DNA of 64,000 nucleotides, from contig CM028325.1 in assembly GCA_016647705.1 (NCBI GenBank), positions 32,592,474-32,656,473 of the forward strand. The letters are read 5' to 3'. Source of the stretch: Eucommia ulmoides. Lineage: Eukaryota; Streptophyta; Magnoliopsida; Garryales; Eucommiaceae. Under the pieces are notes generated by a model that searched no databases, had not been told where the DNA came from, and was given only the letters and a program-made list of their open reading frames with translations. A program made the position numbers and the translations under genes. Below are positions 1-64,000 of the stretch, piece by piece (the first letter of the stretch is position 1; the number at the start of each line of letters is the position of its first letter).

Positions 1-517
1 TGATTTCTGCAACTTTTCTTGCTCAAACCATGTGTGTGTTTATATTTTTGTGAGCATTGGTTGGATTCTACAGGAATCAACCTATTCCTATCCTCATGGA
101 TCATGATCATGTTGGTGTCTAATTACTCCATGTTATAGATTTAAATAAGCATCTTAAATTTGGACATGAAATTGTGTTATGGGGTAAGTGTATTTTAAAA
201 ACAATTGCCTGAATTTGTTGATCGTTGATCAAACACATGAGAGATTCCAAATTTTGGTGTTCAATTGATTTGATCACCGTATTCACACACACAGATAGAA
301 CACCTGCATAAATACTAATAGGTAAGAACAGAAGAGCAGGGTCTATTAAAATAGTAGTAGTAGGTGGTGGTGTTTCATTTGTAGAGGTAGCTCCACCCTT
401 ATTAGATTATCTATTTATTGCATTAGCCCTTACCCTATATGGTAAAGTTTACTATAATGAAATGTGTCTAATCTATATTTATATTGGTTTTTATGTAATA
501 GACTCCATTTTCTACAG

Positions 518-1334
518 GCAGAGACCAAAGGATGATAAGTGGAAGCATGATCTTTACGATTATGATACAGTTCATGTTTCAGGTATGATATTTAGAAACT
601 AAGAGACTGGTTCTCATGTTTGTTAATCATAGTCTTATAAGTGAACAAAATTAAAGTAATAAAGAGGCAAAAAATCAAATCCATGGGTTTAAAAAAAAAA
701 AAAAAACAAAGGTAGATAACAAATATATCCCAAAAGAGACGTGGGTGACCAGTAGAATTATGCAAACATATTTTGCTATTTGCAGGGCCTAGATTAGCTT
801 CTTGGATTGATATTATCATGTCATTCTACAAGGAGGTTTATATTTTCATTATTGAAGATTGAAAATTTGGGTTACACAAGTCATGCATGGGTACTAAGAA
901 TAATGACACAAACAGTCTTTATATGATATTTTTTTTAAATGGAAATAATTCAGATTCTAAACTGGAATATGGAAATTTAGATTTGGAAAACCCTAAACCC
1001 AAAAAAAAAAAATATCTGGAAAGGGAAAAATGAAATTGATCCTAAAGAACAATTTATAAACAAGTCATATCCAGTTTTTTTCCCCCTTATAAAATGTAAC
1101 CCGATCTTACTATTGAAAAAAAATAATAAAAAACATGATGAAGAATTTTCATTTGCCTTTCACTATTTAAATTGAGATTTTTCTTGATCATGGGTCTCTT
1201 AAAGATACCAGGCAGTAATTGAATCTAAAGACATTTCTGTTGGTTCATCTGTCAGCATACCATGTCCTAATAATCGAGATGAAGAAATTAAGAAGCAGCA
1301 AATGAAGAACTCAAAATCAAAGCTTTCAAGATGA
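518..1334 (+). CDS. Possible 3'-terminal exons of an unidentified gene
   Basis: Two exon-like blocks are visible. The first (518-582) follows a pyrimidine-rich tract ending in AG and is followed by GTATGA; it reads RPKDDKWKHDLYDYDTVHV in one frame. The second (1216-1334) follows CAG and reads about 40 charged residues (ending KNSKSKLSR) to a TGA stop at 1332-1334. The splice phases fit if the acceptor at 1215/1216 is used. I do not recognise the protein. The intervening DNA is AT-rich with poly-A runs and no coding signal. These could be the tail of a real gene lying left of the window, or gene pieces carried by the Helitron that ends at 2250. Confidence 0.28.
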
Positions 1335-2139
1335 GAAAACTCAAGATTATGATCGTTCTTCAATCGATTACAATACGATTCATTAAGATCTCAATGAATC
1401 AGATCCAAAACATAAACTAAGCGATATATAATTAGAATAGAGAAATATTGGAATAAATAAATGATTTTTTTTATCGGTTTTTATTCCGATTTATTGATTT
1501 TTTTTATTTTTTTTTGTCTGTCTATCTGTCTGTAGGCATTATTAAAAAAAGATTTGAATTGTGGAGATGGTATCATTCATCTGCCATGAGACAATACTTG
1601 ATTGTTATCGCAATTTGATAAGGTAAGATTAAGGCATTAATTTTATTTTATTTTATTTATTTCAGTTTTCAAATGTATCTTCAAGTAAATTTATGTTCTA
1701 ATTATTGAATTTTTTTATGTTATTGTTTTTTAATATGATATATTGTCATTAAATTAAACATTTTATTCATGATTGTTGTGAGATAGAACATATTGTTTTA
1801 GTTTGACCATATTTTTATTTGTTACGATGGCTAAAGGATATTTCTTGAATTTGATGTTCTCAATGGGTAATAAAATTTATAACTCTAAGATTCTCTTTAC
1901 TTTCTATGTAATTTTCATGTCTAAATTCGTTTCTTTTGTATTTTAATTGTTTTAGGGTGTAGATGAAGCAAAAAAGAGAATTTATTAGAAGTTTTATATA
2001 GGTATATGAAGAGTGTATTTGTAAAGAATGAATAATTTTTCTTTATCTTATTGGGAATCAATAACATTGATGGAATGGTGTATCTTTTTAATTATTTATA
2101 GTATAATTTATTTAATACTATCATATAACTTGTGCTATA
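1335..2139. other. AT-rich stretch without recognisable genes
   Basis: Long poly-T and poly-A runs and a short CTGT-rich microsatellite near 1518-1534. No ORF of note and no family similarity were recognised. It is probably the interior of the Helitron whose 3' end is at 2250. Confidence 0.5.
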
Positions 2140-2250
2140 TTTTTACTCAAAAATATTGTTTAAACAGAGATCGTGTAAAAAAAAATCAAATGATATTATT
2201 ATAAATTGTTTGTTTTACACTCGTGCCTTCAGGCACGGGTTATACGCTAA
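2140..2250 (+). mobile_element. Helitron 3' terminus (hairpin plus CTAA)
   Basis: A perfect 6-bp stem, CGTGCC, loop TTCA, GGCACG (2222-2237), is followed nine bases later by CTAA at 2247-2250 and then T. A short GC hairpin about 10 bases before a CTRR end, inserted before T, is the standard 3' end of plant Helitrons. The matching 5' TC end was not identified; it lies further left, maybe outside the window. A related, decayed end is at 12331-12358. Confidence 0.6.
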
Positions 2251-2460
2251 TATATCTATATAATAAAAGAGGATGTACATAAATGCTCCCGATGAATCTC
2301 AACCACTTTTTATACTCCAATAAAAAACGGTCCAGATTAATCTAAAAACTTAACATAAATATAAATTGTAATTATATCTATATTTATATATGTCATAACT
2401 AATATAATTTTTACCTTATTATATATTTTTTTTTAACAATTACCTTAATTACTTGAATTC

Positions 2461-2940
2461 TCTTACTTTCTCTATATCGAAACCCTAAAGCTCAGCCGCC
2501 CAATTCTCTTTATAATCTAGCCCCAATTCGCGCTTCAAAGACATCTCGCCTCTTATCCGTCGCTCAACCACCGTTGCCATGGCCACACCACTACTAACTT
2601 TCAGCCCCTTCGTCCTCTCTCCCTCTGCCATCGTTGTTCCATCACCGCGCCAGCCCCATTCCATCGCAATCGCCGTGGTGCCACTTTTCCATCGCTATCA
2701 CCCGCCGTCTCCATTCCATCGCCATAACTGCGCCCAATTATGCTTTTTCTCTCTCGCGGTCTCAAGTGATGCACGACACCATCACCATCACCCTCATCGA
2801 TCTCCCGTCTCTCTCCATTCTATTACTAGACTGCCACAATCGCAACAACCACCACCTCTAACCTCCTTATACGTAACAGTGGTTCAACCTCCAGGTACTC
2901 GCTCACTCTGGATTTCACAATTTAGGATTTGATGTCTAGA
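2461..2940 (+). pseudogene. Gene-like fragment, possibly captured by the Helitron
   Basis: A C-rich island with AAACCCTAAAG near its start, a plant 5'-UTR style motif, then an ATG at 2579 opening a 117-codon frame rich in Pro, Ser and His. The frame contains CCAG/GTACTC, which could be a donor site near 2893. Base composition differs sharply from the surrounding AT-rich DNA. I do not recognise the product; low complexity makes the translation doubtful. A captured promoter and first exon inside a Helitron is the most economical reading. Confidence 0.22.
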
Positions 2941-3946
2941 TTATGGGCTAGACTAGAATCTAAATACAACTTATTGTATTACACCAACCTCCACTTCTAC
3001 CTCCACTTTAATTGAGAAACAAAATAAGAGCACATTAAGGTGAAATTTTCAATTTTCCTTTGAATTGCAAGCCATGAAGAGACAATCAGTCTGGAAGAAA
3101 ACGATGATGAATTGGAAACAATTGTTGGAGCTAATTTGCTTAATCCTTTTTTTTTTTTATTATTATTATTAGTGACAATTCCTCAAATGCACCACCAAAA
3201 CAGGTATGGATATACAATTTTTCCATTATTGGATATTTATTTTTATATAATCTTAATTCAAAATAGGCAATTCTCACTTCTTCTTTTTTTACTATTTTTG
3301 ATCAATTTTAAGCAGTATCGATGACTTATATATACAGTCTCAATACCCTCTAACTCACCTTGCATTTCTCTCTCTCTCTCTTTCTCTCTCTCTCTCCACC
3401 TATCTTTGCCCATTCATTGGGTTTTTTGATTGCTGAAGTAATGGTATAGAAGCATGGTATTTTTTGCTTGTTGAAGTAAGGTACGTATTCAAATCCAATT
3501 TTCTTTCCCGTATGTCGATTGTCTGTTCTGTTATTGTTTCCAAATTCCCAATTTTCTGTTCCCTTATGTTTCAATTTTTGATTTCTGATTTCCAATGGGA
3601 ACAAAAGTTTGTTTTTTGAGTTAGGACTATTGGGTTTTATTTTTCCTGATTAGATGGGGTTTCTCCGTCTTGAGAGTTCGTAGGTTGTTTTTGAGTGATA
3701 ATATTGACTTTTGCTGATTAGATAGGGTTTTATTTTTTCGGATTAGATGGGGTTTCTCCGTCTGTTAGTCCTATTGCTGAATATTTCATGTATTTGATTT
3801 TCTGATCATTATGCTTTTCTTCTCGACTAGTGGCATGATTTGATTTGTCATGGGGTGATATTGAATTTCACCAAGAGACTTTGGAAAATTTAAAGTTGTC
3901 CATAGAGTACGAAGAAGTTATGTTTGGTAAGCTTTTTATTATTGGT
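2941..3946. other. Helitron interior, AT-rich, with CT repeat
   Basis: Contains a CT-rich microsatellite at about 3366-3397 and a near-duplicate block, ATTAGATGGGGTTTCTCCGT, at about 3651 and 3746. No gene recognised. Confidence 0.4.
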
Positions 3947-4544
3947 CCCAGTGTCATGACCCATCCCGGACACTCGTCATCCCAGGGCCGGCATGACGAC
4001 AACATGACATCACCTATTATACTCAATCAACTAACACATTACAATATGCATACAATACTATACAGTTCACTATACAGGAGATACATAATCTCTCATAAGG
4101 TTCACCTCTGACAACTCAACTCAAAACTCTCAAATAACTCTACCTAATGCCAGTAGGAGACCGACTCCTATGCTGTTGTACCTGCGAGTGTACTGCCTTC
4201 TTAGTAAAAATATTTTTATAACAATCATAATTTATTCTACAACATCTAAATGGATCAAGCGGAAGTATATAAACATCACATAGCTAGGAAAAATCTCCAT
4301 AATATAAGCAGTGAAAATTTCCATTCAAACGCATCCAGTGTAAAATAATACCAATCACCATATAATAAGTCACCAAATATAAGTTAAACACCACATCTCA
4401 TCCGCACCACACCATATCACACCACGTCACACCCCATCACACCACACCTCGGCTAGCCATGTGATCGTTTTAACCTCACGATCAGGAGTTGCAACGGTAC
4501 CGTATCCCGTAGGATATGCCTTCCTAGCGGGATATAACAAAGCT

Positions 4545-4675
4545 CATCTGGACTGTGCCAGACAGGTGAAACAACGCTCCGCTGGACTAAGCCAGAAGGG
4601 TGAAATAACGCTCCGCTGGACCAAGCCAGACGGGTGAAACAATGCTCCGCTGGACCAAGCCAAACAGGTGAAAAT
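4545..4675. repeat. 34-bp tandem repeat inside the solo LTR
   Basis: About four copies of a 34-bp unit containing CGCTCCGCTGGAC and AGCCAGACGGGTGAAA. The first copy is more diverged. The array makes a repetitive but meaningless translation in one frame. Confidence 0.7.
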
Positions 4676-6151
4676 CCACCACCAATCTCCACCTCACCAC
4701 CGTAACAACAACTCATCTCCACTTCAACAACAACAACTCATCTCCATCTCAAAAACAACAACCCAATAGAAAACATCAACGCTCTGCCGAAGCAGATAAA
4801 AGCAATAGTATCGACACAACAATAACAACAGCATCAAACTACAAATCAATAATATCAACATCTATCTCCAAAACCGATTTAATCCAAATGTCATTTTTTC
4901 CATCGTCTTTTCAAACCAATTAGATTTAACAATTCATTTCTTTCCATTATCTTTAAAAACCAACGAAAAACCACATTTTCAAATCACCCAAAACTGCTTG
5001 ATCCATATAACTTATAAATGTGTTCAGTTTTTAAGTAAACATATTTTCCATCATATATTTGAAAATAGATTTGGCAAGAAGACAGTACACTCACTTGATT
5101 ATCCATTTTCGAAGACTTTGACCGCCTAATCCCTACCGATTCTCTAGTGCCTGCGAATCAAATAACGACAGGGCCTAAATTAATATTTTATGTAAAAAAA
5201 ATAACCTAACCATGCAATGCAGACCCTAAGTTCCGTGTTTTCTCATTCCCCACGTTTTATTTGTAAAAATTGTTATTCAGTTAATTTCACTCCGTTACTA
5301 ATTACTGTATAGCATTATTCACGTGAACAGTCCCAATTTATTATCCCGGTTACAAAACTGTGATGCTAGAATTTTATTTAACAAATTACACTAAACTTAA
5401 CGAAAAACGTTGTTAACATTAACCGTTGTAAAATTGCTACAATTACAGGAATTGTGTCGCTAAATAAATTAAATTTAATGACAATTACTAATCGATTGAA
5501 ATTTCACCTGTTTCCGAATCGTTCGGTGGCCACGAGATGGGTTTTGGATTTTTCCTGGGGTGGTTTCTGCAAATTCCCCATTTTTTTTCCTATTTCCTTC
5601 TTTCTTTTCTCCTCTCTTTCGGCTTCTGTTTGAACTAGCCGCCGACCGACCGACCTACTCCAATCACGAACACACTGTCACAGATTACACACACACACCC
5701 CAAATGCCGAACACACGCACCCCCCCACAGTCACCATCGACTGAACGAACTGCCCACCGGACGACGACATCACCGACGACTCCCTCTCTCTCACTTCGTT
5801 TTCTGTTTCTGCTCTGGGACTCGCCGCCGACCGACCTTGCTCCAATCATGCCACACATCCACGAAGATGGAACACCCACGACGCCAAACGGAATATACAC
5901 CCAAAACCGATACCCACCTTCTCTCTCTCTCTAACACTCCGGCCGGCGACACCTACTCCACCAACGACACAACCGCGGACCGATCACACACATAGACCCA
6001 ACACTAAAATACACACACAAACACACTGAAATACTCACACACCCATGATCACCGCCGGATCGCCTCCTCTCTCTCTTCGGTTCTCTTCTCTCTTTCCCGT
6101 TTTCTTTTTTCTCTCTCTCTTCTCTCTGAATTTTTTGATCCCTTCTTCCCT

Positions 6152-6158
6152 CTCATGC

Positions 6159-6202
<44 letters not shown>
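6152..6202. repeat. (GT)n(AT)n microsatellite
   Basis: A run of GT followed by AT dinucleotides within the solo LTR. The two LTRs at 43.8 kb and 50.6 kb carry a dinucleotide tract at a comparable place. Confidence 0.9.
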
Positions 6203-6541
6203 GAGTTGAAAAAGAGGCCCAAGAGCCCATGCCGACCTTACCTTCCCTTTTCTCTGGATTCTTCTCTGTCTCTCTCTCTTTATATATATCACACAGTTGT
6301 GAAGGAAGAACACACTAAAAAAATATTTAATTTACACTACTCCCCCTAAATTTCTTTAAGTTCTTAGTTGAACCCAAATTCAAATTTTAATATTTTTAAA
6401 AATTACAATTTGACCCCTAAACTTTTAAATCGAATAATAAATAACACCATCCACCCCGTTATTTTTCAAAATTTTTGTAAAAGACAACTAAAATTGTTTG
6501 TATATAAAAATCGAGGTCTTACACCCAGTGTTACCCATTGC

Positions 6542-9500
6542 TAGGACTGTTTATAGGTTGGGCAGGCCAGATTTGGACATGTACATTGGGCCGAGCCGAA
6601 CATGGACGGGTTGGAATAGTATGGACCAAAATAAAAAATAATAATTTCGGGCCTGTTGCAGGTCCGCCCAGTTATTGGCGGGTGGGGGTCGGGTAGGCCA
6701 GCGAGTTGGGCCCACATATTGGGCCGACTTGTTTTTATACAAAATCAGATAACAAATATAGATTTTCAAGTTTGGACTGATTATTTCATCAATTTAGCCC
6801 AATTACAAGATTCATTTTTTACAAAAAATATGCAACAACTCACAATTTTTTATTATTTTTTTAGTAGATGAAACAGAAACAGAAACAGAAACAGCAACAG
6901 CAGAACACACACACAAAAAAAAAATCGCAGTAATCAAAAATTAAAACTTCAAAAACAAAAACAAAACAAAATTATTACACATCACACAACCAATACTAAT
7001 AAACTAAATAATTGAAATAAATGAGATTCTAAAATAACAAAAAAAAAAAAAAAATCAATTAATTGCAGTATTGCAGGTTGAAGCCAGAGTTTATATCTCC
7101 AAAACCACATCGATCACTTGTTTCAAGTTCCAAAGTCAAAACAAATAACGTTTAAAATAAAAGTAAAATTTCACAAAAAAATACAAATAAAATGCAATGT
7201 ATATCTTCAATTTATTAATTCTTACCTTGAAAAATTAAATAAGCATAACATCAATTACTGTAGTTACCGAACTCAATTCAACAAGTTCTAACACAAAAGA
7301 ACAATATGAACAAAAGAAATTATAGTCAAGTCCATAATCAATAAAAGATAAAAGAGTTATTAAATATATATATATAGAGAGAGAGAAAGAGAGTAATGAA
7401 TATTACCTTTCTCAATATTTTCATATTGTTCTACTTGTTCTATTGCTTCCCGAAGATTGATTGGTTTTGAAGACCACAACCAATTTTGAGTACAAATCAA
7501 AGCCTCAACCATTTTTGCCGATAACGAACTACAAAAATGATCTAAAATTCATCCACCCGTACTAAAAGCAGACTCAGAGGCAACCGTGGACACCGGAATT
7601 GTTTATACATCCCTTGCAACTTGAGAAAGAATTGGATATCTTGTTGAATTACTCCTCCACCATCCTAAAATTTCAAACTCATCACTTTCAGCTTCTACTA
7701 GGAAAGCTAAGTATTTATCCAACTCTGATTTACTAGACATATTACATTATTCCGCTATGTGCTTACGAAACTGAGATGAAAATAAAACACGGGCATCTTC
7801 CTCTTATTCATCCAACTCACTCTCAAATAATAAATCACTCTTATTTTCATGAACAGCCACATTACCAATTCCATTCGATGCATACCAATCATATAAACGA
7901 GATAAAAAATCCATAACATTCTTCATTATCTCTTCCACAATTACAACTTCGTAATTTATTTTCAAACACCAATTAATATAACTCAATTTATATTGAGGAT
8001 CAAGGACCACAACAACTAACAAAAACATATTCATTTTGTCTAATTTACCTCAATATTTGTCAAATTTAGATTGCATTCATTTTGCTATAGAAGAGAGAAA
8101 ATGTCAGATTTTTTTGACAAATTTGATATTGCCCCTTTGATGACCATAAGTTCCATGAAGAAAGCATTGGAAGTGACAAATAAAGACCCAAAAAATTTCA
8201 AGGTCGCATTATAGAAAAGTTTCAAAAACTTGACAAATGATTTGGCCTTTTGCCAGTCGCCACTATTTGGTGGCCCCAAAGTCATTCTCCTTTGTTTCCC
8301 TCTATTATTTCCATCAACTTCCTCTCCTAAATCACCGATGTTGTTATCATTATAAAGTGATTGGTATTGTGCATCTTTATCCTCTAAACGTTCAAATCCT
8401 TTTTGAAAACAGATTGCCCTATCTAGCATAAAATAAGTTGAATTTCATCTAGTTGGCACATCTAGGCAAACTTAACTGTTACAATCGATACCTTCTTTTT
8501 CTGCACACGTCTTAAAAGTTGTCATTCTAGATGGAGAGCCCCTAACATATCTTACCGCATTTCGAATTTTAACAATTGACTCGTTCATTTCTTTCAAACC
8601 CTCACACACTACAAGATTCAAAATATGGGCACAACATCTCATGTGAAGAAATTCACGCTCAAGAACGATTCCCCATCTATCTTTGGTCTTCTTTTTCAGG
8701 AACTTAACTACCCCATTATTAGAACTTGCCTTATCAACGGTTAATATGAGAAATTTGTCCATATCCCATTCAAGCAAACATAATTCAACTGCCTTATCAA
8801 TAGTTTCCCATTTGTGACTTGTAACTAAGTAGAAATTTAATATTTTCTTATTCAGTTTCCAATCACTATCGATGTAATGCGTTGTGAGACACATGTAATT
8901 CAAATTTTGTAAAGATGTCTAAGTATCTGTGGTAAGGCCTATTCTTTGTCCCTTCAACAATTTTTTTAATTTTTTCTTCTCAGTTACATGTAGAGCCATA
9001 CAATCTCTAGCCACCGTCGTTCAACTAGGTATTTTTACCCATTTCGGTTGAGCAACGTGCATTAATTCCCTAAACCCCTCATTCCCCACAAATCTAAATG
9101 GAAACTCATCAACAATTATCATTTTGGCTAGCGCTTTCCTACATGCAGTGACACTAAAACTCCAACTCAAAAATTGACCCAAACCCTCATCAGTACCATT
9201 CTTTGGTTTAAATCCCAATGTTCTTTGACCCTTAGGAAGCTCCCTCCCCTCAATTTTCTTACATTGAAATTCTATGTGAGATTTTAGTGCTAATGTTCCA
9301 TGTTTCTTGCTATCACAATAGTAAGTTTCTCCACAGTGGTTACAAGAAGCCCTAGGTAAATCTTTCGAACCGGGTTCTTGTTTCAAACGAGTAAAATGAT
9401 CCCAAACATAAGAACATTTTCTTTTATTAGGTTTTGGTAGATGTTCATCCATTGCATTCACATTAGTTATTCCAGTATTTCTAATTTCATTAGGCACAAT

Positions 9501-10916
9501 ATTCTCACCACCATAAGCAATATCCATTTTGTATCTAAAAACATTAAGAAAGAAAAAAATTATTATTTAGTTATGTTGGATGTGTTTATATAATGACATC
9601 ACTAACTAAACATATAAAATTAGCTTTTTAACATTCAGAGACTAACTAAATTAAAAAATCATAAATCAAAATCATATAAAGATCATAAATCAAAAATCAA
9701 ATTGATAGACTAAATCAAAATCACTCTAATCTAAATTCAGATTCACATACGAATCAAATTAGAGTGAATCTGAATAGAATTCACATACAAATTAATACAC
9801 ATATCAATCAGAATTGAATCTGATCACTACTGTGTCCAATTAGCCATCTAATCCAATTCATATGAATATAAAAAACTAGTAAGCAGGGATGAGATAACAA
9901 CAAATCGCAAGCATAGATGAGAGAATAGACAACATAACCATAGAAGTAAGCGATTAGACAGCATAAACTTACAGAATTACAGAAGCAATCGGAAATAATT
10001 GGTCGATAATTAATCACACAAAATAAACATAGAAACATGGATGAGAAACAACAAATCGCAAACAGGGATGAGAGAACATACAGAACTAGGGCTCGAATCG
10101 TCAATCTGGTACAGCGAAGTAACGAACTACGGCTCAAATCGTCGATCTGGTACAACAAAGTAGCAAACTAAGCTCAAATCGTACTCGTTGTCTACGATCT
10201 AGTAAGCAAATCACAAGCATAGATGAGAGAACAAATAGCAATCACACGGAATAATCAATCAGACAAAATAAACATACAAGTTGGGATGAGAGAACAACAA
10301 ATCACAAGCAGGTGTGAGAGAACATACAGAACTAGGCCTCGAATCGTCGATCTGGTACAGTGAAGTAGCGAACGAAGGCTCAAATCGTCATCGTCATCAT
10401 CATCATCATCGTCGTTTTCGATCTGGTAAGCAAACTAGCTAAGGCCCAAATCGTCGTCGTCTTCGTCGTCGGGTTGGAATACAGTGAAGAAGTAGGGTTC
10501 GAAAGTTGAAAACTTGAAATCGGTATGGAACTCCAACTCCAAGAAGTAACAAATCCACATTTGTAGGCTACAAACCTACAAATATGGAAATTGAAGATCA
10601 AATTTAGAAATTGGAAGAAATCGGGAGGGAAAGAAGGAAAAAGAAGGTCGTCGTATTGGAGAGGAATGGCTGTGAAGTGTGAAGCAGTGTCGTGACTCGT
10701 GAGCAAGCAAATAGAGAGAAACCTAGGGTTTTCAAGAGATGCATCGGATCGAATCGGGTGTACCCGGGCATCAAATAAGTATACCCGTTTTCGAACCGGG
10801 TAGTCCGGGTTTCCCAAATTCACAACTGCTGTTGAGTTAACTTAGCGGGTTGTGGGCGAGTTCAGGCCATTTCGAGCGGGGTCGGGTCGGGTCAGCAGGT
10901 TTTTTGAACACCCCTA
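6542..10916 (-). mobile_element. hAT-family (Ac-like) DNA transposon, 4.4 kb
   Basis: Left end TAGGACTGTTTATAGG and right end (reverse complement) TAGGGGTGTTCAAAAA form short imperfect terminal inverted repeats. The flanking 8 bp are CCCATTGC (6534-6541) and TCCACTGC (10917-10924), a target duplication with two differences. Subterminal DNA is full of GGGTCGGGT/CGGGTAC-type motifs (6660-6720 and 10740-10900), as in Ac-like hATs. The interior holds a decayed transposase on the minus strand. The rest, including 9530-10740, is AT-rich with repeated blocks such as GATGAGAGAACA and CTCGAATCGTC and no further gene. Confidence 0.85.
7412..9527 (-). pseudogene. hAT transposase, zinc-finger BED type, disabled
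   Basis: Starts at ATG 9527. A BED zinc finger comes first (about residues 35-95, with CNHCGETY then H..HIEFQC). The RNase-H-like core follows: LTVDKASSNNG, a form of the hAT TVDNASxN motif with Asn changed to Lys, and RCCAHILNLVVCEGL, typical of plant hAT transposases. A DPxYKL stretch with DUF4413 character lies at 7804-8034. Past 7760 the hATC dimerisation domain is readable: PVSTVASESAFSTGG and LSAKMVEALICTQNWL. It is broken by in-frame stops near 9018, 8930, 8469 and 8440, a stop near 7800, and at least one frame change between 8085 and 8034. It cannot make an active transposase. Confidence 0.85.
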
Positions 10917-11370
10917 TCCACTGCATCTTATGTTTTCTATGTGTGTTTGTTTTGAAGTTGAACAATTATGTGTTATTGGTTATTTTTACCCGGTGAGTTT
11001 AGGATTTATGATCTCATGCCCTTTCCATATTCTAGGTCATGTTAGGTACAATGGAACCAAAGTTGTAAGTTGTCGACAAAACTGAGCATCCCGTTTCTCT
11101 CCAAGCAGTTTGCTTTGTTGTTCTAACATCAAATCTGTTGCCTATTAATTTTAGTGGGCTATCTAAGGCATGGACTTGCGAAGATAACCAAAATCTGTTA
11201 CCTTTTTCTAAGTCATCTTTCTGATTCGTCTTCTGTAATAGTTTGTCATACTTCTATCTAAAGCATATTGAAACTTCATATGATACTACAAGTATATACC
11301 TTTTATCACAACATAAGGGTTTGAGTTTATTTATTTATATGCGAGAAAAAAAGAAATGAAAAAAGACATG

Positions 11371-11551
11371 ACTCTTATTGATTGTAAGACATGGATCTCA
11401 ACACTATTGTAAGGTAACTATTTTAGTTTCCATAACAAACAAAAATGCTTTTCCATGGAGAACTCTTATTGATTGTAAGACATGGATCTCAACACTATTG
11501 TAAGGTAGTATTTTAGTTTCCATAACAAACAGAAATGCTTTTCCATGGAGG
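11371..11551. repeat. Direct tandem duplication, about 90 bp
   Basis: Two adjacent copies of a block beginning ACTCTTATTGATTGTAAGAC and ending GCTTTTCCATGGAG, differing at a few bases. It is a young segmental duplication in the Helitron tail. Confidence 0.9.
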
Positions 11552-12063
11552 CACTGTTGTATTTCATTATTAAATGTTGAATTCAACTTTTTATGCTATA
11601 TATGCATGTATCGTCTATGGTTATTTGGTGCAGTGGCAGCTGTGATAAGATAAAATGTGGATTGCAAATTTGCAATATATCCTGACTTTTGCTAGATTTT
11701 TCAGGTAAAATTGTTTTTTTGATTCACACATTTTATAGGTTATTTTGTAATTGTGTGGTAAACAACATGTTTTATTGTATTAAAATGGTGACCGTTGTAA
11801 ATATATAAAGTTTCTTTTCTTTTGTTTAATTTTTGCTCTTTGGGCAATTAATAGATATGAGAATCTCAAACTCTCTTATTATGCTTTTTGGGTAAGCATC
11901 TCTTTTGCTTTTCTATATTCATTATGTAGAATTTTAAACTAATATAGCATTTGTTGGTTAAGTTTTATTGATTGTAATTAGTTATTGTTCTATTCATGTG
12001 AAAACAAGAGTCGGATCTTGAGAATGTTGTATAAATAATAGGAGGTTTTTTTTTTTTTAATTT

Positions 12064-12132
12064 GTACATGTATTATTAATTTGTGTTTAATTGTGGTGTA
12101 CATGTATTATTAATTTGTGTTTAATTGTGGTT
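12064..12132. repeat. 34-bp tandem duplication
   Basis: Two copies of a unit starting GTACATGTATTATTAATTTG and ending TTTAATTGTGGT stand head to tail. The rest of 10925-12358 is AT-rich Helitron DNA with no gene seen. Confidence 0.9.
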
Positions 12133-13881
12133 CATTGGAATTAATTGACGATGAAAAACAATTTGATGGTTCATTTATTTCATTATTTTAATTTTAATTT
12201 TTAGCATTGTTTTGTTCTTTTTTAGATTTTTTTTATACAATTTTTTTACTCTAAAATATGGTTTTAAAGTTATTCCAATTATGATTGAAAGCTATTTTTT
12301 TTTCTTCAAATTAAAGTATTTTTTTAGTACGTGCCTTCAGACATGGGTCATTTGCTAATATATATAATATTAAGTGGAATGAGAGAAAATTTTAATAAGA
12401 TTAAAAAATATTTGTAAGTGTTTTTGGTGAATTTTACATATTTTTCTTATTTTTTCATAAATCAAAATAATGAGTGATCCCATCACTACAACAAAAATGG
12501 CCTATCGGGGCACGAAAAAGTGTCGCGACAGAGCCCTTATTGCGACACTTAGACTGGTGCCCCGTAAAAATCCGCCCCAATAGGTTATAAGGGCACTATA
12601 TAGTACCCTTTTATTTAAACTTGTTAATACAATAATAAGTGTCCTATTAGATAACTATTAGGACACCATATATTGTCTCTATAGTATTTTATATATTTTA
12701 AATTATATATATTAGGGCACTACAAAATATTGTGAAAAACCTCTATTATGACACAAAAATGTGTCGAAAAATTATAAAAAAAAAAAAAACTAACATATAA
12801 GGGCACTATTTAGCGTACCAAAAAGTATCTAATTTTTTTTATATAATTTAAAATTATTTTAAAATATCAAAATACTTAAATCCAAACAATAAAAACTAAA
12901 AATTTCTCACAATACAAAATACATAAAGAACTCAAAAATTTTCATTAAAAATGAGAAATTAAAAACCCCAGAGATACACAAAATTATACCTATCATGGGT
13001 CACTACTTCCTTTCAACATCTAAGCTACTATTCGTAAATAAAAACAAAGTTTAACTACAAAAGTAATATACATACTAAATATGTGTTAAATGTATTTTCA
13101 TGCAATACTCCGCCTCATTTCTCGACTGATCCAACATAAAGTAAGTCAGTCCTGTAATTTTCTATAAAACAAAACAAAAAAGTGTAAGATATAAGGCAAA
13201 ACAAACTATCCAAATACACAAGCTAAATAATAACCAAAAAAAAAATAAAATCATTAACCAATATATGAACAAAAAAATAATGACAAGATGAAAGGAAACC
13301 AAACCAAGCAAAACACAAACATCCTCAAACAGGAAGGAACCAAAAAAGCTAGGCAAACAACATTGTCTACACCACAATTGCAACCAAACCTGGCCTCAAG
13401 CAACAACAAATAAAACCTAACATATGCAACAACAAATTAATTAATCAATTTTTCATTTCAAGCATAAATTCAAACCTCAAATTTGCAGTTGTAAGAGCAA
13501 GAACAACGGCATGAGAAAGACGAACTAAAACAGAAACAAAAACAACATGCAACCAACTTTGGAGAGAACACTTGACTACTAGAATATTGCAAGTGAAGGC
13601 ATACAAGCAGCACTACTAGAAAACATAATCAACAATGGATTAATCGACGACGATGGATTAATCAAAGAGAACATGGAAGTAGAATAGAACAGGAAACATA
13701 AAGAACATGCAACGAACTTTAGAGAGAACACTCATCAACAGAAAAAGCAGCATGCAATTGTAGAGCAACGAAGAAAAAAAAAAAGGAACGAACCTGGTAG
13801 CAACGAACTTGGTATCACCATAATTGAACAACGAAATTGAGTTGAAACAACAAACAAATAATATTATCAAAAACATGAACA

Positions 13882-14050
13882 AAAAATTAACAATTAAACA
13901 ACCTGGTGCATAACAATGGACTGAAAAGAAAAAGAAAAAAAAGAGCAACAAACCTGGTGAGTAAATCTGCAGAACTTAAACAACCTGGTGCATAACAAAG
14001 GATCCCAACAATTAAACAACCTGGTACATAACAAAGGATCCCAACAAACG
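13882..14050. repeat. Short direct repeats beside the captured exon
   Basis: Three to four copies of AAACAACCTGGTGCATAACAA and AAAGGATCCCAACAA occur here. A second copy of GAGTAAATCTGCAGAACTTA (about 13960) precedes the near-identical stretch inside the captured coding block (about 14084). The pattern suggests serial local duplications after capture. Confidence 0.65.
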
Positions 14051-14054
14051 GCCA

Positions 14055-14291
14055 ATGAGTTTCGAGGAGAAGGCAAAATTGGGAGTAAATCTGCAAAACT
14101 TACCGCCAAAGAAGATGGATCAGTTGGTGCAATTCATAAAGAAGAGGAATTCTCATTTGGCTCAGGAAGGGGACGAGATTGAGCTTGATATCGAGGCAAT
14201 TGATACAGAGACGCTTTGGGAGCTAGACAGATTTGTGAACTATCACAAGAAGGCTGTGAGCAAGATGAAGAGACAGGGGCTTAGCACCAGT
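14055..14291 (+). pseudogene. Captured NET-domain segment of a GTE bromodomain gene
   Basis: From ATG 14055 the frame reads MSFEEKAKLGVNLQNLPP, then LVQFIKKRNSHLAQEGDEIE and LDIEAIDTETLWELDRFV. This is the NET (extra-terminal) domain of plant GTE global transcription factors, a domain that binds chromatin partners next to a bromodomain. About 78 residues fit; after RQGL (about 14282) the frame runs on to 14456 in sequence that looks non-genic. No bromodomain is seen upstream. It lies inside the CACTA element, flanked by short direct repeats, so it is best read as a host gene piece picked up by the transposon. Whether it is expressed is unknown. Confidence 0.75.
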
Positions 14292-15349
14292 TATCCAATT
14301 TCGACATCAATTTCAACATCGCTGATCAACCAAGTAAAAATAACATTACTCACCCTAAGACTAAAAAAACAACAGCTAAACTGGGAACACAACAAAAACA
14401 ATACAGAAAATGGGGAACAGATCAGAAACAGGGTACAGAACGGAACAGAAACATAGTACAAAATTCTCAGCTTTTACAAATTCCTATAGTTTTTGCCCAA
14501 GGACATTTATTTCTTTCTCCTAATGATGTCCCTAACCCTTTAATTGAGCTCTAATACTTCAAATAAATCATAAAGATAACCAAGAACGTGAACAAAAACA
14601 GAAAAACAGAAACATAAAAAACAGAACAGAAACAGAAACGTGAACAAAAACATAACAGAATAGAAACACACTTAATCGAATACATCTTGATAGGGAGAGA
14701 TTAGGATTGTTTATTACAAAATAACATTTAACCTGCTCATTAACATTAGGGAGATCTGATTAGAGATTCGAGATATGAAATTTAACCTGTTTCTACAATC
14801 GAAGAGAACAAATGTACCCTTTTTATTTTTTAATTGCCCTAGTCTGAAACTATTTTCAATTCACATTCGAATTCAAATCCCTAGTCTGAGACCATTTTCG
14901 ACACGTGAAAACTACAAAATTCAATTAAAATAGATGAGAAATTATTACCTTCTGAAAACGAAACGAAGAATCTGAGAAGTGAGAACGAATTGGGCCCGAT
15001 ATTTGTCGATTTGATCTCTCAGATCCAGCTACTGAAGCCCCAAGATTAGCCCAGAGATGTAAAACCCTAACTTTCGCCTATCAAAATTTCCATGGTTACT
15101 GATTTTACTCAAATGCTTACCTGAAATTAGCAGAAACCTAGCGAATAAAGGTTGGGAAAAAATTGAACACGCGAGGATCTGAAAACCCGGAATTCAGACG
15201 AAGAAGAAGCAACGGAGTAGTTCGTGTAGAAACTATGAGAGGAGAAAACTCACAGAAGCATCGGAACCCGATATGATTTCTTCTTCGTTGCTATGTATTG
15301 TGAGATCGTCAGCTATGGAAGCTTGAAATCGTAACTGGTTCGATCTTCT

Positions 15350-15737
15350 CGTTCTTGGTCAAGTACAGAAGCTTATGTTGCTCAAATCGATGGGCCTCCC
15401 ACCGGTGACGGTCGGAAGAAGAACGGCGAGAAGCCGAAACAAACACCAACAACAACAACGAGGGCTGAGATTGAGAAAGATATCGTCCGTGATAGAGCGA
15501 TGGAGAGGGTTGAGATCGAGAGAGATGTCGGCGGCGATAGAGCGACAGAAAGGAAAAGAACGAAAGGGTTTGGGGGTGGGTATCAGGATTAAGAGAGTGA
15601 GAGTGAGAATGAGCGAGCGTGTGGGTGTGGGGTAGGGAAACAAAAAAATGACTTGTCTTTTTTTTTTTTTCACCAAATGTGTGAGCGGGAATCATAAGGC
15701 GCCATTGTTTTTTTTTTTTTTGGGTTAAATTGTGCAA
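15350..15737 (-). other. Low-complexity, 5'-UTR-like block inside the CACTA element
   Basis: On the minus strand the block is rich in CTCTC and TCGATC and opens long frames full of Ser, Arg and His. This composition is usual for plant promoters and 5' leaders rather than conserved protein. It ends at poly-A/T runs. It may be a second captured gene front; no product is recognised. Confidence 0.3.
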
Positions 15738-15980
15738 ATATAAATTAATTTATTTTAATATATATAATTAAATTATAACAGGACACAAAATTGTGCCCTG
15801 TTATAATTTTTGTTTATAGGGCACTACTTTATGTCCTTTTATATTATATATAAATATTAATTTATTTAATTACTAATTAAATATTATTGGGACACCACTT
15901 TGTGTCCTTTAAATATTTGATTATAGGGCACTTTCAATTTTGTGTCTCGAAAAGCACATTTATAGGACATAATACATATA

Positions 15981-16662
15981 GGCCCCGTTTGGTAACCATT
16001 TCCATCCCATTCCATTCCCAGATTTTTGGGAATTCTGTTTGGAAATAGCGTTTGGTAATTTTTGTTTCCGTTTCCATTTCATTCCCATTTGAGAATTGTG
16101 CCCACTTTTTTCTTAAGAAATGAGAAACAAAAAAAAGTTGTTTCTCATTATTCCCATTCCATTCCCAAAACCCATGGTCACTATTCATCTACCGGCCGAC
16201 CACCGTCCTCCGTCGCCCACCGCCGCCGGCCACCGGCCGCCGGCGACCGTCGCCGGTCACCTCCGGCCGGAATTTTTCCGGCCACTTCCGGCAATCGCCG
16301 GCGACGGCGCCACCGCCATCCGGTCATCGCCGGCGCGCCGGCGGGGGCACCGCCGTCTCCGACGCCGGAGAACCGTCGGCGGCCGTTGCCGGAGCGCCGC
16401 GCGGCCGTCGCCGGAGCACCGCCGGCCAGCGACGGCGCCACCGCCGTCAGGCCAAAACTGAAAAGAGAAAAAAAAAAAAAAAAAAAAAAAAGATTTTAGG
16501 ATAAAATCGTTACCAAACACAATTCCCTTCCCAAAACAAAAAAAAAATTATCGTTACCAAACGCAATTCTACTCCCAAAAAGAAAACAAAATTCTCATCC
16601 CATTCCATCCCATTCCCATCCCACTGCTGGAATGGAAACAGAAACGGTTACCAAACGCCACC
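15981..16662. mobile_element. PIF/Harbinger-like MITE nested in the CACTA element
   Basis: Left end GGCCCCGTTTGGTAACCATT and right end, reverse complemented, GGTGGCGTTTGGTAACCGTT are inverted repeats. ATA flanks both sides (15978-15980 and 16663-16665). Inside the ends, CCCATTCCATTCCCA-type motifs recur. The GTTTGGTAACC end is common in Tourist/PIF-like MITEs, but the ATA duplication is not the usual TWA, so the superfamily is uncertain. The centre is the GC-rich block at 16188-16455. Confidence 0.6.
16188..16455. other. Extreme GC-rich island (CCGGCG repeats)
   Basis: Nearly all C and G, made of shuffled GCCGGCGACGG-type units, in a window that is otherwise strongly AT-rich. It gives open frames on both strands, but these are compositional artefacts of Ala, Arg, Pro and Gly. 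It is followed by a pure poly-A run (about 16468-16491). Confidence 0.8.
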
Positions 16663-16712
16663 ATAGTGTCCCAACAGAGGTGCCCTTATAGGCAGTTTTT
16701 ATTGCAGTGCAT

Positions 16713-17480
16713 CTAATTTTATCTGTTTTTTATTTTAATTAATTTATATTATTTGTAATTAATGCACAAATATATGATTAGTTTTTCTGGTTCATATTTC
16801 AAATTACTTCAAAAAATAATATGATTCAAAAAAATATTTGTACTCAAAAAAATTGTAGATAGATATGATATAAATTAATTATTTGTGAAAATTGATAAAA
16901 TTGTAGGCTTCACCTCCCCCTCCTTAATTTCTCCAACATTGCCACCCTCCCTCACGGTTAATTTCTCCTTAATTTGCAGCCCCGAACATCATGCGCATGT
17001 TGTGTATTGCCGCAAGAAACCGGCCACAACATGGCCTGTTTCTTGTTGGTAAATGAAATAAAAATAAAAATCCTATCACATTGAAAATAGGCGCGAGTTG
17101 GCCGGTGTCAAAGAAATCGACCCCCTCCCATTTGTTTTGCTCTAAAACATTAGTCAAAGATTTTCGTACCTTTAAAACCCTAAATAGGTAAAGAATTCAC
17201 ATAAATGGTGTTTACAATCCCATTTTTCATTATTTTTTTTTTATATTTTTTGCCAAAAAAAAGGGTCGCAACTATGTTTCTAACAAAAACAGAGGTGGCA
17301 TCCCCATTTTAGATGAACTGTGTAATTTTTTAATAAAAAACTTTACTTTTGTGGTAGTTCTATCATAACTATTAGGTGAAGAATATTTTTCCCTAAATAT
17401 AAAGAAATTTCAGAAAAAAAAAAAATGAAGGAAGATGTCCAATCCAAATCAAATATTGGTTAAAAAAAATAGAGTTATAT
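16713..17480. other. Intergenic AT-rich DNA
   Basis: No gene, RNA gene or transposon end was recognised. Poly-A and poly-T runs are common. Confidence 0.5.
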
Positions 17481-18141
17481 TAAGAGCATGGAGATGTTAA
17501 AATTTGGTGTACCATTTGCCCAAATGGCACAACAACAAAAAAAACACTCCAAAGAATGTGCTATTTGGGTGTGCCATTTTTTTTAATTAAAAAATAAAAT
17601 TAACAAATTAATTTAATTGATTTTTGGGATTTTAATTTAACCGCTAAATATTAACTTTTAGTGTGTTATTTTTTTATTAAAATTAAAAATTAAAAAAAAA
17701 TTGTTTGTTGATTTTGAAACCGACAAATTTCATTATTTTTTTTTTCAAACTAAAGCGTTAAAATAAAATTTATATTTTAATTTAACCACCAAATAATAAT
17801 TTTTGATTTTAAATTAAAACGCTAAAATTAAAATTTTTAATTTTAATTTAACCGCCAAATCTAAAATAAATTAAAATTAACCAATTAAACCCAAATAAAC
17901 ATAGCATACTTAATTAAATCTTATGTAAATTTAATAAAATCCTGATTCAATCATAATTAAACCTAATTAACCCTAAATTTACAATAATCCAACCACTAAT
18001 TATAACTCAATCCCCCTAATTACAAATCCAACACCCCCCAATTACAAATTGAGTTTTTTTATTAAATAGTCCCTTATAGAGAGTTCTGTTAGACTATAAA
18101 CCTTTTTACAAGACCGTTTAGGGCTCAGACCTCCCCGTACG

Positions 18142-18444
18142 ATGGGTTTAAATTTCAGTCCTCCGACGAAGACAAGGCGAACGGCGATGGACGATAATAC
18201 CCCTGTTCACTCCGACGAGCCAGGTGGACGAATCAATTCGGTTATGGTAAGCGACAAAATAGAGTTTTTCATTTTGCTGATTCAAATACATGTACGACAT
18301 CCATTACACAGGCGCGGATTTTAAAAAACATTCGATTCAAATTTGTAGGAGTTGCAGAACGGGTACGAGGTGAAGGTTTTGAAACGGCGGCGACGGCGAC
18401 TATATCACGAGACGGCGTTTGGATTGTGTCTAAAGACGAAACAG
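18142..18444 (+). CDS. Possible small basic protein exons or 5' exons of the transposase gene
   Basis: The first exon-like block starts at ATG 18142 (MGLNFSPPTKTRRTAMDD...) and ends at a good donor, ATG/GTAAGC (about 18246). A second block follows an acceptor TTTGTAG (about 18348), reads ELQNGYEVKVLKRRRRRLYH and more, and ends at CAG/GTCAGT (about 18444). The five-arginine run suggests a nucleic-acid-binding or nuclear-targeting tail. It could be upstream exons of the transposase transcript, or a separate small gene of the element, since VANDALs carry an extra gene, vanB. No homology is recognised. Confidence 0.35.
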
Positions 18445-18486
18445 GTCAGTTACTCGATTGTATTCATTGAAAAGTTATATAGTCGT

Positions 18487-18900
18487 GTTTAATATCGTTT
18501 TTGGGTTTTTTGGAGTTGTTACAACGTTTTTCGAAGTTGGATGTTCGAGGTTGGCGATGAACGAACACCCATTTGTGAAGGATGTACGCTCTTGAGGTAA
18601 CGTGAGCAGCACGTTAACGTTAATGTACTGGGTTTGTATTTTGTGCATCACGACGTAATAACAATGTCAATATAACAAACACAGTCAGGGTGTTTAATAT
18701 CGTTTTTTGGATTTTTCGTCGGTGTTACAACGTTTTTCGAAGTTGGATGTTCGAGGGGTGGCGATGAATGATTGCCCATTTGTGAGGAATGTACGCTATG
18801 AGATAACGTGAGCAATGCATTAACGTTAACGTACTTTGTGGTTATTTTTGTGTATGACGACGTAATAACAATGTGGATACAAGCAAACACAGTCAGAAAA
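18487..18900. repeat. About 200-bp tandem repeat carrying the palindrome
   Basis: Two copies of a unit containing GTGTTTAATATCGTTTTT, AACGTTTTTCGAAGTTGG, ATGTTCGAGG and CGACGTAATAACAATGT. Each includes one copy of the palindrome variant (18611-18626 and 18817-18832). Tandem units with the motif at a fixed place show that local duplication has multiplied the motif. Confidence 0.8.
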
Positions 18901-19045
18901 TGGGTGTACATGGTAAAGTTAAATAACTCACAATTTTTCAGCTTTTTTCTAAAAAGTAAGATGCTCCAAGATACAGAGGTTCTCTAGGTTGTACGCAACG
19001 AAACGCCTTAACGTTAACATGTTTTAACTGTAACTTTTTTTTTTT

Positions 19046-19061
19046 GCGTTAACGTTAACGC
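19046..19061. promoter_or_regulatory. Representative perfect copy of the GCGTTAACGTTAACGC palindrome
   Basis: The 16-bp sequence equals its own reverse complement and contains two HpaI-type GTTAAC cores and three CpG sites. Other perfect copies: 19178, 22381, 25978, 26005, 26060, 27286 and 28320 (start positions). It is a candidate binding site for a protein encoded by the element. That role is inference. Confidence 0.6.
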
Positions 19062-19538
19062 AATCAGTAGTGCTGGATTGTGTTAACGTTAACGCAATAA
19101 GTAATGCATTTAACGGTAATGCATTAAGTTAATACATCAACGGTGACGTTTCACAATGGTCAAACCACAAACTGATTGCGTTAACGTTAACGCAATCAAG
19201 TCCATTTCGTTAATATTTACGCAATAAGTATAAGCGCTCAACTAGAACAATTTTGGGGATGCATTTTTTTTGATTTCGCACGTTATGCGTTAACGGTTAC
19301 GCAATTAATATAAGTGCTGGACCAGAGTAACGCAGCGTTAACGTTAATGTAACCCCTATTTTTTTACAAGTCAATTTGATTACGTTAACATTTACGCAAT
19401 TAGTAGTAAGCGCGCTTACAGACCAATAAGCATACTGAAATCTAAATCCCCTCGATGCCCATTAATGTTTGTCTACTGTTTTTTTCTTGCACAATGGGTT
19501 TGCATCCGTTTGATCTTGTAGATTTACTAGGGGGGTCA

Positions 19539-21957
19539 ATGGCTACGCGCATATTTTTGATGTGCAAGTTTGATGGTTACTCGTTGGGCGTTAAGGTGGA
19601 TGATGATTTCACGCAAGCGGTGCTGATTCAAAATGTGTTGTCGCGATGGGTCGTGTTGAGGGATGTTTCGTTCGAGATGTTCTATTCCATACCAGGACAT
19701 GACAGGTGCCTAATATCGTGTCAGGATGACGTAGAGGTAATGGTTAGCCTTGCACGAGCAATAAAGCTTGAATATGTTGGGGTGGAGATAAAGGTGTGCG
19801 GCAGCGGTAGTGGACCAAGTGGTAGTCGGGACAAGATGTTATTTGAATATCCAACGGGACAGGGGGGGTGGGATGGCATGGACGGGGAGGACGACCTGTT
19901 GTCCGTTTTCTGCCCATTGCATAAAAAGGCATTATTGTCCGATCATTGGGCTGAAGGTCCTAAAGAAGCCAGGCAGATTTTTAAGGGTGGAATACCGGAA
20001 TTTAGAGAATCACTAAGGAAATATGCTGTACAAATGGGTTTCACATTTCAGTACATAAAGAACGACAAGAAGAGGGTGATAGCTGAATGTTCACTCAAGG
20101 AGGAGAGGGAATGTAAATGGAGAGTGCATGGCAGGCTAGACGAAAGGAATGAGTTTTTTTATATTTGGGAGTTCCAGAGAAATCATAGTTGCTGCGGTGC
20201 TGTTTATAGGACAGCGAGGAATGGGAAGATGAACTGTAGCGTTGTGAAGTCATGTCTTTTAGACTTAGTTCGAAATAACCCGTTAACTCGCCCAATTGAC
20301 GTTGTTCACACGTTCAAGAACGACTATGGGATTGAGATCCCATATCACATTGTATGGAACGGCGTGGAAAAAGCTCGGGATGATTTGTACGGCGACCACA
20401 AATCGTCTTATGATCAATTGCGCTGGTACTTGGATGCATGCAGTCAGACGAACCCAGGCAGCCACATGGCGTTGGATTATGATAAAGAAACTGGGCATTT
20501 CAAGAGACTGTTTGTATCGTTCTATGCGACTGCGCACGGGTTCAAATTCTGCAAGCCGATGCTGTTTCTAGACGGGACATTTCTGGGGGGTAGGTACAAG
20601 GGGTGTTTGTTGGCGGCCAGCGCAAAGGATGAAAACAATGGTAAATTGGTTGACTACTTATTACATAAACGCAATTACACCTATCATTTACACATTACAT
20701 GCAATTAACGCTTTTTTTTTTTACATTTTTTTCGAACAGTTTGTGTGAGAGGGGGGGGTTTCTGATGAGACAAACTGATCATGTTTGGGGATGAGACATG
20801 GAAATTTTTGCAACGTTAACGTTAAATGCGTTAACGTTAACGTATTTTTAAAACGGCTGTGTATACAATGTTTTGTTCATAGCGTACTGATCTGTGTTTG
20901 TGTTTTTCGTAAATGGACAAGTCTTTTCCCAGTTGCATTCGTTGTTGTTGATGCGGAGAACGATGACAACTGGTATTGGTTCATGACTAATTTAGAAAAA
21001 ATTGTGGTGAAAGAACGTGTGCTAACCTTCATTTCTGATCGACATAGTGGCATTCTTGAAGAGGTCCAGAAGATGTTCCCGCATTGTTTTCATTCTTATT
21101 GCTTGAACCACCTGAAGAACAATCTGAGGGACAAATTGGCGGGTTTGAAACAAGCGTGGAAGGAGAAGCTCGTGCACAAATATTCTATGATGGCATATGC
21201 GACGACGCTTGACAAATACTACCAGCTGAGGGAAGAATTAAGAACAGAAGGTATGGGACGAGTAGAGAATTTCCTAGAGGATGTGCCGCCAGACAACTTC
21301 TGCAACATGTTTTTCAAAGGCAAAAGATATGGGGAGATGTCGTCCAACCTAGCGGAGTCATTCAACGCATGGATTTGTGATTACCGGCACCTGCCGATCA
21401 TATTAATGGTCGACAAGATTAGGTGCAAGGTAATGAACCAGTTGTCAGTGAGACGTGCCGAATCACTGCTGATGACGGGTTTCCTATGCCCAGTACGCGA
21501 TAAAATGCTGTTGCGGATGATAAGCGACGGGCGGACATGGAATGTTGTTGAGTGCGGCAACAACGTATACGAAGTGCACTCGATCCCATCCGTTCTGGTT
21601 GATGTGGATAAAAAAAAGTGCTCCTGCTTCGGGTGGCAGGGAAATGGGTTCCCGTGTGTTCATGCTTGTGCGGCGATACAAAAAAGCGGCCAGAATATAC
21701 ATTCATCCATTGAGTCGTTTTTCTTGGTGGAATATTACCGAATGACCTACTCGGAAGGTATATATGGTGTACCCATGTTCGAGAAACCGGAATGGAATGC
21801 ATCGGAAGCTGTAATTATCCCGCCGATCACAAAAAAACAACCTGGTCGACCGCGGAAGAAACGCATCCCATCAAAGGGTGAGATCCCAAAAATAAGATGT
21901 GGTAGATGCAAAAAGAATGGGCACCACAACAGGAAGACATGCACTGCTTCAATTTAA
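19539..21957 (+). CDS. Mutator-like (MURA/VANA-type) transposase
   Basis: The start is set at ATG 19539; an in-frame ATG at 19494 is possible. Exon 1 runs to about 20640. The intron starts GTAAATTGG and ends around 20930; it holds two palindrome copies (20813, 20828). Exon 2 runs to TAA at 21955-21957. In order: a PB1-like N-terminal region, the MuDR DNA-binding domain (about residues 149-217, with ECKWRVHGRL and NHSC), the MULE catalytic domain with LDGTFLGGRYKGCLL (first Asp), FISDRHSGI (second Asp) and HSYCLNHLKNN, then NLAESFNAW. A SWIM zinc finger (CSCFGWQGNGFPCVHAC) and a CCHC knuckle (CGRCKKNGHHNRKTC) follow. No stop or frameshift was seen inside the exons, so it may be functional. The exact 3' splice site of the intron is unsettled. 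Confidence 0.88.
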
Positions 21958-23233
21958 AGCACAGAGTAATCAAATATTTCCTTTTATGTAGTTTTGACAC
22001 AGCAACACTTTATGTGTTTAATGTCAGGGGGGGGTGGAACCATATTTTTTTTCATATGATGTTTTTGTTTTGCGTAAACAGGTAATAAACACACACAATT
22101 TTTTTTTGTATTAACGTAAACGCAATTACGATTCGCACATTTTAATGTTCAACGCTTTTCATAATTCTTTTGTATAAAATTAATCGCGTCAACGTTAACG
22201 CATTTACAACCAAAAAAGCTCAAAATAACTAATCGCGTAAATATTAACGCATTTTTCATTACAAACCAGCATTAGTAAGATACAACTACGTTAACGTTAA
22301 CGTGAACGAAAATTACAGCAGGGAAGTAAGTAATTGCGTTAACGTTAACACAGTAAGGAAACCATCACATGTAAGTAATTGCGTTAACGTTAACGCATTA
22401 AGGAAACCATCACATGTAACTTTATTGCGTTAACGTCACGGCAAATACTACCCAGTAACAAAGTCAAAGGCAACGCAATTAAGGTCATTTCGTTAACGGT
22501 AACACATTTTTTTAATAAATATTGTTCCACCAGACAAACAAACTAACCAAATCTGAACATTAACTAATCTAGATTGCATTTGTTCTTGCATTAACGTTAA
22601 CGCAGTAAGAAAATCATCACATGTAACTTTATTGCGTTAAAGTCACAGCAAAAACAATCCAGTAACAAAGTCAAAGGCAACGCAATTAAGGTTATTTCGT
22701 CAACGGTAACACATTTTTTTTAATAAAAATTGTTCCACCAGACCAACAAACTAACCAAAACTGAACATTAACCAATATAGTTAACGTTAACGCAGTTTTT
22801 AAAAGTCCAGAATAAAACAATTTCAATTTATGAGTTAACGTTAACATGCAACAAAGTACAAATTGGATTAAAGTTAACTGATTAACAAAACCAGCCATTT
22901 AACATACTTGCGTTAACGTTAACACAACTAAAACCCAGCAACAAAAGACAAAGCAACGCAATTAAGGTCATTTGCGTTAACGGTAACACATTTTTTAGTA
23001 AAAATTGTTCAACTAGACCAACAAACTAAACCAAATCTAGACATTAACTAAGCCCATTAACGTTAACGCGTTTGGTCACAGCCAGCACATGTAAAATTAC
23101 AAATTGCGTTAACAATTAACACAATTACAAACCCCACACACGCACCAACAATCGTAAAAAATGAATAAATCAGTGGGATATATATATTTTCTCAGATTTT
23201 TGTTTTGTGTCATTGATAAACTCCACCCATAGG
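21958..23233. repeat. Intergenic palindrome array between the convergent MULE genes
   Basis: Holds the densest set of palindrome copies. Three diverged units of about 160-200 bp (starting near 22381, 22588 and 22910) repeat the order palindrome, CATCACATGTAACTTTATTG, AAGTCAAAGGCAACGCAATT, CGTTAACGGTAACACATTTT, and ATTGTTCCACCAGACAAACA. There is no coding sequence. It lies just past the stop codons of both element genes. Confidence 0.85.
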
Positions 23234-25869
23234 TCAGGGGGTGACCTCATCTGGTTGGGTTGTTTCAACATCGGCGCCCACCACGGGCACCCAACTATAG
23301 TGCGGATGGTTGAGTAGAGCGTGTATTACGTCTCTCCGGACACCCCGTACATCCGCCACCGACAGTTTTTTCGCGACGGGCATATTTGCAGCATATTGTT
23401 TCATGATGTACATAACAAAAACGCCACAATCAGTCCTGCAAACCCGGGGGGGGGAGGGGGGGGGAAGGTAAACAGATGAGAATGATATATTTGCAAATAC
23501 ATACGACTTTTTAGTACACATGTTTCGGACGGGTGAACTTACACCCCGCGTTGTTGTGGCGAATCGACACATTGTTCGATACGTGCGTCACCCCAATCTG
23601 GACGTATTTCCATGTTGATATGTCATTCCACAAACCTTTTTTGTTCAGAATTTAGGTTAGTCAAAACAAAACAGAGTGTAGTTAGAGACAATCAAAGTAG
23701 TCACATGTTAAATCACATACCACCGTAAGCGGATCATTATAATAATGATCGGTCGTGTTCTTCCTAGGCCGGATGGAATTTTAGAACGTCCATTTTTTAT
23801 CGTGTATGTCCAGCACCATTACAGTCCAGTGATTGGGTGACGCATGTCGACCATGAGTGTTCATCGGGAACACAACATAACGGGTTTCTTTGCTGAATGC
23901 ACTGGAGATTGTGTAGTACAGTTCTTTCAGCAGCACATTGTTGTCCTCCCTTATAACATTCTATGATTATTTTTTTACGTGTTAGCAAGTTTGGATGAAA
24001 AAGGAAAAAAAGCTAACATGTGCTAAAGTGTCTTACCCAAATGCATGATAGCGCAAACCACGTTTCGTGCAACAGCACGATTGACGTGGATATTCACACG
24101 CGATTGATTGATCTAATTTGGTCTTCCAAACACTCTCCATACGAATCAATCACCTGTGAGTAAAGGGAGGGGGAAAGACAGACACGTTAACGTTAACGCA
24201 AATTTTGTTAACACAGGCACATTTTTTACGAAACAAGTTGATTTAATCAGTTAATCAAGTCAATCACAAACACTATGCAGTCGGTTTCATACGTTATCCG
24301 ACACACGTCACTCCATAATCATGCAAATGATGTCGCCACATGAAACCGTGGCCATGGGTTTCCCACCTCCAAACACGAATGTACTGGGACATTGTCAAAA
24401 ACAACATATCACATGATCATCAAACATTTTATGGAAAAAGGAATTTCAAAAGTAAAAAGGCACTTTGAGTAATTTTTTATTTTTTACCCTAGCCCCTCTT
24501 TGGAAATCACAGACAACTTCTCCCAATCGTTGTCAACAAGCATCGCACCAACGGTCGTCGAATCACGAGCTGGGAGTACTGCATTGTCTTCATACATTGT
24601 TGCCGGGTGGAGCTCATCGACATTAACTATGTCAGCTCTCTCTTTCTGCTTCCATTTCCCTTTTGCTTTGGGGTAGACAAAATCACTGTCTTGTTTCTTC
24701 AGTTGCCTCTCCTTTTTCTTTACTCGACCAACTATGGAGCTAACTTTTTGCGTTGCCCCCTCATGCGACGTAGGTATAGGGACTGGCGACGGCGCATCGG
24801 GGGTGTCGGTTGGCATGACCATAGAGAGCGGTTGAGGTTCTTGAGGTTCGCGGACTGCGAGAGTGGTAGGGGTACCCCTACCCCCGTTTGCATATGGGCG
24901 TTCAATTTCGTCTGGAGGTCCTGTATTTGTTTATTCAGCGCCACACGCATTTTTACGTCTGATTTAGCTATCTCCTTCTTCTCTTGCCTCAGTAGGTTGT
25001 TGATTTCTTGTTCTGCTTTCAAGTCAAGAGCAAGATCATTATATTTCTTCTTCATTTCCCCAGCAGCATCAGCATGTTGCTGATTCAACGTTTCGATTGT
25101 GTTTTTAAGTGTTTCCACCTCCCGGGCGAGCTCGTCACATCTCCGCCTAAGGTCATCTTTTTCTGTATCGACGGCGGGCTCTTTATACTTCTGAGTCACG
25201 TCGTGCACGCTCATTTCCGTCAGGATGTCTCTCTTCTCCCCAATTGATTTCGCTAATCTCGCAGAGAGATTAGAGACAAAACGCTCATAACTTTCTTTTT
25301 CTTGCAACGACGATGCTTTCAGATGATCAATCTCCTTTTTCTGCTCGACGTTGGTAGCGGTTATGATTGCAATCACCCTATGCAACGCTGCAATGGTCTG
25401 CTCTTTTTCTATTTTATTCGCAACGAATTCACCCTGCATGTGTTCGATCTGTCTGCGTATGTCATCAACTGTACCTGCGGACACAGACGGTGGCCCCAAG
25501 GCACCCGCTGAAGGTGTGCAAAATGCACTCTCAGCGGGGGCAGAATCATCACCCAAATCGGTTGCGGCTTGAGTTGGGACGGGAGAAGGATGATATATGA
25601 GGGGTGTGAGATACCGCCCTATGATGTCGTCAACCATTGCATCATAGTCATCATCATCAGCAGCGTCTGTATCTCCGCCCTCATTGCCCGGGCTATCGTT
25701 AATTGAGTCATTATTATCCTCTTTCAAAGCAATCCCCATTTGAAGCTCTGTTAAAGTCTCATCAGCGGGCTGATCTTTCACCTGGCATATGTGCAAGCAT
25801 TAACGTTAACCAGCCACACACACACACACACCCACACCCAAAACAACTAACCGATTGTGTTTACATTAA

Positions 25870-26185
25870 AGTTAAATTGCTTGCGTTAACGTTAAACATA
25901 AGCACAAACACCAACAAATAAGTTCGCTAATGCTAACGCAAATAACAATACAACCACAACATCTGCTTTTTGTTATTGCGTTAACGTTAACGCACTTATT
26001 ATTTGCGTTAACGTTAACGCAAATATTTATATACTTAACATTAACGCATATAAATAATTGCGTTAACGTTAACGCAAATACTAAGTGCGTTAACGTTAAC
26101 ACTAACGCAATAACACTCTAACCATACATAACTTAGTTTGCTTTAATGTTTAACGCAACAACTAATTGCGTTAATCATAACGCAA
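25870..26185. repeat. Dense palindrome cluster in an intron of the Ulp1-type gene
   Basis: Three perfect copies (25978, 26005, 26060) and several variants (25883, 26087, 26167) fall within about 300 bp, some separated by fewer than 15 bases. This is the tightest packing in the window. Confidence 0.9.
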
Positions 26186-27223
26186 AATACCACATACTAT
26201 GTTTTACGTACCTGCATCAACGTTAAAATCACAACATGTTTTTTTTTTTTACCTTATCAGCTGGCAGTAAACCGAGGGGAATGCCTCCCAAGTTGGAAGA
26301 AAACGTGGTGAGGCACCACAGCTCCAAACGCGGCACACTATGCTCCCTACCCTCGGTGTGGTCAACCAACGTTGTGTGCTCGCACAACCAATACTATAAG
26401 TAAAATTTGTAATATGTCAAGCACGGTTCACAAACAACGCTTGTAAATATTTGGAAAACGTTTTCACAATGGGTATGTGTATACCTGGAGAGCAAGCACG
26501 CACCCCGTGACCGACCGGGGTTCCATGTACGATTTCTTGAGGCTGGTTTCGAGATCTGTAAATATTGCAGCTGTCCAGTTGTAATTTGCCATGTCTTCAA
26601 TTGTTTCAACATAGCGAACCAATGATTTCTGGACCTGCTGCCCAGTTGTCGCAAAGAAGCACGTGGTCATCAGGTGTAGAATAACCATGCGGACAACATC
26701 CTGCACTGTTTCATTGTCCGTGGCGTTGACATTCACTTGCACTTGTGATCTCAAATAAGCAACACTAAACCCACGGTCTGCGAATGTCAGTCTGGACATG
26801 AAAGGGGAGTCGGATTTTGTGTAACGACTCAAAACAATGGGTTCTTCGCCCATTGATATCCCGAATATCAGCTGGATGTCAAGCAGGGTTATCCGGATGA
26901 GCCTGCCCCCTATCCTAAACCCCCCCCTAATGCAGGGTTGTAGTATCGGATGATCGTTTCAATGAGATCATCATTTTTGTGGACGTTTTCGAGCGTCACT
27001 CGCTGCTCATATAATGTCTCGAATATTTTTGCGAAGGGGGTCCGGGCCAGCAGTGTCTTATGCTGATCGTTGAGTTTGCACTCTTTCAGCAATTCATAGG
27101 TCTGCTTAAGGTTGGAGCGATAAAGGAACGTCCGCTGGCTCGAGCTTTTCTTTTTCGGTTTCTTTAGGAGTTTTACTGCAAGAACGACGGAGGGAAACAC
27201 AATTAATGCACATTACAAGCCAC

Positions 27224-27815
27224 ACGTTAACGTTAAAGCAGTTATCCATATCCCTCGTTACGTAACAAAAATTGGTAACTATTTTGCGTTAACGTTAACG
27301 CACAAACAATAAATGCGTTAACGTTAACGTGTTTTTTTCAAAAACACAAAATTTCGCACCAAAATGATCCCCACCCTTTTTACAGGCAAAACGTCTATGT
27401 GCGTTAACATTAACGCATTTACATCCATGCGTTAATGTTAACGCAAGACACAGCACATAGTGCTGCACCAGACAGACAAACAAACAAACATAAATCTAAA
27501 CACACAGACTCAAATTAATGTTAACGTTAAAGCAGTCATCCATATCACTCGGTACGTAACAAAAACAGGCAACTACTCTGCTTCAACGTTAACGCACCAC
27601 AATAAATGCGTTAATGTATACGCATTTTTCTCAACAAACCAGAACGTCGTCCCAGATTTGAGAAAAATACCGACGAGTAACGCAAAAGGGGCCCCCCTTT
27701 TTTACAGGCAAATGTCTATTTACGTTAACATTAACGCAATCGAAGTACATAGTGGTGTACCAGACAAACAAACAAACCTAAATCTAAACATACGACTCAC
27801 ATTAATGTTAACGTT
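27224..27815. repeat. About 290-bp tandem repeat with palindromes in intron 1 of the Ulp1-type gene
   Basis: Two copies (27224-27510 and 27519-27815). Each contains AAAGCAGT.ATCCATATC, a GTTACGTAAC or GGTACGTAAC element, TTTTTTACAGGCAAA, a CATAGTG block and CAGACAAACAAACAAACATA. Each holds four or five palindrome copies, which drift at CpG positions. Confidence 0.85.
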
Positions 27816-28484
27816 AACGCAAGCATTCTTTTTAAATTCCTTCTTTTCGGAGGCAAAACAACATGTGGGTCAACATCGCAAAACAACGAAACAAAACACG
27901 ACGTACAATTTCAAAAAAAAAAGTAAACAGGGGAATAGAGCATGTCGGAGTCGGGTAAAATAGACGAACATCATCGTCTCGCTTTGTGATTTTCATTTCT
28001 AAAACGTCGTCGCCTAACAAAATTGTATCGATTTTAGGATTTCACATACCGTCGGGACTGAGGATTGCTCGTTTCTGTGTGGAAGACGAGAGGGCGCGTT
28101 CAAAATTCTCCATTATCTGAAGACGATGGGGCGATTTTGGATTATTAGTTTTAGGATTTTAGGGTTTCGGAGTTTTTAAGCGAAGAGAGGATAGAGAGCC
28201 TGGGAGAGAATAGAGAGCGTTTTGACGGTTTTTTTGTATGCGATCGTGCAGATAGTGGAACGTGTAACAGAACATATCGGAATCAGAACAGACACAGTAA
28301 CACACCGACTGCTAACCGTGCGTTAACGTTAACGCAATCCGCTACTGTTAACACACAAAAAAAAAAAAAAAAAAAAACCATTGCAAAGATATCGACGAGC
28401 TCTTTAATTTGATCACATTTTTATATGAGTTGATTCAGAAATCAGGTATATAGAAGCGGATTACGTATTGGGGGATTTTTTTTT

Positions 28485-28507
28485 AGTGCCCTGTTCATGT
28501 TGTAGTG
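28485..28507. mobile_element. Isolated CACTA-like terminus
   Basis: AGTGCCCTGTTCATGTTGTAGTG, reverse complemented, begins CACTACAACA and contains GGGCACT, like the end at 12484. The following 3 bp are TTT. No matching left end preceded by TTT was found, so only a terminus is claimed. Confidence 0.3.
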
Positions 28508-29273
28508 TTTGTATCCTCAGAATGGCATGTTGCGTAAATAAACTGTAAAAGGAAGGACAAAATAGAAAGATTTTTTCCTAAAGAATTGAGGTGATCTGAA
28601 AACTTAATTCACATTGTACTAGGGTCTAAATTGTGAAGTGTCCTCTAACAGAGGACTAAAAAATAAAATTCCCTTACAAATTCGCCCCTCCCCTAATTTT
28701 AATCCTACATACCCCTTCAATTCCCAACCCTAAATCCAACATTTGCCCCCAAATTTATCGGATGGAAAGAGAGAGATGTGGAGCGACGGGTGGTTAGGGT
28801 TTAGCGACAGTGACAAGCGGCGACAACGAGATCTAGTAGCGTTTGGCGACGGGCGACTGCGACACAACGGCGAGGCGATGTTTGGCGTTCGGCGACTGTG
28901 ACTGCGTTCGCTAACTGAATTCGGCGACTGTGTCCAGCAATTTCTGGCAAGAAACAACGAGGTAACTCTTTGATTTCATGATCATTGATCTTTAATGGTC
29001 ATTTTGGCTCTTCTTCAACCTGTGCCATATTTGGCGCAGGGAGACCAGGTGTGCCATCTTAGCACACCAGATGGCACAGCCGTTACCATTGGAGATGCTC
29101 TAACGATCAAAACAAAACCAACCCGTGTACAAATACATACCCAAAAAAAAAAATATATATATATATATATATATTCAAGATTATACAAAGAAGTTGGTTG
29201 CTTCATTTACTATCTACACTCCCCGTAAGATTTCAACATCCAGTTCTTTTTCTAACATATTGATATCACGCCC
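28508..29273. other. Repeat-derived intergenic DNA right of the MULE
   Basis: Includes a GGCGAC-rich block (about 28770-28940) with frames that are compositional, the right end of the PIF-like element (to 29100) and a poly-A/(AT)n tract at 29143-29174. No gene recognised. The LRK10L gene ends just beyond. Confidence 0.5.
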
Positions 29274-32200
29274 TTAATTATCACCAACAGCCATTGATTC
29301 CAGTAAAAGCGGCGGCAACGAATTACTCTTCAGAAGCGCAACATCGTCATCCAAAATATCTACAACATCGAATTCTTGATCATTCACCTTTTCATTCTGA
29401 ATCCCTCTCAGACCCGCCGCCACCTCTTCCATGGACGGCCTCATATCCTTCTCCGGTTGCAGACACCGGAAAGCCAACTCCGCCACTGCAGTCACTGTCC
29501 GCCGAACCCAATCATCAGTTCCAAACCCGAGTTTTGGATCCACTAACTCGTGAAGCCCGTGATTCTGAATCTTGTTGATCGCCATGTTGGAGAGATTAAT
29601 CTCATGCCGGTGCCGGTTCGTATCGACTGCCGGCAACGAAGATACAAGCTCGATCAAGAAAACACCAAAGCTATAGACGTCACTCTTCTCGGTAAGCTGA
29701 TAGCACCGGTAATACTCTGGATCGACGTATCCCGGCGTCCCCTGCGGTGCCGTCGAGACGTGGGTGACGTCAGTCGGAAACAATCTTGACAGCCCAAAAT
29801 CGGCGACTTTGACGTGAAAATCGTTGTCTAAAAGGATATTGTTGGTTTTCACGTCACGGTGGATGATGTCGGATGCATGGAGGTAAGAGAGTGCGCCGGC
29901 GGTTTCGATGGCAATGTTGAGCCTGACTGGCCAGGAAAGCAAGCCGGAGTTTGAGAGCTTTCCGTGGACGTGGTCGGCAACGGTGCCATTGGGGATGAAT
30001 TCGTAGACTAGGAGAAGCTCATGGCTTCGTTTGGAGGTGCAACCAAACAGGGCGACAAGGTTTCGGTGACGTAAACGGGTTAGAATCTCGATTTCGTTCA
30101 TAAACTGTTCCTTGCGCTTAAAGTTATTCTCGTATAGCCGCTTCACTGCAACTACTCGACCATCATTAAGCTTGCCTGATCAAGAGGACAAGGTCGTGTT
30201 TGTTTTACTTTAGTAAAACGAAATATGAGGGAAAAAAAACTGTTCCTGTGATGTTCCTATATTTTTAGAATAAATTTTTCGGAGCAGAACAAAATTATTC
30301 CTAAACCTCTGTTGCTATTCAAAATTTTCAGAGAACAAAAACAAAAATATGGGAAACGCAATATATACATGTCTGTTTTGTGTTTCCGTTCTAAATCTTT
30401 TTATTGTGTTCCCTATAACACTTGGAACAAAAACAAAATAAAAAATTATGTTCCTATTGTCTCCACAATTTTTTTTCTTCTAAAATATAGGGAAGGAACA
30501 GAAACAATGTGTTTTTGTTCCAGCATTTCAGTTTCAATTCTCAATTTTCAGAGATACAGAAATAAGGAACAAATACCACCTTATATTTTTATCCCAACAT
30601 TTTGGTTTTTATTCTCAGAAAACTGGAAATATAAACAAAAATATGAGAGCAAAAATATATATTTATGTTCTGTTCCAAGAAAGTTAGAACAAATTTCTGG
30701 GAATACTTGCAGAAATCTAAGAACAAGAAGCCTACACAAACGCAACTAATTAAAGTGTTTTGTGTCCTGTTCATAGTTCTAGAGTTTTTGTTTATGCTCC
30801 TATAATACTTGAAACAGAAAAAGAAATCAACAGAAATTTGTTCCAACAATCTAGAAGCAAACCTAAACATAAGTAGTCCTTTTTTAAGTTCCCACATTTT
30901 GGTTTCTTTTCCCAGTATTCTAAGAACAGAAACACTAAAGCCCGGTTTGTTAAAGTGTTTCAGTTCCCATTTTTCAGTTTCTATTCCTATTTTCTCTATG
31001 GAAAAAATTATGATCCCAAATTTTCAAGACAAGTTTTGAGCAAAATATAATTGTTCCCTGATTTCTATTATAGTCCGATGTTTTATAGGGTAATCTGGCA
31101 AAAGAAATCCTAAACAAACGCCACCTAAGATCCGTTTCTGTCCCTAAAAAACATGAAACAAAAATAGAAGTTTGGGAATAATTCTGCTCTGCTCCTTTAA
31201 ATTTGTTCTTTAAAAAAAACAAGAGCACAAAACATAAAAATAGAGTTAAGATCATCTTCTTACCATAGTAAACAGTGCCAAAGCCACCATCTCCAAGCTC
31301 CCTAGAAGAATCGAAATTATCTGTAGCTTCTTCGAGCTCAGCGTAGCTGAAGACGGGAACACCATAGTAAGTACTGTTCCCAAACTCAGATTTGGAGGAA
31401 GCATAAGAAGGGATACTCCTGTTGAAATGGATGAAAGAGGAAGAAGAAGAAGAAGAAAGGCCTTTGCTTGAAGCGGCCGCTGGCGGCGGCGGTGGTGGAG
31501 TTTGAACATCTTTAGTCCCTGTTTGGCCAGCAGACCGCCGTTTTCTGCGTTGTCTGTAAAAGAAGATTAACCATCCTATTCCAACCCCAGCAAACACAGC
31601 TCCTCCCAATCCAAAAGCTGCCCAAAAAACAAACACATTTAAATTAATGATACGGGCAAGAATGATTTGATTTTGTCTGGAAAAACAATGTTGAAAAAAA
31701 CATACCTAGACCAAGTGATATTTGGTTGTTGTTGCCAGAGCCTGCAAAAATTATGAATTAAAAAAATTGTTTTATTAGATCATGATGCTGGTAAAATTTA
31801 CCAGATAAATTCTTGCATTAAAGCCCAATGATGAATGCCAAAATGGACTTAAATGAATATAACCCATATCATATAAGAGCGATGAGTAAGTAATTACTAA
31901 TTCAGGCTGAGAAACTACGACCTATAATAACCAGTCAACCAGGATTAATTTAAATTATTCCCCAAATATTATTCTCCCAAATTCAGGAGATATTATTTTC
32001 CCTAAATCCAAGAAATATCATTCTCTCCAATCTCTCTAAATCGCGAAGATATCATTTTCCCCAAATCGTGAGAAGTCAGTTATTTTCTTACTCTATAAAT
32101 ACAATCATCTACATGTCACATTTGTAGTCAATTCATTCTATGGTTATGATTTTACTCAATGCTTGATTAATTTATTTTCACGTCGGAGGGTATTTAGCTG

Positions 32201-35200
32201 ATATCACACCGGTATCCTAAGTCCCTCTTCACCCCCATCTACCTCTTCTTCATCCCATTCTTCACACTCATGTCATCATCCCATGATCACCAGATCCAAA
32301 CTTGGTATTGTTATACCTAATCCTAAATTTGCTAATCTAGCACCAATTGTTCCAGATTGTGAAGTTGAACCAACCACATATGGTGTTGCTGCCAAATATC
32401 CCCATTGGCAAGAGGCCATGCTTACAGAATATACTGCTCTTATAAATCAAGATACATGGTCTCTGGTTCCACCTCCTCCGAACAGAGAACCTATAGGATG
32501 CAAGTGGACATTCAAAATAAAACGGGGGGGCTAATGGCTCTATAGTCCGATATAAAGCAAGATTGGTCGCCAAGGGCCTTCACCAACAGCAAGGCTTGGA
32601 TTACTCGGAAACTTTCAGCCCAATCGCTAAGCATCCTACTATCAAAGTTCTCATCTCTATTGCTCTGCATAATCAGTGGGACATCAAACAATTAGATGTC
32701 TCCAATGCTTTCCTCCACGACAATCTTGAAGAGGAGGTCTACATGTGTCAACCTTAGGGATTCGTTGATTCTCAACATCCGAACTATGTGAGCAAGTTAC
32801 ACAAATCTCTTTATGGCCTCAAACAGGCACCTAAGGCTTGGTTTTCTCTCCTCACATCCTATCTAACCAACCAAGATTTCGTCATCAGCAAGGCAAACAC
32901 CTCCCTATTTGTCAGAAACAGCAACCCGGGTATTATTATGGTTCTTGTCTATGTGGATGATATTCTCGTCATAGACACTAATCCTTCCGAAATCAATTCT
33001 CTCATTCAAACAATGCGTAATACCTTTGCCATGAAAGACTTGGGAACAGTCTCATATTTTCTAGGCCTAGAAGTTCAATACAATACTTCTGGTCTTCTTC
33101 TCCACCAGAGCAAATACTGCAATGAGCTTCTCACCAAAACTGTAATGACTAATTGCAAATTATCTCCCGCTCCTACATCGCCCTTTTCATGATCACTCCT
33201 ATGAGAATGTAACCTATTTCCGAAGCATCGTTGGAGCTCTCCAATATCTCACCATTACCAGGTCAGACATTACATTTGCTGTGAATTCCGTTTGTCAATT
33301 CAAGCACCAACCCTGCAACAAACACTTCAGTACAGTGAAAAGGATCCTCAGATACCTCAAAGGTACTCCCAACCATGGCATCCAATTTTCTCCTAGCCCT
33401 TTTACACTCAGTGCCTATTCTGATTCTGACTGGGCAGGAAATCAGATAGATCGGCGTTCTACAAGTGGCTACTGCACATTCTTAGGCTCCAATCTTATAT
33501 CCTGGTCATCCAAGAAACAACCTACTGTCTCACAGTCTTCCACTGAAGAAGAGTATAGAGCAATGGCTTCCACTGCATCTGAACTCACTTGGCTCACTTA
33601 TCTCCTACAGGATCTTCACGTTCCTGCTCAGGCTCCTCCTATCATGTGGTGTGATAACCAATCTGCTGTCTCTCTTGCTGCCAATCCAATATTTCATGCT
33701 CGTACTAAACACATTGAAGTGGACTATCAGTATATCCATGAAAAAGTTCTAGCAAAACACATTGAGCTTCAATATGTTTGTTCCAATGATCAATTGGTTG
33801 AAATTTTTACTAAGTCCCTGCCTACCAATCACTTTCTGTTCCTGCGCACCAAGCTCACCATCGGTAATCCTATGATGAGCTTGTGGGGCGATGATAACAA
33901 TCAAGACCTCAGCTCAGTCACACCAATTCAGATTAGTACACCAGCTCAAGTCAGCACACCAGCTCAGATCAATTCCGCTGAGCTCAACTCAGTTCTGCTC
34001 AATATCCATGGAGTGCAATGTGCATGTGTATGGGCTGATGGTTAGGTGCCTAAAACAGAATCCTCAATAGAAGATAGTTTGTTATAGTTTGTTAGGCATC
34101 TTCTAGATTCATTCTGTTAGAGTTTGTTACAGGTAGCCTATATATATATTGATCTTGTGTATTGTTGAAAGGTGAAGAAGAAAGATAATAAAGAAATGAT
34201 CACTTTGTACATCAGCTTCCCTTCTATCGTCTTTCTTCTACATTTAATTTTAGAATTTCAACACTTATCCTAAGTGCTGCATGTGTTAATCAGGTTTTGG
34301 GAGACGGGGTCGCTGACCAAATCGAGCAGCATCAGATCATATGTTACTTTCTGCTATTTTAATTATTTTTGGAATTTATGTTCCAATAAAACTTGGAACA
34401 AAAACATAATCTACATAAACAAACAACAAGTCTGGAAAGAACACTCCCTATTTGGTTACCTGCAGGAGGAGGAGGAGGAGGAGAGGGTGGCAAAGGACAG
34501 AGTCGATCACCACAAATGCAAATAGGTTGACGCGAATCTGAATCAAACCCACATTGCCCACCAAATTGGGTACATTGCGAGCATTGATTAGCAAATGGGT
34601 TACTGTAATTCAAGTTAAAGCCTTCCATTAGAGCATTTTCGAGCGTCGTGCGATTGACGGACAGCATTTCGGCGGCAGTCCTAAGTACCGGAACTCTAAC
34701 GGCGACCGTACAATAGATGAATCCCAGTATCGGGTCGCTCGGAACCTCCCCGAGCAAATAATAGGCGTTGCTGAAATTGAAAATGCGAGAATTGCAAGTG
34801 AAGAGATTCTGCGGCCGGACAGTCATGCCGGAGGCGTTACAACCGTAGATCAAATTGAGGTCTTGGTTTCCAATTCCGGGGTTGAAAACGGATAAATCGA
34901 GGGTGGTGTTGAGGAATTGGGCGGGGCAAGTGTTGTTCCAGAGATCTAACCTAGCTACGACCATGGTTCGTCGGATTTGATCGATACCGAGAACTCGGTA
35001 CGTCGTGGAGTCGGTGGTGAGCTCGGTGTGGTTGTTCCGGCACTGGAGCCGGAAATCGGGAGGACCACAGTGGTCGGGCCGGTCCCCGCCGGTGAACGGA
35101 TAGGAGATGTCGCGGAGGGAGCCGCATGAGAAGGTGCGGTCGCAGATAGCGTAAGTGACGTCTTGAGAAAACGGCGTCGGAAGAAGGCAGGCGAAGAGGG

Positions 35201-35261
35201 TGATGACGGCGGTGACGGCCGGAGAGAGGAGGAAGTAAGAGGAGGGGAAAGAGAGAGGCAT
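29274..35261 (-). CDS. LRK10L: LRK10L-type (WAK-like) receptor protein kinase
   Basis: Four exons: 34460-35261, 31706-31741, 31264-31617 and 29274-30175, all with GT-AG borders. They join into 698 codons with no stop before TAA, giving 697 residues. In order: a signal peptide from ATG 35261 ([12 protein letters not shown]...); a GUB_WAK_bind domain ([21 protein letters not shown]); a WAK-associated Cys-rich end ([19 protein letters not shown]); a proline hinge; a membrane helix ([15 protein letters not shown]) with a basic stop; and a kinase with [33 protein letters not shown] and [11 protein letters not shown]. All catalytic residues are present. It should act as a cell-surface Ser/Thr kinase; LRK10L members are linked to wall sensing, defence and ABA response. 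Intron 1 carries about 2.4 kb of retrotransposon DNA, intron 2 repeat DNA. ATG 35261 was chosen over an earlier in-frame start because the signal peptide follows it directly. Confidence 0.9.
30185..31130. repeat. MITE-like insertion in intron 2 of the LRK10L gene
   Basis: The left side has GGTCGTGTTTGTTTTAC. The right side, reverse complemented, has GGTGGCGTTTGTTTAGG, giving weak inverted ends. In between, runs such as GGAACAGAAACAAA and TTTTCAGTTTCTATTC recur in both orientations. No clear target duplication. No coding. Confidence 0.4.
31880..32215 (+). mobile_element. LTR fragment in intron 1 of the LRK10L gene
   Basis: Has the layout of the Tat-type LTR at 40783: repeated ATTATTTTCCCTAAAT-like blocks, a TATA-like CTCTATAAATA (about 32092) and TCACGTCGGAGGGTATTTAG (compare TCACGTTGGAGGGACTTTAC at 41232). 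No second LTR or internal region accompanies it. The family assignment rests on this layout only. Confidence 0.4.
32228..34045 (+). pseudogene. Ty1/Copia polyprotein, reverse transcriptase and RNase H part, disabled
   Basis: Starts near the linker before RT (MITRSKLGI at 32283), then WQEAMLTEY and [11 protein letters not shown] continues with [30 protein letters not shown], the active site LVYVDDILV (about 32942) and YFLGLEV. RNase H has [32 protein letters not shown] and [18 protein letters not shown]. Gag, protease and integrase are absent, so the copy is 5'-truncated. A frame change sits at a G8 run near 32524, a stop (TAG) at 32755-32757 and another frame change between 33190 and 33240. 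It lies inside intron 1 of the LRK10L gene, in antisense orientation to it. Confidence 0.88.
34062..34262 (+). mobile_element. Copia 3' LTR-like end
   Basis: Just after the pol stop: TTTGTTATAGTTTGTTAGG and TGTTAGAGTTTGTTACAGG, a TATA-like TATATATATATTG, and an end in CTTTCTTCTACA or AATTTCAACA. This is the usual look of short Copia LTRs. No 5' partner is present, so its limits are uncertain. Confidence 0.5.
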
Positions 35262-35411
35262 TTCGGAGACGGCGCCGGAGAGTGAGGGAGGGAGAATGGG
35301 GATTCGCCATTTGGGAATTGAAAAAGAACAGAGCTTTTGGGGTTGGTTTGGTTCGTTGAACGTTGAAGATTGGAAGCTGCCTTTGATTGACTGTTTTAGA
35401 CTGATCAACAA

Positions 35412-36759
35412 TATATTTAAATTTAAAAAAAGACTAAATTACATTTAGCACCCCTGAAATAATAATCAGTGAGAGGCCACACAAAAGAGTTTGGGCCAGC
35501 TAATAAACGCACGAGGAGTTCCATCTGAGATTCGACGGCGACATTCAGTACTACTACACTCGAGCCAGCCAGAGGTTGGACATCTTGGGACGACAGTCTG
35601 AGAATTGTTATTTTACCATCCCGAGCATGATTACAGACCTTGAAACATGCTCCGTTTCTTCTATTCAATAACCGTTACAGTGACCCTCTACATATTGAAA
35701 GAACGGTCACAATTTTGAAATAACGTCTATTACCTCATGTCCCACCAAATCCGCAACATTAACACAATTGACTAACATTCATGAAAGACTTGTCAAACAA
35801 ATTTTTCATCTCTTATAAATATTACAAGAAAGAGTCAAATTAATTTCGGATACTTTTCCTACCTAATAAATATTTTATTAAATTATTGATTTGGATAGAC
35901 TCACTATGAATATTTCAATTTTTAGCATCATTATCATATTATGAATATTCATAATATAAGTCCAAGTCAATGCATTATATTTATACATATTGAAAAAGTC
36001 CAAGCTTGCAAATCGATTCCACAGTCAATGATAGAAACCATTCATCACCTGTTTTTTTAACCTAACTTGCGATGCCCGTTTCTGTAACAATTTTAAAATA
36101 ATTATTTGGTTTCACATCTAAATTTATATGCAAAATATAAAGACAATTATGTTGATTTTAATAATTAAATTTAAATTATAATTTTAACGATTAAAGTGAC
36201 GGTTAAAATTTGAAAAAAAAATTAATTGCATAACTTTATAATGACCATTTTTTTTTTTAATATTTAATTAATCAAAAATATTTTGCAAATATAATACAAA
36301 TAGTGGGTGTGTCATTTCTAGCGGAAGAGATGTTGGAATTCCAAAATTGTATTAAGATGACAAAATAATTAATTATATATATTGGTTTTAAAATAAGGTG
36401 TGTTTAGGTTAATTTACGTATACTTTGACTATCACCTTCCTGGACAATCTTAAGGACGTTCTTTTGCAGATCGGCTTGGTACATTTATAATTAAATTCAA
36501 GATTTATTTCTCAGATTGCTACGCCAAGAGAGTGGAACCCTATTAGACAAAAAAAGTGACACCTTTTTTTAGCCAAACTAACACCTCTTGGATAATTAAT
36601 TATATATTATACCACACTTAATGTAACACATCCTCATAACAGTATTGAATATCAATAAAAAACAAATTCACTTTTATATTTTATTAAAATCATTTTATCT
36701 TACTTACTTTTATATTGTATTCACATTAAAAAAATGTGAAAAATCAAATCTAGTTATTA
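35412..36759. other. Spacer between the two LRK10L ectodomain exons
   Basis: AT-rich, with long A/T runs and no recognised gene. It includes the upstream (promoter) side of the LRK10L gene; no clear TATA box or other site could be set with confidence. An 81-codon minus frame at 35423-35668 has no recognisable homology. Confidence 0.45.
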
Positions 36760-36769
36760 ATATTAATAA

Positions 36770-36936
36770 AGGATTTGATGTTAGGTTGAGTGGAAATGCC
36801 TTCACCTCCCACACTTGTGGTGAGGAGATCGATTCTCCTCCCACTCAAATATAGGTGTGGGATTTCACTCCTATCCTATTAAAGGTGTGTGTTGGGTGCG
36901 TGAGTACAAAAACGTATATTCTGGAAAAAAAAAATG
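36770..36936 (+). mobile_element. tRNA-derived SINE
   Basis: Pol III-like A box (TTAGGTTGAGTGGAAATG) and B box (GGAGATCGATTCTCC) are followed by a short A-rich tail. Perfect 10-bp target duplications ATATTAATAA flank it at 36760-36769 and 36937-36946. Length 167 bp, normal for plant SINEs. The duplications are undamaged, so the insertion is fairly recent. Confidence 0.85.
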
Positions 36937-37171
36937 ATATTAATAATGGTAGATAAAAAAATAAAAAATTTAATTGTATGTTTATTAAGAAAAAGGTAGT
37001 CATTATGACACATCGAAGCCTCTATGTTTTATATAATAGCAAAATAATATTAAAAAATAAATTTCAAAGGTAATGGCTAATGAAATAGAAAAGTTATCTA
37101 AATTCTTGTATAAAATCCTAAATTTATTACTGTTTTAAAATTTATCTCACCTAGTCTATTTTGTGGAAGAT

Positions 37172-37984
37172 TTAGAATTCCAAATTTGGGCGCATACCGT
37201 TTCTTGTTTGATTACTGCGGCACACGATTGGATAGGTTCGATCTACACAATGGCAAGCAAACGAACCGGAGTCCGTGCCGCATTGCCCACCCGACTGGTC
37301 ACACTCGCGGCAGTCCGTGTCGTTTGCCGTCCACCGCAGCTCGAAACCGCCGGAGATAGCCTCCCTGAGATTAGTTACGGAGGCCGTCGGATTCAACAGA
37401 GCCTGAACCGACGTCTCATTTACCGGAATCAGAACCCTATTCCTGCAGGTCACCGTGCTAATATTGAAAATGGGGGTATCTCTCATCATAAAGTAGCTGG
37501 CACTATTGGTTTCATTCACTAAACAATCGAACTGATTCGGAATCGGTTGCGTTAGGCCCGGAAGCCTTGTGCAACCATAGTGAATCGTCAAGTTCTGCTC
37601 GCCGGAGCCGTAACTGAAGATGCTGGAATCGAAGGTGGAGTTTCGGAGAAACCTCGGGCAGAGGTCGCTCCGGAGATCGTCTCTGGCCACGGTGAATCTC
37701 TGCCCGCGGCCATCAATCGAGAGGACTCTATACGGTACGTTCGTAATATTAATGATTGGAGCATCGCCGCGACAGCTTAGCTGGAACTGCGGGTGACCGC
37801 AGTAATCTGGCCGGCCGTCTCCCCAGAAAGGGTAGTTGATGTTCGGAAAATTAGAACACCGAAATGGCGCACCGCAGGTCAAAAACTGCTGATTATCTTG
37901 GCAATCGGAATTTGGGGCATGGATTAAGATCCAAAATAAGATTAAGATCGAGAAAGAGGATTTTGGGATGAGATTGAGATCCAT
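37172..37984 (-). CDS. Second LRK10L-type ectodomain exon without its own kinase
   Basis: From ATG 37984: a signal peptide (SSFSILILFWILIHAP), a GUB_WAK_bind domain (CGAPFRCSNFPNINYPFWG, CGHPQFQLSCRG) and a WAK-associated Cys-rich end (CRECDQSGGQCGTDSGSFAC, then CHCVDRT). Read straight through, it stops at 37172 after 270 residues, with no membrane helix. A good donor, ACG/GTATGC, lies at 37198/37197; the exon 37198-37984 then has 787 bases and leaves phase 1, exactly as the first exon of the downstream LRK10L gene (802 bases). So it may splice to the shared membrane and kinase exons as an alternative first exon, be a partial tandem duplicate, or make a secreted ectodomain. No kinase exons lie between it and 35261. 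Confidence 0.8.
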   Translation of the reverse strand: MDLNLIPKSSFSILILFWILIHAPNSDCQDNQQFLTCGAPFRCSNFPNINYPFWGDGRPDYCGHPQFQLSCRGDAPIINITNVPYRVLSIDGRGQRFTVARDDLRSDLCPRFLRNSTFDSSIFSYGSGEQNLTIHYGCTRLPGLTQPIPNQFDCLVNETNSASYFMMRDTPIFNISTVTCRNRVLIPVNETSVQALLNPTASVTNLREAISGGFELRWTANDTDCRECDQSGGQCGTDSGSFACHCVDRTYPIVCRSNQTRNGMRPNLEF

Positions 37985-38403
37985 GTTTTTTGGAGAGAGA
38001 GAGATGTGAAAATTCAGAATAAAATTTTGTCATTTGAAGATATTCAATGGAAAATTTTGATAAATTAGTCTGTTTTTGTCATCAAATCAACATCATATGA
38101 CAGGAAAAAATATGAAATTTTGACAAAAGTGAACCATCATGCCTAGATTTTCAAAGTAGAAGCTTCTGTTGAAATAGGGAAAAAAATGATTTTGACTTGA
38201 TTTAAATGTTCAATGCAATATAAAACTATAGCGAATTATTAAAACTTGAATAATATAATGCTTAAACGATTCCTATTTACTTAAAAAATTATAATATATA
38301 TTTGAAAACAGTATTAAATTCAAATATATTTTAGCAAAAAATTATATATCTCTCGAAAGTAGAGGTTATTTTTCAATCCATATTTTAGTGTTGTATTTAC
38401 TAG

Positions 38404-38591
38404 TCTTGGCGCAACGGTAAAAATTATCATTATGTGACCTGGAAGTTACGAGATCGAGTTGTAGAAACAGTCTCTTGCAAAAAAAAATAAGGTATGGTTG
38501 CATACAATAGATCTAAGTAGTTCAATCCGTCTCTGGAACTCGCGTATAGCAAGAACTTTGTTACACAGGGCTGCATTTTTTCTTCTTCATA
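38404..38591 (+). mobile_element. Au-type SINE
   Basis: Starts TCTTGGCGCAACGGTAAA (A box); the B-box region reads GGAAGTTACGAGATCGAG; then CTCTTGCA, GGTTGCATACAATAGA and GGGCTGCATTTTT. This order matches the widespread plant Au SINE family. Perfect 10-bp duplications TATTTACTAG lie at 38394-38403 and 38592-38601. Confidence 0.88.
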
Positions 38592-38679
38592 TATTTACTA
38601 GCCCTGCTATAATTTACAATTTCAGCTTCCATTTGACTAAAAAAATCAAAAACTAAAAGTGAAGAAGTGCAACTGGAGT

Positions 38680-38880
38680 TATATGTGATTGTAAGACACG
38701 ATTGAAATTGAAGACGAAATTCTATAAGACTGTAATAAGACCAATAATTCTATATGATTCCGAATGTTGGGTGATAAACAAGAAAAATGTTCAGAAAGTA
38801 CGCGTGACGGAGATGAGAATGCTTAGATTAATGAGTGACAAGACGTGAATGGACAAAATTAATGTAAAGTAATGCGGAAA
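38680..38880 (+). pseudogene. LINE (L1-type) reverse transcriptase fragment, 3' part
   Basis: One frame reads LKTKFYKTVIRPIILYDSEC, then WVINKKNVQKV, TEMRMLRLMSDKT, a stop, then MDKI. This is the region just after the RT domain of plant L1-like LINEs. Only about 60 residues survive and the ends are ragged. It is a dead 5'- and 3'-truncated relic. Confidence 0.75.
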
Positions 38881-40782
38881 TTACAAAATAGAAGTGTACC
38901 TTTTGGTTTCGGAAAACCCGTTTACAACTTGCTATTTGCTTCTTCTCTCGCTGGCAAAAACAAATGTTACTAGTACACACTCACTAATCAAGACCACTCA
39001 ATTTATCTATAATTTGACTTGATTAAAAACCTTGGATGTATAAATGTTTATCTATAGATAGAATCCCAAAGGGTATATCTTTTGCAATGGATGTCTATTG
39101 AATAAATCTGATCCTTGAGATTAAGAGTCATACTTATTCACATGGTGGCTATTCATGGAACTTGGGGGTCCATGTGGATGCTCCACGGGTTGACTCGACA
39201 TGTTCCATATCCAACAATTAGGAATGGAGTTATTATAGAGAAGTTGAAAATAACACTTACTGAGAAGATGAGAAAATAGCCATCAAATCAATTATCTCAC
39301 GATTAAAAAAAAATTAAAAAAATCAACTTACTTAATCTTAAGTATGTCTTTGAACTGAACAAACAAACAAAAAAAAATATAATAGTCATTGGCGTCCAAA
39401 TTTGAATTGGGGTTTATGACGGATTCACGAGTGACGCTACTCGGTTAGTTATTTAGACACGATTCCTCTGATTTTCAAGATTTCTCTGATTTTTAGAAAT
39501 TAGGTCTGTACCATAGTTAAAATTGGGTGAGGGTGATGATACATACACGAAAAGAATAATGAAATGAGAAAAAAATGTAAAAAATGAAGAATTAGAAGAA
39601 AAAAAATTAAAGAAAAAGAAAACAAAAGGTCCACACAAAGCAGTTCGATATGTAAGAATCAAGAGATAACTAGCAGAAGTTGAACAAGATCAACGAACCT
39701 AAAAATTGTGTGAAAATGACAAACGACCCCCAAATAATTGTACGAACGTATAACATGAACTAAATGTAGGCATGATGCTCATCAACGAAGAAAACCACCC
39801 ACATCCCTAACAAAGGGGAGAAGTGAGCTGAAGACAACCAAGAACTGCTATAAAAAGGAATGAGTGAGGAAAGAAATGATGTAGGTGGCGTTTGGTTAGT
39901 ATTTTTGTTTTTCGATTTCTACTTCCAATAAGATGAGAATTTTGTTTTCGTTTTGAAACATTTAGAAATAGAAACATGTTTGATAATAACCATTATCCTA
40001 AAATTGTTTCTTTTAATTTACAAGAACAAAAACAAAAAACAAATTTGGCTACAACATTTGTTATTTTTTCCTTTAAATGTATGGTGGTAGCGAGGGGTGG
40101 TGGCAATAGTTTTATAGAAATAAATAAGAATTAATATTTTTTTTATTTAAGAAAATAGTCCCAAATTACTTTTAAAATTTTTAAAACAAAAACGTATTTT
40201 TACCAATTACATTTGTGTAAATTAATCTTTAAATTTTGATATCGGTATACAAAGTCTTTTCGCGGGAATCTTTCACAAAAATCCCAACTAATATTACTAT
40301 TCTCAGTAATCAAATGAACCCTAGGTAACTGAATAACTGAAAATTTATTCTGGACCGGAGCCCAATAATATCGGAGAAAGGCCCCCCATATGAATTCTCT
40401 AGTCAAATTGGGCTATGGGGGCCAACTTTGGAAAAAAATGACCTTGTCAAAGTTGTGCACATCAATGTAAACTCCTAGAAAACCATTTGATTTGATTGAT
40501 CCAAAGACATTTTCCCATTTTTTCCGTCTTTCTCTTTCACTTGGAAAATTATCAATCGAACTTAAGTGGGTTAGTCGGTAAATAAAGTAGAGATACATTT
40601 TTTTTATTATCAAAATCAATTATATTCCATTTTTCTCAAAAAAATACTTCGAAAATAAAAAAAATATATCCTTAAAATCATCCAAAAAAATAATTAATTG
40701 ATGCACATGTAAATTGATATGGACATATTTTATCATTTAAAAAAAAAAGAAAAAACATTACCAATTTGATGAGGGAGAATTT
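38881..40782. other. Intergenic DNA with MITE-like remnants
   Basis: Near 39892 the end-like GGTGGCGTTTGGTTAGTA begins a stretch resembling the GTTTGG-type MITEs elsewhere in the window, but no partner end was found. Otherwise AT-rich, with no gene recognised. Confidence 0.4.
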
Positions 40783-41516
40783 TGTCACACATGTCACGCG
40801 GAGAATATTGCTCAAGTGTGGAAAAACGACCAAGTTGGGAGCTAGAGTCCCCTCCGGGCCGAACTGAGAATCGTCTTGCCGAGCTAGGGAAGTCCAAATC
40901 GAGCCGGTGAACTCCAGGCTGGGCTAACAGACTCGAGCACCTTCCGCTCGTCATCTCCGTGCTCGGATCCTCTCCGCATCGTCTTGAGGCTCCAGCCCAT
41001 GGGCCTCTACAAGTGGGCTAAAAGCCCAACCTAGATGATCAGAGTACTAATTTACTTGCTCATTGTCTGCCCACAAAATTAGGCTAATTAATCCAAGCTT
41101 AACTCCCTAATTTTGCGGCGCTAATCGAGTTCAGCTCTTATAAATACCTCATGGCATCCAATGCCCAATGGAACATCTTCTTTACTGATACTAAAGCACT
41201 TTTAGTCCTTCTCCCTCGGATACTTACTCTCACGTTGGAGGGACTTTACCGGGCATAACCCCGATGAGTCTGTGTGCAGGTGCTCAGAGTGTAGGAGTGG
41301 AGCTCAGCTCGAAGATCAGAACGGAGTTTAGAGAGGAATTCATCACGGAGTCTGAACAAGATCTCGAGTCAGATTGAGAGCTCGGATTGGATTGTAGTCA
41401 TCTCCAAAGCGTCAGGACCTCTAAATTCTCCAATCCCCCACGCCATTAACAATCTTGCAAGTGTATTACCTTTTCGGACCATACTGTTGGTCGCTCATCA
41501 CTTTTGGACATCAACA
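40783..41516 (+). repeat. 5' LTR of the Tat-lineage element
   Basis: Starts TGTCACACATGTCACGCGG and ends GGACATCAACA, i.e. TG...CA, 734 bp. A TATA-like CTTATAAATACC lies at about 41136. The limits are inferred from these signals and from the primer site just downstream; the second LTR is not available for comparison. Confidence 0.65.
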
Positions 41517-41540
41517 GTTTGACACCGTCTGTGAGAACCT
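41517..41540 (+). promoter_or_regulatory. Primer-binding-like site of the Tat element
   Basis: GTTTGACACCGTCTGTGAG directly follows the LTR end. Plant Tat and Athila elements have TTTGGCGCCGTCTGTGGG at this place, so the site matches with a few changes. Confidence 0.6.
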
Positions 41541-42428
41541 AATGAAAGCCTCCCCTGATTGTCAGCTCCTCACGAGACTAAGACTTGATGATCACAAGGT
41601 CTGGAAAGAAAATTCGCCACGTAGATCAAGCATTTGTGGCAAACAATAATCCACCCCCTTGTCTATGCAAAACATGACGAAGGCTCCTAGGCCTGATCCC
41701 TCGGCTCAACTTGAGGAACATCCCCACCCCTCGGCCATCCCGCCGTCTTGGGCTGCCGGTCCAATAACTCAGCCCACCAGCCAGGCAGGTCCTATCTTAC
41801 CCATTGGGCCGATTGTTTGGTAGACTTTTGGAGCCCCTGAGGTGGCTCGCATTGATATCTTGGAATGCCAACTAGGTGAGTTCCAAACCTTCTTTCAAAT
41901 TGTCTTGGCTCGCCTACCGCAAGCCCCTCCAATAGGTCTCTCGACAATCCAGGTTCCAAGTCAAGAGGAGCAAGCAATCGGAATTGAAAATGTATCATCC
42001 ATTGCAGCAGGCACATCCCGAGGCCCCGAGGCCATAATAGTGGTTGGAGAGATGTTGATTTAGCACCTCCTAAGGCCTCAGGCTCTCTATCGTCATCTCC
42101 GCCGAGGTGAATGAGAGACGATCGTATGGAGTCACCTCTGAGGTGAGCTCATAGCCATACTATATGGTCCGACCACCGTCCTTGACACGTTCGAGAGGTG
42201 GACTCACATTCCCTACCAAGACAACAAGCTCCTCGGGCCGTTTTCAGCCGGGCTCGAGTCCTTCCAGGGGTCGGGGTAGTAGTGGAAATGTGTCTAACCA
42301 ATATGGAAGTGGCCTTACATCAGATTCAAGGAGTGAGGGGCCCAACTGGGCTTCCTTCTAAGGTAAGATCTCATTTCATCAATGAAATATTGGAAGAGCC
42401 TCTGCCCGCGTGATATATCCACCCCCAA

Positions 42429-42908
42429 ATGATCATCTACGACAGGATCACCGATCTGGCAGATCACTTGTCCATCTTTAGGTCTTACATGGACCTACAT
42501 ACGGCCTTAGTGGCAATGAGGTGCAAAGCTTTTCCCCTCACCCTTACAGAGGTTGCTGGTGCGTGCTTTAGGACTTCGGCCCCAACATCCATCTCCAATT
42601 TCCATGTGCTCGAGCAGCTCTTCCTCTTACGATTTGGGCAATCACGATGCAGGCCGAAGACCATAGCACATATCCTTGCGCTTCAACAACTGCTTGGCAA
42701 ATCCCTAGGTGATTATGTTGAGATGTTCTATAAAGAAATCGTTGGTTGCGATGAGCTCAACGACGTGGTCGCGATGAATGCATTCATTGATGGTCTGAAG
42801 CCCTTAAGGTTCACATACAACCTCTGCTCTGACCCGGCCCCGAGTTTGGACGCTGCTCTGAAGAGGGGCACGAGGTTCTACAATGCCGACATGAGGGAAG
42901 CCACCTGA
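42429..42908 (+). pseudogene. Tat-type Gag (retrotrans_gag) region
   Basis: Reads IYDRITDLADHLSIFRSYMD, CKAFPLTLTEVAG, LFLLRFGQSRCRPKTIAHIL, then LLGKSLGDYVEMFYKE and VAMNAFIDGLKPL. These are the standard steps of the plant Gypsy gag core. The frame opens at 42429 and stops at 42906-42908. The stretch upstream (41520-42400) is Pro- and Ser-rich with stops and frame changes; downstream to 43560 it is also broken. Confidence 0.75.
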
Positions 42909-43559
42909 AAAGATCGCGATGGGGGTTAGAAGAAAAAAAGTAAGGCTAACGAAAGGCCAAGCATGAGCCATGGATCCAAGAGACTGCAAGCGGAGGGGAG
43001 ATTGGGCCCGCTGCCCGGGGATAAGAGACTATTCCCACCCCCGGGGCACTGCCAGCAGAACTTTACACCACTCAAAATCTCGGTGGCCACCATCTTTGCT
43101 GAGAAATCCGGGATGGATTTCTTCCCCCCCCTCCCCCCCCCCGGCCGACCCCTAGCAGAAAGCCAATGGGGAGGTCGATGGACAAATATTGTGAATTCCA
43201 CTAGGACAGGGAAAATTCCACCAAGAATTGTTTCCAACTTCGAGAAGAGATAGAGGCCGTTATGAGTAGAAGATATCTTGGCCGCTATATGTGAAGGGAC
43301 TACCAGGCTCCCAGAGCTGAAGACACCGATCCCTGTGAAGAACATAGGGGTCGGAGAAAAAAAAAGAATAGAAGTCACCCCCTCCCCGATAGGAAGATAA
43401 TAGGGGCAGTGACAAACATATGGTGGATGGCGAGATCAACGTCATCCACAACAGACTCAGCCTAGGGGAGAAACCCTCTCTTCCAAGAAAATGTATGAGC
43501 ACAAAGCCAAGCAAAAAGTAGATAATGACATCTTTGAAGTAAGTGCGATCGATACTGCG

Positions 43560-43689
43560 GAGCACAACGTCATTTCTTTTAGCGAGGCAGGCCTTAAGGG
43601 TGTACACATGTTCTTCATGACGATGCCCTCGTCATAGTCGTCCTCATCAACCACTTCCAAATGGGGAGAATCCTGGTAGACAGCGGTAG
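43560..43689 (+). pseudogene. Left half of the Tat protease, ending at the catalytic DSG motif
   Basis: One frame reads HDDALVIVVLINHFQMGRI, then LVDSGS, the aspartic protease active site. The last bases, GGTAG (43685-43689), are the target duplication of the chromovirus. The protease continues right after the second GGTAG at 52655. Confidence 0.8.
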
Positions 43690-43786
43690 TGTAAGACCCT
43701 GAAAAAAAAATAAAAAAAATGAGAAGTTGGGGGGGGGGGGGGAAGAAAGGGTATTTTGACTAAGATATTTTGAACATACATTTATA

Positions 43787-43827
<41 letters not shown>

Positions 43828-45663
43828 CTTGTGTGTGTATGTGTGTGTGTGTGTGTGTTTGTGCAGTGAACCACGCCGGAAGGGAATGGGAGAGAGAGGA
43901 GGAGGAGGGCAACGTGGCATGTGTTGGCTCCACTAATCTATAATTATATATATATATATGTATAAATGTGGTGAGAAATGGTTCCTATTATTCTGGAAAA
44001 GACAACCAAGAGAAAGAGAGAGAGAGAAAAAAAAAAGCGAAGAGGAAGAAGAGGCCATCGGAGAAGCTGCCGGAGATCACTGGTGCTGGTTCAGGGTGTT
44101 TTCCCAGGGTTGAGAGTCGTTTGGGCTGTAAGAGTATGCAAGTGTGACATGTTCTGGGGTTTGTGCTCTGTTTTTGTTGTTTAGAGTTACAACTGGTGGT
44201 TTGTGGTGTTGTTTTAGTAGATGTTTTAGTTGGAGTGAAGGGAATGAAGTTGGTAATATCAGTTGTAAACTTGGGATGGTTGATCGTGAAGGTGGAGTGA
44301 AGGATTTAAGGGTCGGAGCTAGTGACGAGAAGGGGGTAAAAGACTGGTTTGTTCTGTTCTGTTCTGTTCTATCAGGGACGAAGCAAGGATCGCTTAGGCG
44401 GTGGAATATCGCTTAGGCGGTAAAACAACAGAGAGCCAGAATCACGTGATCGCTTAGGTGGTGGAAGATCGCTTAGGCGGTAAAACAACAGAGAGCAAGA
44501 AATCGCCTGTTTGCCTAGACGGTGTATTCCCGCTTAGGCGGTGGGGAGCAGAAACATATTCTAGGGGAAATTCAAAGAAAATTGACAATCGTTCTGAGGT
44601 TCATAGTTTTTGGAAACTTAGTAGCTGGGAGTCAGGGGAGCTTGCAAGTACAAATTTTTAAGTGAGTGTACTGTCTTCTTACAAAATTATTTTTCTATAT
44701 GTCGACCTAAATGTTACTTAAACTGCATGATTTTATAAATGTGGTGGATCGAGCAGGTTTTGTGTGAGTTGGTAAAATGAATTTCCATGGAATTGTTAGG
44801 GTTTTAAAAAGAAGGATATTATAAATGATTTTGTTGGAAATTGACGGTAATTGAATTGACAATGGTGTTGTTGCTTGATTTGTATTGTTGGTTAGACTAT
44901 GTCATAGTTTATGTCCTGTCTGGAGGGTGGTCCGGCAGGTGGTGATAAATATTATGTGGTGATTTATATTATGGCCTCCGGAGACGTCCGGTAGGCGGTG
45001 ATCTGCGCAGTTAAGTCCACTAGGAAGGCATATCCTACGGATGATTTTGGTACCGTTGCAACTCCCGATCGTGAGGTTAAAACGATCACTATAGTTTAGT
45101 CGGTGTGTACGGGGTGTTGTTACTAAGATTGGTGATTTATTGCATATAATGATTGATATGGTTTTACACTAAATGGATTGGTGAGATATATAATTATATA
45201 ATTGTTTATTTATTTTCACTGTTTACTTTAAGAGGAGATGTTTGTATTATGGTATTCGTATAATTACGCTCGATTCCTTTTAAAATGGTATTGAGAATGT
45301 ATTATTATTTCGAAAATATGTTTTAAAATTACTAAGAAGGCAGTACACTCGCAGGTGCTATAGAGAAACGTTTGTCCTTTACTGGCAGTAGGTCGATTCC
45401 TGAAGGGCTGTAGCGGGGAGTATCTCGATAGTGATTCTTTTTGCTTCTGGTTGTATATGTTGGTTAGTAAAAATGAACTAGTACTATTGTTGTAAGATAA
45501 AGAGAGTTCCAATAGAAGGGGGTTTTATGTATTTTTGTTGGCTATACTAAATAATATTCTCTTTTTGTGTAAGATATTTTAATTAGTGTTAGTAATTGCT
45601 GGATGAGTTGTATTGTTGTCACACCAGCCCACGAATATAGGGAAACCGGGGTAGGTTGTGACA
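43690..45663 (+). repeat. 5' LTR of the chromovirus-like element
   Basis: TGTAAGACCC ... GGTTGTGACA, 1974 bp. Contains an (AT)n(GT)n tract (43784-43860) and two units of a 60-bp GCTTAGGCGGT repeat (44388-44508). Confidence 0.92.
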
Positions 45664-45667
45664 ATTT

Positions 45668-45681
45668 TGGTATCAGAGTCA
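45668..45681 (+). promoter_or_regulatory. Primer-binding site, initiator tRNA-Met
   Basis: TGGTATCAGAGTCA lies 4 bases after the LTR end. It complements the 3' end of plant initiator tRNA-Met (TGGTATCAGAGC) almost fully. Confidence 0.9.
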
Positions 45682-45898
45682 AGGTTATAGGTTCTATAGA
45701 CTTGCCAATGGTGGTGTCAGTAGAAGATCATGAGATAGGAGGACGTGTCAGTCGTCTAGTCAGTAGGGGACAATTAGGTAAAGTGTCTGGGAGTGATCTT
45801 ATTAGTCGGATAATAGTAAATTTACGTATGTTTAATACCAGCAATTATTTTCAGTTGGTTTAGTTAGTGGTTGAGTTGCATTTTATGGTTAATAATAG

Positions 45899-47427
45899 GT
45901 ATGGAGCAAGGTGATGAAAACTCTGGGAGTGTAAGATCTCAAGGGTAGCTCGAACCCCCGGGACAAGTAGAACCTCAAGGACAATGAGATAGGCTTCAAG
46001 GGAGTGTAGATGCTATTGAAAGGATTTTGCAGGCTGCTGCCCAGTTGACTGAACAGCAAGCAAGAATAATGGAAAGGCAAAGGGCTCAGAGTGAGATTGC
46101 CACACCGCAGGCAGTGCGTTTGAAGAAATTCAAAGAATTGGACCCTCCGGTCTTCACTGGGACAGCAGGACCAGCTGATGCAGAAAATTGGCTTAGAGGT
46201 GTAGGCCATGTGTTTGAGGCGATGGGAATTGTTGATGAGAGTCGAGTTTCCCTTGCCACTTTCCAGTTAAGAGAAGAAGCGGAGCACTGGTGGGAGGAAA
46301 TGAAAATGTTGATTTCTAGTGCTGGTGAGGAGATCTCTTGGGATCGTTTTGTTGCTGGATTTAATAAAAAGTATTTTCCCGAGTCGTATCAATATTAGAT
46401 GGAAGAGGAATTCATAACGTTGAAGCAATGAGAAATGGCGGTGCAACAATACGAAGTTCGATTTGATGCTTTGTCTCGTTTTGCTCCGGACTTGGTTAGA
46501 ACTGAAGAGGCAAGATGCCGACGTTTTCAAAAGGGGCTTAACCTAGAAATTCGTACTAGTTTGACGAGCCGACAAATAAGAAATTATGCAGAACTAGTGA
46601 ATACGGCGAAACTAGTGGAGCGAGATGTTCAGGAAGCTATGGAGAGTCATGAGCAGTCCAAAAAGAGCCGATTCGAGTCCCCCCGTGGTTTTTCGGGAGG
46701 TGTTTCACGTGGAGCGGTATCTCGACCGCTAGTTGTTTGGACATCATCCTTTGGTCAGTCTGTCAGGGGTCGTGGCCCCCGGCACTTATATTCTGAGCGA
46801 CAAAAGAATGCATCTGAGTCTAGTGTAGGTCTACAGAGGCAAGGGAGAAGTTAGTCGCTAAATCAAATCGGGGGAGATAGATGTTATCGATGTGGGGCAC
46901 CGGATTACTTTTCTAGAGACTGTACTAGGGCGGTTCCAGTGTGTTTTCATTGTAAGGAGCAGGGTCACATAGCAGCTAATTGTCCGGAATTTGTTTCTAT
47001 ATCTGTATCATCTACGGGTGGTATGGGTAGTACTGGTTCTAGCATTGTCCAATGGCACGGGCGAGGATCGGCTGGAAGACCTCCGACACGAGGTCATGTT
47101 TTTGCTACCACACGGCAGGAGGCTCAGGCTACACTTGATGTTGTCACAGGTATCATTGCATTATATGCTAGTAATGCTCGTATACTCATTGATCCTGGTT
47201 CTACGCATTCTTTTGTCTCATCAACATTTATGACGCAAATAGGCAAGTTTCCTATTCTTTTCTCCTATTGTATTGTTATTTCCACTCCGGTGGGTGAGTC
47301 GGTCTGGATAGATAGTGTATTCAAAGATTGTCCGCTTCGGATCGGTGATAGGGAGTTGGTGACAGATTTATTACCCCTGCGTATTTCTGATTTTGATGTA
47401 ATCTTGGGTATGGACGTATTATCTTAA
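45899..47427 (+). pseudogene. Gag and protease of the chromovirus-like element, with stops
   Basis: The gag core reads FKELDPPVFTGTAGPADAEN, WLRGVGHVFEAMG, then FQLREEAEHWWEEMK and WDRFVAGFNKKYFPES. Two CCHC knuckles follow (CYRCGAPDYFSRDC and CFHCKEQGHIAANC). The protease reads LIDPGSTHSFVS and ISDFDVILGMDVLS. Stops break the frame near 45946, 45988, 46396, 46430 and 46853, most at positions where Gln or Trp would fit. Confidence 0.88.
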
Positions 47428-47440
47428 ATATCATGCCGCC

Positions 47441-49481
47441 ATGGACTGTTTCAAAAAGGAAGTGAGATTCCAAATCTCAAGCGAGCCAAAGTTCATTTTC
47501 GCAGGAAATAGAATCATTACACCTGTTAGTTTAATCTCAGCCCTTGAAACTAGGAAATTGTTGCAGAAGGGATGTCAAGGCTATCTGGCACATGTGATTG
47601 ATACTAATCAGAGAGAAGTCACGATGGTAGACATTCCTGTGGTTAAAGATTTTCACGATGTGTTTCCGGATGAATTGCCAGGGCTACCAATAGATAGGGA
47701 AATGGAGTTTATGATTGAGCTACTTCCAGGAACGGTTCCTATATCAATTCCACCTTATAGTATAGTGCCTAGTGAGTTGAAGGAATTAAAGGTGCAGCTG
47801 CAAGATTTGTTAGAGCGTGGGTTTATCAGGCCTAATATTTCCCCGTGGGGTACCTCCGTAATGTTTGTAAAAAAAGAAGGATGGCACGATGAGGATGTGC
47901 ATCGACTATCGGCAGTTGAATAAAGTGACGGTTCGAAATAAATATCCATTACCTAGGATCGATGATCTGTTTGACCAGCTTCGGTAAGCTAGAGTCTTCT
48001 CTAAGATAAATCTTCGGTCGGGGTATCACCAATTAAAGGTCAGAGATTGTGACATAGCAAAAACAACATTCCGTACTAGATATGGACACTATGAATTCTT
48101 GGTTATGCCCTTCGGTCTGACAAATGCCCATGCTGCTTTTATGGACTTGATGAATCGAATTTTTCAACCTTATTTGGATCAATTTATTATCGTATTCATA
48201 GACGATATTTTGATCTATTCCCTAAGCCGAGAAGGGCATTCAGAGCATCTTCGAATTGTGTTACAGACGTTACGGGAAAAGAGGTTATATGCGAAATTTA
48301 GCAAATGCAAATTTTGGTTAGATCATGTGATATTTTTGGGACATGTCATTTTGGGAGACGGTATTCAGGTAGATCCAAAGAAAGTTGAAGCTGTTGTTCA
48401 ATGGGATAGACCAAGGAATGTGACGGAAGTGTAAAGCTTCTTAGGTTTGGCGGGTTATTATCGACGATTCGTGCAAGGTTTTTTTGTGATAACCGCCCTA
48501 TTGACTCGATTAACTCGTAAAGAATCTAAGTTTGAATGGACCGATAAATGCGAACAAAGTTTTCAGGAACTAAAGAATAGATTGATATCGGCACCAGTAT
48601 TGTCCCTCCCGACTGAAGGGGGTGGTTTTGTGATTTATAGTGATACATCCCACTAAAGGCTGGGATGTGTACTGATACAGCATAGTCATGTAATTGCCTA
48701 TGCATCTCGGCAATTGAAGAATCATGAGCGTAATTATCCGACTCATGATTTGGAATTGGCAGCAATTGTGTTTGCCTTAAAGATTTGGAGGCACTATTTG
48801 TATGGCAAAACCTGTGAGATATACACTGATCATCAGAGTTTAAAATACTTGTTTACTCAGAAAGAGCTAAATTTGAGACAAAGACGTTGGATAGAGTTGA
48901 TTAAAGATTATGATTGCGCCGTCCACTATCACCCAGGAAAAGTTAATGTTGTAGCAGACGGGTTGAGTCAGAAATTAGCGGGTTCAATCGCACATCTTCG
49001 GATAGTTCGTACTAATCTATATACCAAGCTGAGATCGATGCGAGTTAAATTAGAGGTTGGGCAAATAGCAGCACTGCTTGCGACATTGACTTTGAGACCG
49101 ACATTGATAGATCGTATTATCGAAACTCAGAAGTTGGATGATCAATTAGGAAGAATACGAAATGAAGAAAAAGATAGATTCAGAATAGATTATCAGATTA
49201 GGGATGGGGATGAGGCGTTAATGTTTGGCACTCGGCTATGCGTGCCTAACGATATCAACTTGAAAAAGGATATTTTGGAGGAGGCGTATAGCTCCGCGTA
49301 TGCAATGCATCCGGGCAATACCAAAATGTGCCGAGACCTGCGTGAGCATTATTGGTGGACCGGAATGAAGCGAGAAATTGCAGAATTCGTTGCCAGGTGC
49401 TTAATTTGTCAGCAAGTAAAAATTGAACATCAGCGTCCAAGTGGGTTGCTAGAACCTTTAACTATTTTCGAGTGGAAATGA
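47441..49481 (+). pseudogene. Reverse transcriptase, RNase H and integrase start of the chromovirus-like element
   Basis: RT begins IPVVKDFHDVFPDELPGLP; the fingers [20 protein letters not shown] are followed by a frame change near 47876. Then [35 protein letters not shown] and the active site [11 protein letters not shown]. RNase H has FVIYSDTSH, then [20 protein letters not shown] and [10 protein letters not shown]. Integrase starts with the zinc motif ([21 protein letters not shown]). Stops lie near 47986, 48434 and 48654 and at 49479. Confidence 0.9.
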
Positions 49482-50458
49482 GAGCATATTACGATGGATT
49501 TTGTTTCAGGGTTACCCCGCACTCAAAAAGGCCATAATTCTATTTGGGTGATTGTTGACAGGTTTACTAAATCTGCTCATTTTCTAGCCGTAAAGATGAC
49601 ATTTTCACTTGAGAAATATACTCAATTGTATATCAATAAAATTGTAAGGTTGCATGGCGCTCCAGGCTGAACTTTAGCACTGCTTTCCACCCTCAGACTG
49701 ATGGTCAATCGGAGCATACAATTCAGACGTTGGAAGATGTGCTGAGAGGTTGTGTGTTGGAAGCTCCTGGTAGTTGGGACGATCTTTTGCCATTGATGGA
49801 ATTCGCCTATAACAACAGCTATCACTCGGCAATCGAGATGGCCCCATATGAAGTATTATATGGCAGGAGATGTAGAACTCCAGTTTGTTGGACTGAAGTG
49901 GGTGAACAGAAATTATTGATGACAGATATAGCCCTGATGACCACAGATAAAGTGAAGATGATACGGGAAAAATTGAAAATATCTCAGAGTCGACAAAAGA
50001 GTTACGCAGACAATCGCCGGCGGGAGTTGGAGTTCGAGGTGGGAGAACATGTATTTTTGCGTGTCTCTCCTTGGAAAGGTGTGTTAAGGTTTGGAAAGAA
50101 AGAAAAGTTGAGCCCAAGATACATCGGGCCATATGAAAGTTTGGATCGGGTTGGCGCCACAGCGTATAGGCTGGCATTACCTTCGGAATTGTCTCGACTA
50201 CATAATGTTTTCCACGTATCGATGCTTCGAAAGTATGTACCCGACCCTTTTCATGTGTTGACTTCACAGCCGATTGAATTGAAAGAAAATTTGACGTATA
50301 TTGAAGAACCAGTTCAAATTCTAGGCCGTAGGGATCAAGTGTTAAGAACGAAAACAATTCTGTTAGTCAAGGTTTTGTGGCGTAGTCACACAGTGGAAGA
50401 AGCGACTCGGGAGCGAGAAGATGAGATGCAGAACAAGTACCCACATCTGTTCGATTAG
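49482..50458 (+). pseudogene. Integrase core and chromodomain, with internal deletion
   Basis: The core begins TMDFVSGLPRTQKGHNSIWV (first Asp) and runs to IVRLHGAP at about 49661. It then jumps to FHPQTDGQSEH-like sequence (49690) with a frame change, so the segment that normally holds the second catalytic Asp is missing. From 49730 the frame is open: MEFAYNNSYHSAIEMAPYEV, YGRRCRTPVCW, RPL-type tail, then VLWRSHTVEEATRERED, the chromodomain-like end, and the stop at 50456-50458. Confidence 0.88.
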
Positions 50459-50485
50459 GTACAAAAATTTCGGGACGAAATTTCT

Positions 50486-50501
50486 TATAGGAAAGAAGAG
50501 T
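50486..50501 (+). promoter_or_regulatory. Polypurine tract of the chromovirus-like element
   Basis: AGGAAAGAAGAGT lies directly before the 3' LTR. The preceding CGGGACGAAATTTCTTAT matches the usual pre-PPT stretch of Tekay-type elements. Confidence 0.75.
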
Positions 50502-50602
50502 TGTAAGATCCTGGAAAAAAAAAGAATAAAAAGAAAAATGAAACAAATAAGACGTTTGGGGGGGAGAAAAAGGTATTTTGACTAAGATATTTTGAACATA
50601 CA

Positions 50603-50684
<82 letters not shown>

Positions 50685-52654
50685 ATGTGTGTTTGTGCAG
50701 TGAACCACGCTGGAAGGGAATGGGAGAGAGAGAAGAAGAGGGCAACGTGGCATGTGTTGGCTCCACTAATCTATAGTTATATATATGTATAAATGTGGTG
50801 AGAAATGGTTCCCATCATTCTAGCAGAGACAACCAGGAGAAAGAGAGAGAGAGAGAGATAGAGAAAAGCGAAGAGGAAGAAGAAGCCATCGGAAAAGCTG
50901 CCGGAGATCACTAGTGCTGGTTCAGGGTGTTTTCCCAGGGTTGAGAGTCGTTTGGGTTGTAGGAGTATGCAAGTGTGACATGTTCTGGGGTTTGTGCTCT
51001 GTTTTTGCTGTTTAGAGTTACAACCGGTGGTTTGGGGTGTTGTTTTAGTAGGTGTTTTAGTTGGAGTAAAGGGAATGAAGCTGGTAATATCAGTTGTAAA
51101 TTTGGGATGGTTGATCGTGAAGGTGGAGTGAAGGATTTAAGGGTCGGAGATGGTGACAAGAAGGAGGTAAAAGACTAGTATGTTCTGTTCTATTCTGTCA
51201 GGGACGAAGCAAGGATCGCTTAGGCGGTGGCATATCGCTTAGGCGGTAAAACAACAGAGAGTCAGAAATTTCGTGATCGCTTAGGCGGTGGTAGATTGCT
51301 TAGGCGGTAAAACAACAGAGAGCCAAAAATTTCGTGATCGCTTGGGCGGTGGTAGATCACTTAGGCGGTAAAACAACAGAGAGCCAGAATCGCATGATCG
51401 CTTAGGCGGTGGAAGATCGCTTAGGCGGTAAAACAACAGAGAGCAAGAAATTGCCTGTTTGCCTAGGCGGTGTATTCCTGCTTAGGCGGTGGGGAGCAGA
51501 AACATATTCTAGGGAAAATTCAAAGAAAATTGACAATCGTTCTGAGGTTCACAGTTTTCGAAAACTTAGTAGCTGGGAGTCAAGGGAGCTTGCAAGTACA
51601 AATTTTCAGGTGAGTGTACTGTCTTCTTACAAAATTATTTTTCTATATGTCGACCTAAATGTTACTTAAACTGCATGATTTTATAAATGTGGTGGATCGA
51701 ACAGGTTTTGTGTGAGTTGGTAAAATGAATTTCCGTGGAATTGTTAGGGTTTTAAAAAGAAATATATTATAAATGATTTTATTGGAAATTGATGGTAATT
51801 GAATTGACAATGGTGTTGTTGCTTGATTTGTATTGTTGGTTAGCCTGTGACATAGTTTATGTCCTGTCCAGAGGGTGGTCCGGCAGGTGGTGTTTTATAT
51901 TATGTCCTGTCCGGAGGGTGTTTCGACAGGTGGTGATAGATATTATGTGGTAATTTATATTATGGCCTCCGGAGACGTCCGGTAGGCGGTGATCTGCGCA
52001 GTTAGGTCCGCTAGGAAGGCATATCCTATGGATGGTTACGGTACCATTGCAACTCCCGATTGTGAGGTTAAAACGATCACTATGGTTTAGTCGGTATGTA
52101 CGGGGTGTTGTTACTAAGATTGGTGATTTATTGCATATAATGATTGATATAATTTTACACTGAATGGATTGGTGAGATATATAATTATATAATTGTTTAT
52201 TTATTTTCACTGGTTACTTTAAGAGAAGATGTTTGTATTATGGTATTCTTATAATTACGCTCAATTCCTTTTAAAATGGTATTGAGAATGTATTATTATT
52301 TCGAAAATATGTTTTAAAATTACTAAGAAGGCAGTACACTCGCAGGTGCTGTAGAGAAACATTTGTCCCCTACTGGCAGTAGGTCGATTCCTGAAAGGCT
52401 GTAGCGGGGAGTATCTCGATAGTGATTCTTTTTGCTTCTGGTTGTATATGTTGGTTAGTAAAAATGAACTAGTATTGTTGTTGTAAGATAAAGAGAGTTC
52501 CAATGGAAGGGGGTTTTATGTATTTTTGTTGGCTATACTAAATAATATTCTCTTTTTGTGTAAGATATTTTAATTAGTGTTAGTAATTGCTGGATGAGTT
52601 GTATTGTTGTCACACCAGCCCACGAATATAGGGAAACCGGGGTGGGTTGTGACA
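50502..52654 (+). repeat. 3' LTR of the chromovirus-like element
   Basis: TGTAAGATCC ... GGTTGTGACA, 2153 bp. Compared with the 5' LTR it has a longer (AT)n(GT)n tract (50610-50690), four rather than two 60-bp GCTTAGGCGGT units (51213-51455) and an extra TATGTCCTGTCC block (about 51860-51945). Confidence 0.92.
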
Positions 52655-52893
52655 GGTAGCTTCGCCGACAACATTTTCAAGTAGGCGTTCGAAATGATGG
52701 ATGTGGACCCCAACATCGTAAAGCCGTCAAGGGCCTCCTGGTCGATTTTTGGAGAGGCATTTCCAACGCAACTAGATAGGTCTCACTTCTCGTCACGGTT
52801 GGAGCCCACCCCAAGACCTCAACTGTGGCGGATCTTAAGGCGGTATGTCCATCGTATCACCAGTCAATGAAGTTCTCCACGAAGAAAGGTATG
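52655..52893 (+). pseudogene. Right part of the Tat protease
   Basis: Starts in the GGTAG duplication and continues in frame as the protease segment: SFADNIFK, a stop, then AFEMMDVDP and ASWSIFGEA. It ends with KFSTKKGM at the second insertion site (GTATG, 52889-52893). Confidence 0.75.
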
Positions 52894-54545
52894 TGGTGGC
52901 CGCTAAATAAGTGCTGCAACTTTCACCGCAAGCGTACGGATCAAGTTTTAGTATAATGGACCTTTCGATCGGGTATCGTATCCACATGGATTAGTGTTGT
53001 TACTATCGAGTATCGCGATTGTCATAACCTGACTTTATCTAGGCGACAAAAATAGAATTTAATTAATTACTAATATTAAACTAAAATACTATTTAAGTTA
53101 TCTATACTATAAATACTAATTTGAGATTGTGTAGGAAAGTAGATTGCCTAGGGATTAACTTTATTTACTTAAACGCGTTTGATTTCGTTTTAGTTAACAT
53201 TAACGGCGTTCGGCGTATCTGACAATCTCGGTTCGTATACTCCCTCGCCACCTCTTTTGAGTGTAAGATTGGGGAATATGTGACTTCGTGTCAACGCCGA
53301 AATCCTCCTCAACGTCTTAACGACTCTAGGTCACGTGAGTCTCGCCCCAACGTCATCGATTGCACACTTTCTAACGCCCTCCCTGGTCGTTAGATTGTCG
53401 TGTTGTGTTAACCTTAGTCCGAATTCGGGGTTACCTTTCTCGAGTGTCAAACCTCGTATTCTCAATATATCTAAACTAGCATATAATCATAGAAAACACG
53501 GCAACACAATCGAAATTATAAGGAACAACCATAAATGAAACACAAATTCAACTAAAACTACATTTTCATAAATAATACGTTAATCTCTATAACAATCCAT
53601 GTTTAACTCATGGCCCTAACCATTTATACAATGTAAAACGAGCTAAACATACCCAACAACTACCAAAATGAAGAAAACAAAGAGAGAAAACGAGCGACTT
53701 AGCCGATATCCGAAGATTTGCCACTAGAAACGTCGATCGATCGCTTCCTCGTTGATCCTCCACCTCGGGTTGAGAGCTCTCCCTCAAAAATCCCTAATCC
53801 TACTCCTAAAATATTGCCTAAGGCCTTAAGGGCTGAAGAGAGGGAAAAGAGGATGAGAGAAAGGACTAAAAATATCTAAAATTAAATATCAAGGCTGTGC
53901 TGCAGGATTTTTGCCTAGGCAAAGTTAAGTCGGTTAACTTTCTGCCGGAATTTCGCCTAGGCGAAGTTACTGCAGGTTTGTAATTTTGTTTTGGCTGTAA
54001 TTTCTTCATCCGAACTTTGATTGATTTGATTAAAAAACCTATGGAAATCTAAGAAAAAGATATACAACTTCCATGTTTTGAATATTTCCAAAATAGGATT
54101 GAATTATAGTCCAAAATAGCCTTGAAGTTACAGCACCTGTACCGGCTTTGTAGGTTTGGTGACCGCCTAGGCGAAGAAGTAGGCGGTGGACTTGGAAATG
54201 TTTCTACTGGGGTTTCCACCTAGGAGGAGGAATTTCCTGCCTAGGCAGTGGGATGTCAGTAGCCTTTTTTCATTCTCAGCATCTTAACTGCCTAGGCGGA
54301 GGTCTGGACACCTAGGCGGTGGGCTTCCTTCATATTTTTGCCTCCTTACTTGTTTATCCACCGTAACTTCGACTCGCCTTCGGTTCGATCTCATCGTTTT
54401 CTCTCTAGTTTCCTATCTTTTCTCTCCACACACCTAATTTATACAAAAAGTATAAAAACATATTAAAACATATAAAAATAACTATAAACGTACTCGAAAA
54501 TTAACAAATTCGGATTAGAAATACGTAGGTAATTTACACCTATCA
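52894..54545. mobile_element. 1.65-kb TG...CA element, probably a solo LTR or LTR-like non-autonomous copy
   Basis: Starts TGGTGGCCGC, ends TTACACCTATCA, with perfect 5-bp duplication GTATG (52889-52893 and 54546-54550). The host frame resumes exactly after it (RIVRGDEKFFRACA). Near the start is a plant repeat signature, CACCGCAAGCGTACGGATCA and GTATCGTATCCACATGGATT. No coding region. It holds several GCCTAGGCGG motifs (53913-54325). Confidence 0.75.
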
Positions 54546-54550
54546 GTATG

Positions 54551-56443
54551 AGAATAGTGAGAGGAGATGAGAAGTTCTTCCGGGCTTGTGCTTAGAAGGC
54601 ACTGGTAAAAAGAAAATAGTAATCAAAGGCAAAGCTAGAGCTCGGGGAACCTGAACTCATGGCTCTAGATCGGGGACCTAGGCCGGTACCCATCGACGAT
54701 CCTCGAGAGGAAGAGGCTGGGGACCACACGAGGAATTGGTGGAAATTTCCATCCACCCAATAGTTCAAGAAAGAACCATAAAGATTAGAGCTAGCCTCAC
54801 ATTCCAACATAGAGTTGAACTTACCGAGTTGCTCCGAAAAAATTATGACGTCTTTGCATGGTCCCATGATGAACTACCAGGTATCGACCCGAGTGTGGTG
54901 ATGCATCACCTGCACACTGACCCACACTACTATTTCATGAGACAGAAGTAAAGAAAGTTTCATCCGGAGCGCCAAAAGATTATTGAAGAAAAAATAGACA
55001 AGCTGATCAAATCCGACGTCGTTGAAGAAGTTAAGTTCCCCGACTGGCCAGCCATTGTGGTCTTGGTCCCCAAGGCCAGCAACAAATGGTGCCTCTGCAT
55101 CGATTTCAAGGACCTGAATAAAGCATGCCCGAAGGACTTCTTCATCCTCCCCAGAATCAACATCGTCATCGACGCCACGGCAGGGTATGAGCGCCTGAGT
55201 TTTCTCGATACTTATTCCAGGTACAACCAAATCCCTATGTTCCCCCTGACAAGAGCAAGACATCCTTCATCACAGACAAGGGGACATATTTCTACAAGGT
55301 CATGCCATTTGGCTTGCGCAATGCCGGAGTAACGTACCAACGACTGGTAAACAAAATATTCAAAGAGGAGATTGGGCAGACGATGGAGGTTTACATCGAT
55401 GATATGTTGGTTAAGAGTTTGAGGGTCTCTGACTACACTCAACATCTCCAGAATTGCTTCGGGAAGCTCAGGGCTTATCGAATGAAACTCAACCCCAACA
55501 AATGCATTTTTGGAGTTTCTGCAGGAAAGTTCCTCGGGTACATGGTCTCCCAGCGCGGCAGTGATGCTAATCCTGATCTGATAAACGCAGTACTTGGAAT
55601 GACCTCTCCTTGGAATAAGAAAGAAGTACAAATGCTGACGGGGAGGCTCACTACCCTCAATCAGTTCATCTCAAAAGGTATCGGAGAAATGCCTGCCCTT
55701 CTTCAAGGTGCTACGAGGCAACAACAACTTTGGATGTATAAAGGAATGCGAAACAGCTTTCCCGGAGCTCAAAAATTATCTCTCATCTGCTCCCCTGCTC
55801 AGCACCCCGAAGGTAGGAGAAACTCTATACTTGTATATTTCTGCCTCCCCAAAGGCGGTTAGCACGGCTCTTGTCCAGGAGGACACCGGTGTTCAACACC
55901 CTATCTATTACTCCAATAGAGTCCTCTCAGATGTCGAGACCAGGAACACCAAATTTGAAAAACTTGCTTACGCCCTGTTGGTGGCCTCTTGGAACCTAAA
56001 ACAATACTTCTAAACTCACACGATCATTATCCTAATTGACCAGCCGATAAGGCAGATTCTGTATTCACCGGACGTCTCGGGATGGTTAATGAAATACAAT
56101 CTTGACCTAGGTCTGTTCCACATTGAATACTGCCCTAGGACCGCCATCAAAGTCCAAGTCCTGACGAATTTTATTATCGAGCTCACATTCCCTGAGGATC
56201 CAGAACCACCTGCTGGCAACCTGGAAGCGAAACCCCATAGAGGCTGAGCGAATGTTAAGGAGCTCAAATCCAAATTCTGATCCGACAACGTGGAAGCTTT
56301 TCATCGAAAGATCGTCCAACACCAACGGTTGTGGGGTAGGAATAGTGCTCGTTACAACCTCCGACAACGAAGAGATTGAATACTCCCTGAGGCTAGGTCT
56401 AGAGCAACAAACAACGAGGCTCTGCTCGACGGCCTCCGCTTAG
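54551..56443 (+). pseudogene. Tat reverse transcriptase and two RNase H domains
   Basis: RT reads YDVFAWSHDELPGIDP (54846), KWCLCIDFKDLNKACPKD, then a frame change near 55240, MPFGLRNAGVTYQRLVNKIF and the active site VYIDDMLVKS (55390). The first RNase H has LYLYISASPKAVSTALVQED and HPIYYSNRVLSD (to 56013). The second, Tat-specific RNase H reads WKLFIERSSNTNGCGVGIVL (about 56292); the Asp of the usual VDGSSN is replaced. Stops at 54952, 56011 and 56237 and several frame changes disable it. Confidence 0.85.
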
Positions 56444-57800
56444 CCCGGGAATTTAATGTGAACACGCTGACCATCTTCTGTGACTCTCAACTAGTTGTCA
56501 ACTAGGTCAACAGGGATTATATAGGGAAGGATCCTAGTATGACCACATATCTAGGGAGAGTTAAGGCCTTGATGGAGGAATTTGAAAAAATCCATGTGAC
56601 CCAAATACCCCGAGAAGAGAACCGACACAATGATACCCTAGTAAACCTCGTCTCGGCTGTAGAATGGACACTGAAGATGAGCATTCCCATTGAGTACTTA
56701 GATGCTCCGAGCACGATGATATCTGACCAGGTGGCATCTATCTGTGAGCTTAGCAACCAGCCCACCTGGATGGATCCAATACGACAGTACTTGGAAGACG
56801 GAACGTTACCCGCTGACTACGTAATGAGGGAAGTCCATGAGGTGATATATAGAAATCACTCGGGGGGCAAAGCTCTCACTGGAAAATTGCTCCGCCAAGG
56901 GTACTTCTGGCCCAAAATGCTCTAGGACGCAACCAAATTTGTGAAAAAATGTGACAAGTGCCAACGCTTTGGCCTCCACTCTCATTTACCTCCAATGACC
57001 ACGGTACCAATGACGAGTCCATGGCCATTCTCCTAGTGGGGAATAGATCTGCTAGGCTATTTTCCTCAAGGCACCAGCTAGAGAAAGTTACTTGTCATTT
57101 CTATCGATTACTTCACCAAGTGGGTTGAGGCCAAACCCCTAGTGCGCATCACCAAAGAAAAAAATTCGAGACTGCGTCTGGAAATCAATGGTGTGCCAGT
57201 TCAGAATCCCGAAGACAATCGTATCCAACAATGGCACTCAATTCGACAATGATTTATTTGTTATTTTTTGTTCCGGCCTTAGTATCCGAACTCATTTTGC
57301 ATCACTAGGTCACCTACAGGCTAATGGCTAGGTCGAGGTCACCAACTGAACAATCCTGTACGGTTTGAAGACTAGACTCGACAAGGCTAAGGGGAGGTGG
57401 GTCCTTTATCCCGTCCTTTGGGCATATCACACTACTTCCCAAACCCTAACGGGAGAGACACCATTCGCAATGACGTTCGTTAGCACAGGACCAAGAAGCA
57501 AATAATGTCATGTTGGCTCTTAATTTAGACTTGCTAGAAGAACGACGAGAGAACACTCGAATACGCCAAGCAGCTTACCAACAACGGGTAGTTTAGCACT
57601 ACGATATAAGGTTACGCTTGCGCTGTTTTGAGGTCGGAGACCTCGTCCTCAAGAAGGTGACCTTAACAACTAAAGAGCAAAATGTGGAAAAGTTAGCCCC
57701 CAGCTGGGAGGGACCTTACCACGTCATCAGAATTGCAAGGCCAGGCACCAACGAGCTCGAGACCAAGGAGGGAATCTCGCTATGACACCCATGGAATGCT
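56444..57800 (+). pseudogene. Rest of the second RNase H and integrase of the Tat element, heavily broken
   Basis: VTQIPREENRHNDTLVNLVS closes the RNase H region. Integrase starts with NHSGGKALTGKLLRQGYFWP, CDKCQRFG (HHCC) and WGIDLLGYFP, then KLLVISIDYFTKWVEAKPL. Further on, the DNA still shows relic core and tail segments in all three frames. Many stops from 56923 on. Confidence 0.8.
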
Positions 57801-58760
57801 GACCATCTCAAGTAGTACCACTATAGAGATCAGGTCATTTTGTAAACATTCTATTTTTATGCCAAGTGTAATTTATTTTCATAACAATGCAATGGCTTTC
57901 TAAGAAAAATGGTATTCTATGAAAGCAATACTCCGAAATGCCTGGAAACATCAAGGACTGTCTCGAAGAGTCATATTCTAGCCAGTAGCACGAGTAGTGA
58001 AACTACTCCCACTACGGGCTGGGGGGAAGGGTAAGTATAGCCTTGGCAAAAAAACAAGTATGAAATCTTGACCAAAAGAATTCCAAAACCAAAATGGCGT
58101 CAAAATACACACCAAGTGTAAAGTTTTGGCTGAGCTACGCTCTCGGGGCAACATCAGCTCAGATCCGTGAATTTGGACTCCACAAAAAAAAAAAAAAAAA
58201 AAAAAATCCCGAGCTGAGGTCCACGAGGGCTCAGCACGGGTACTAAGTTTTGATTTAAGTCTACATAGCAACCGACCATGTTATCCTGGGCACATCAATG
58301 GGTTTATGCCCATTTACACAGTGTTGGGCTGAACGTGAAAACGACTTACTTCTTGTATCCTAAAGAGAAGAGAGAAGCAAGAAGAGAGTTGGGACAAGTA
58401 ATTACTCAAAAAATCTCCTGTGTATTCTATTAAAAAATGAGGGCTTACATCAGTGAGGTTCATGTCCATTTACACAGTCATGCCAGACAAAATAAAACAG
58501 AAAAAAGCAAAACAAAAAGTTCAAGTCTTCAAAAATATCCGGGACGAGAATCTGGAACCACGCCTAGGACTACCAAAGGGCCTATTCTTCTCTAGAGACA
58601 CCTTCGATGTCCACAATGTCGACCATAATGTCCTTATCCCCGTCATCTTCTTCCCCCTCGGCCTTTTCATCATGTCCTTCTTCGGCCTCCGCCTCCTGAG
58701 CTTACTCCAATGGGACCACCTCGGCTACCCTTTTCACTACTAGTCTCTTTGCTTGGGAAA
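57801..58760. other. Non-coding spacer of the Tat element
   Basis: Lies between integrase and the antisense ORF, with a poly-A run at 58184-58206. A short direct repeat, TGCCCATTTACACAGT and TGTCCATTTACACAGT, occurs at about 58307 and 58463. No gene. Confidence 0.5.
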
Positions 58761-58802
58761 CTCCATCCTAACCCCCGAGCAGTCAAAATCGGGATAGTGG
58801 CT

Positions 58803-61327
58803 CTAAAGAAAGCAAATCGTGGCCTTATGACCGCCATCCATGTACTCAACAGCCAGCTTGTACTTTAGGTACTCGAATTTTGTCCTCGACTTGTAGTCTT
58901 GGATAGTTTTCTTCTCAGCTTTACGGATCACCTTCGCTCTAAGCAGATCTTTTTTCTTCATCATCTTCTCCAGTTCGGCCATCTTCATCTCCAGGTTGGT
59001 CTTTTGCTTTTGGAGATTGTCCCATTCCTATGTGATAAGGACATGGTGGGATTGTAGGCTGTTATAGCTTGGGTGGCAAGCAGGAGGTTGTCACTTAGTC
59101 TATTCACCTTCGCCTCTGCCGTAGTCTTTTTTGATTGGAGGATTGACTCCTCCATGGCTCTCTTGGAGATCCGGTCATACACGACCGACATTCGGAGCAT
59201 GCACTGTATCAGGGTGACGAATTTAAAACACTTGGAAAAATTTGACAAGTTGATGAAAACAAAATGAAAATATGAATTGGTGGGGTCCTTACTAAGATTT
59301 GGTCACAGACGGCCTGACGCATAATGTTATCAGTACTTCTTCCTCCATCAAGGTTTTGTCATTAGGAGGGGTGATGCGGAGGAGGTAAGCAGGCATCACC
59401 GTAGGACTCCTCAGCAGGAACCGATCAGTCGGGAGCCTTGTGTTCAGGATCCCAAAGACGGAATCGTCGACCGTCAACTTAGAGGAAGCCCCGGCCATGA
59501 GCTTTGTCCTCTTGGAGGACTTGTGCTTATTTTGTTTGCCCTCATGGGCCTTCCTTTTCCCCTTGTCGAAAGCTTGGGGGGAAGTGTCTCTACTTCCAGT
59601 ACGGGTGGATTAACGGGAACCCGACTTCGACTGTGGGGTGTCCCTTATCACAACTCCAGGAAGAGTGGGGGAGCGACTCCTGGTAGGCGTTGTTGGGTGC
59701 CGTTGTTGTTGTTACTGTGACGGCGTTGGGAAAAGCTGGGATGTTTAGCCAGCTTGGGATCCTCTAGTGTGCTCCGAGCCATCGGCCTTCGCTGCCTCGG
59801 CAACCTCTCTGGCCTTCTCCTCTAGCAGCTTCTGAACAACCATAGTTTTGTCCATAGCTGCAATATTCAACAAGATATTTAGAAATTTCTCTATCCTGGC
59901 CAACGGCATCCAATTCTACACAAGAAAATCTACGCGGTTGAGCATTGAACGATATGAAAATTTAAAGTGTGAAGAATTGACAGGGCCGAGATTGCTTACC
60001 GTTGCCTAAATTTTTAGGGATGTCGAGTTCGAGCGGAGTGCCTGATGGTATGTACCAGTAGATGGAGAAAAGATAAGAATCGAGCAAGGTGTTCACGTCC
60101 CTGAAGACCGTCCTCCAAACTTTGTCCCTCTGCTCGACAATCTCTTTGCTAAACTCGGGCTTCATTTTCTTGGGTACTTCTTTCACTGTGCAAAGTTACA
60201 ATGAGAAATTATTAATGCAAGTGTAATGGTAAGTTTGAGAACAAAAGTCCCCCATCGAGGGACTATAGCCTTACCGACTTTTCCCCATTCCAGCTAAAGG
60301 GGATACTTTCTTTCATCTTCCGGGTCGAATTGCCAACTGCTCCCTCTGAGATAGAAGAACTGGGTCTTCCAGTTGTGAATAGAAGAGTCCAGGTCCTTCA
60401 AGAAAGTTGACTTGGACGAGATATAGCACTACCCAACGTCTCAAGGAACTGACTTGGGAAAGAATAGAACCTTGAAGAGCTCAATACTCGACTCGAGTCC
60501 CTCGGCTTGGAGGATGATGTATGACGCCACCAGGGCTCTCATACCGTTCAAAACAATTGTGATAAACACAAATGATACTCTGTGCAGAGGGCCTAGATCC
60601 ACCAATGGATCGGGAATCGGAGACCCACCTCCAGTTGTTGCTTATAAACGGTCATATAGCCCGTCGGTGGCATACATACTCGATCATTGGGCCCGGGAAC
60701 AATAGTTTTAACCCTTTCCAGGAAGAAATATTCACTTCGGCAGTTGAGAATGAAATCTTCTGTCATATTCGTTTTTGTTTTCCACACTGGGCTCGAGATT
60801 GAGACCTTTACGTAAAGTTTTTCCAGCCTAGCATTGTGCACCTCGTTTTCACGAAACAGCTTGGGCAGAAAGACACCGAAGGGGATCTTCACCATGATGA
60901 TGGTGTCGGGAGGGACCTCGACATCAGGGTTATGTGATGTAGACGCACCTCCGCTCTTGTCGACATGGTTCACTATGACCGTGCAGTTGACCAGGAATAA
61001 CTGGATCGCACCGCTCGTTTTGTGGATCCTCGCCATGGCAGTCGACGAGGCATCTCCTGGAGCGGGACGACGCTCGACCTTGAAGGACAGGGAACTAGTA
61101 GATATCCGTTCTGAGGAATTGGACCCTGAGTTAGAGGTCGAACCCGAGGAGAAAAAAGATGAGGAAGAGAATTCCAACATTTTGTCCGAGCAAAGGAGGA
61201 AAAAGGTACCAATGCTGAGGAGAAGGGAGAGCTCTGAAAATTTTGCAAGTGTCGAATGAATGAAACGACCCCTCTTTTTATGAAAAGAAAGGTGCCCATA
61301 CGAAGGGTTGCCCAGCCTAAAGGTCAC
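58803..61327 (-). pseudogene. Antisense extra ORF of the Tat element (plant transposon/gypsy-type protein)
   Basis: On the minus strand from about 61327: an N-terminal Ser/acidic region (EFSSSSFFSS), then VMPPTGY-like CMPPTGYMTVYKQQLEVGLR and FPIHWW (about 60600), which fit the 'putative gypsy type transposon' domain (PF04195 type). Next FFYLRGSSWQFDP near 60350, a block RTVFRDVNTLLDSYLFSIYW, and coiled-coil-like segments (59248 to 58803). Broken by stops near 60440-60430 and elsewhere. Extra ORFs in reverse orientation between pol and 3' LTR are known in Tat-lineage elements; function unknown. Confidence 0.7.
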
Positions 61328-61448
61328 GGATACCTAGATTAACGCGCCTATTGCCACGTGGCACCCATCTAGCGGTTGTGGCATTGGCTTCCCCTACAAG
61401 CCAAAATGGGGGCACGTGTCACCCACGCACCACGTGAGAACCAGGAAG

Positions 61449-61826
61449 CCTCAAACCTTCCCTCCTTCCAAGAGTTCAAGTTTGAAGAAATGTTCGAGCT
61501 TACGAGCCTACGTACTCTCAGCTCGGACATGATCAAAAGGGGAACCTCAAACCTTCTTTCATTCTTTCCAAGAGTTCAAGTTTGAAGAAATGTCTGAGCT
61601 CACGAGCCTACGTACTCCCAACTCGGACACGATAAAAAAGGGAGAGCCTCAAAAATTCCTTTATTCCAAGAGTTCAAGTTTGAAGATATATCCGAGCTCA
61701 CGAGCCTACGTACTCCCAGCTCGGACATGATCAAAAGGGGGGAGCCTCAAACATTCCTTCCTTCTAAGAGTTGAAATTTGAAGAAATGACCATGCTCACG
61801 AGCCTACGTATTCCCAGCTCAGATAT
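61449..61826 (+). repeat. Four tandem repeats of about 98 bp before the lost 3' LTR
   Basis: Units start near 61449, 61545, 61647 and 61744. Each holds CCTCAAAC, CCAAGAGTTCAAGTTTGAAG, GAGCCTACGTACTC and CAGCTCGGACATGATCAAAA. The fourth breaks off at CAGCTCAGATAT, where the next repeat starts. Tandem arrays at this place are usual in Tat/Ogre elements. Confidence 0.88.
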
Positions 61827-64000
61827 TGTTGGCCCAGTGAGCTACCCAAGAGGGGGTGAATTGGGTAAATAAAATATTATCAGATAAAAAATACTTTAAT
61901 AATCCAAAAAAATAATTTTAATTTTATCTTTATATCACAGAGGAAATATAAAATCAATTAGGTGCACACCAAATAACGAAAATAAATAATATAAAGATAG
62001 TAGTATACTAGAAATTTATACTGGTTCACCAAGCTACTTTTGGCTAATCCAGTCCTCCGAGCCCCACGGAGAGTCGCACCCACTAAACTCAAGATTACTT
62101 TAAAGGTAGGAACCAAACTCTCACAAAAATTCTTTTACAGGCTTAGAATCAACCTTTACAAAATTCATTTTCACAGGCTTAGGAATAACCTCTACTGTTT
62201 ACAGACTCAAGAATAATATAATTCTTTTTTAAAATAAGGCTAAAGAATCAAAACCTCACAAACACTCCAAATATACTTTTACCTAGTAAGGATTGAACCG
62301 TTACAAAATTGCTCACAAAAATAATTCAATCCAGGAAGAATTACTACCTCAATCTCTTTACAAGAAAAGACTGAAACCAACTACTCTTAGATTAAATACT
62401 CCCAACAGTATTCAATTCGTCACTCAACTCACCAATTAAAAATTGACAAGTGATTTTTCTCACTTGGAGCTTCTACCACCCCAAATAAATTAAAACTCAA
62501 TTAATATCTCAAAACTAGTGATGGAAAAGTAAGATATTCAAAATCTGATTTTAAACAAAAATATGTAGCACGTAATCAGATTGATTCAAGAAATTATTTC
62601 AAAAATGTTTTTCAATAAAAAAACCAGAAAACAATTTATAAAGATCAAATTCCAAATATAATGAAACAATACAAAATAGAAAATAATTTGGAAAGGTCTC
62701 ACACGGAATCCACCAAAAGAATAATTATAGCAATGTCACTTCAGATTCGGTAGTAGCAATGATTCACAACGAATAATTCTCAAGAATAACTCTTAGAAAA
62801 ACTCTCACAATTCTCAATATTATTTCTTTTAGCAAAGCTCAGTATTATATTCTTGATCTTTCTCTCTAATATGAAAAACGCAAGTTTATATAAATGGGAA
62901 TAAAATAAGCTCTCTAACGGCTAGTTCCCACTTGTTATGACACTTAATTGTTCTTATGGACCCCTTATATCATTAAGACTTCATCCTAATTCAAATCACT
63001 TAATTATAGCTTTTAAATTTCTCAATTAAGTCCACCCAAATATTTCTCAATCCTAATTAAATAGGATATAAAGTATTACATGTACCAAATTGAAAAATAT
63101 TCAAATTTAATGAACCATATCTATAGAGATATCATAATATGTGTTGTATATCTCAAATAATATTAAATCCCTAATATATCTCATAAATCCTAACCAAAAA
63201 ACGGCTAGTAATGACTACTTTTAGAATAAAATCCAGAATTCCGTAATATCCTGAAACAATCCCATAAGTCGACCGACCAAGATCACCTATCTATCGATTG
63301 ATTCAGAATGTAGCCAAGTCAAAAATTATGTGCCCATCAGTCGACCTATTTGTCAACTTGGAGATTCAGAGAGTTACATTTCTTATTACAGGTAGACCGC
63401 CCAGTTGACTTATCGATTCAGAGAGTTCATATTTAAGCTTCGGCCGACCTACCTGTCAACTTAGAGATTTAGAGACTTTTCCTTCTATGCTGCGGTCAAC
63501 TTACCTGTTGACTTATCAATGCTGAAATCTCTTCTAAAGTCGTTTTAATTCATTCGCATCGACGTTTTTGCCCCTTTAACCGTTTTCTTTTCTCGGTTAG
63601 CTCCACTAAATACTTAAATTCAATTTTAATCAATTATTAATATTTATTTTTCAATCACACATAGGAGCAAATAATTTAACTAATTAGGATTCTATAAACA
63701 ACACACATATTTTTAAAAATCACTTAAAAATCTTTTTGTGTCGTATGTGATTCTAATTGGGATATTAAGAGTTGAAATTTAACCTGAGTTGGTTTTCCTA
63801 GATTCTTTAAATTCTTCAACCTCTTAATCCTTCAATATCTTTGTCATCATATCTTTATCGTTTGGAATTAATAAACTGAAACACTTAATCAAACCGTTAG
63901 TTCTATAAAAAATATCAACCTTTAATTGTCCATCAAAATCTTAGGATCGACAATCTCTCCCTTTTTTATGATGACAACTAACTTTGATATTTTTTTCAAA
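61827..64000. mobile_element. LTR-type repeat running off the window
   Basis: Starts TGTTGGCCCAGTGAGCTACC with AAGAGGGGGTGAATTGGG, a common start of plant LTR elements. A block with about four GTCGACCTACCTGTCAACTT-like units lies at 63268-63510. Near the right edge is CGACAATCTCTCCC then TTTTTTATGATGACAAC, usually seen at the LTR/internal border of related elements. No coding region in the window. Family and orientation are uncertain. Confidence 0.5.

Follow-up and report, generated by a model that had tools for sequence, protein, structure and literature searches.

A dispersed palindromic motif in a probable KIU/VANDAL-like MULE of Eucommia ulmoides, with variants in sister subfamilies

Why should one long palindrome recur so often in the non-coding DNA of a single transposable element? 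The question is raised by a 64,000-nucleotide stretch of the Eucommia ulmoides genome (contig CM028325.1; the window), for which a sequence-only reading had proposed a VANDAL-like anti-silencing target system. Exact-word counts agree with the eight perfect palindromes (GCGTTAACGTTAACGC) and 30 cores (TTAACGTTAA) of that reading; all are within one Mutator-like element (MULE), and both words are absent from the other 53 kb of the window. Dinucleotide shuffles give means of 0.00 and 0.10, respectively. The CGTTAA/TTAACG hexamer is present 132 times between 18501 and 28450 versus nine times in the remaining 54 kb, and the commonest 9-mer reaches a z score of 57.4 in both halves of the element versus a maximum of 13.4 among eight flanking 6-kb blocks. 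A 20-bp matrix (TTGCGTTAACGTTAACGCAa), trained on sites of the window element itself, identifies 52 sites in the element and none in the two flanks.

Anatomy of the element and its motif sites

The cores lie at 18614–28332, within the interval of 18611–28335 reported earlier, but the element is larger (Table 1). Its terminal inverted repeats are short and imperfect (~20 bp; GAGTTTTTTTATTAAATAG at the left and GGGAATTTTATTTTTTAG at the right, read inward). Perfect, copy-specific 9-bp duplications flank the window element and three of four other joined copies; for the fourth (L009+L010), no right end could be located. Three of 11 further stretches are non-autonomous copies with a perfect 9-bp duplication (mostly A in L015), and a fourth non-autonomous copy among them has one with a single mismatch. 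No convincing duplication was found in the other seven, several of which do not span both ends.

Table 1. Coordinates of the MULE, its motif sites and its coding parts in the window.
Feature	Coordinates	Strand	Basis or remark
Left target-site duplication TTACAAATT, 9 bp	18042–18050		Identical 9 bp at 28674–28682
Whole MULE, 10,623 bp	18051–28673		Ends set by target-site duplication and alignment to full copies E1–E3
Left motif cluster in non-coding DNA; 10 matrix sites, centred at 18619–19390	18609–19400		Motif scan
MURA-type transposase, first long ORF	19446–20708	+	DBD_Tnp_Mut E 2.1e-13
Transposase, second ORF; first part probably intron	20779–21957	+	MULE E 8e-11; SWIM zinc finger E 8.7e-10
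Two motif sites between transposase coding parts, putative intron	20805–20846		Listed second ORF overlaps
Intergenic motif cluster, 16 matrix sites	22106–23072		With 45-bp tandem array 22326–22436
Ulp1/C48 C-terminal part	23234–23587	-	Peptidase_C48 E 0.017, below cut-off; DCGVFV
Ulp1-like middle part	23781–23964	-	HWTVMVLD; one in-frame stop in window copy
Single motif site, gap of antisense gene	24182–24202		
Middle of antisense gene, rapidly diverging, coiled-coil-like	24484–25799	-	Two overlapping ORFs
Motif cluster, putative intron of antisense gene, 11 matrix sites	25795–26232		With 27-bp tandem array 25975–26100
DUF1985/PMD-like part	26464–26958	-	PMD E 3e-6, DUF1985 E 4.6e-4, both below cut-off
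N-terminal part of DUF1985-like protein	26910–27212	-	ORF list; in window copy, frame differs from next part
Right motif cluster, 10 matrix sites	27222–27823		Partly inside diverged direct repeats
Rightmost two motif sites	28318–28357		~320 bp short of end
Right target-site duplication TTACAAATT	28674–28682		Matches left copy

The palindrome had been said to fill all of the non-coding DNA. All 30 cores are indeed in the 5.7 kb of non-coding DNA and none in the 4.9 kb of coding DNA, as divided by an approximate, ORF-based split, but no site lies in the outermost 558 bp on the left or 317 bp on the right of the element, nor in two short gaps, of 49 and 120 bp, within the antisense gene; a 522-bp gap has one. 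The same arrangement is seen in four full copies, where 556–558 bp separate the left end from the first site and 311–331 bp the last site from the right end, and in three non-autonomous copies, where no site is closer than 184 bp to either end. It is thus unlikely that the palindromes are the transposase's own sites for a transposition complex, comparable to the internal or subterminal sites of other plant elements. The transposase does have a MuDR-type DNA-binding domain, the motif is densely retained in non-autonomous copies, and the motif types are separated in the transposase tree too (see below); however, the sites avoid the ends and are also found centrally, both within putative introns and in the intergenic DNA. 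MURA, by comparison, binds within terminal inverted repeats.

Profile matches identify a MULE transposase and point to a DUF1985-like gene in the same element, the DUF1985 match being below the Pfam cut-off. Scores to this profile are E 4.6e-4 for the window protein, 5e-6 for L037 and 0.0019 for L040, all under the cut-off of 35.1 bits, and PMD outscores DUF1985 in two of these three proteins. The Ulp1 (C48)-like part, also antisense to the transposase, carries HW and DCG signatures and is likewise below its Pfam cut-off (E 0.017). A search of nine proteins from the window for DUF287, with E values of up to 10 allowed and filters that discard most matches above ~0.1, found none. The DUF1985-like gene of the window copy looks broken.

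Distribution and conservation of the motif in the genome

The perfect motif is present 1433 times in the 947 Mb genome, while the reversed word and a palindrome of the same composition, used as controls, are both absent. The first 50 of these copies, all on contig C1, were followed: 48 are within the MULE family of the window element, one probably is, and one is outside, a distribution unlike that of a word equally common in unrelated repeats. Family members carrying the motif are either autonomous or short and non-autonomous. Dyads of 10–20 bp are typical of dimeric regulators, and the starts of both genes are flanked by motif sites, as might be expected if the words served the element as enhancers or were bound by a transcription factor or chromatin protein of the host. 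We regard this as distinctly improbable, because such a word should also be found outside the family, where only one or two of the 50 copies are placed, and a shift of motif between sister families of one genome would be unexpected.

Aligned cores differ by 1.5–3.0% between copies versus 6.2–9.6% in random non-coding blocks (2–4 times lower; gapped columns omitted), and for each of four reference copies at most two of 2000 random draws are as low. Gapped columns themselves are similarly frequent in cores (5.6–17%) and flanks (8–17%) and far fewer in coding DNA. Conservation of cores is weak in the sister families: of seven comparisons, all based on few sites, five place it above that of other DNA, one finds no difference and one places it below. 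The low divergence within the family weighs against a neutral origin of the sites, in which a hexamer, (TTAACG)n, would have spread by tandem duplication and slippage. Several sites do lie inside tandem arrays and the word consists of two TTAACG-type units, but runs of three such units number only zero to two per full copy, of the 43 spacings of up to 130 bp between neighbouring sites 36 are outside arrays, and the dyad reaches past the hexamer units. We therefore consider this origin very improbable, and a simple-repeat source of the motif was rejected on the scarcity of three-unit runs and the lower divergence of cores than flanks.

Transitions at the central CpG (C to T or G to A) account for 47 of the 84 changes within cores, with every pair scored in both directions, and suggest that the sites have at times been methylated. 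The CpG observed/expected ratio is 1.47 for all non-coding DNA of the element and 1.08 with motifs masked, versus 0.82 and 0.78 in the flanks; as the element is not CpG-depleted, CpG depletion gives no clear answer on past silencing. The central-CpG transitions would also fit sites acted on by host silencing instead of an anti-silencing protein, as sources of small RNAs or as points where methylation nucleates, and RdDM and VANC are described as acting on the same non-coding regions (PMC10398659). An element would, however, be expected to lose such sites, not to conserve and multiply them, and we think this explanation extremely improbable.

Relationship to known anti-silencing systems

Transposon-encoded, sequence-specific anti-silencing is already known as a kind of system, and in the literature compared it has been worked out in Arabidopsis. 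There, VANC proteins recognise motifs in non-coding DNA and reduce methylation; in VANDAL21/VANC21 and VANDAL6/VANC6 these motifs are family-specific, short (8–9 bp; YAGTATTAY and AGTTGTCC/AGTTGTAC) and often in tandem repeats, and the term 'palindrom' is absent from the main text of that report (Hosaka 2017, PMC5735166). The window element shares with these VANDALs a gene, putatively of DUF1985 type, beside a MULE transposase, a repeated non-coding motif also carried in tandem arrays, and the use of other motifs by related families. It differs in that its motif is a 16–20 bp dyad with ~50 sites per element, and in that no DUF287 domain, which Arabidopsis VANC proteins possess, was found in it.

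Its gene plan resembles that of the KIU-type VANDALs, with a transposase and an antisense gene of DUF1985/PMD-like plus Ulp1-like parts (domain scores being below cut-off). Kaonashi and the KIU-VANDALs are non-TIR MULEs with an Ulp1-like domain antisense to mudrA (PMC13317346, PMC2528002), and the Ulp1-containing VANC gene of KIU-carrying VANDALs is said to recognise non-coding motifs only in KIU-carrying relatives (PMC13317346). These come from a different plant genome, and the accounts compared do not give the motif letters. MULE-Solanaceae_1 (group 42, PMC6446971) is alike by description only: it likewise has a 9-bp duplication, no listed TIR, a SWIM transposase, and an unknown ORF and PMD in antisense, and the description compared mentions no motif. 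Proteins encoded by MuDR (MURA) and Spm (TnpA) also reduce methylation of their own families, MURA acting on TIRs and TnpA on Spm (PMC10398659); unlike MURA at TIRs, the sites of the window family avoid the element ends. The long palindrome, the common dyad scaffold and the ~17.75-bp step described below were not found in the VANC literature compared, Sasaki 2022 being outside the comparison. Of 400 papers containing one or both of the two motif strings, the 15 listed are, by title, not on transposons, although absence from print does not follow from this.

Anatomy and motif behaviour thus match the published accounts of VANDAL/VANC and KIU-VANDALs as far as these were compared, and this analogy supports the VANDAL/VANC-like system first proposed. 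We think it probable that the window element is a KIU/VANDAL-like MULE whose VANC-type protein binds the dyads and strips silencing, with motif and protein changing together; motif binding by the DUF1985-like protein, its dimerisation and its anti-silencing activity are what we infer. The antisense DUF1985-like (plus Ulp1-like) gene would give rise to the VANC-type protein, molecules of which, probably as a symmetric pair, would bind the dyad TTGCGTTAACGTTAACGCAA at ~50 places in introns, intergenic DNA and subterminal DNA. Binding would remove methylation, along with other silencing marks, from all copies bearing the word, including the short non-autonomous ones, and joint change of motif and protein would give sister subfamilies altered half-sites on the same dyad.

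Sister subfamilies, half-sites and spacing

Three sister subfamilies share the gene plan, have transposases ~67% identical, and each carry their own motif, a variant of one common dyad, GTKAAYRTYMAY. Seeded matrices give 40–44 sites per sister element, and an unsupervised run gives 38–41 versus 2–11 on shuffled sequence (eight shuffles each). C10_29 was rejected as a clear fourth sister motif, with 13 sites versus 4–9 on shuffles. The motif types overlap: in the window element, the C68 matrix also matches 30 sites, that of C1_16 36 and that of C10_29 28, and the window matrix matches C1_16 14 times. Branches with 100/99 support split copies with the window-type (W) motif from the sisters in both the transposase tree (six and four rows) and the DUF1985 tree (nine and four rows), and since both separate the motif types the trees cannot say which protein co-evolves. 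Different motifs in related subfamilies are as predicted for co-evolution of VANC and its target. Divergence of the motif among related MULE subfamilies of one genome is an observation beyond those of the sequence-only reading.

One long, easily scanned palindrome and three sister dyad variants in one genome make up matched protein/motif pairs, through which the DUF1985-type target code and its change become directly testable by DAP-seq, and the motifs could provide compact tags with which to remove DNA methylation at chosen plant loci. More tentatively, and with considerable doubt on our part, dimers of the DUF1985/Ulp1-type protein may read the 12-bp dyad with half-sites that change singly, and the ladder of sites may reflect an ordered protein array. 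New specificities would then arise through successive changes of single half-sites (TTAAC/GTTAA, TGAAT/ATTCA and mixed forms), and several dialects of a single recognition code would exist side by side in one genome.

In that array the quantised ladder (~27, 45, 63, 81 and 98 bp; step ~17.75 bp) would correspond to ordered protein on the DNA. Only in the window element and in diverged W-motif copies does this step give the best fit; with within-array spacings removed it is weaker but persists (R 0.42, the jitter null being as high in 19 of 5000). Helical phasing at 10.5 bp was not seen in either (R 0.18 and 0.08). Best periods differ by group, so no single spacing rule covers them all: 9.75–10 bp in non-autonomous copies (R 0.46, 0 of 1000 nulls as high), 11.0 in C14_35 (R 0.44, 30 of 1000), 11.25 in C1_16 (R 0.43, 54 of 1000) and 23.25 in C68 (R 0.48, 24 of 1000).

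A dispersed palindrome and the element that carries it

The Mutator-like element (MULE) in the window has a KIU/VANDAL-like plan, is delimited by a 9-bp duplication, TTACAAATT, and has an imperfect terminal inverted repeat of only ~20 bp. All 8 perfect 16-mers and all 30 core 10-mers of its palindrome (the W motif) lie inside the element, with none in the rest of the window; the sequence-only reading had counted 8 and about 30, which is exact, and chance predicts ~0. In full, the motif spans a 20-bp dyad, TTGCGTTAACGTTAACGCAa, and an element-derived matrix identifies 52 sites in the element against 0 in both flanks (53 kb in total). The 5.7 kb of non-coding DNA holds 30 of 30 cores and the coding DNA (4.9 kb, approximate; gene models are ORF-based) holds 0. 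In the four full-length copies the outermost sites lie 556-558 bp (first) and 311-331 bp (last) from the element ends.

A MULE transposase and a DUF1985-like gene had been proposed to share this element; the transposase stands, and the DUF1985, PMD and C48 names depend on weak scores and gene order because the scores fall below Pfam cut-offs in the window copy, as do those of DUF1985 and PMD in two sister copies. The antisense gene of the window copy looks broken, with two DUF1985-region parts in different frames and a stop within the Ulp1-like part. The second transposase ORF of this copy is free of stops, as is only one other among the homologue rows listed, in a comparison whose query starts in a probable intron.

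Features of the window element and its surroundings
Feature	Position	Strand	Basis or remark
ORF with BED zinc finger	9021-9566	-	E 1.7e-6; possibly from a hAT-like element
Window element (MULE)	18051-28673		10,623 bp
MURA transposase	within element	+	DBD_Tnp_Mut, MULE and SWIM profile matches
DUF1985/PMD-like, coiled-coil-like and Ulp1-like parts	within element	-	Sub-cut-off profile matches (DUF1985, PMD, C48), gene order
Stop in Ulp1-like part	23781-23964	-	
Frame change in DUF1985 region	26910-26958	-	
Receptor-kinase parts, wall-associated/LRK10-like type	29274-38029	-	Pkinase, WAK_assoc, GUB_WAK_bind
CGCYTAGGCG clusters	44391-44540, 51217-51469, 53954-54318		Near retrotransposon ORFs
Retrotransposon remains	48657-49481, 55191-55862		RT_RNaseH, Integrase_H2C2, RVT_1

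Family distribution, conservation and spacing of the W motif

Across the genome (947 Mb, 391 contigs) the perfect 16-mer occurs 1433 times, and both the reversed word and a control palindrome with the same letters rearranged occur 0 times. Follow-up covered the first 50 of these places in listing order, which all fall on contig C1, using 20 10-kb stretches and the window. Of these 50, 48 lie within elements of the window MULE family, which bears out, for the part covered, the enrichment expected from the sequence-only reading; we conclude that the palindrome forms a real, strong and family-specific motif system of VANDAL/KIU type. Assignment was by protein homology for 42 places and by matching ends with a 9-bp duplication for six (in copies L014, L015, L019 and L020), one of these duplications having one mismatch and one being mostly A. 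One further place (L018) has non-coding similarity to the window element and nothing more. In the last (L011, G000:C1:24509501-24519500) we found no similarity to the window MULE; four TTAACGTTAA sites, one within a perfect 16-mer, lie at 4532-5037, and this is another element or a host locus bearing the motif.

Three other copies (E1-E3) are full-length, each with its own perfect target-site duplication, and pairwise identity within the set formed by these and the window copy is 91-97%; no recognisable right end was found in a fourth, joined copy (L009+L010). L014, L015 and L020 are non-autonomous (2.0-2.7 kb), with perfect duplications, 21-23 matrix sites each and no matches to the window element's proteins.

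Exact cores were taken from one reference copy at a time (window copy, E1, E2, E3). The other copies differ from them at 2.0, 2.7, 3.0 and 1.5% of bases; the rates for 10-bp blocks drawn at random from non-coding DNA are 6.8, 9.6, 6.2 and 6.6% (draws as low as the cores: 0, 0, 2 and 0 of 2000), and those for non-coding blocks containing one CpG are 6.3, 8.2, 6.0 and 6.1%. Divergence of aligned cores is also below that of coding DNA. These figures exclude gapped columns (cores 5.6-17%, flanks 8-17%, coding <0.5%). They may be affected by the pairing of adjacent motif copies in the alignment and by gene conversion, and the four copies have a common history. Central-CpG transitions make up 47 of the 84 changes counted in cores.

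Both the window element and the diverged W-motif copies favour spacings between neighbouring sites of ~27, 45, 63, 81 and 98 bp, a step of ~17.75 bp (R 0.51 and 0.44 respectively; 0/1000 jitter nulls as high); without tandem arrays the window element gives R 0.42 (19/5000 as high). Best periods differ in non-autonomous copies and sisters (9.75-10, 11.0, 11.25 and 23.25 bp), and a peak at 26-29 bp is common to the sisters, with 22 of 94 spacings in it against 6.6 expected (0/5000 as high). The abstract of Sasaki 2022 reportedly covers motif sequence, density, helical periodicity and non-autonomous copies; palindromic motifs, if reported there, would lower the novelty of the palindrome described here.

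Motif dialects in sister families and the candidate reader

Transposase homologues are 63-100% identical genome-wide (105 scored of 4686 candidates). Among 12 diverged copies sampled directly downstream of the transposase, three at 72-78% identity retain TTAACGTTAA (10, 4 and 7 copies); it is absent from the sampled stretch of L033 (72%), which has a TA-repeat run and CGCCTAAG words, and from that of all eight copies at 63-68%. Four sister elements (10 kb each) have the gene order of the window element by tblastn, and in three of them a motif of their own is scattered through the non-coding DNA: TacGTgAATATCaACgT (40 sites, of which 1 in coding-homologous DNA), tacGTTAACATtCAC (43, 3) and ATgTGAATGTTCAtAT (44, 1). 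An unsupervised motif run on these three returned 38, 40 and 41 sites against 2-11 in shuffled sequence, with a slightly different C68 consensus; in the fourth sister the signal is weak, at 13 sites against 4-9. Whole-genome counts, taken without regard to location, of ATATGAACATTCAC (951, reverse 38) and CGTTAACATTCAC (173, reverse 36) agree with sister-specific motifs. The sister dialects share one dyad scaffold: in our own alignment of matrix consensus words, they and the W motif all fit a 12-bp dyad, GTKAAYRTYMAY. At the matrix thresholds applied, the motif types overlap to some extent: matches in the window element number 30 for the C68 matrix, 36 for C1_16 and 28 for C10_29, and the window matrix matches the four sisters 4, 14 (C1_16), 1 and 4 times.

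An element protein may bind the motif and act in anti-silencing. W-motif copies are separated from sisters by a branch with 100/99 support in the tree of the transposase (6 + 4 rows) and again in that of DUF1985 (9 + 4 rows), and since both split the motif types, co-divergence fits either protein as the binder. The part diverging fastest between families follows DUF1985 (29-33% identity in the main matches, against ~67% for the transposase), in line with the variable regions described for VANC proteins. The comparison literature comprised PMC5735166, PMC10398659, PMC13317346, PMC6446971, PMC2528002 and PMC12312487. PMC13317346 describes KIU-carrying VANDALs whose VANC genes contain Ulp1 and which have motifs of their own.

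Neighbouring features

The receptor-kinase parts start ~600 bp past the right end of the window element. The second clustered palindrome, CGCYTAGGCG, has 14 matches with at most one mismatch in the window against 0.35 expected, and its 9-mer CGCCTAGGC is also present in 10 copies in non-coding DNA of a sister element (L040).
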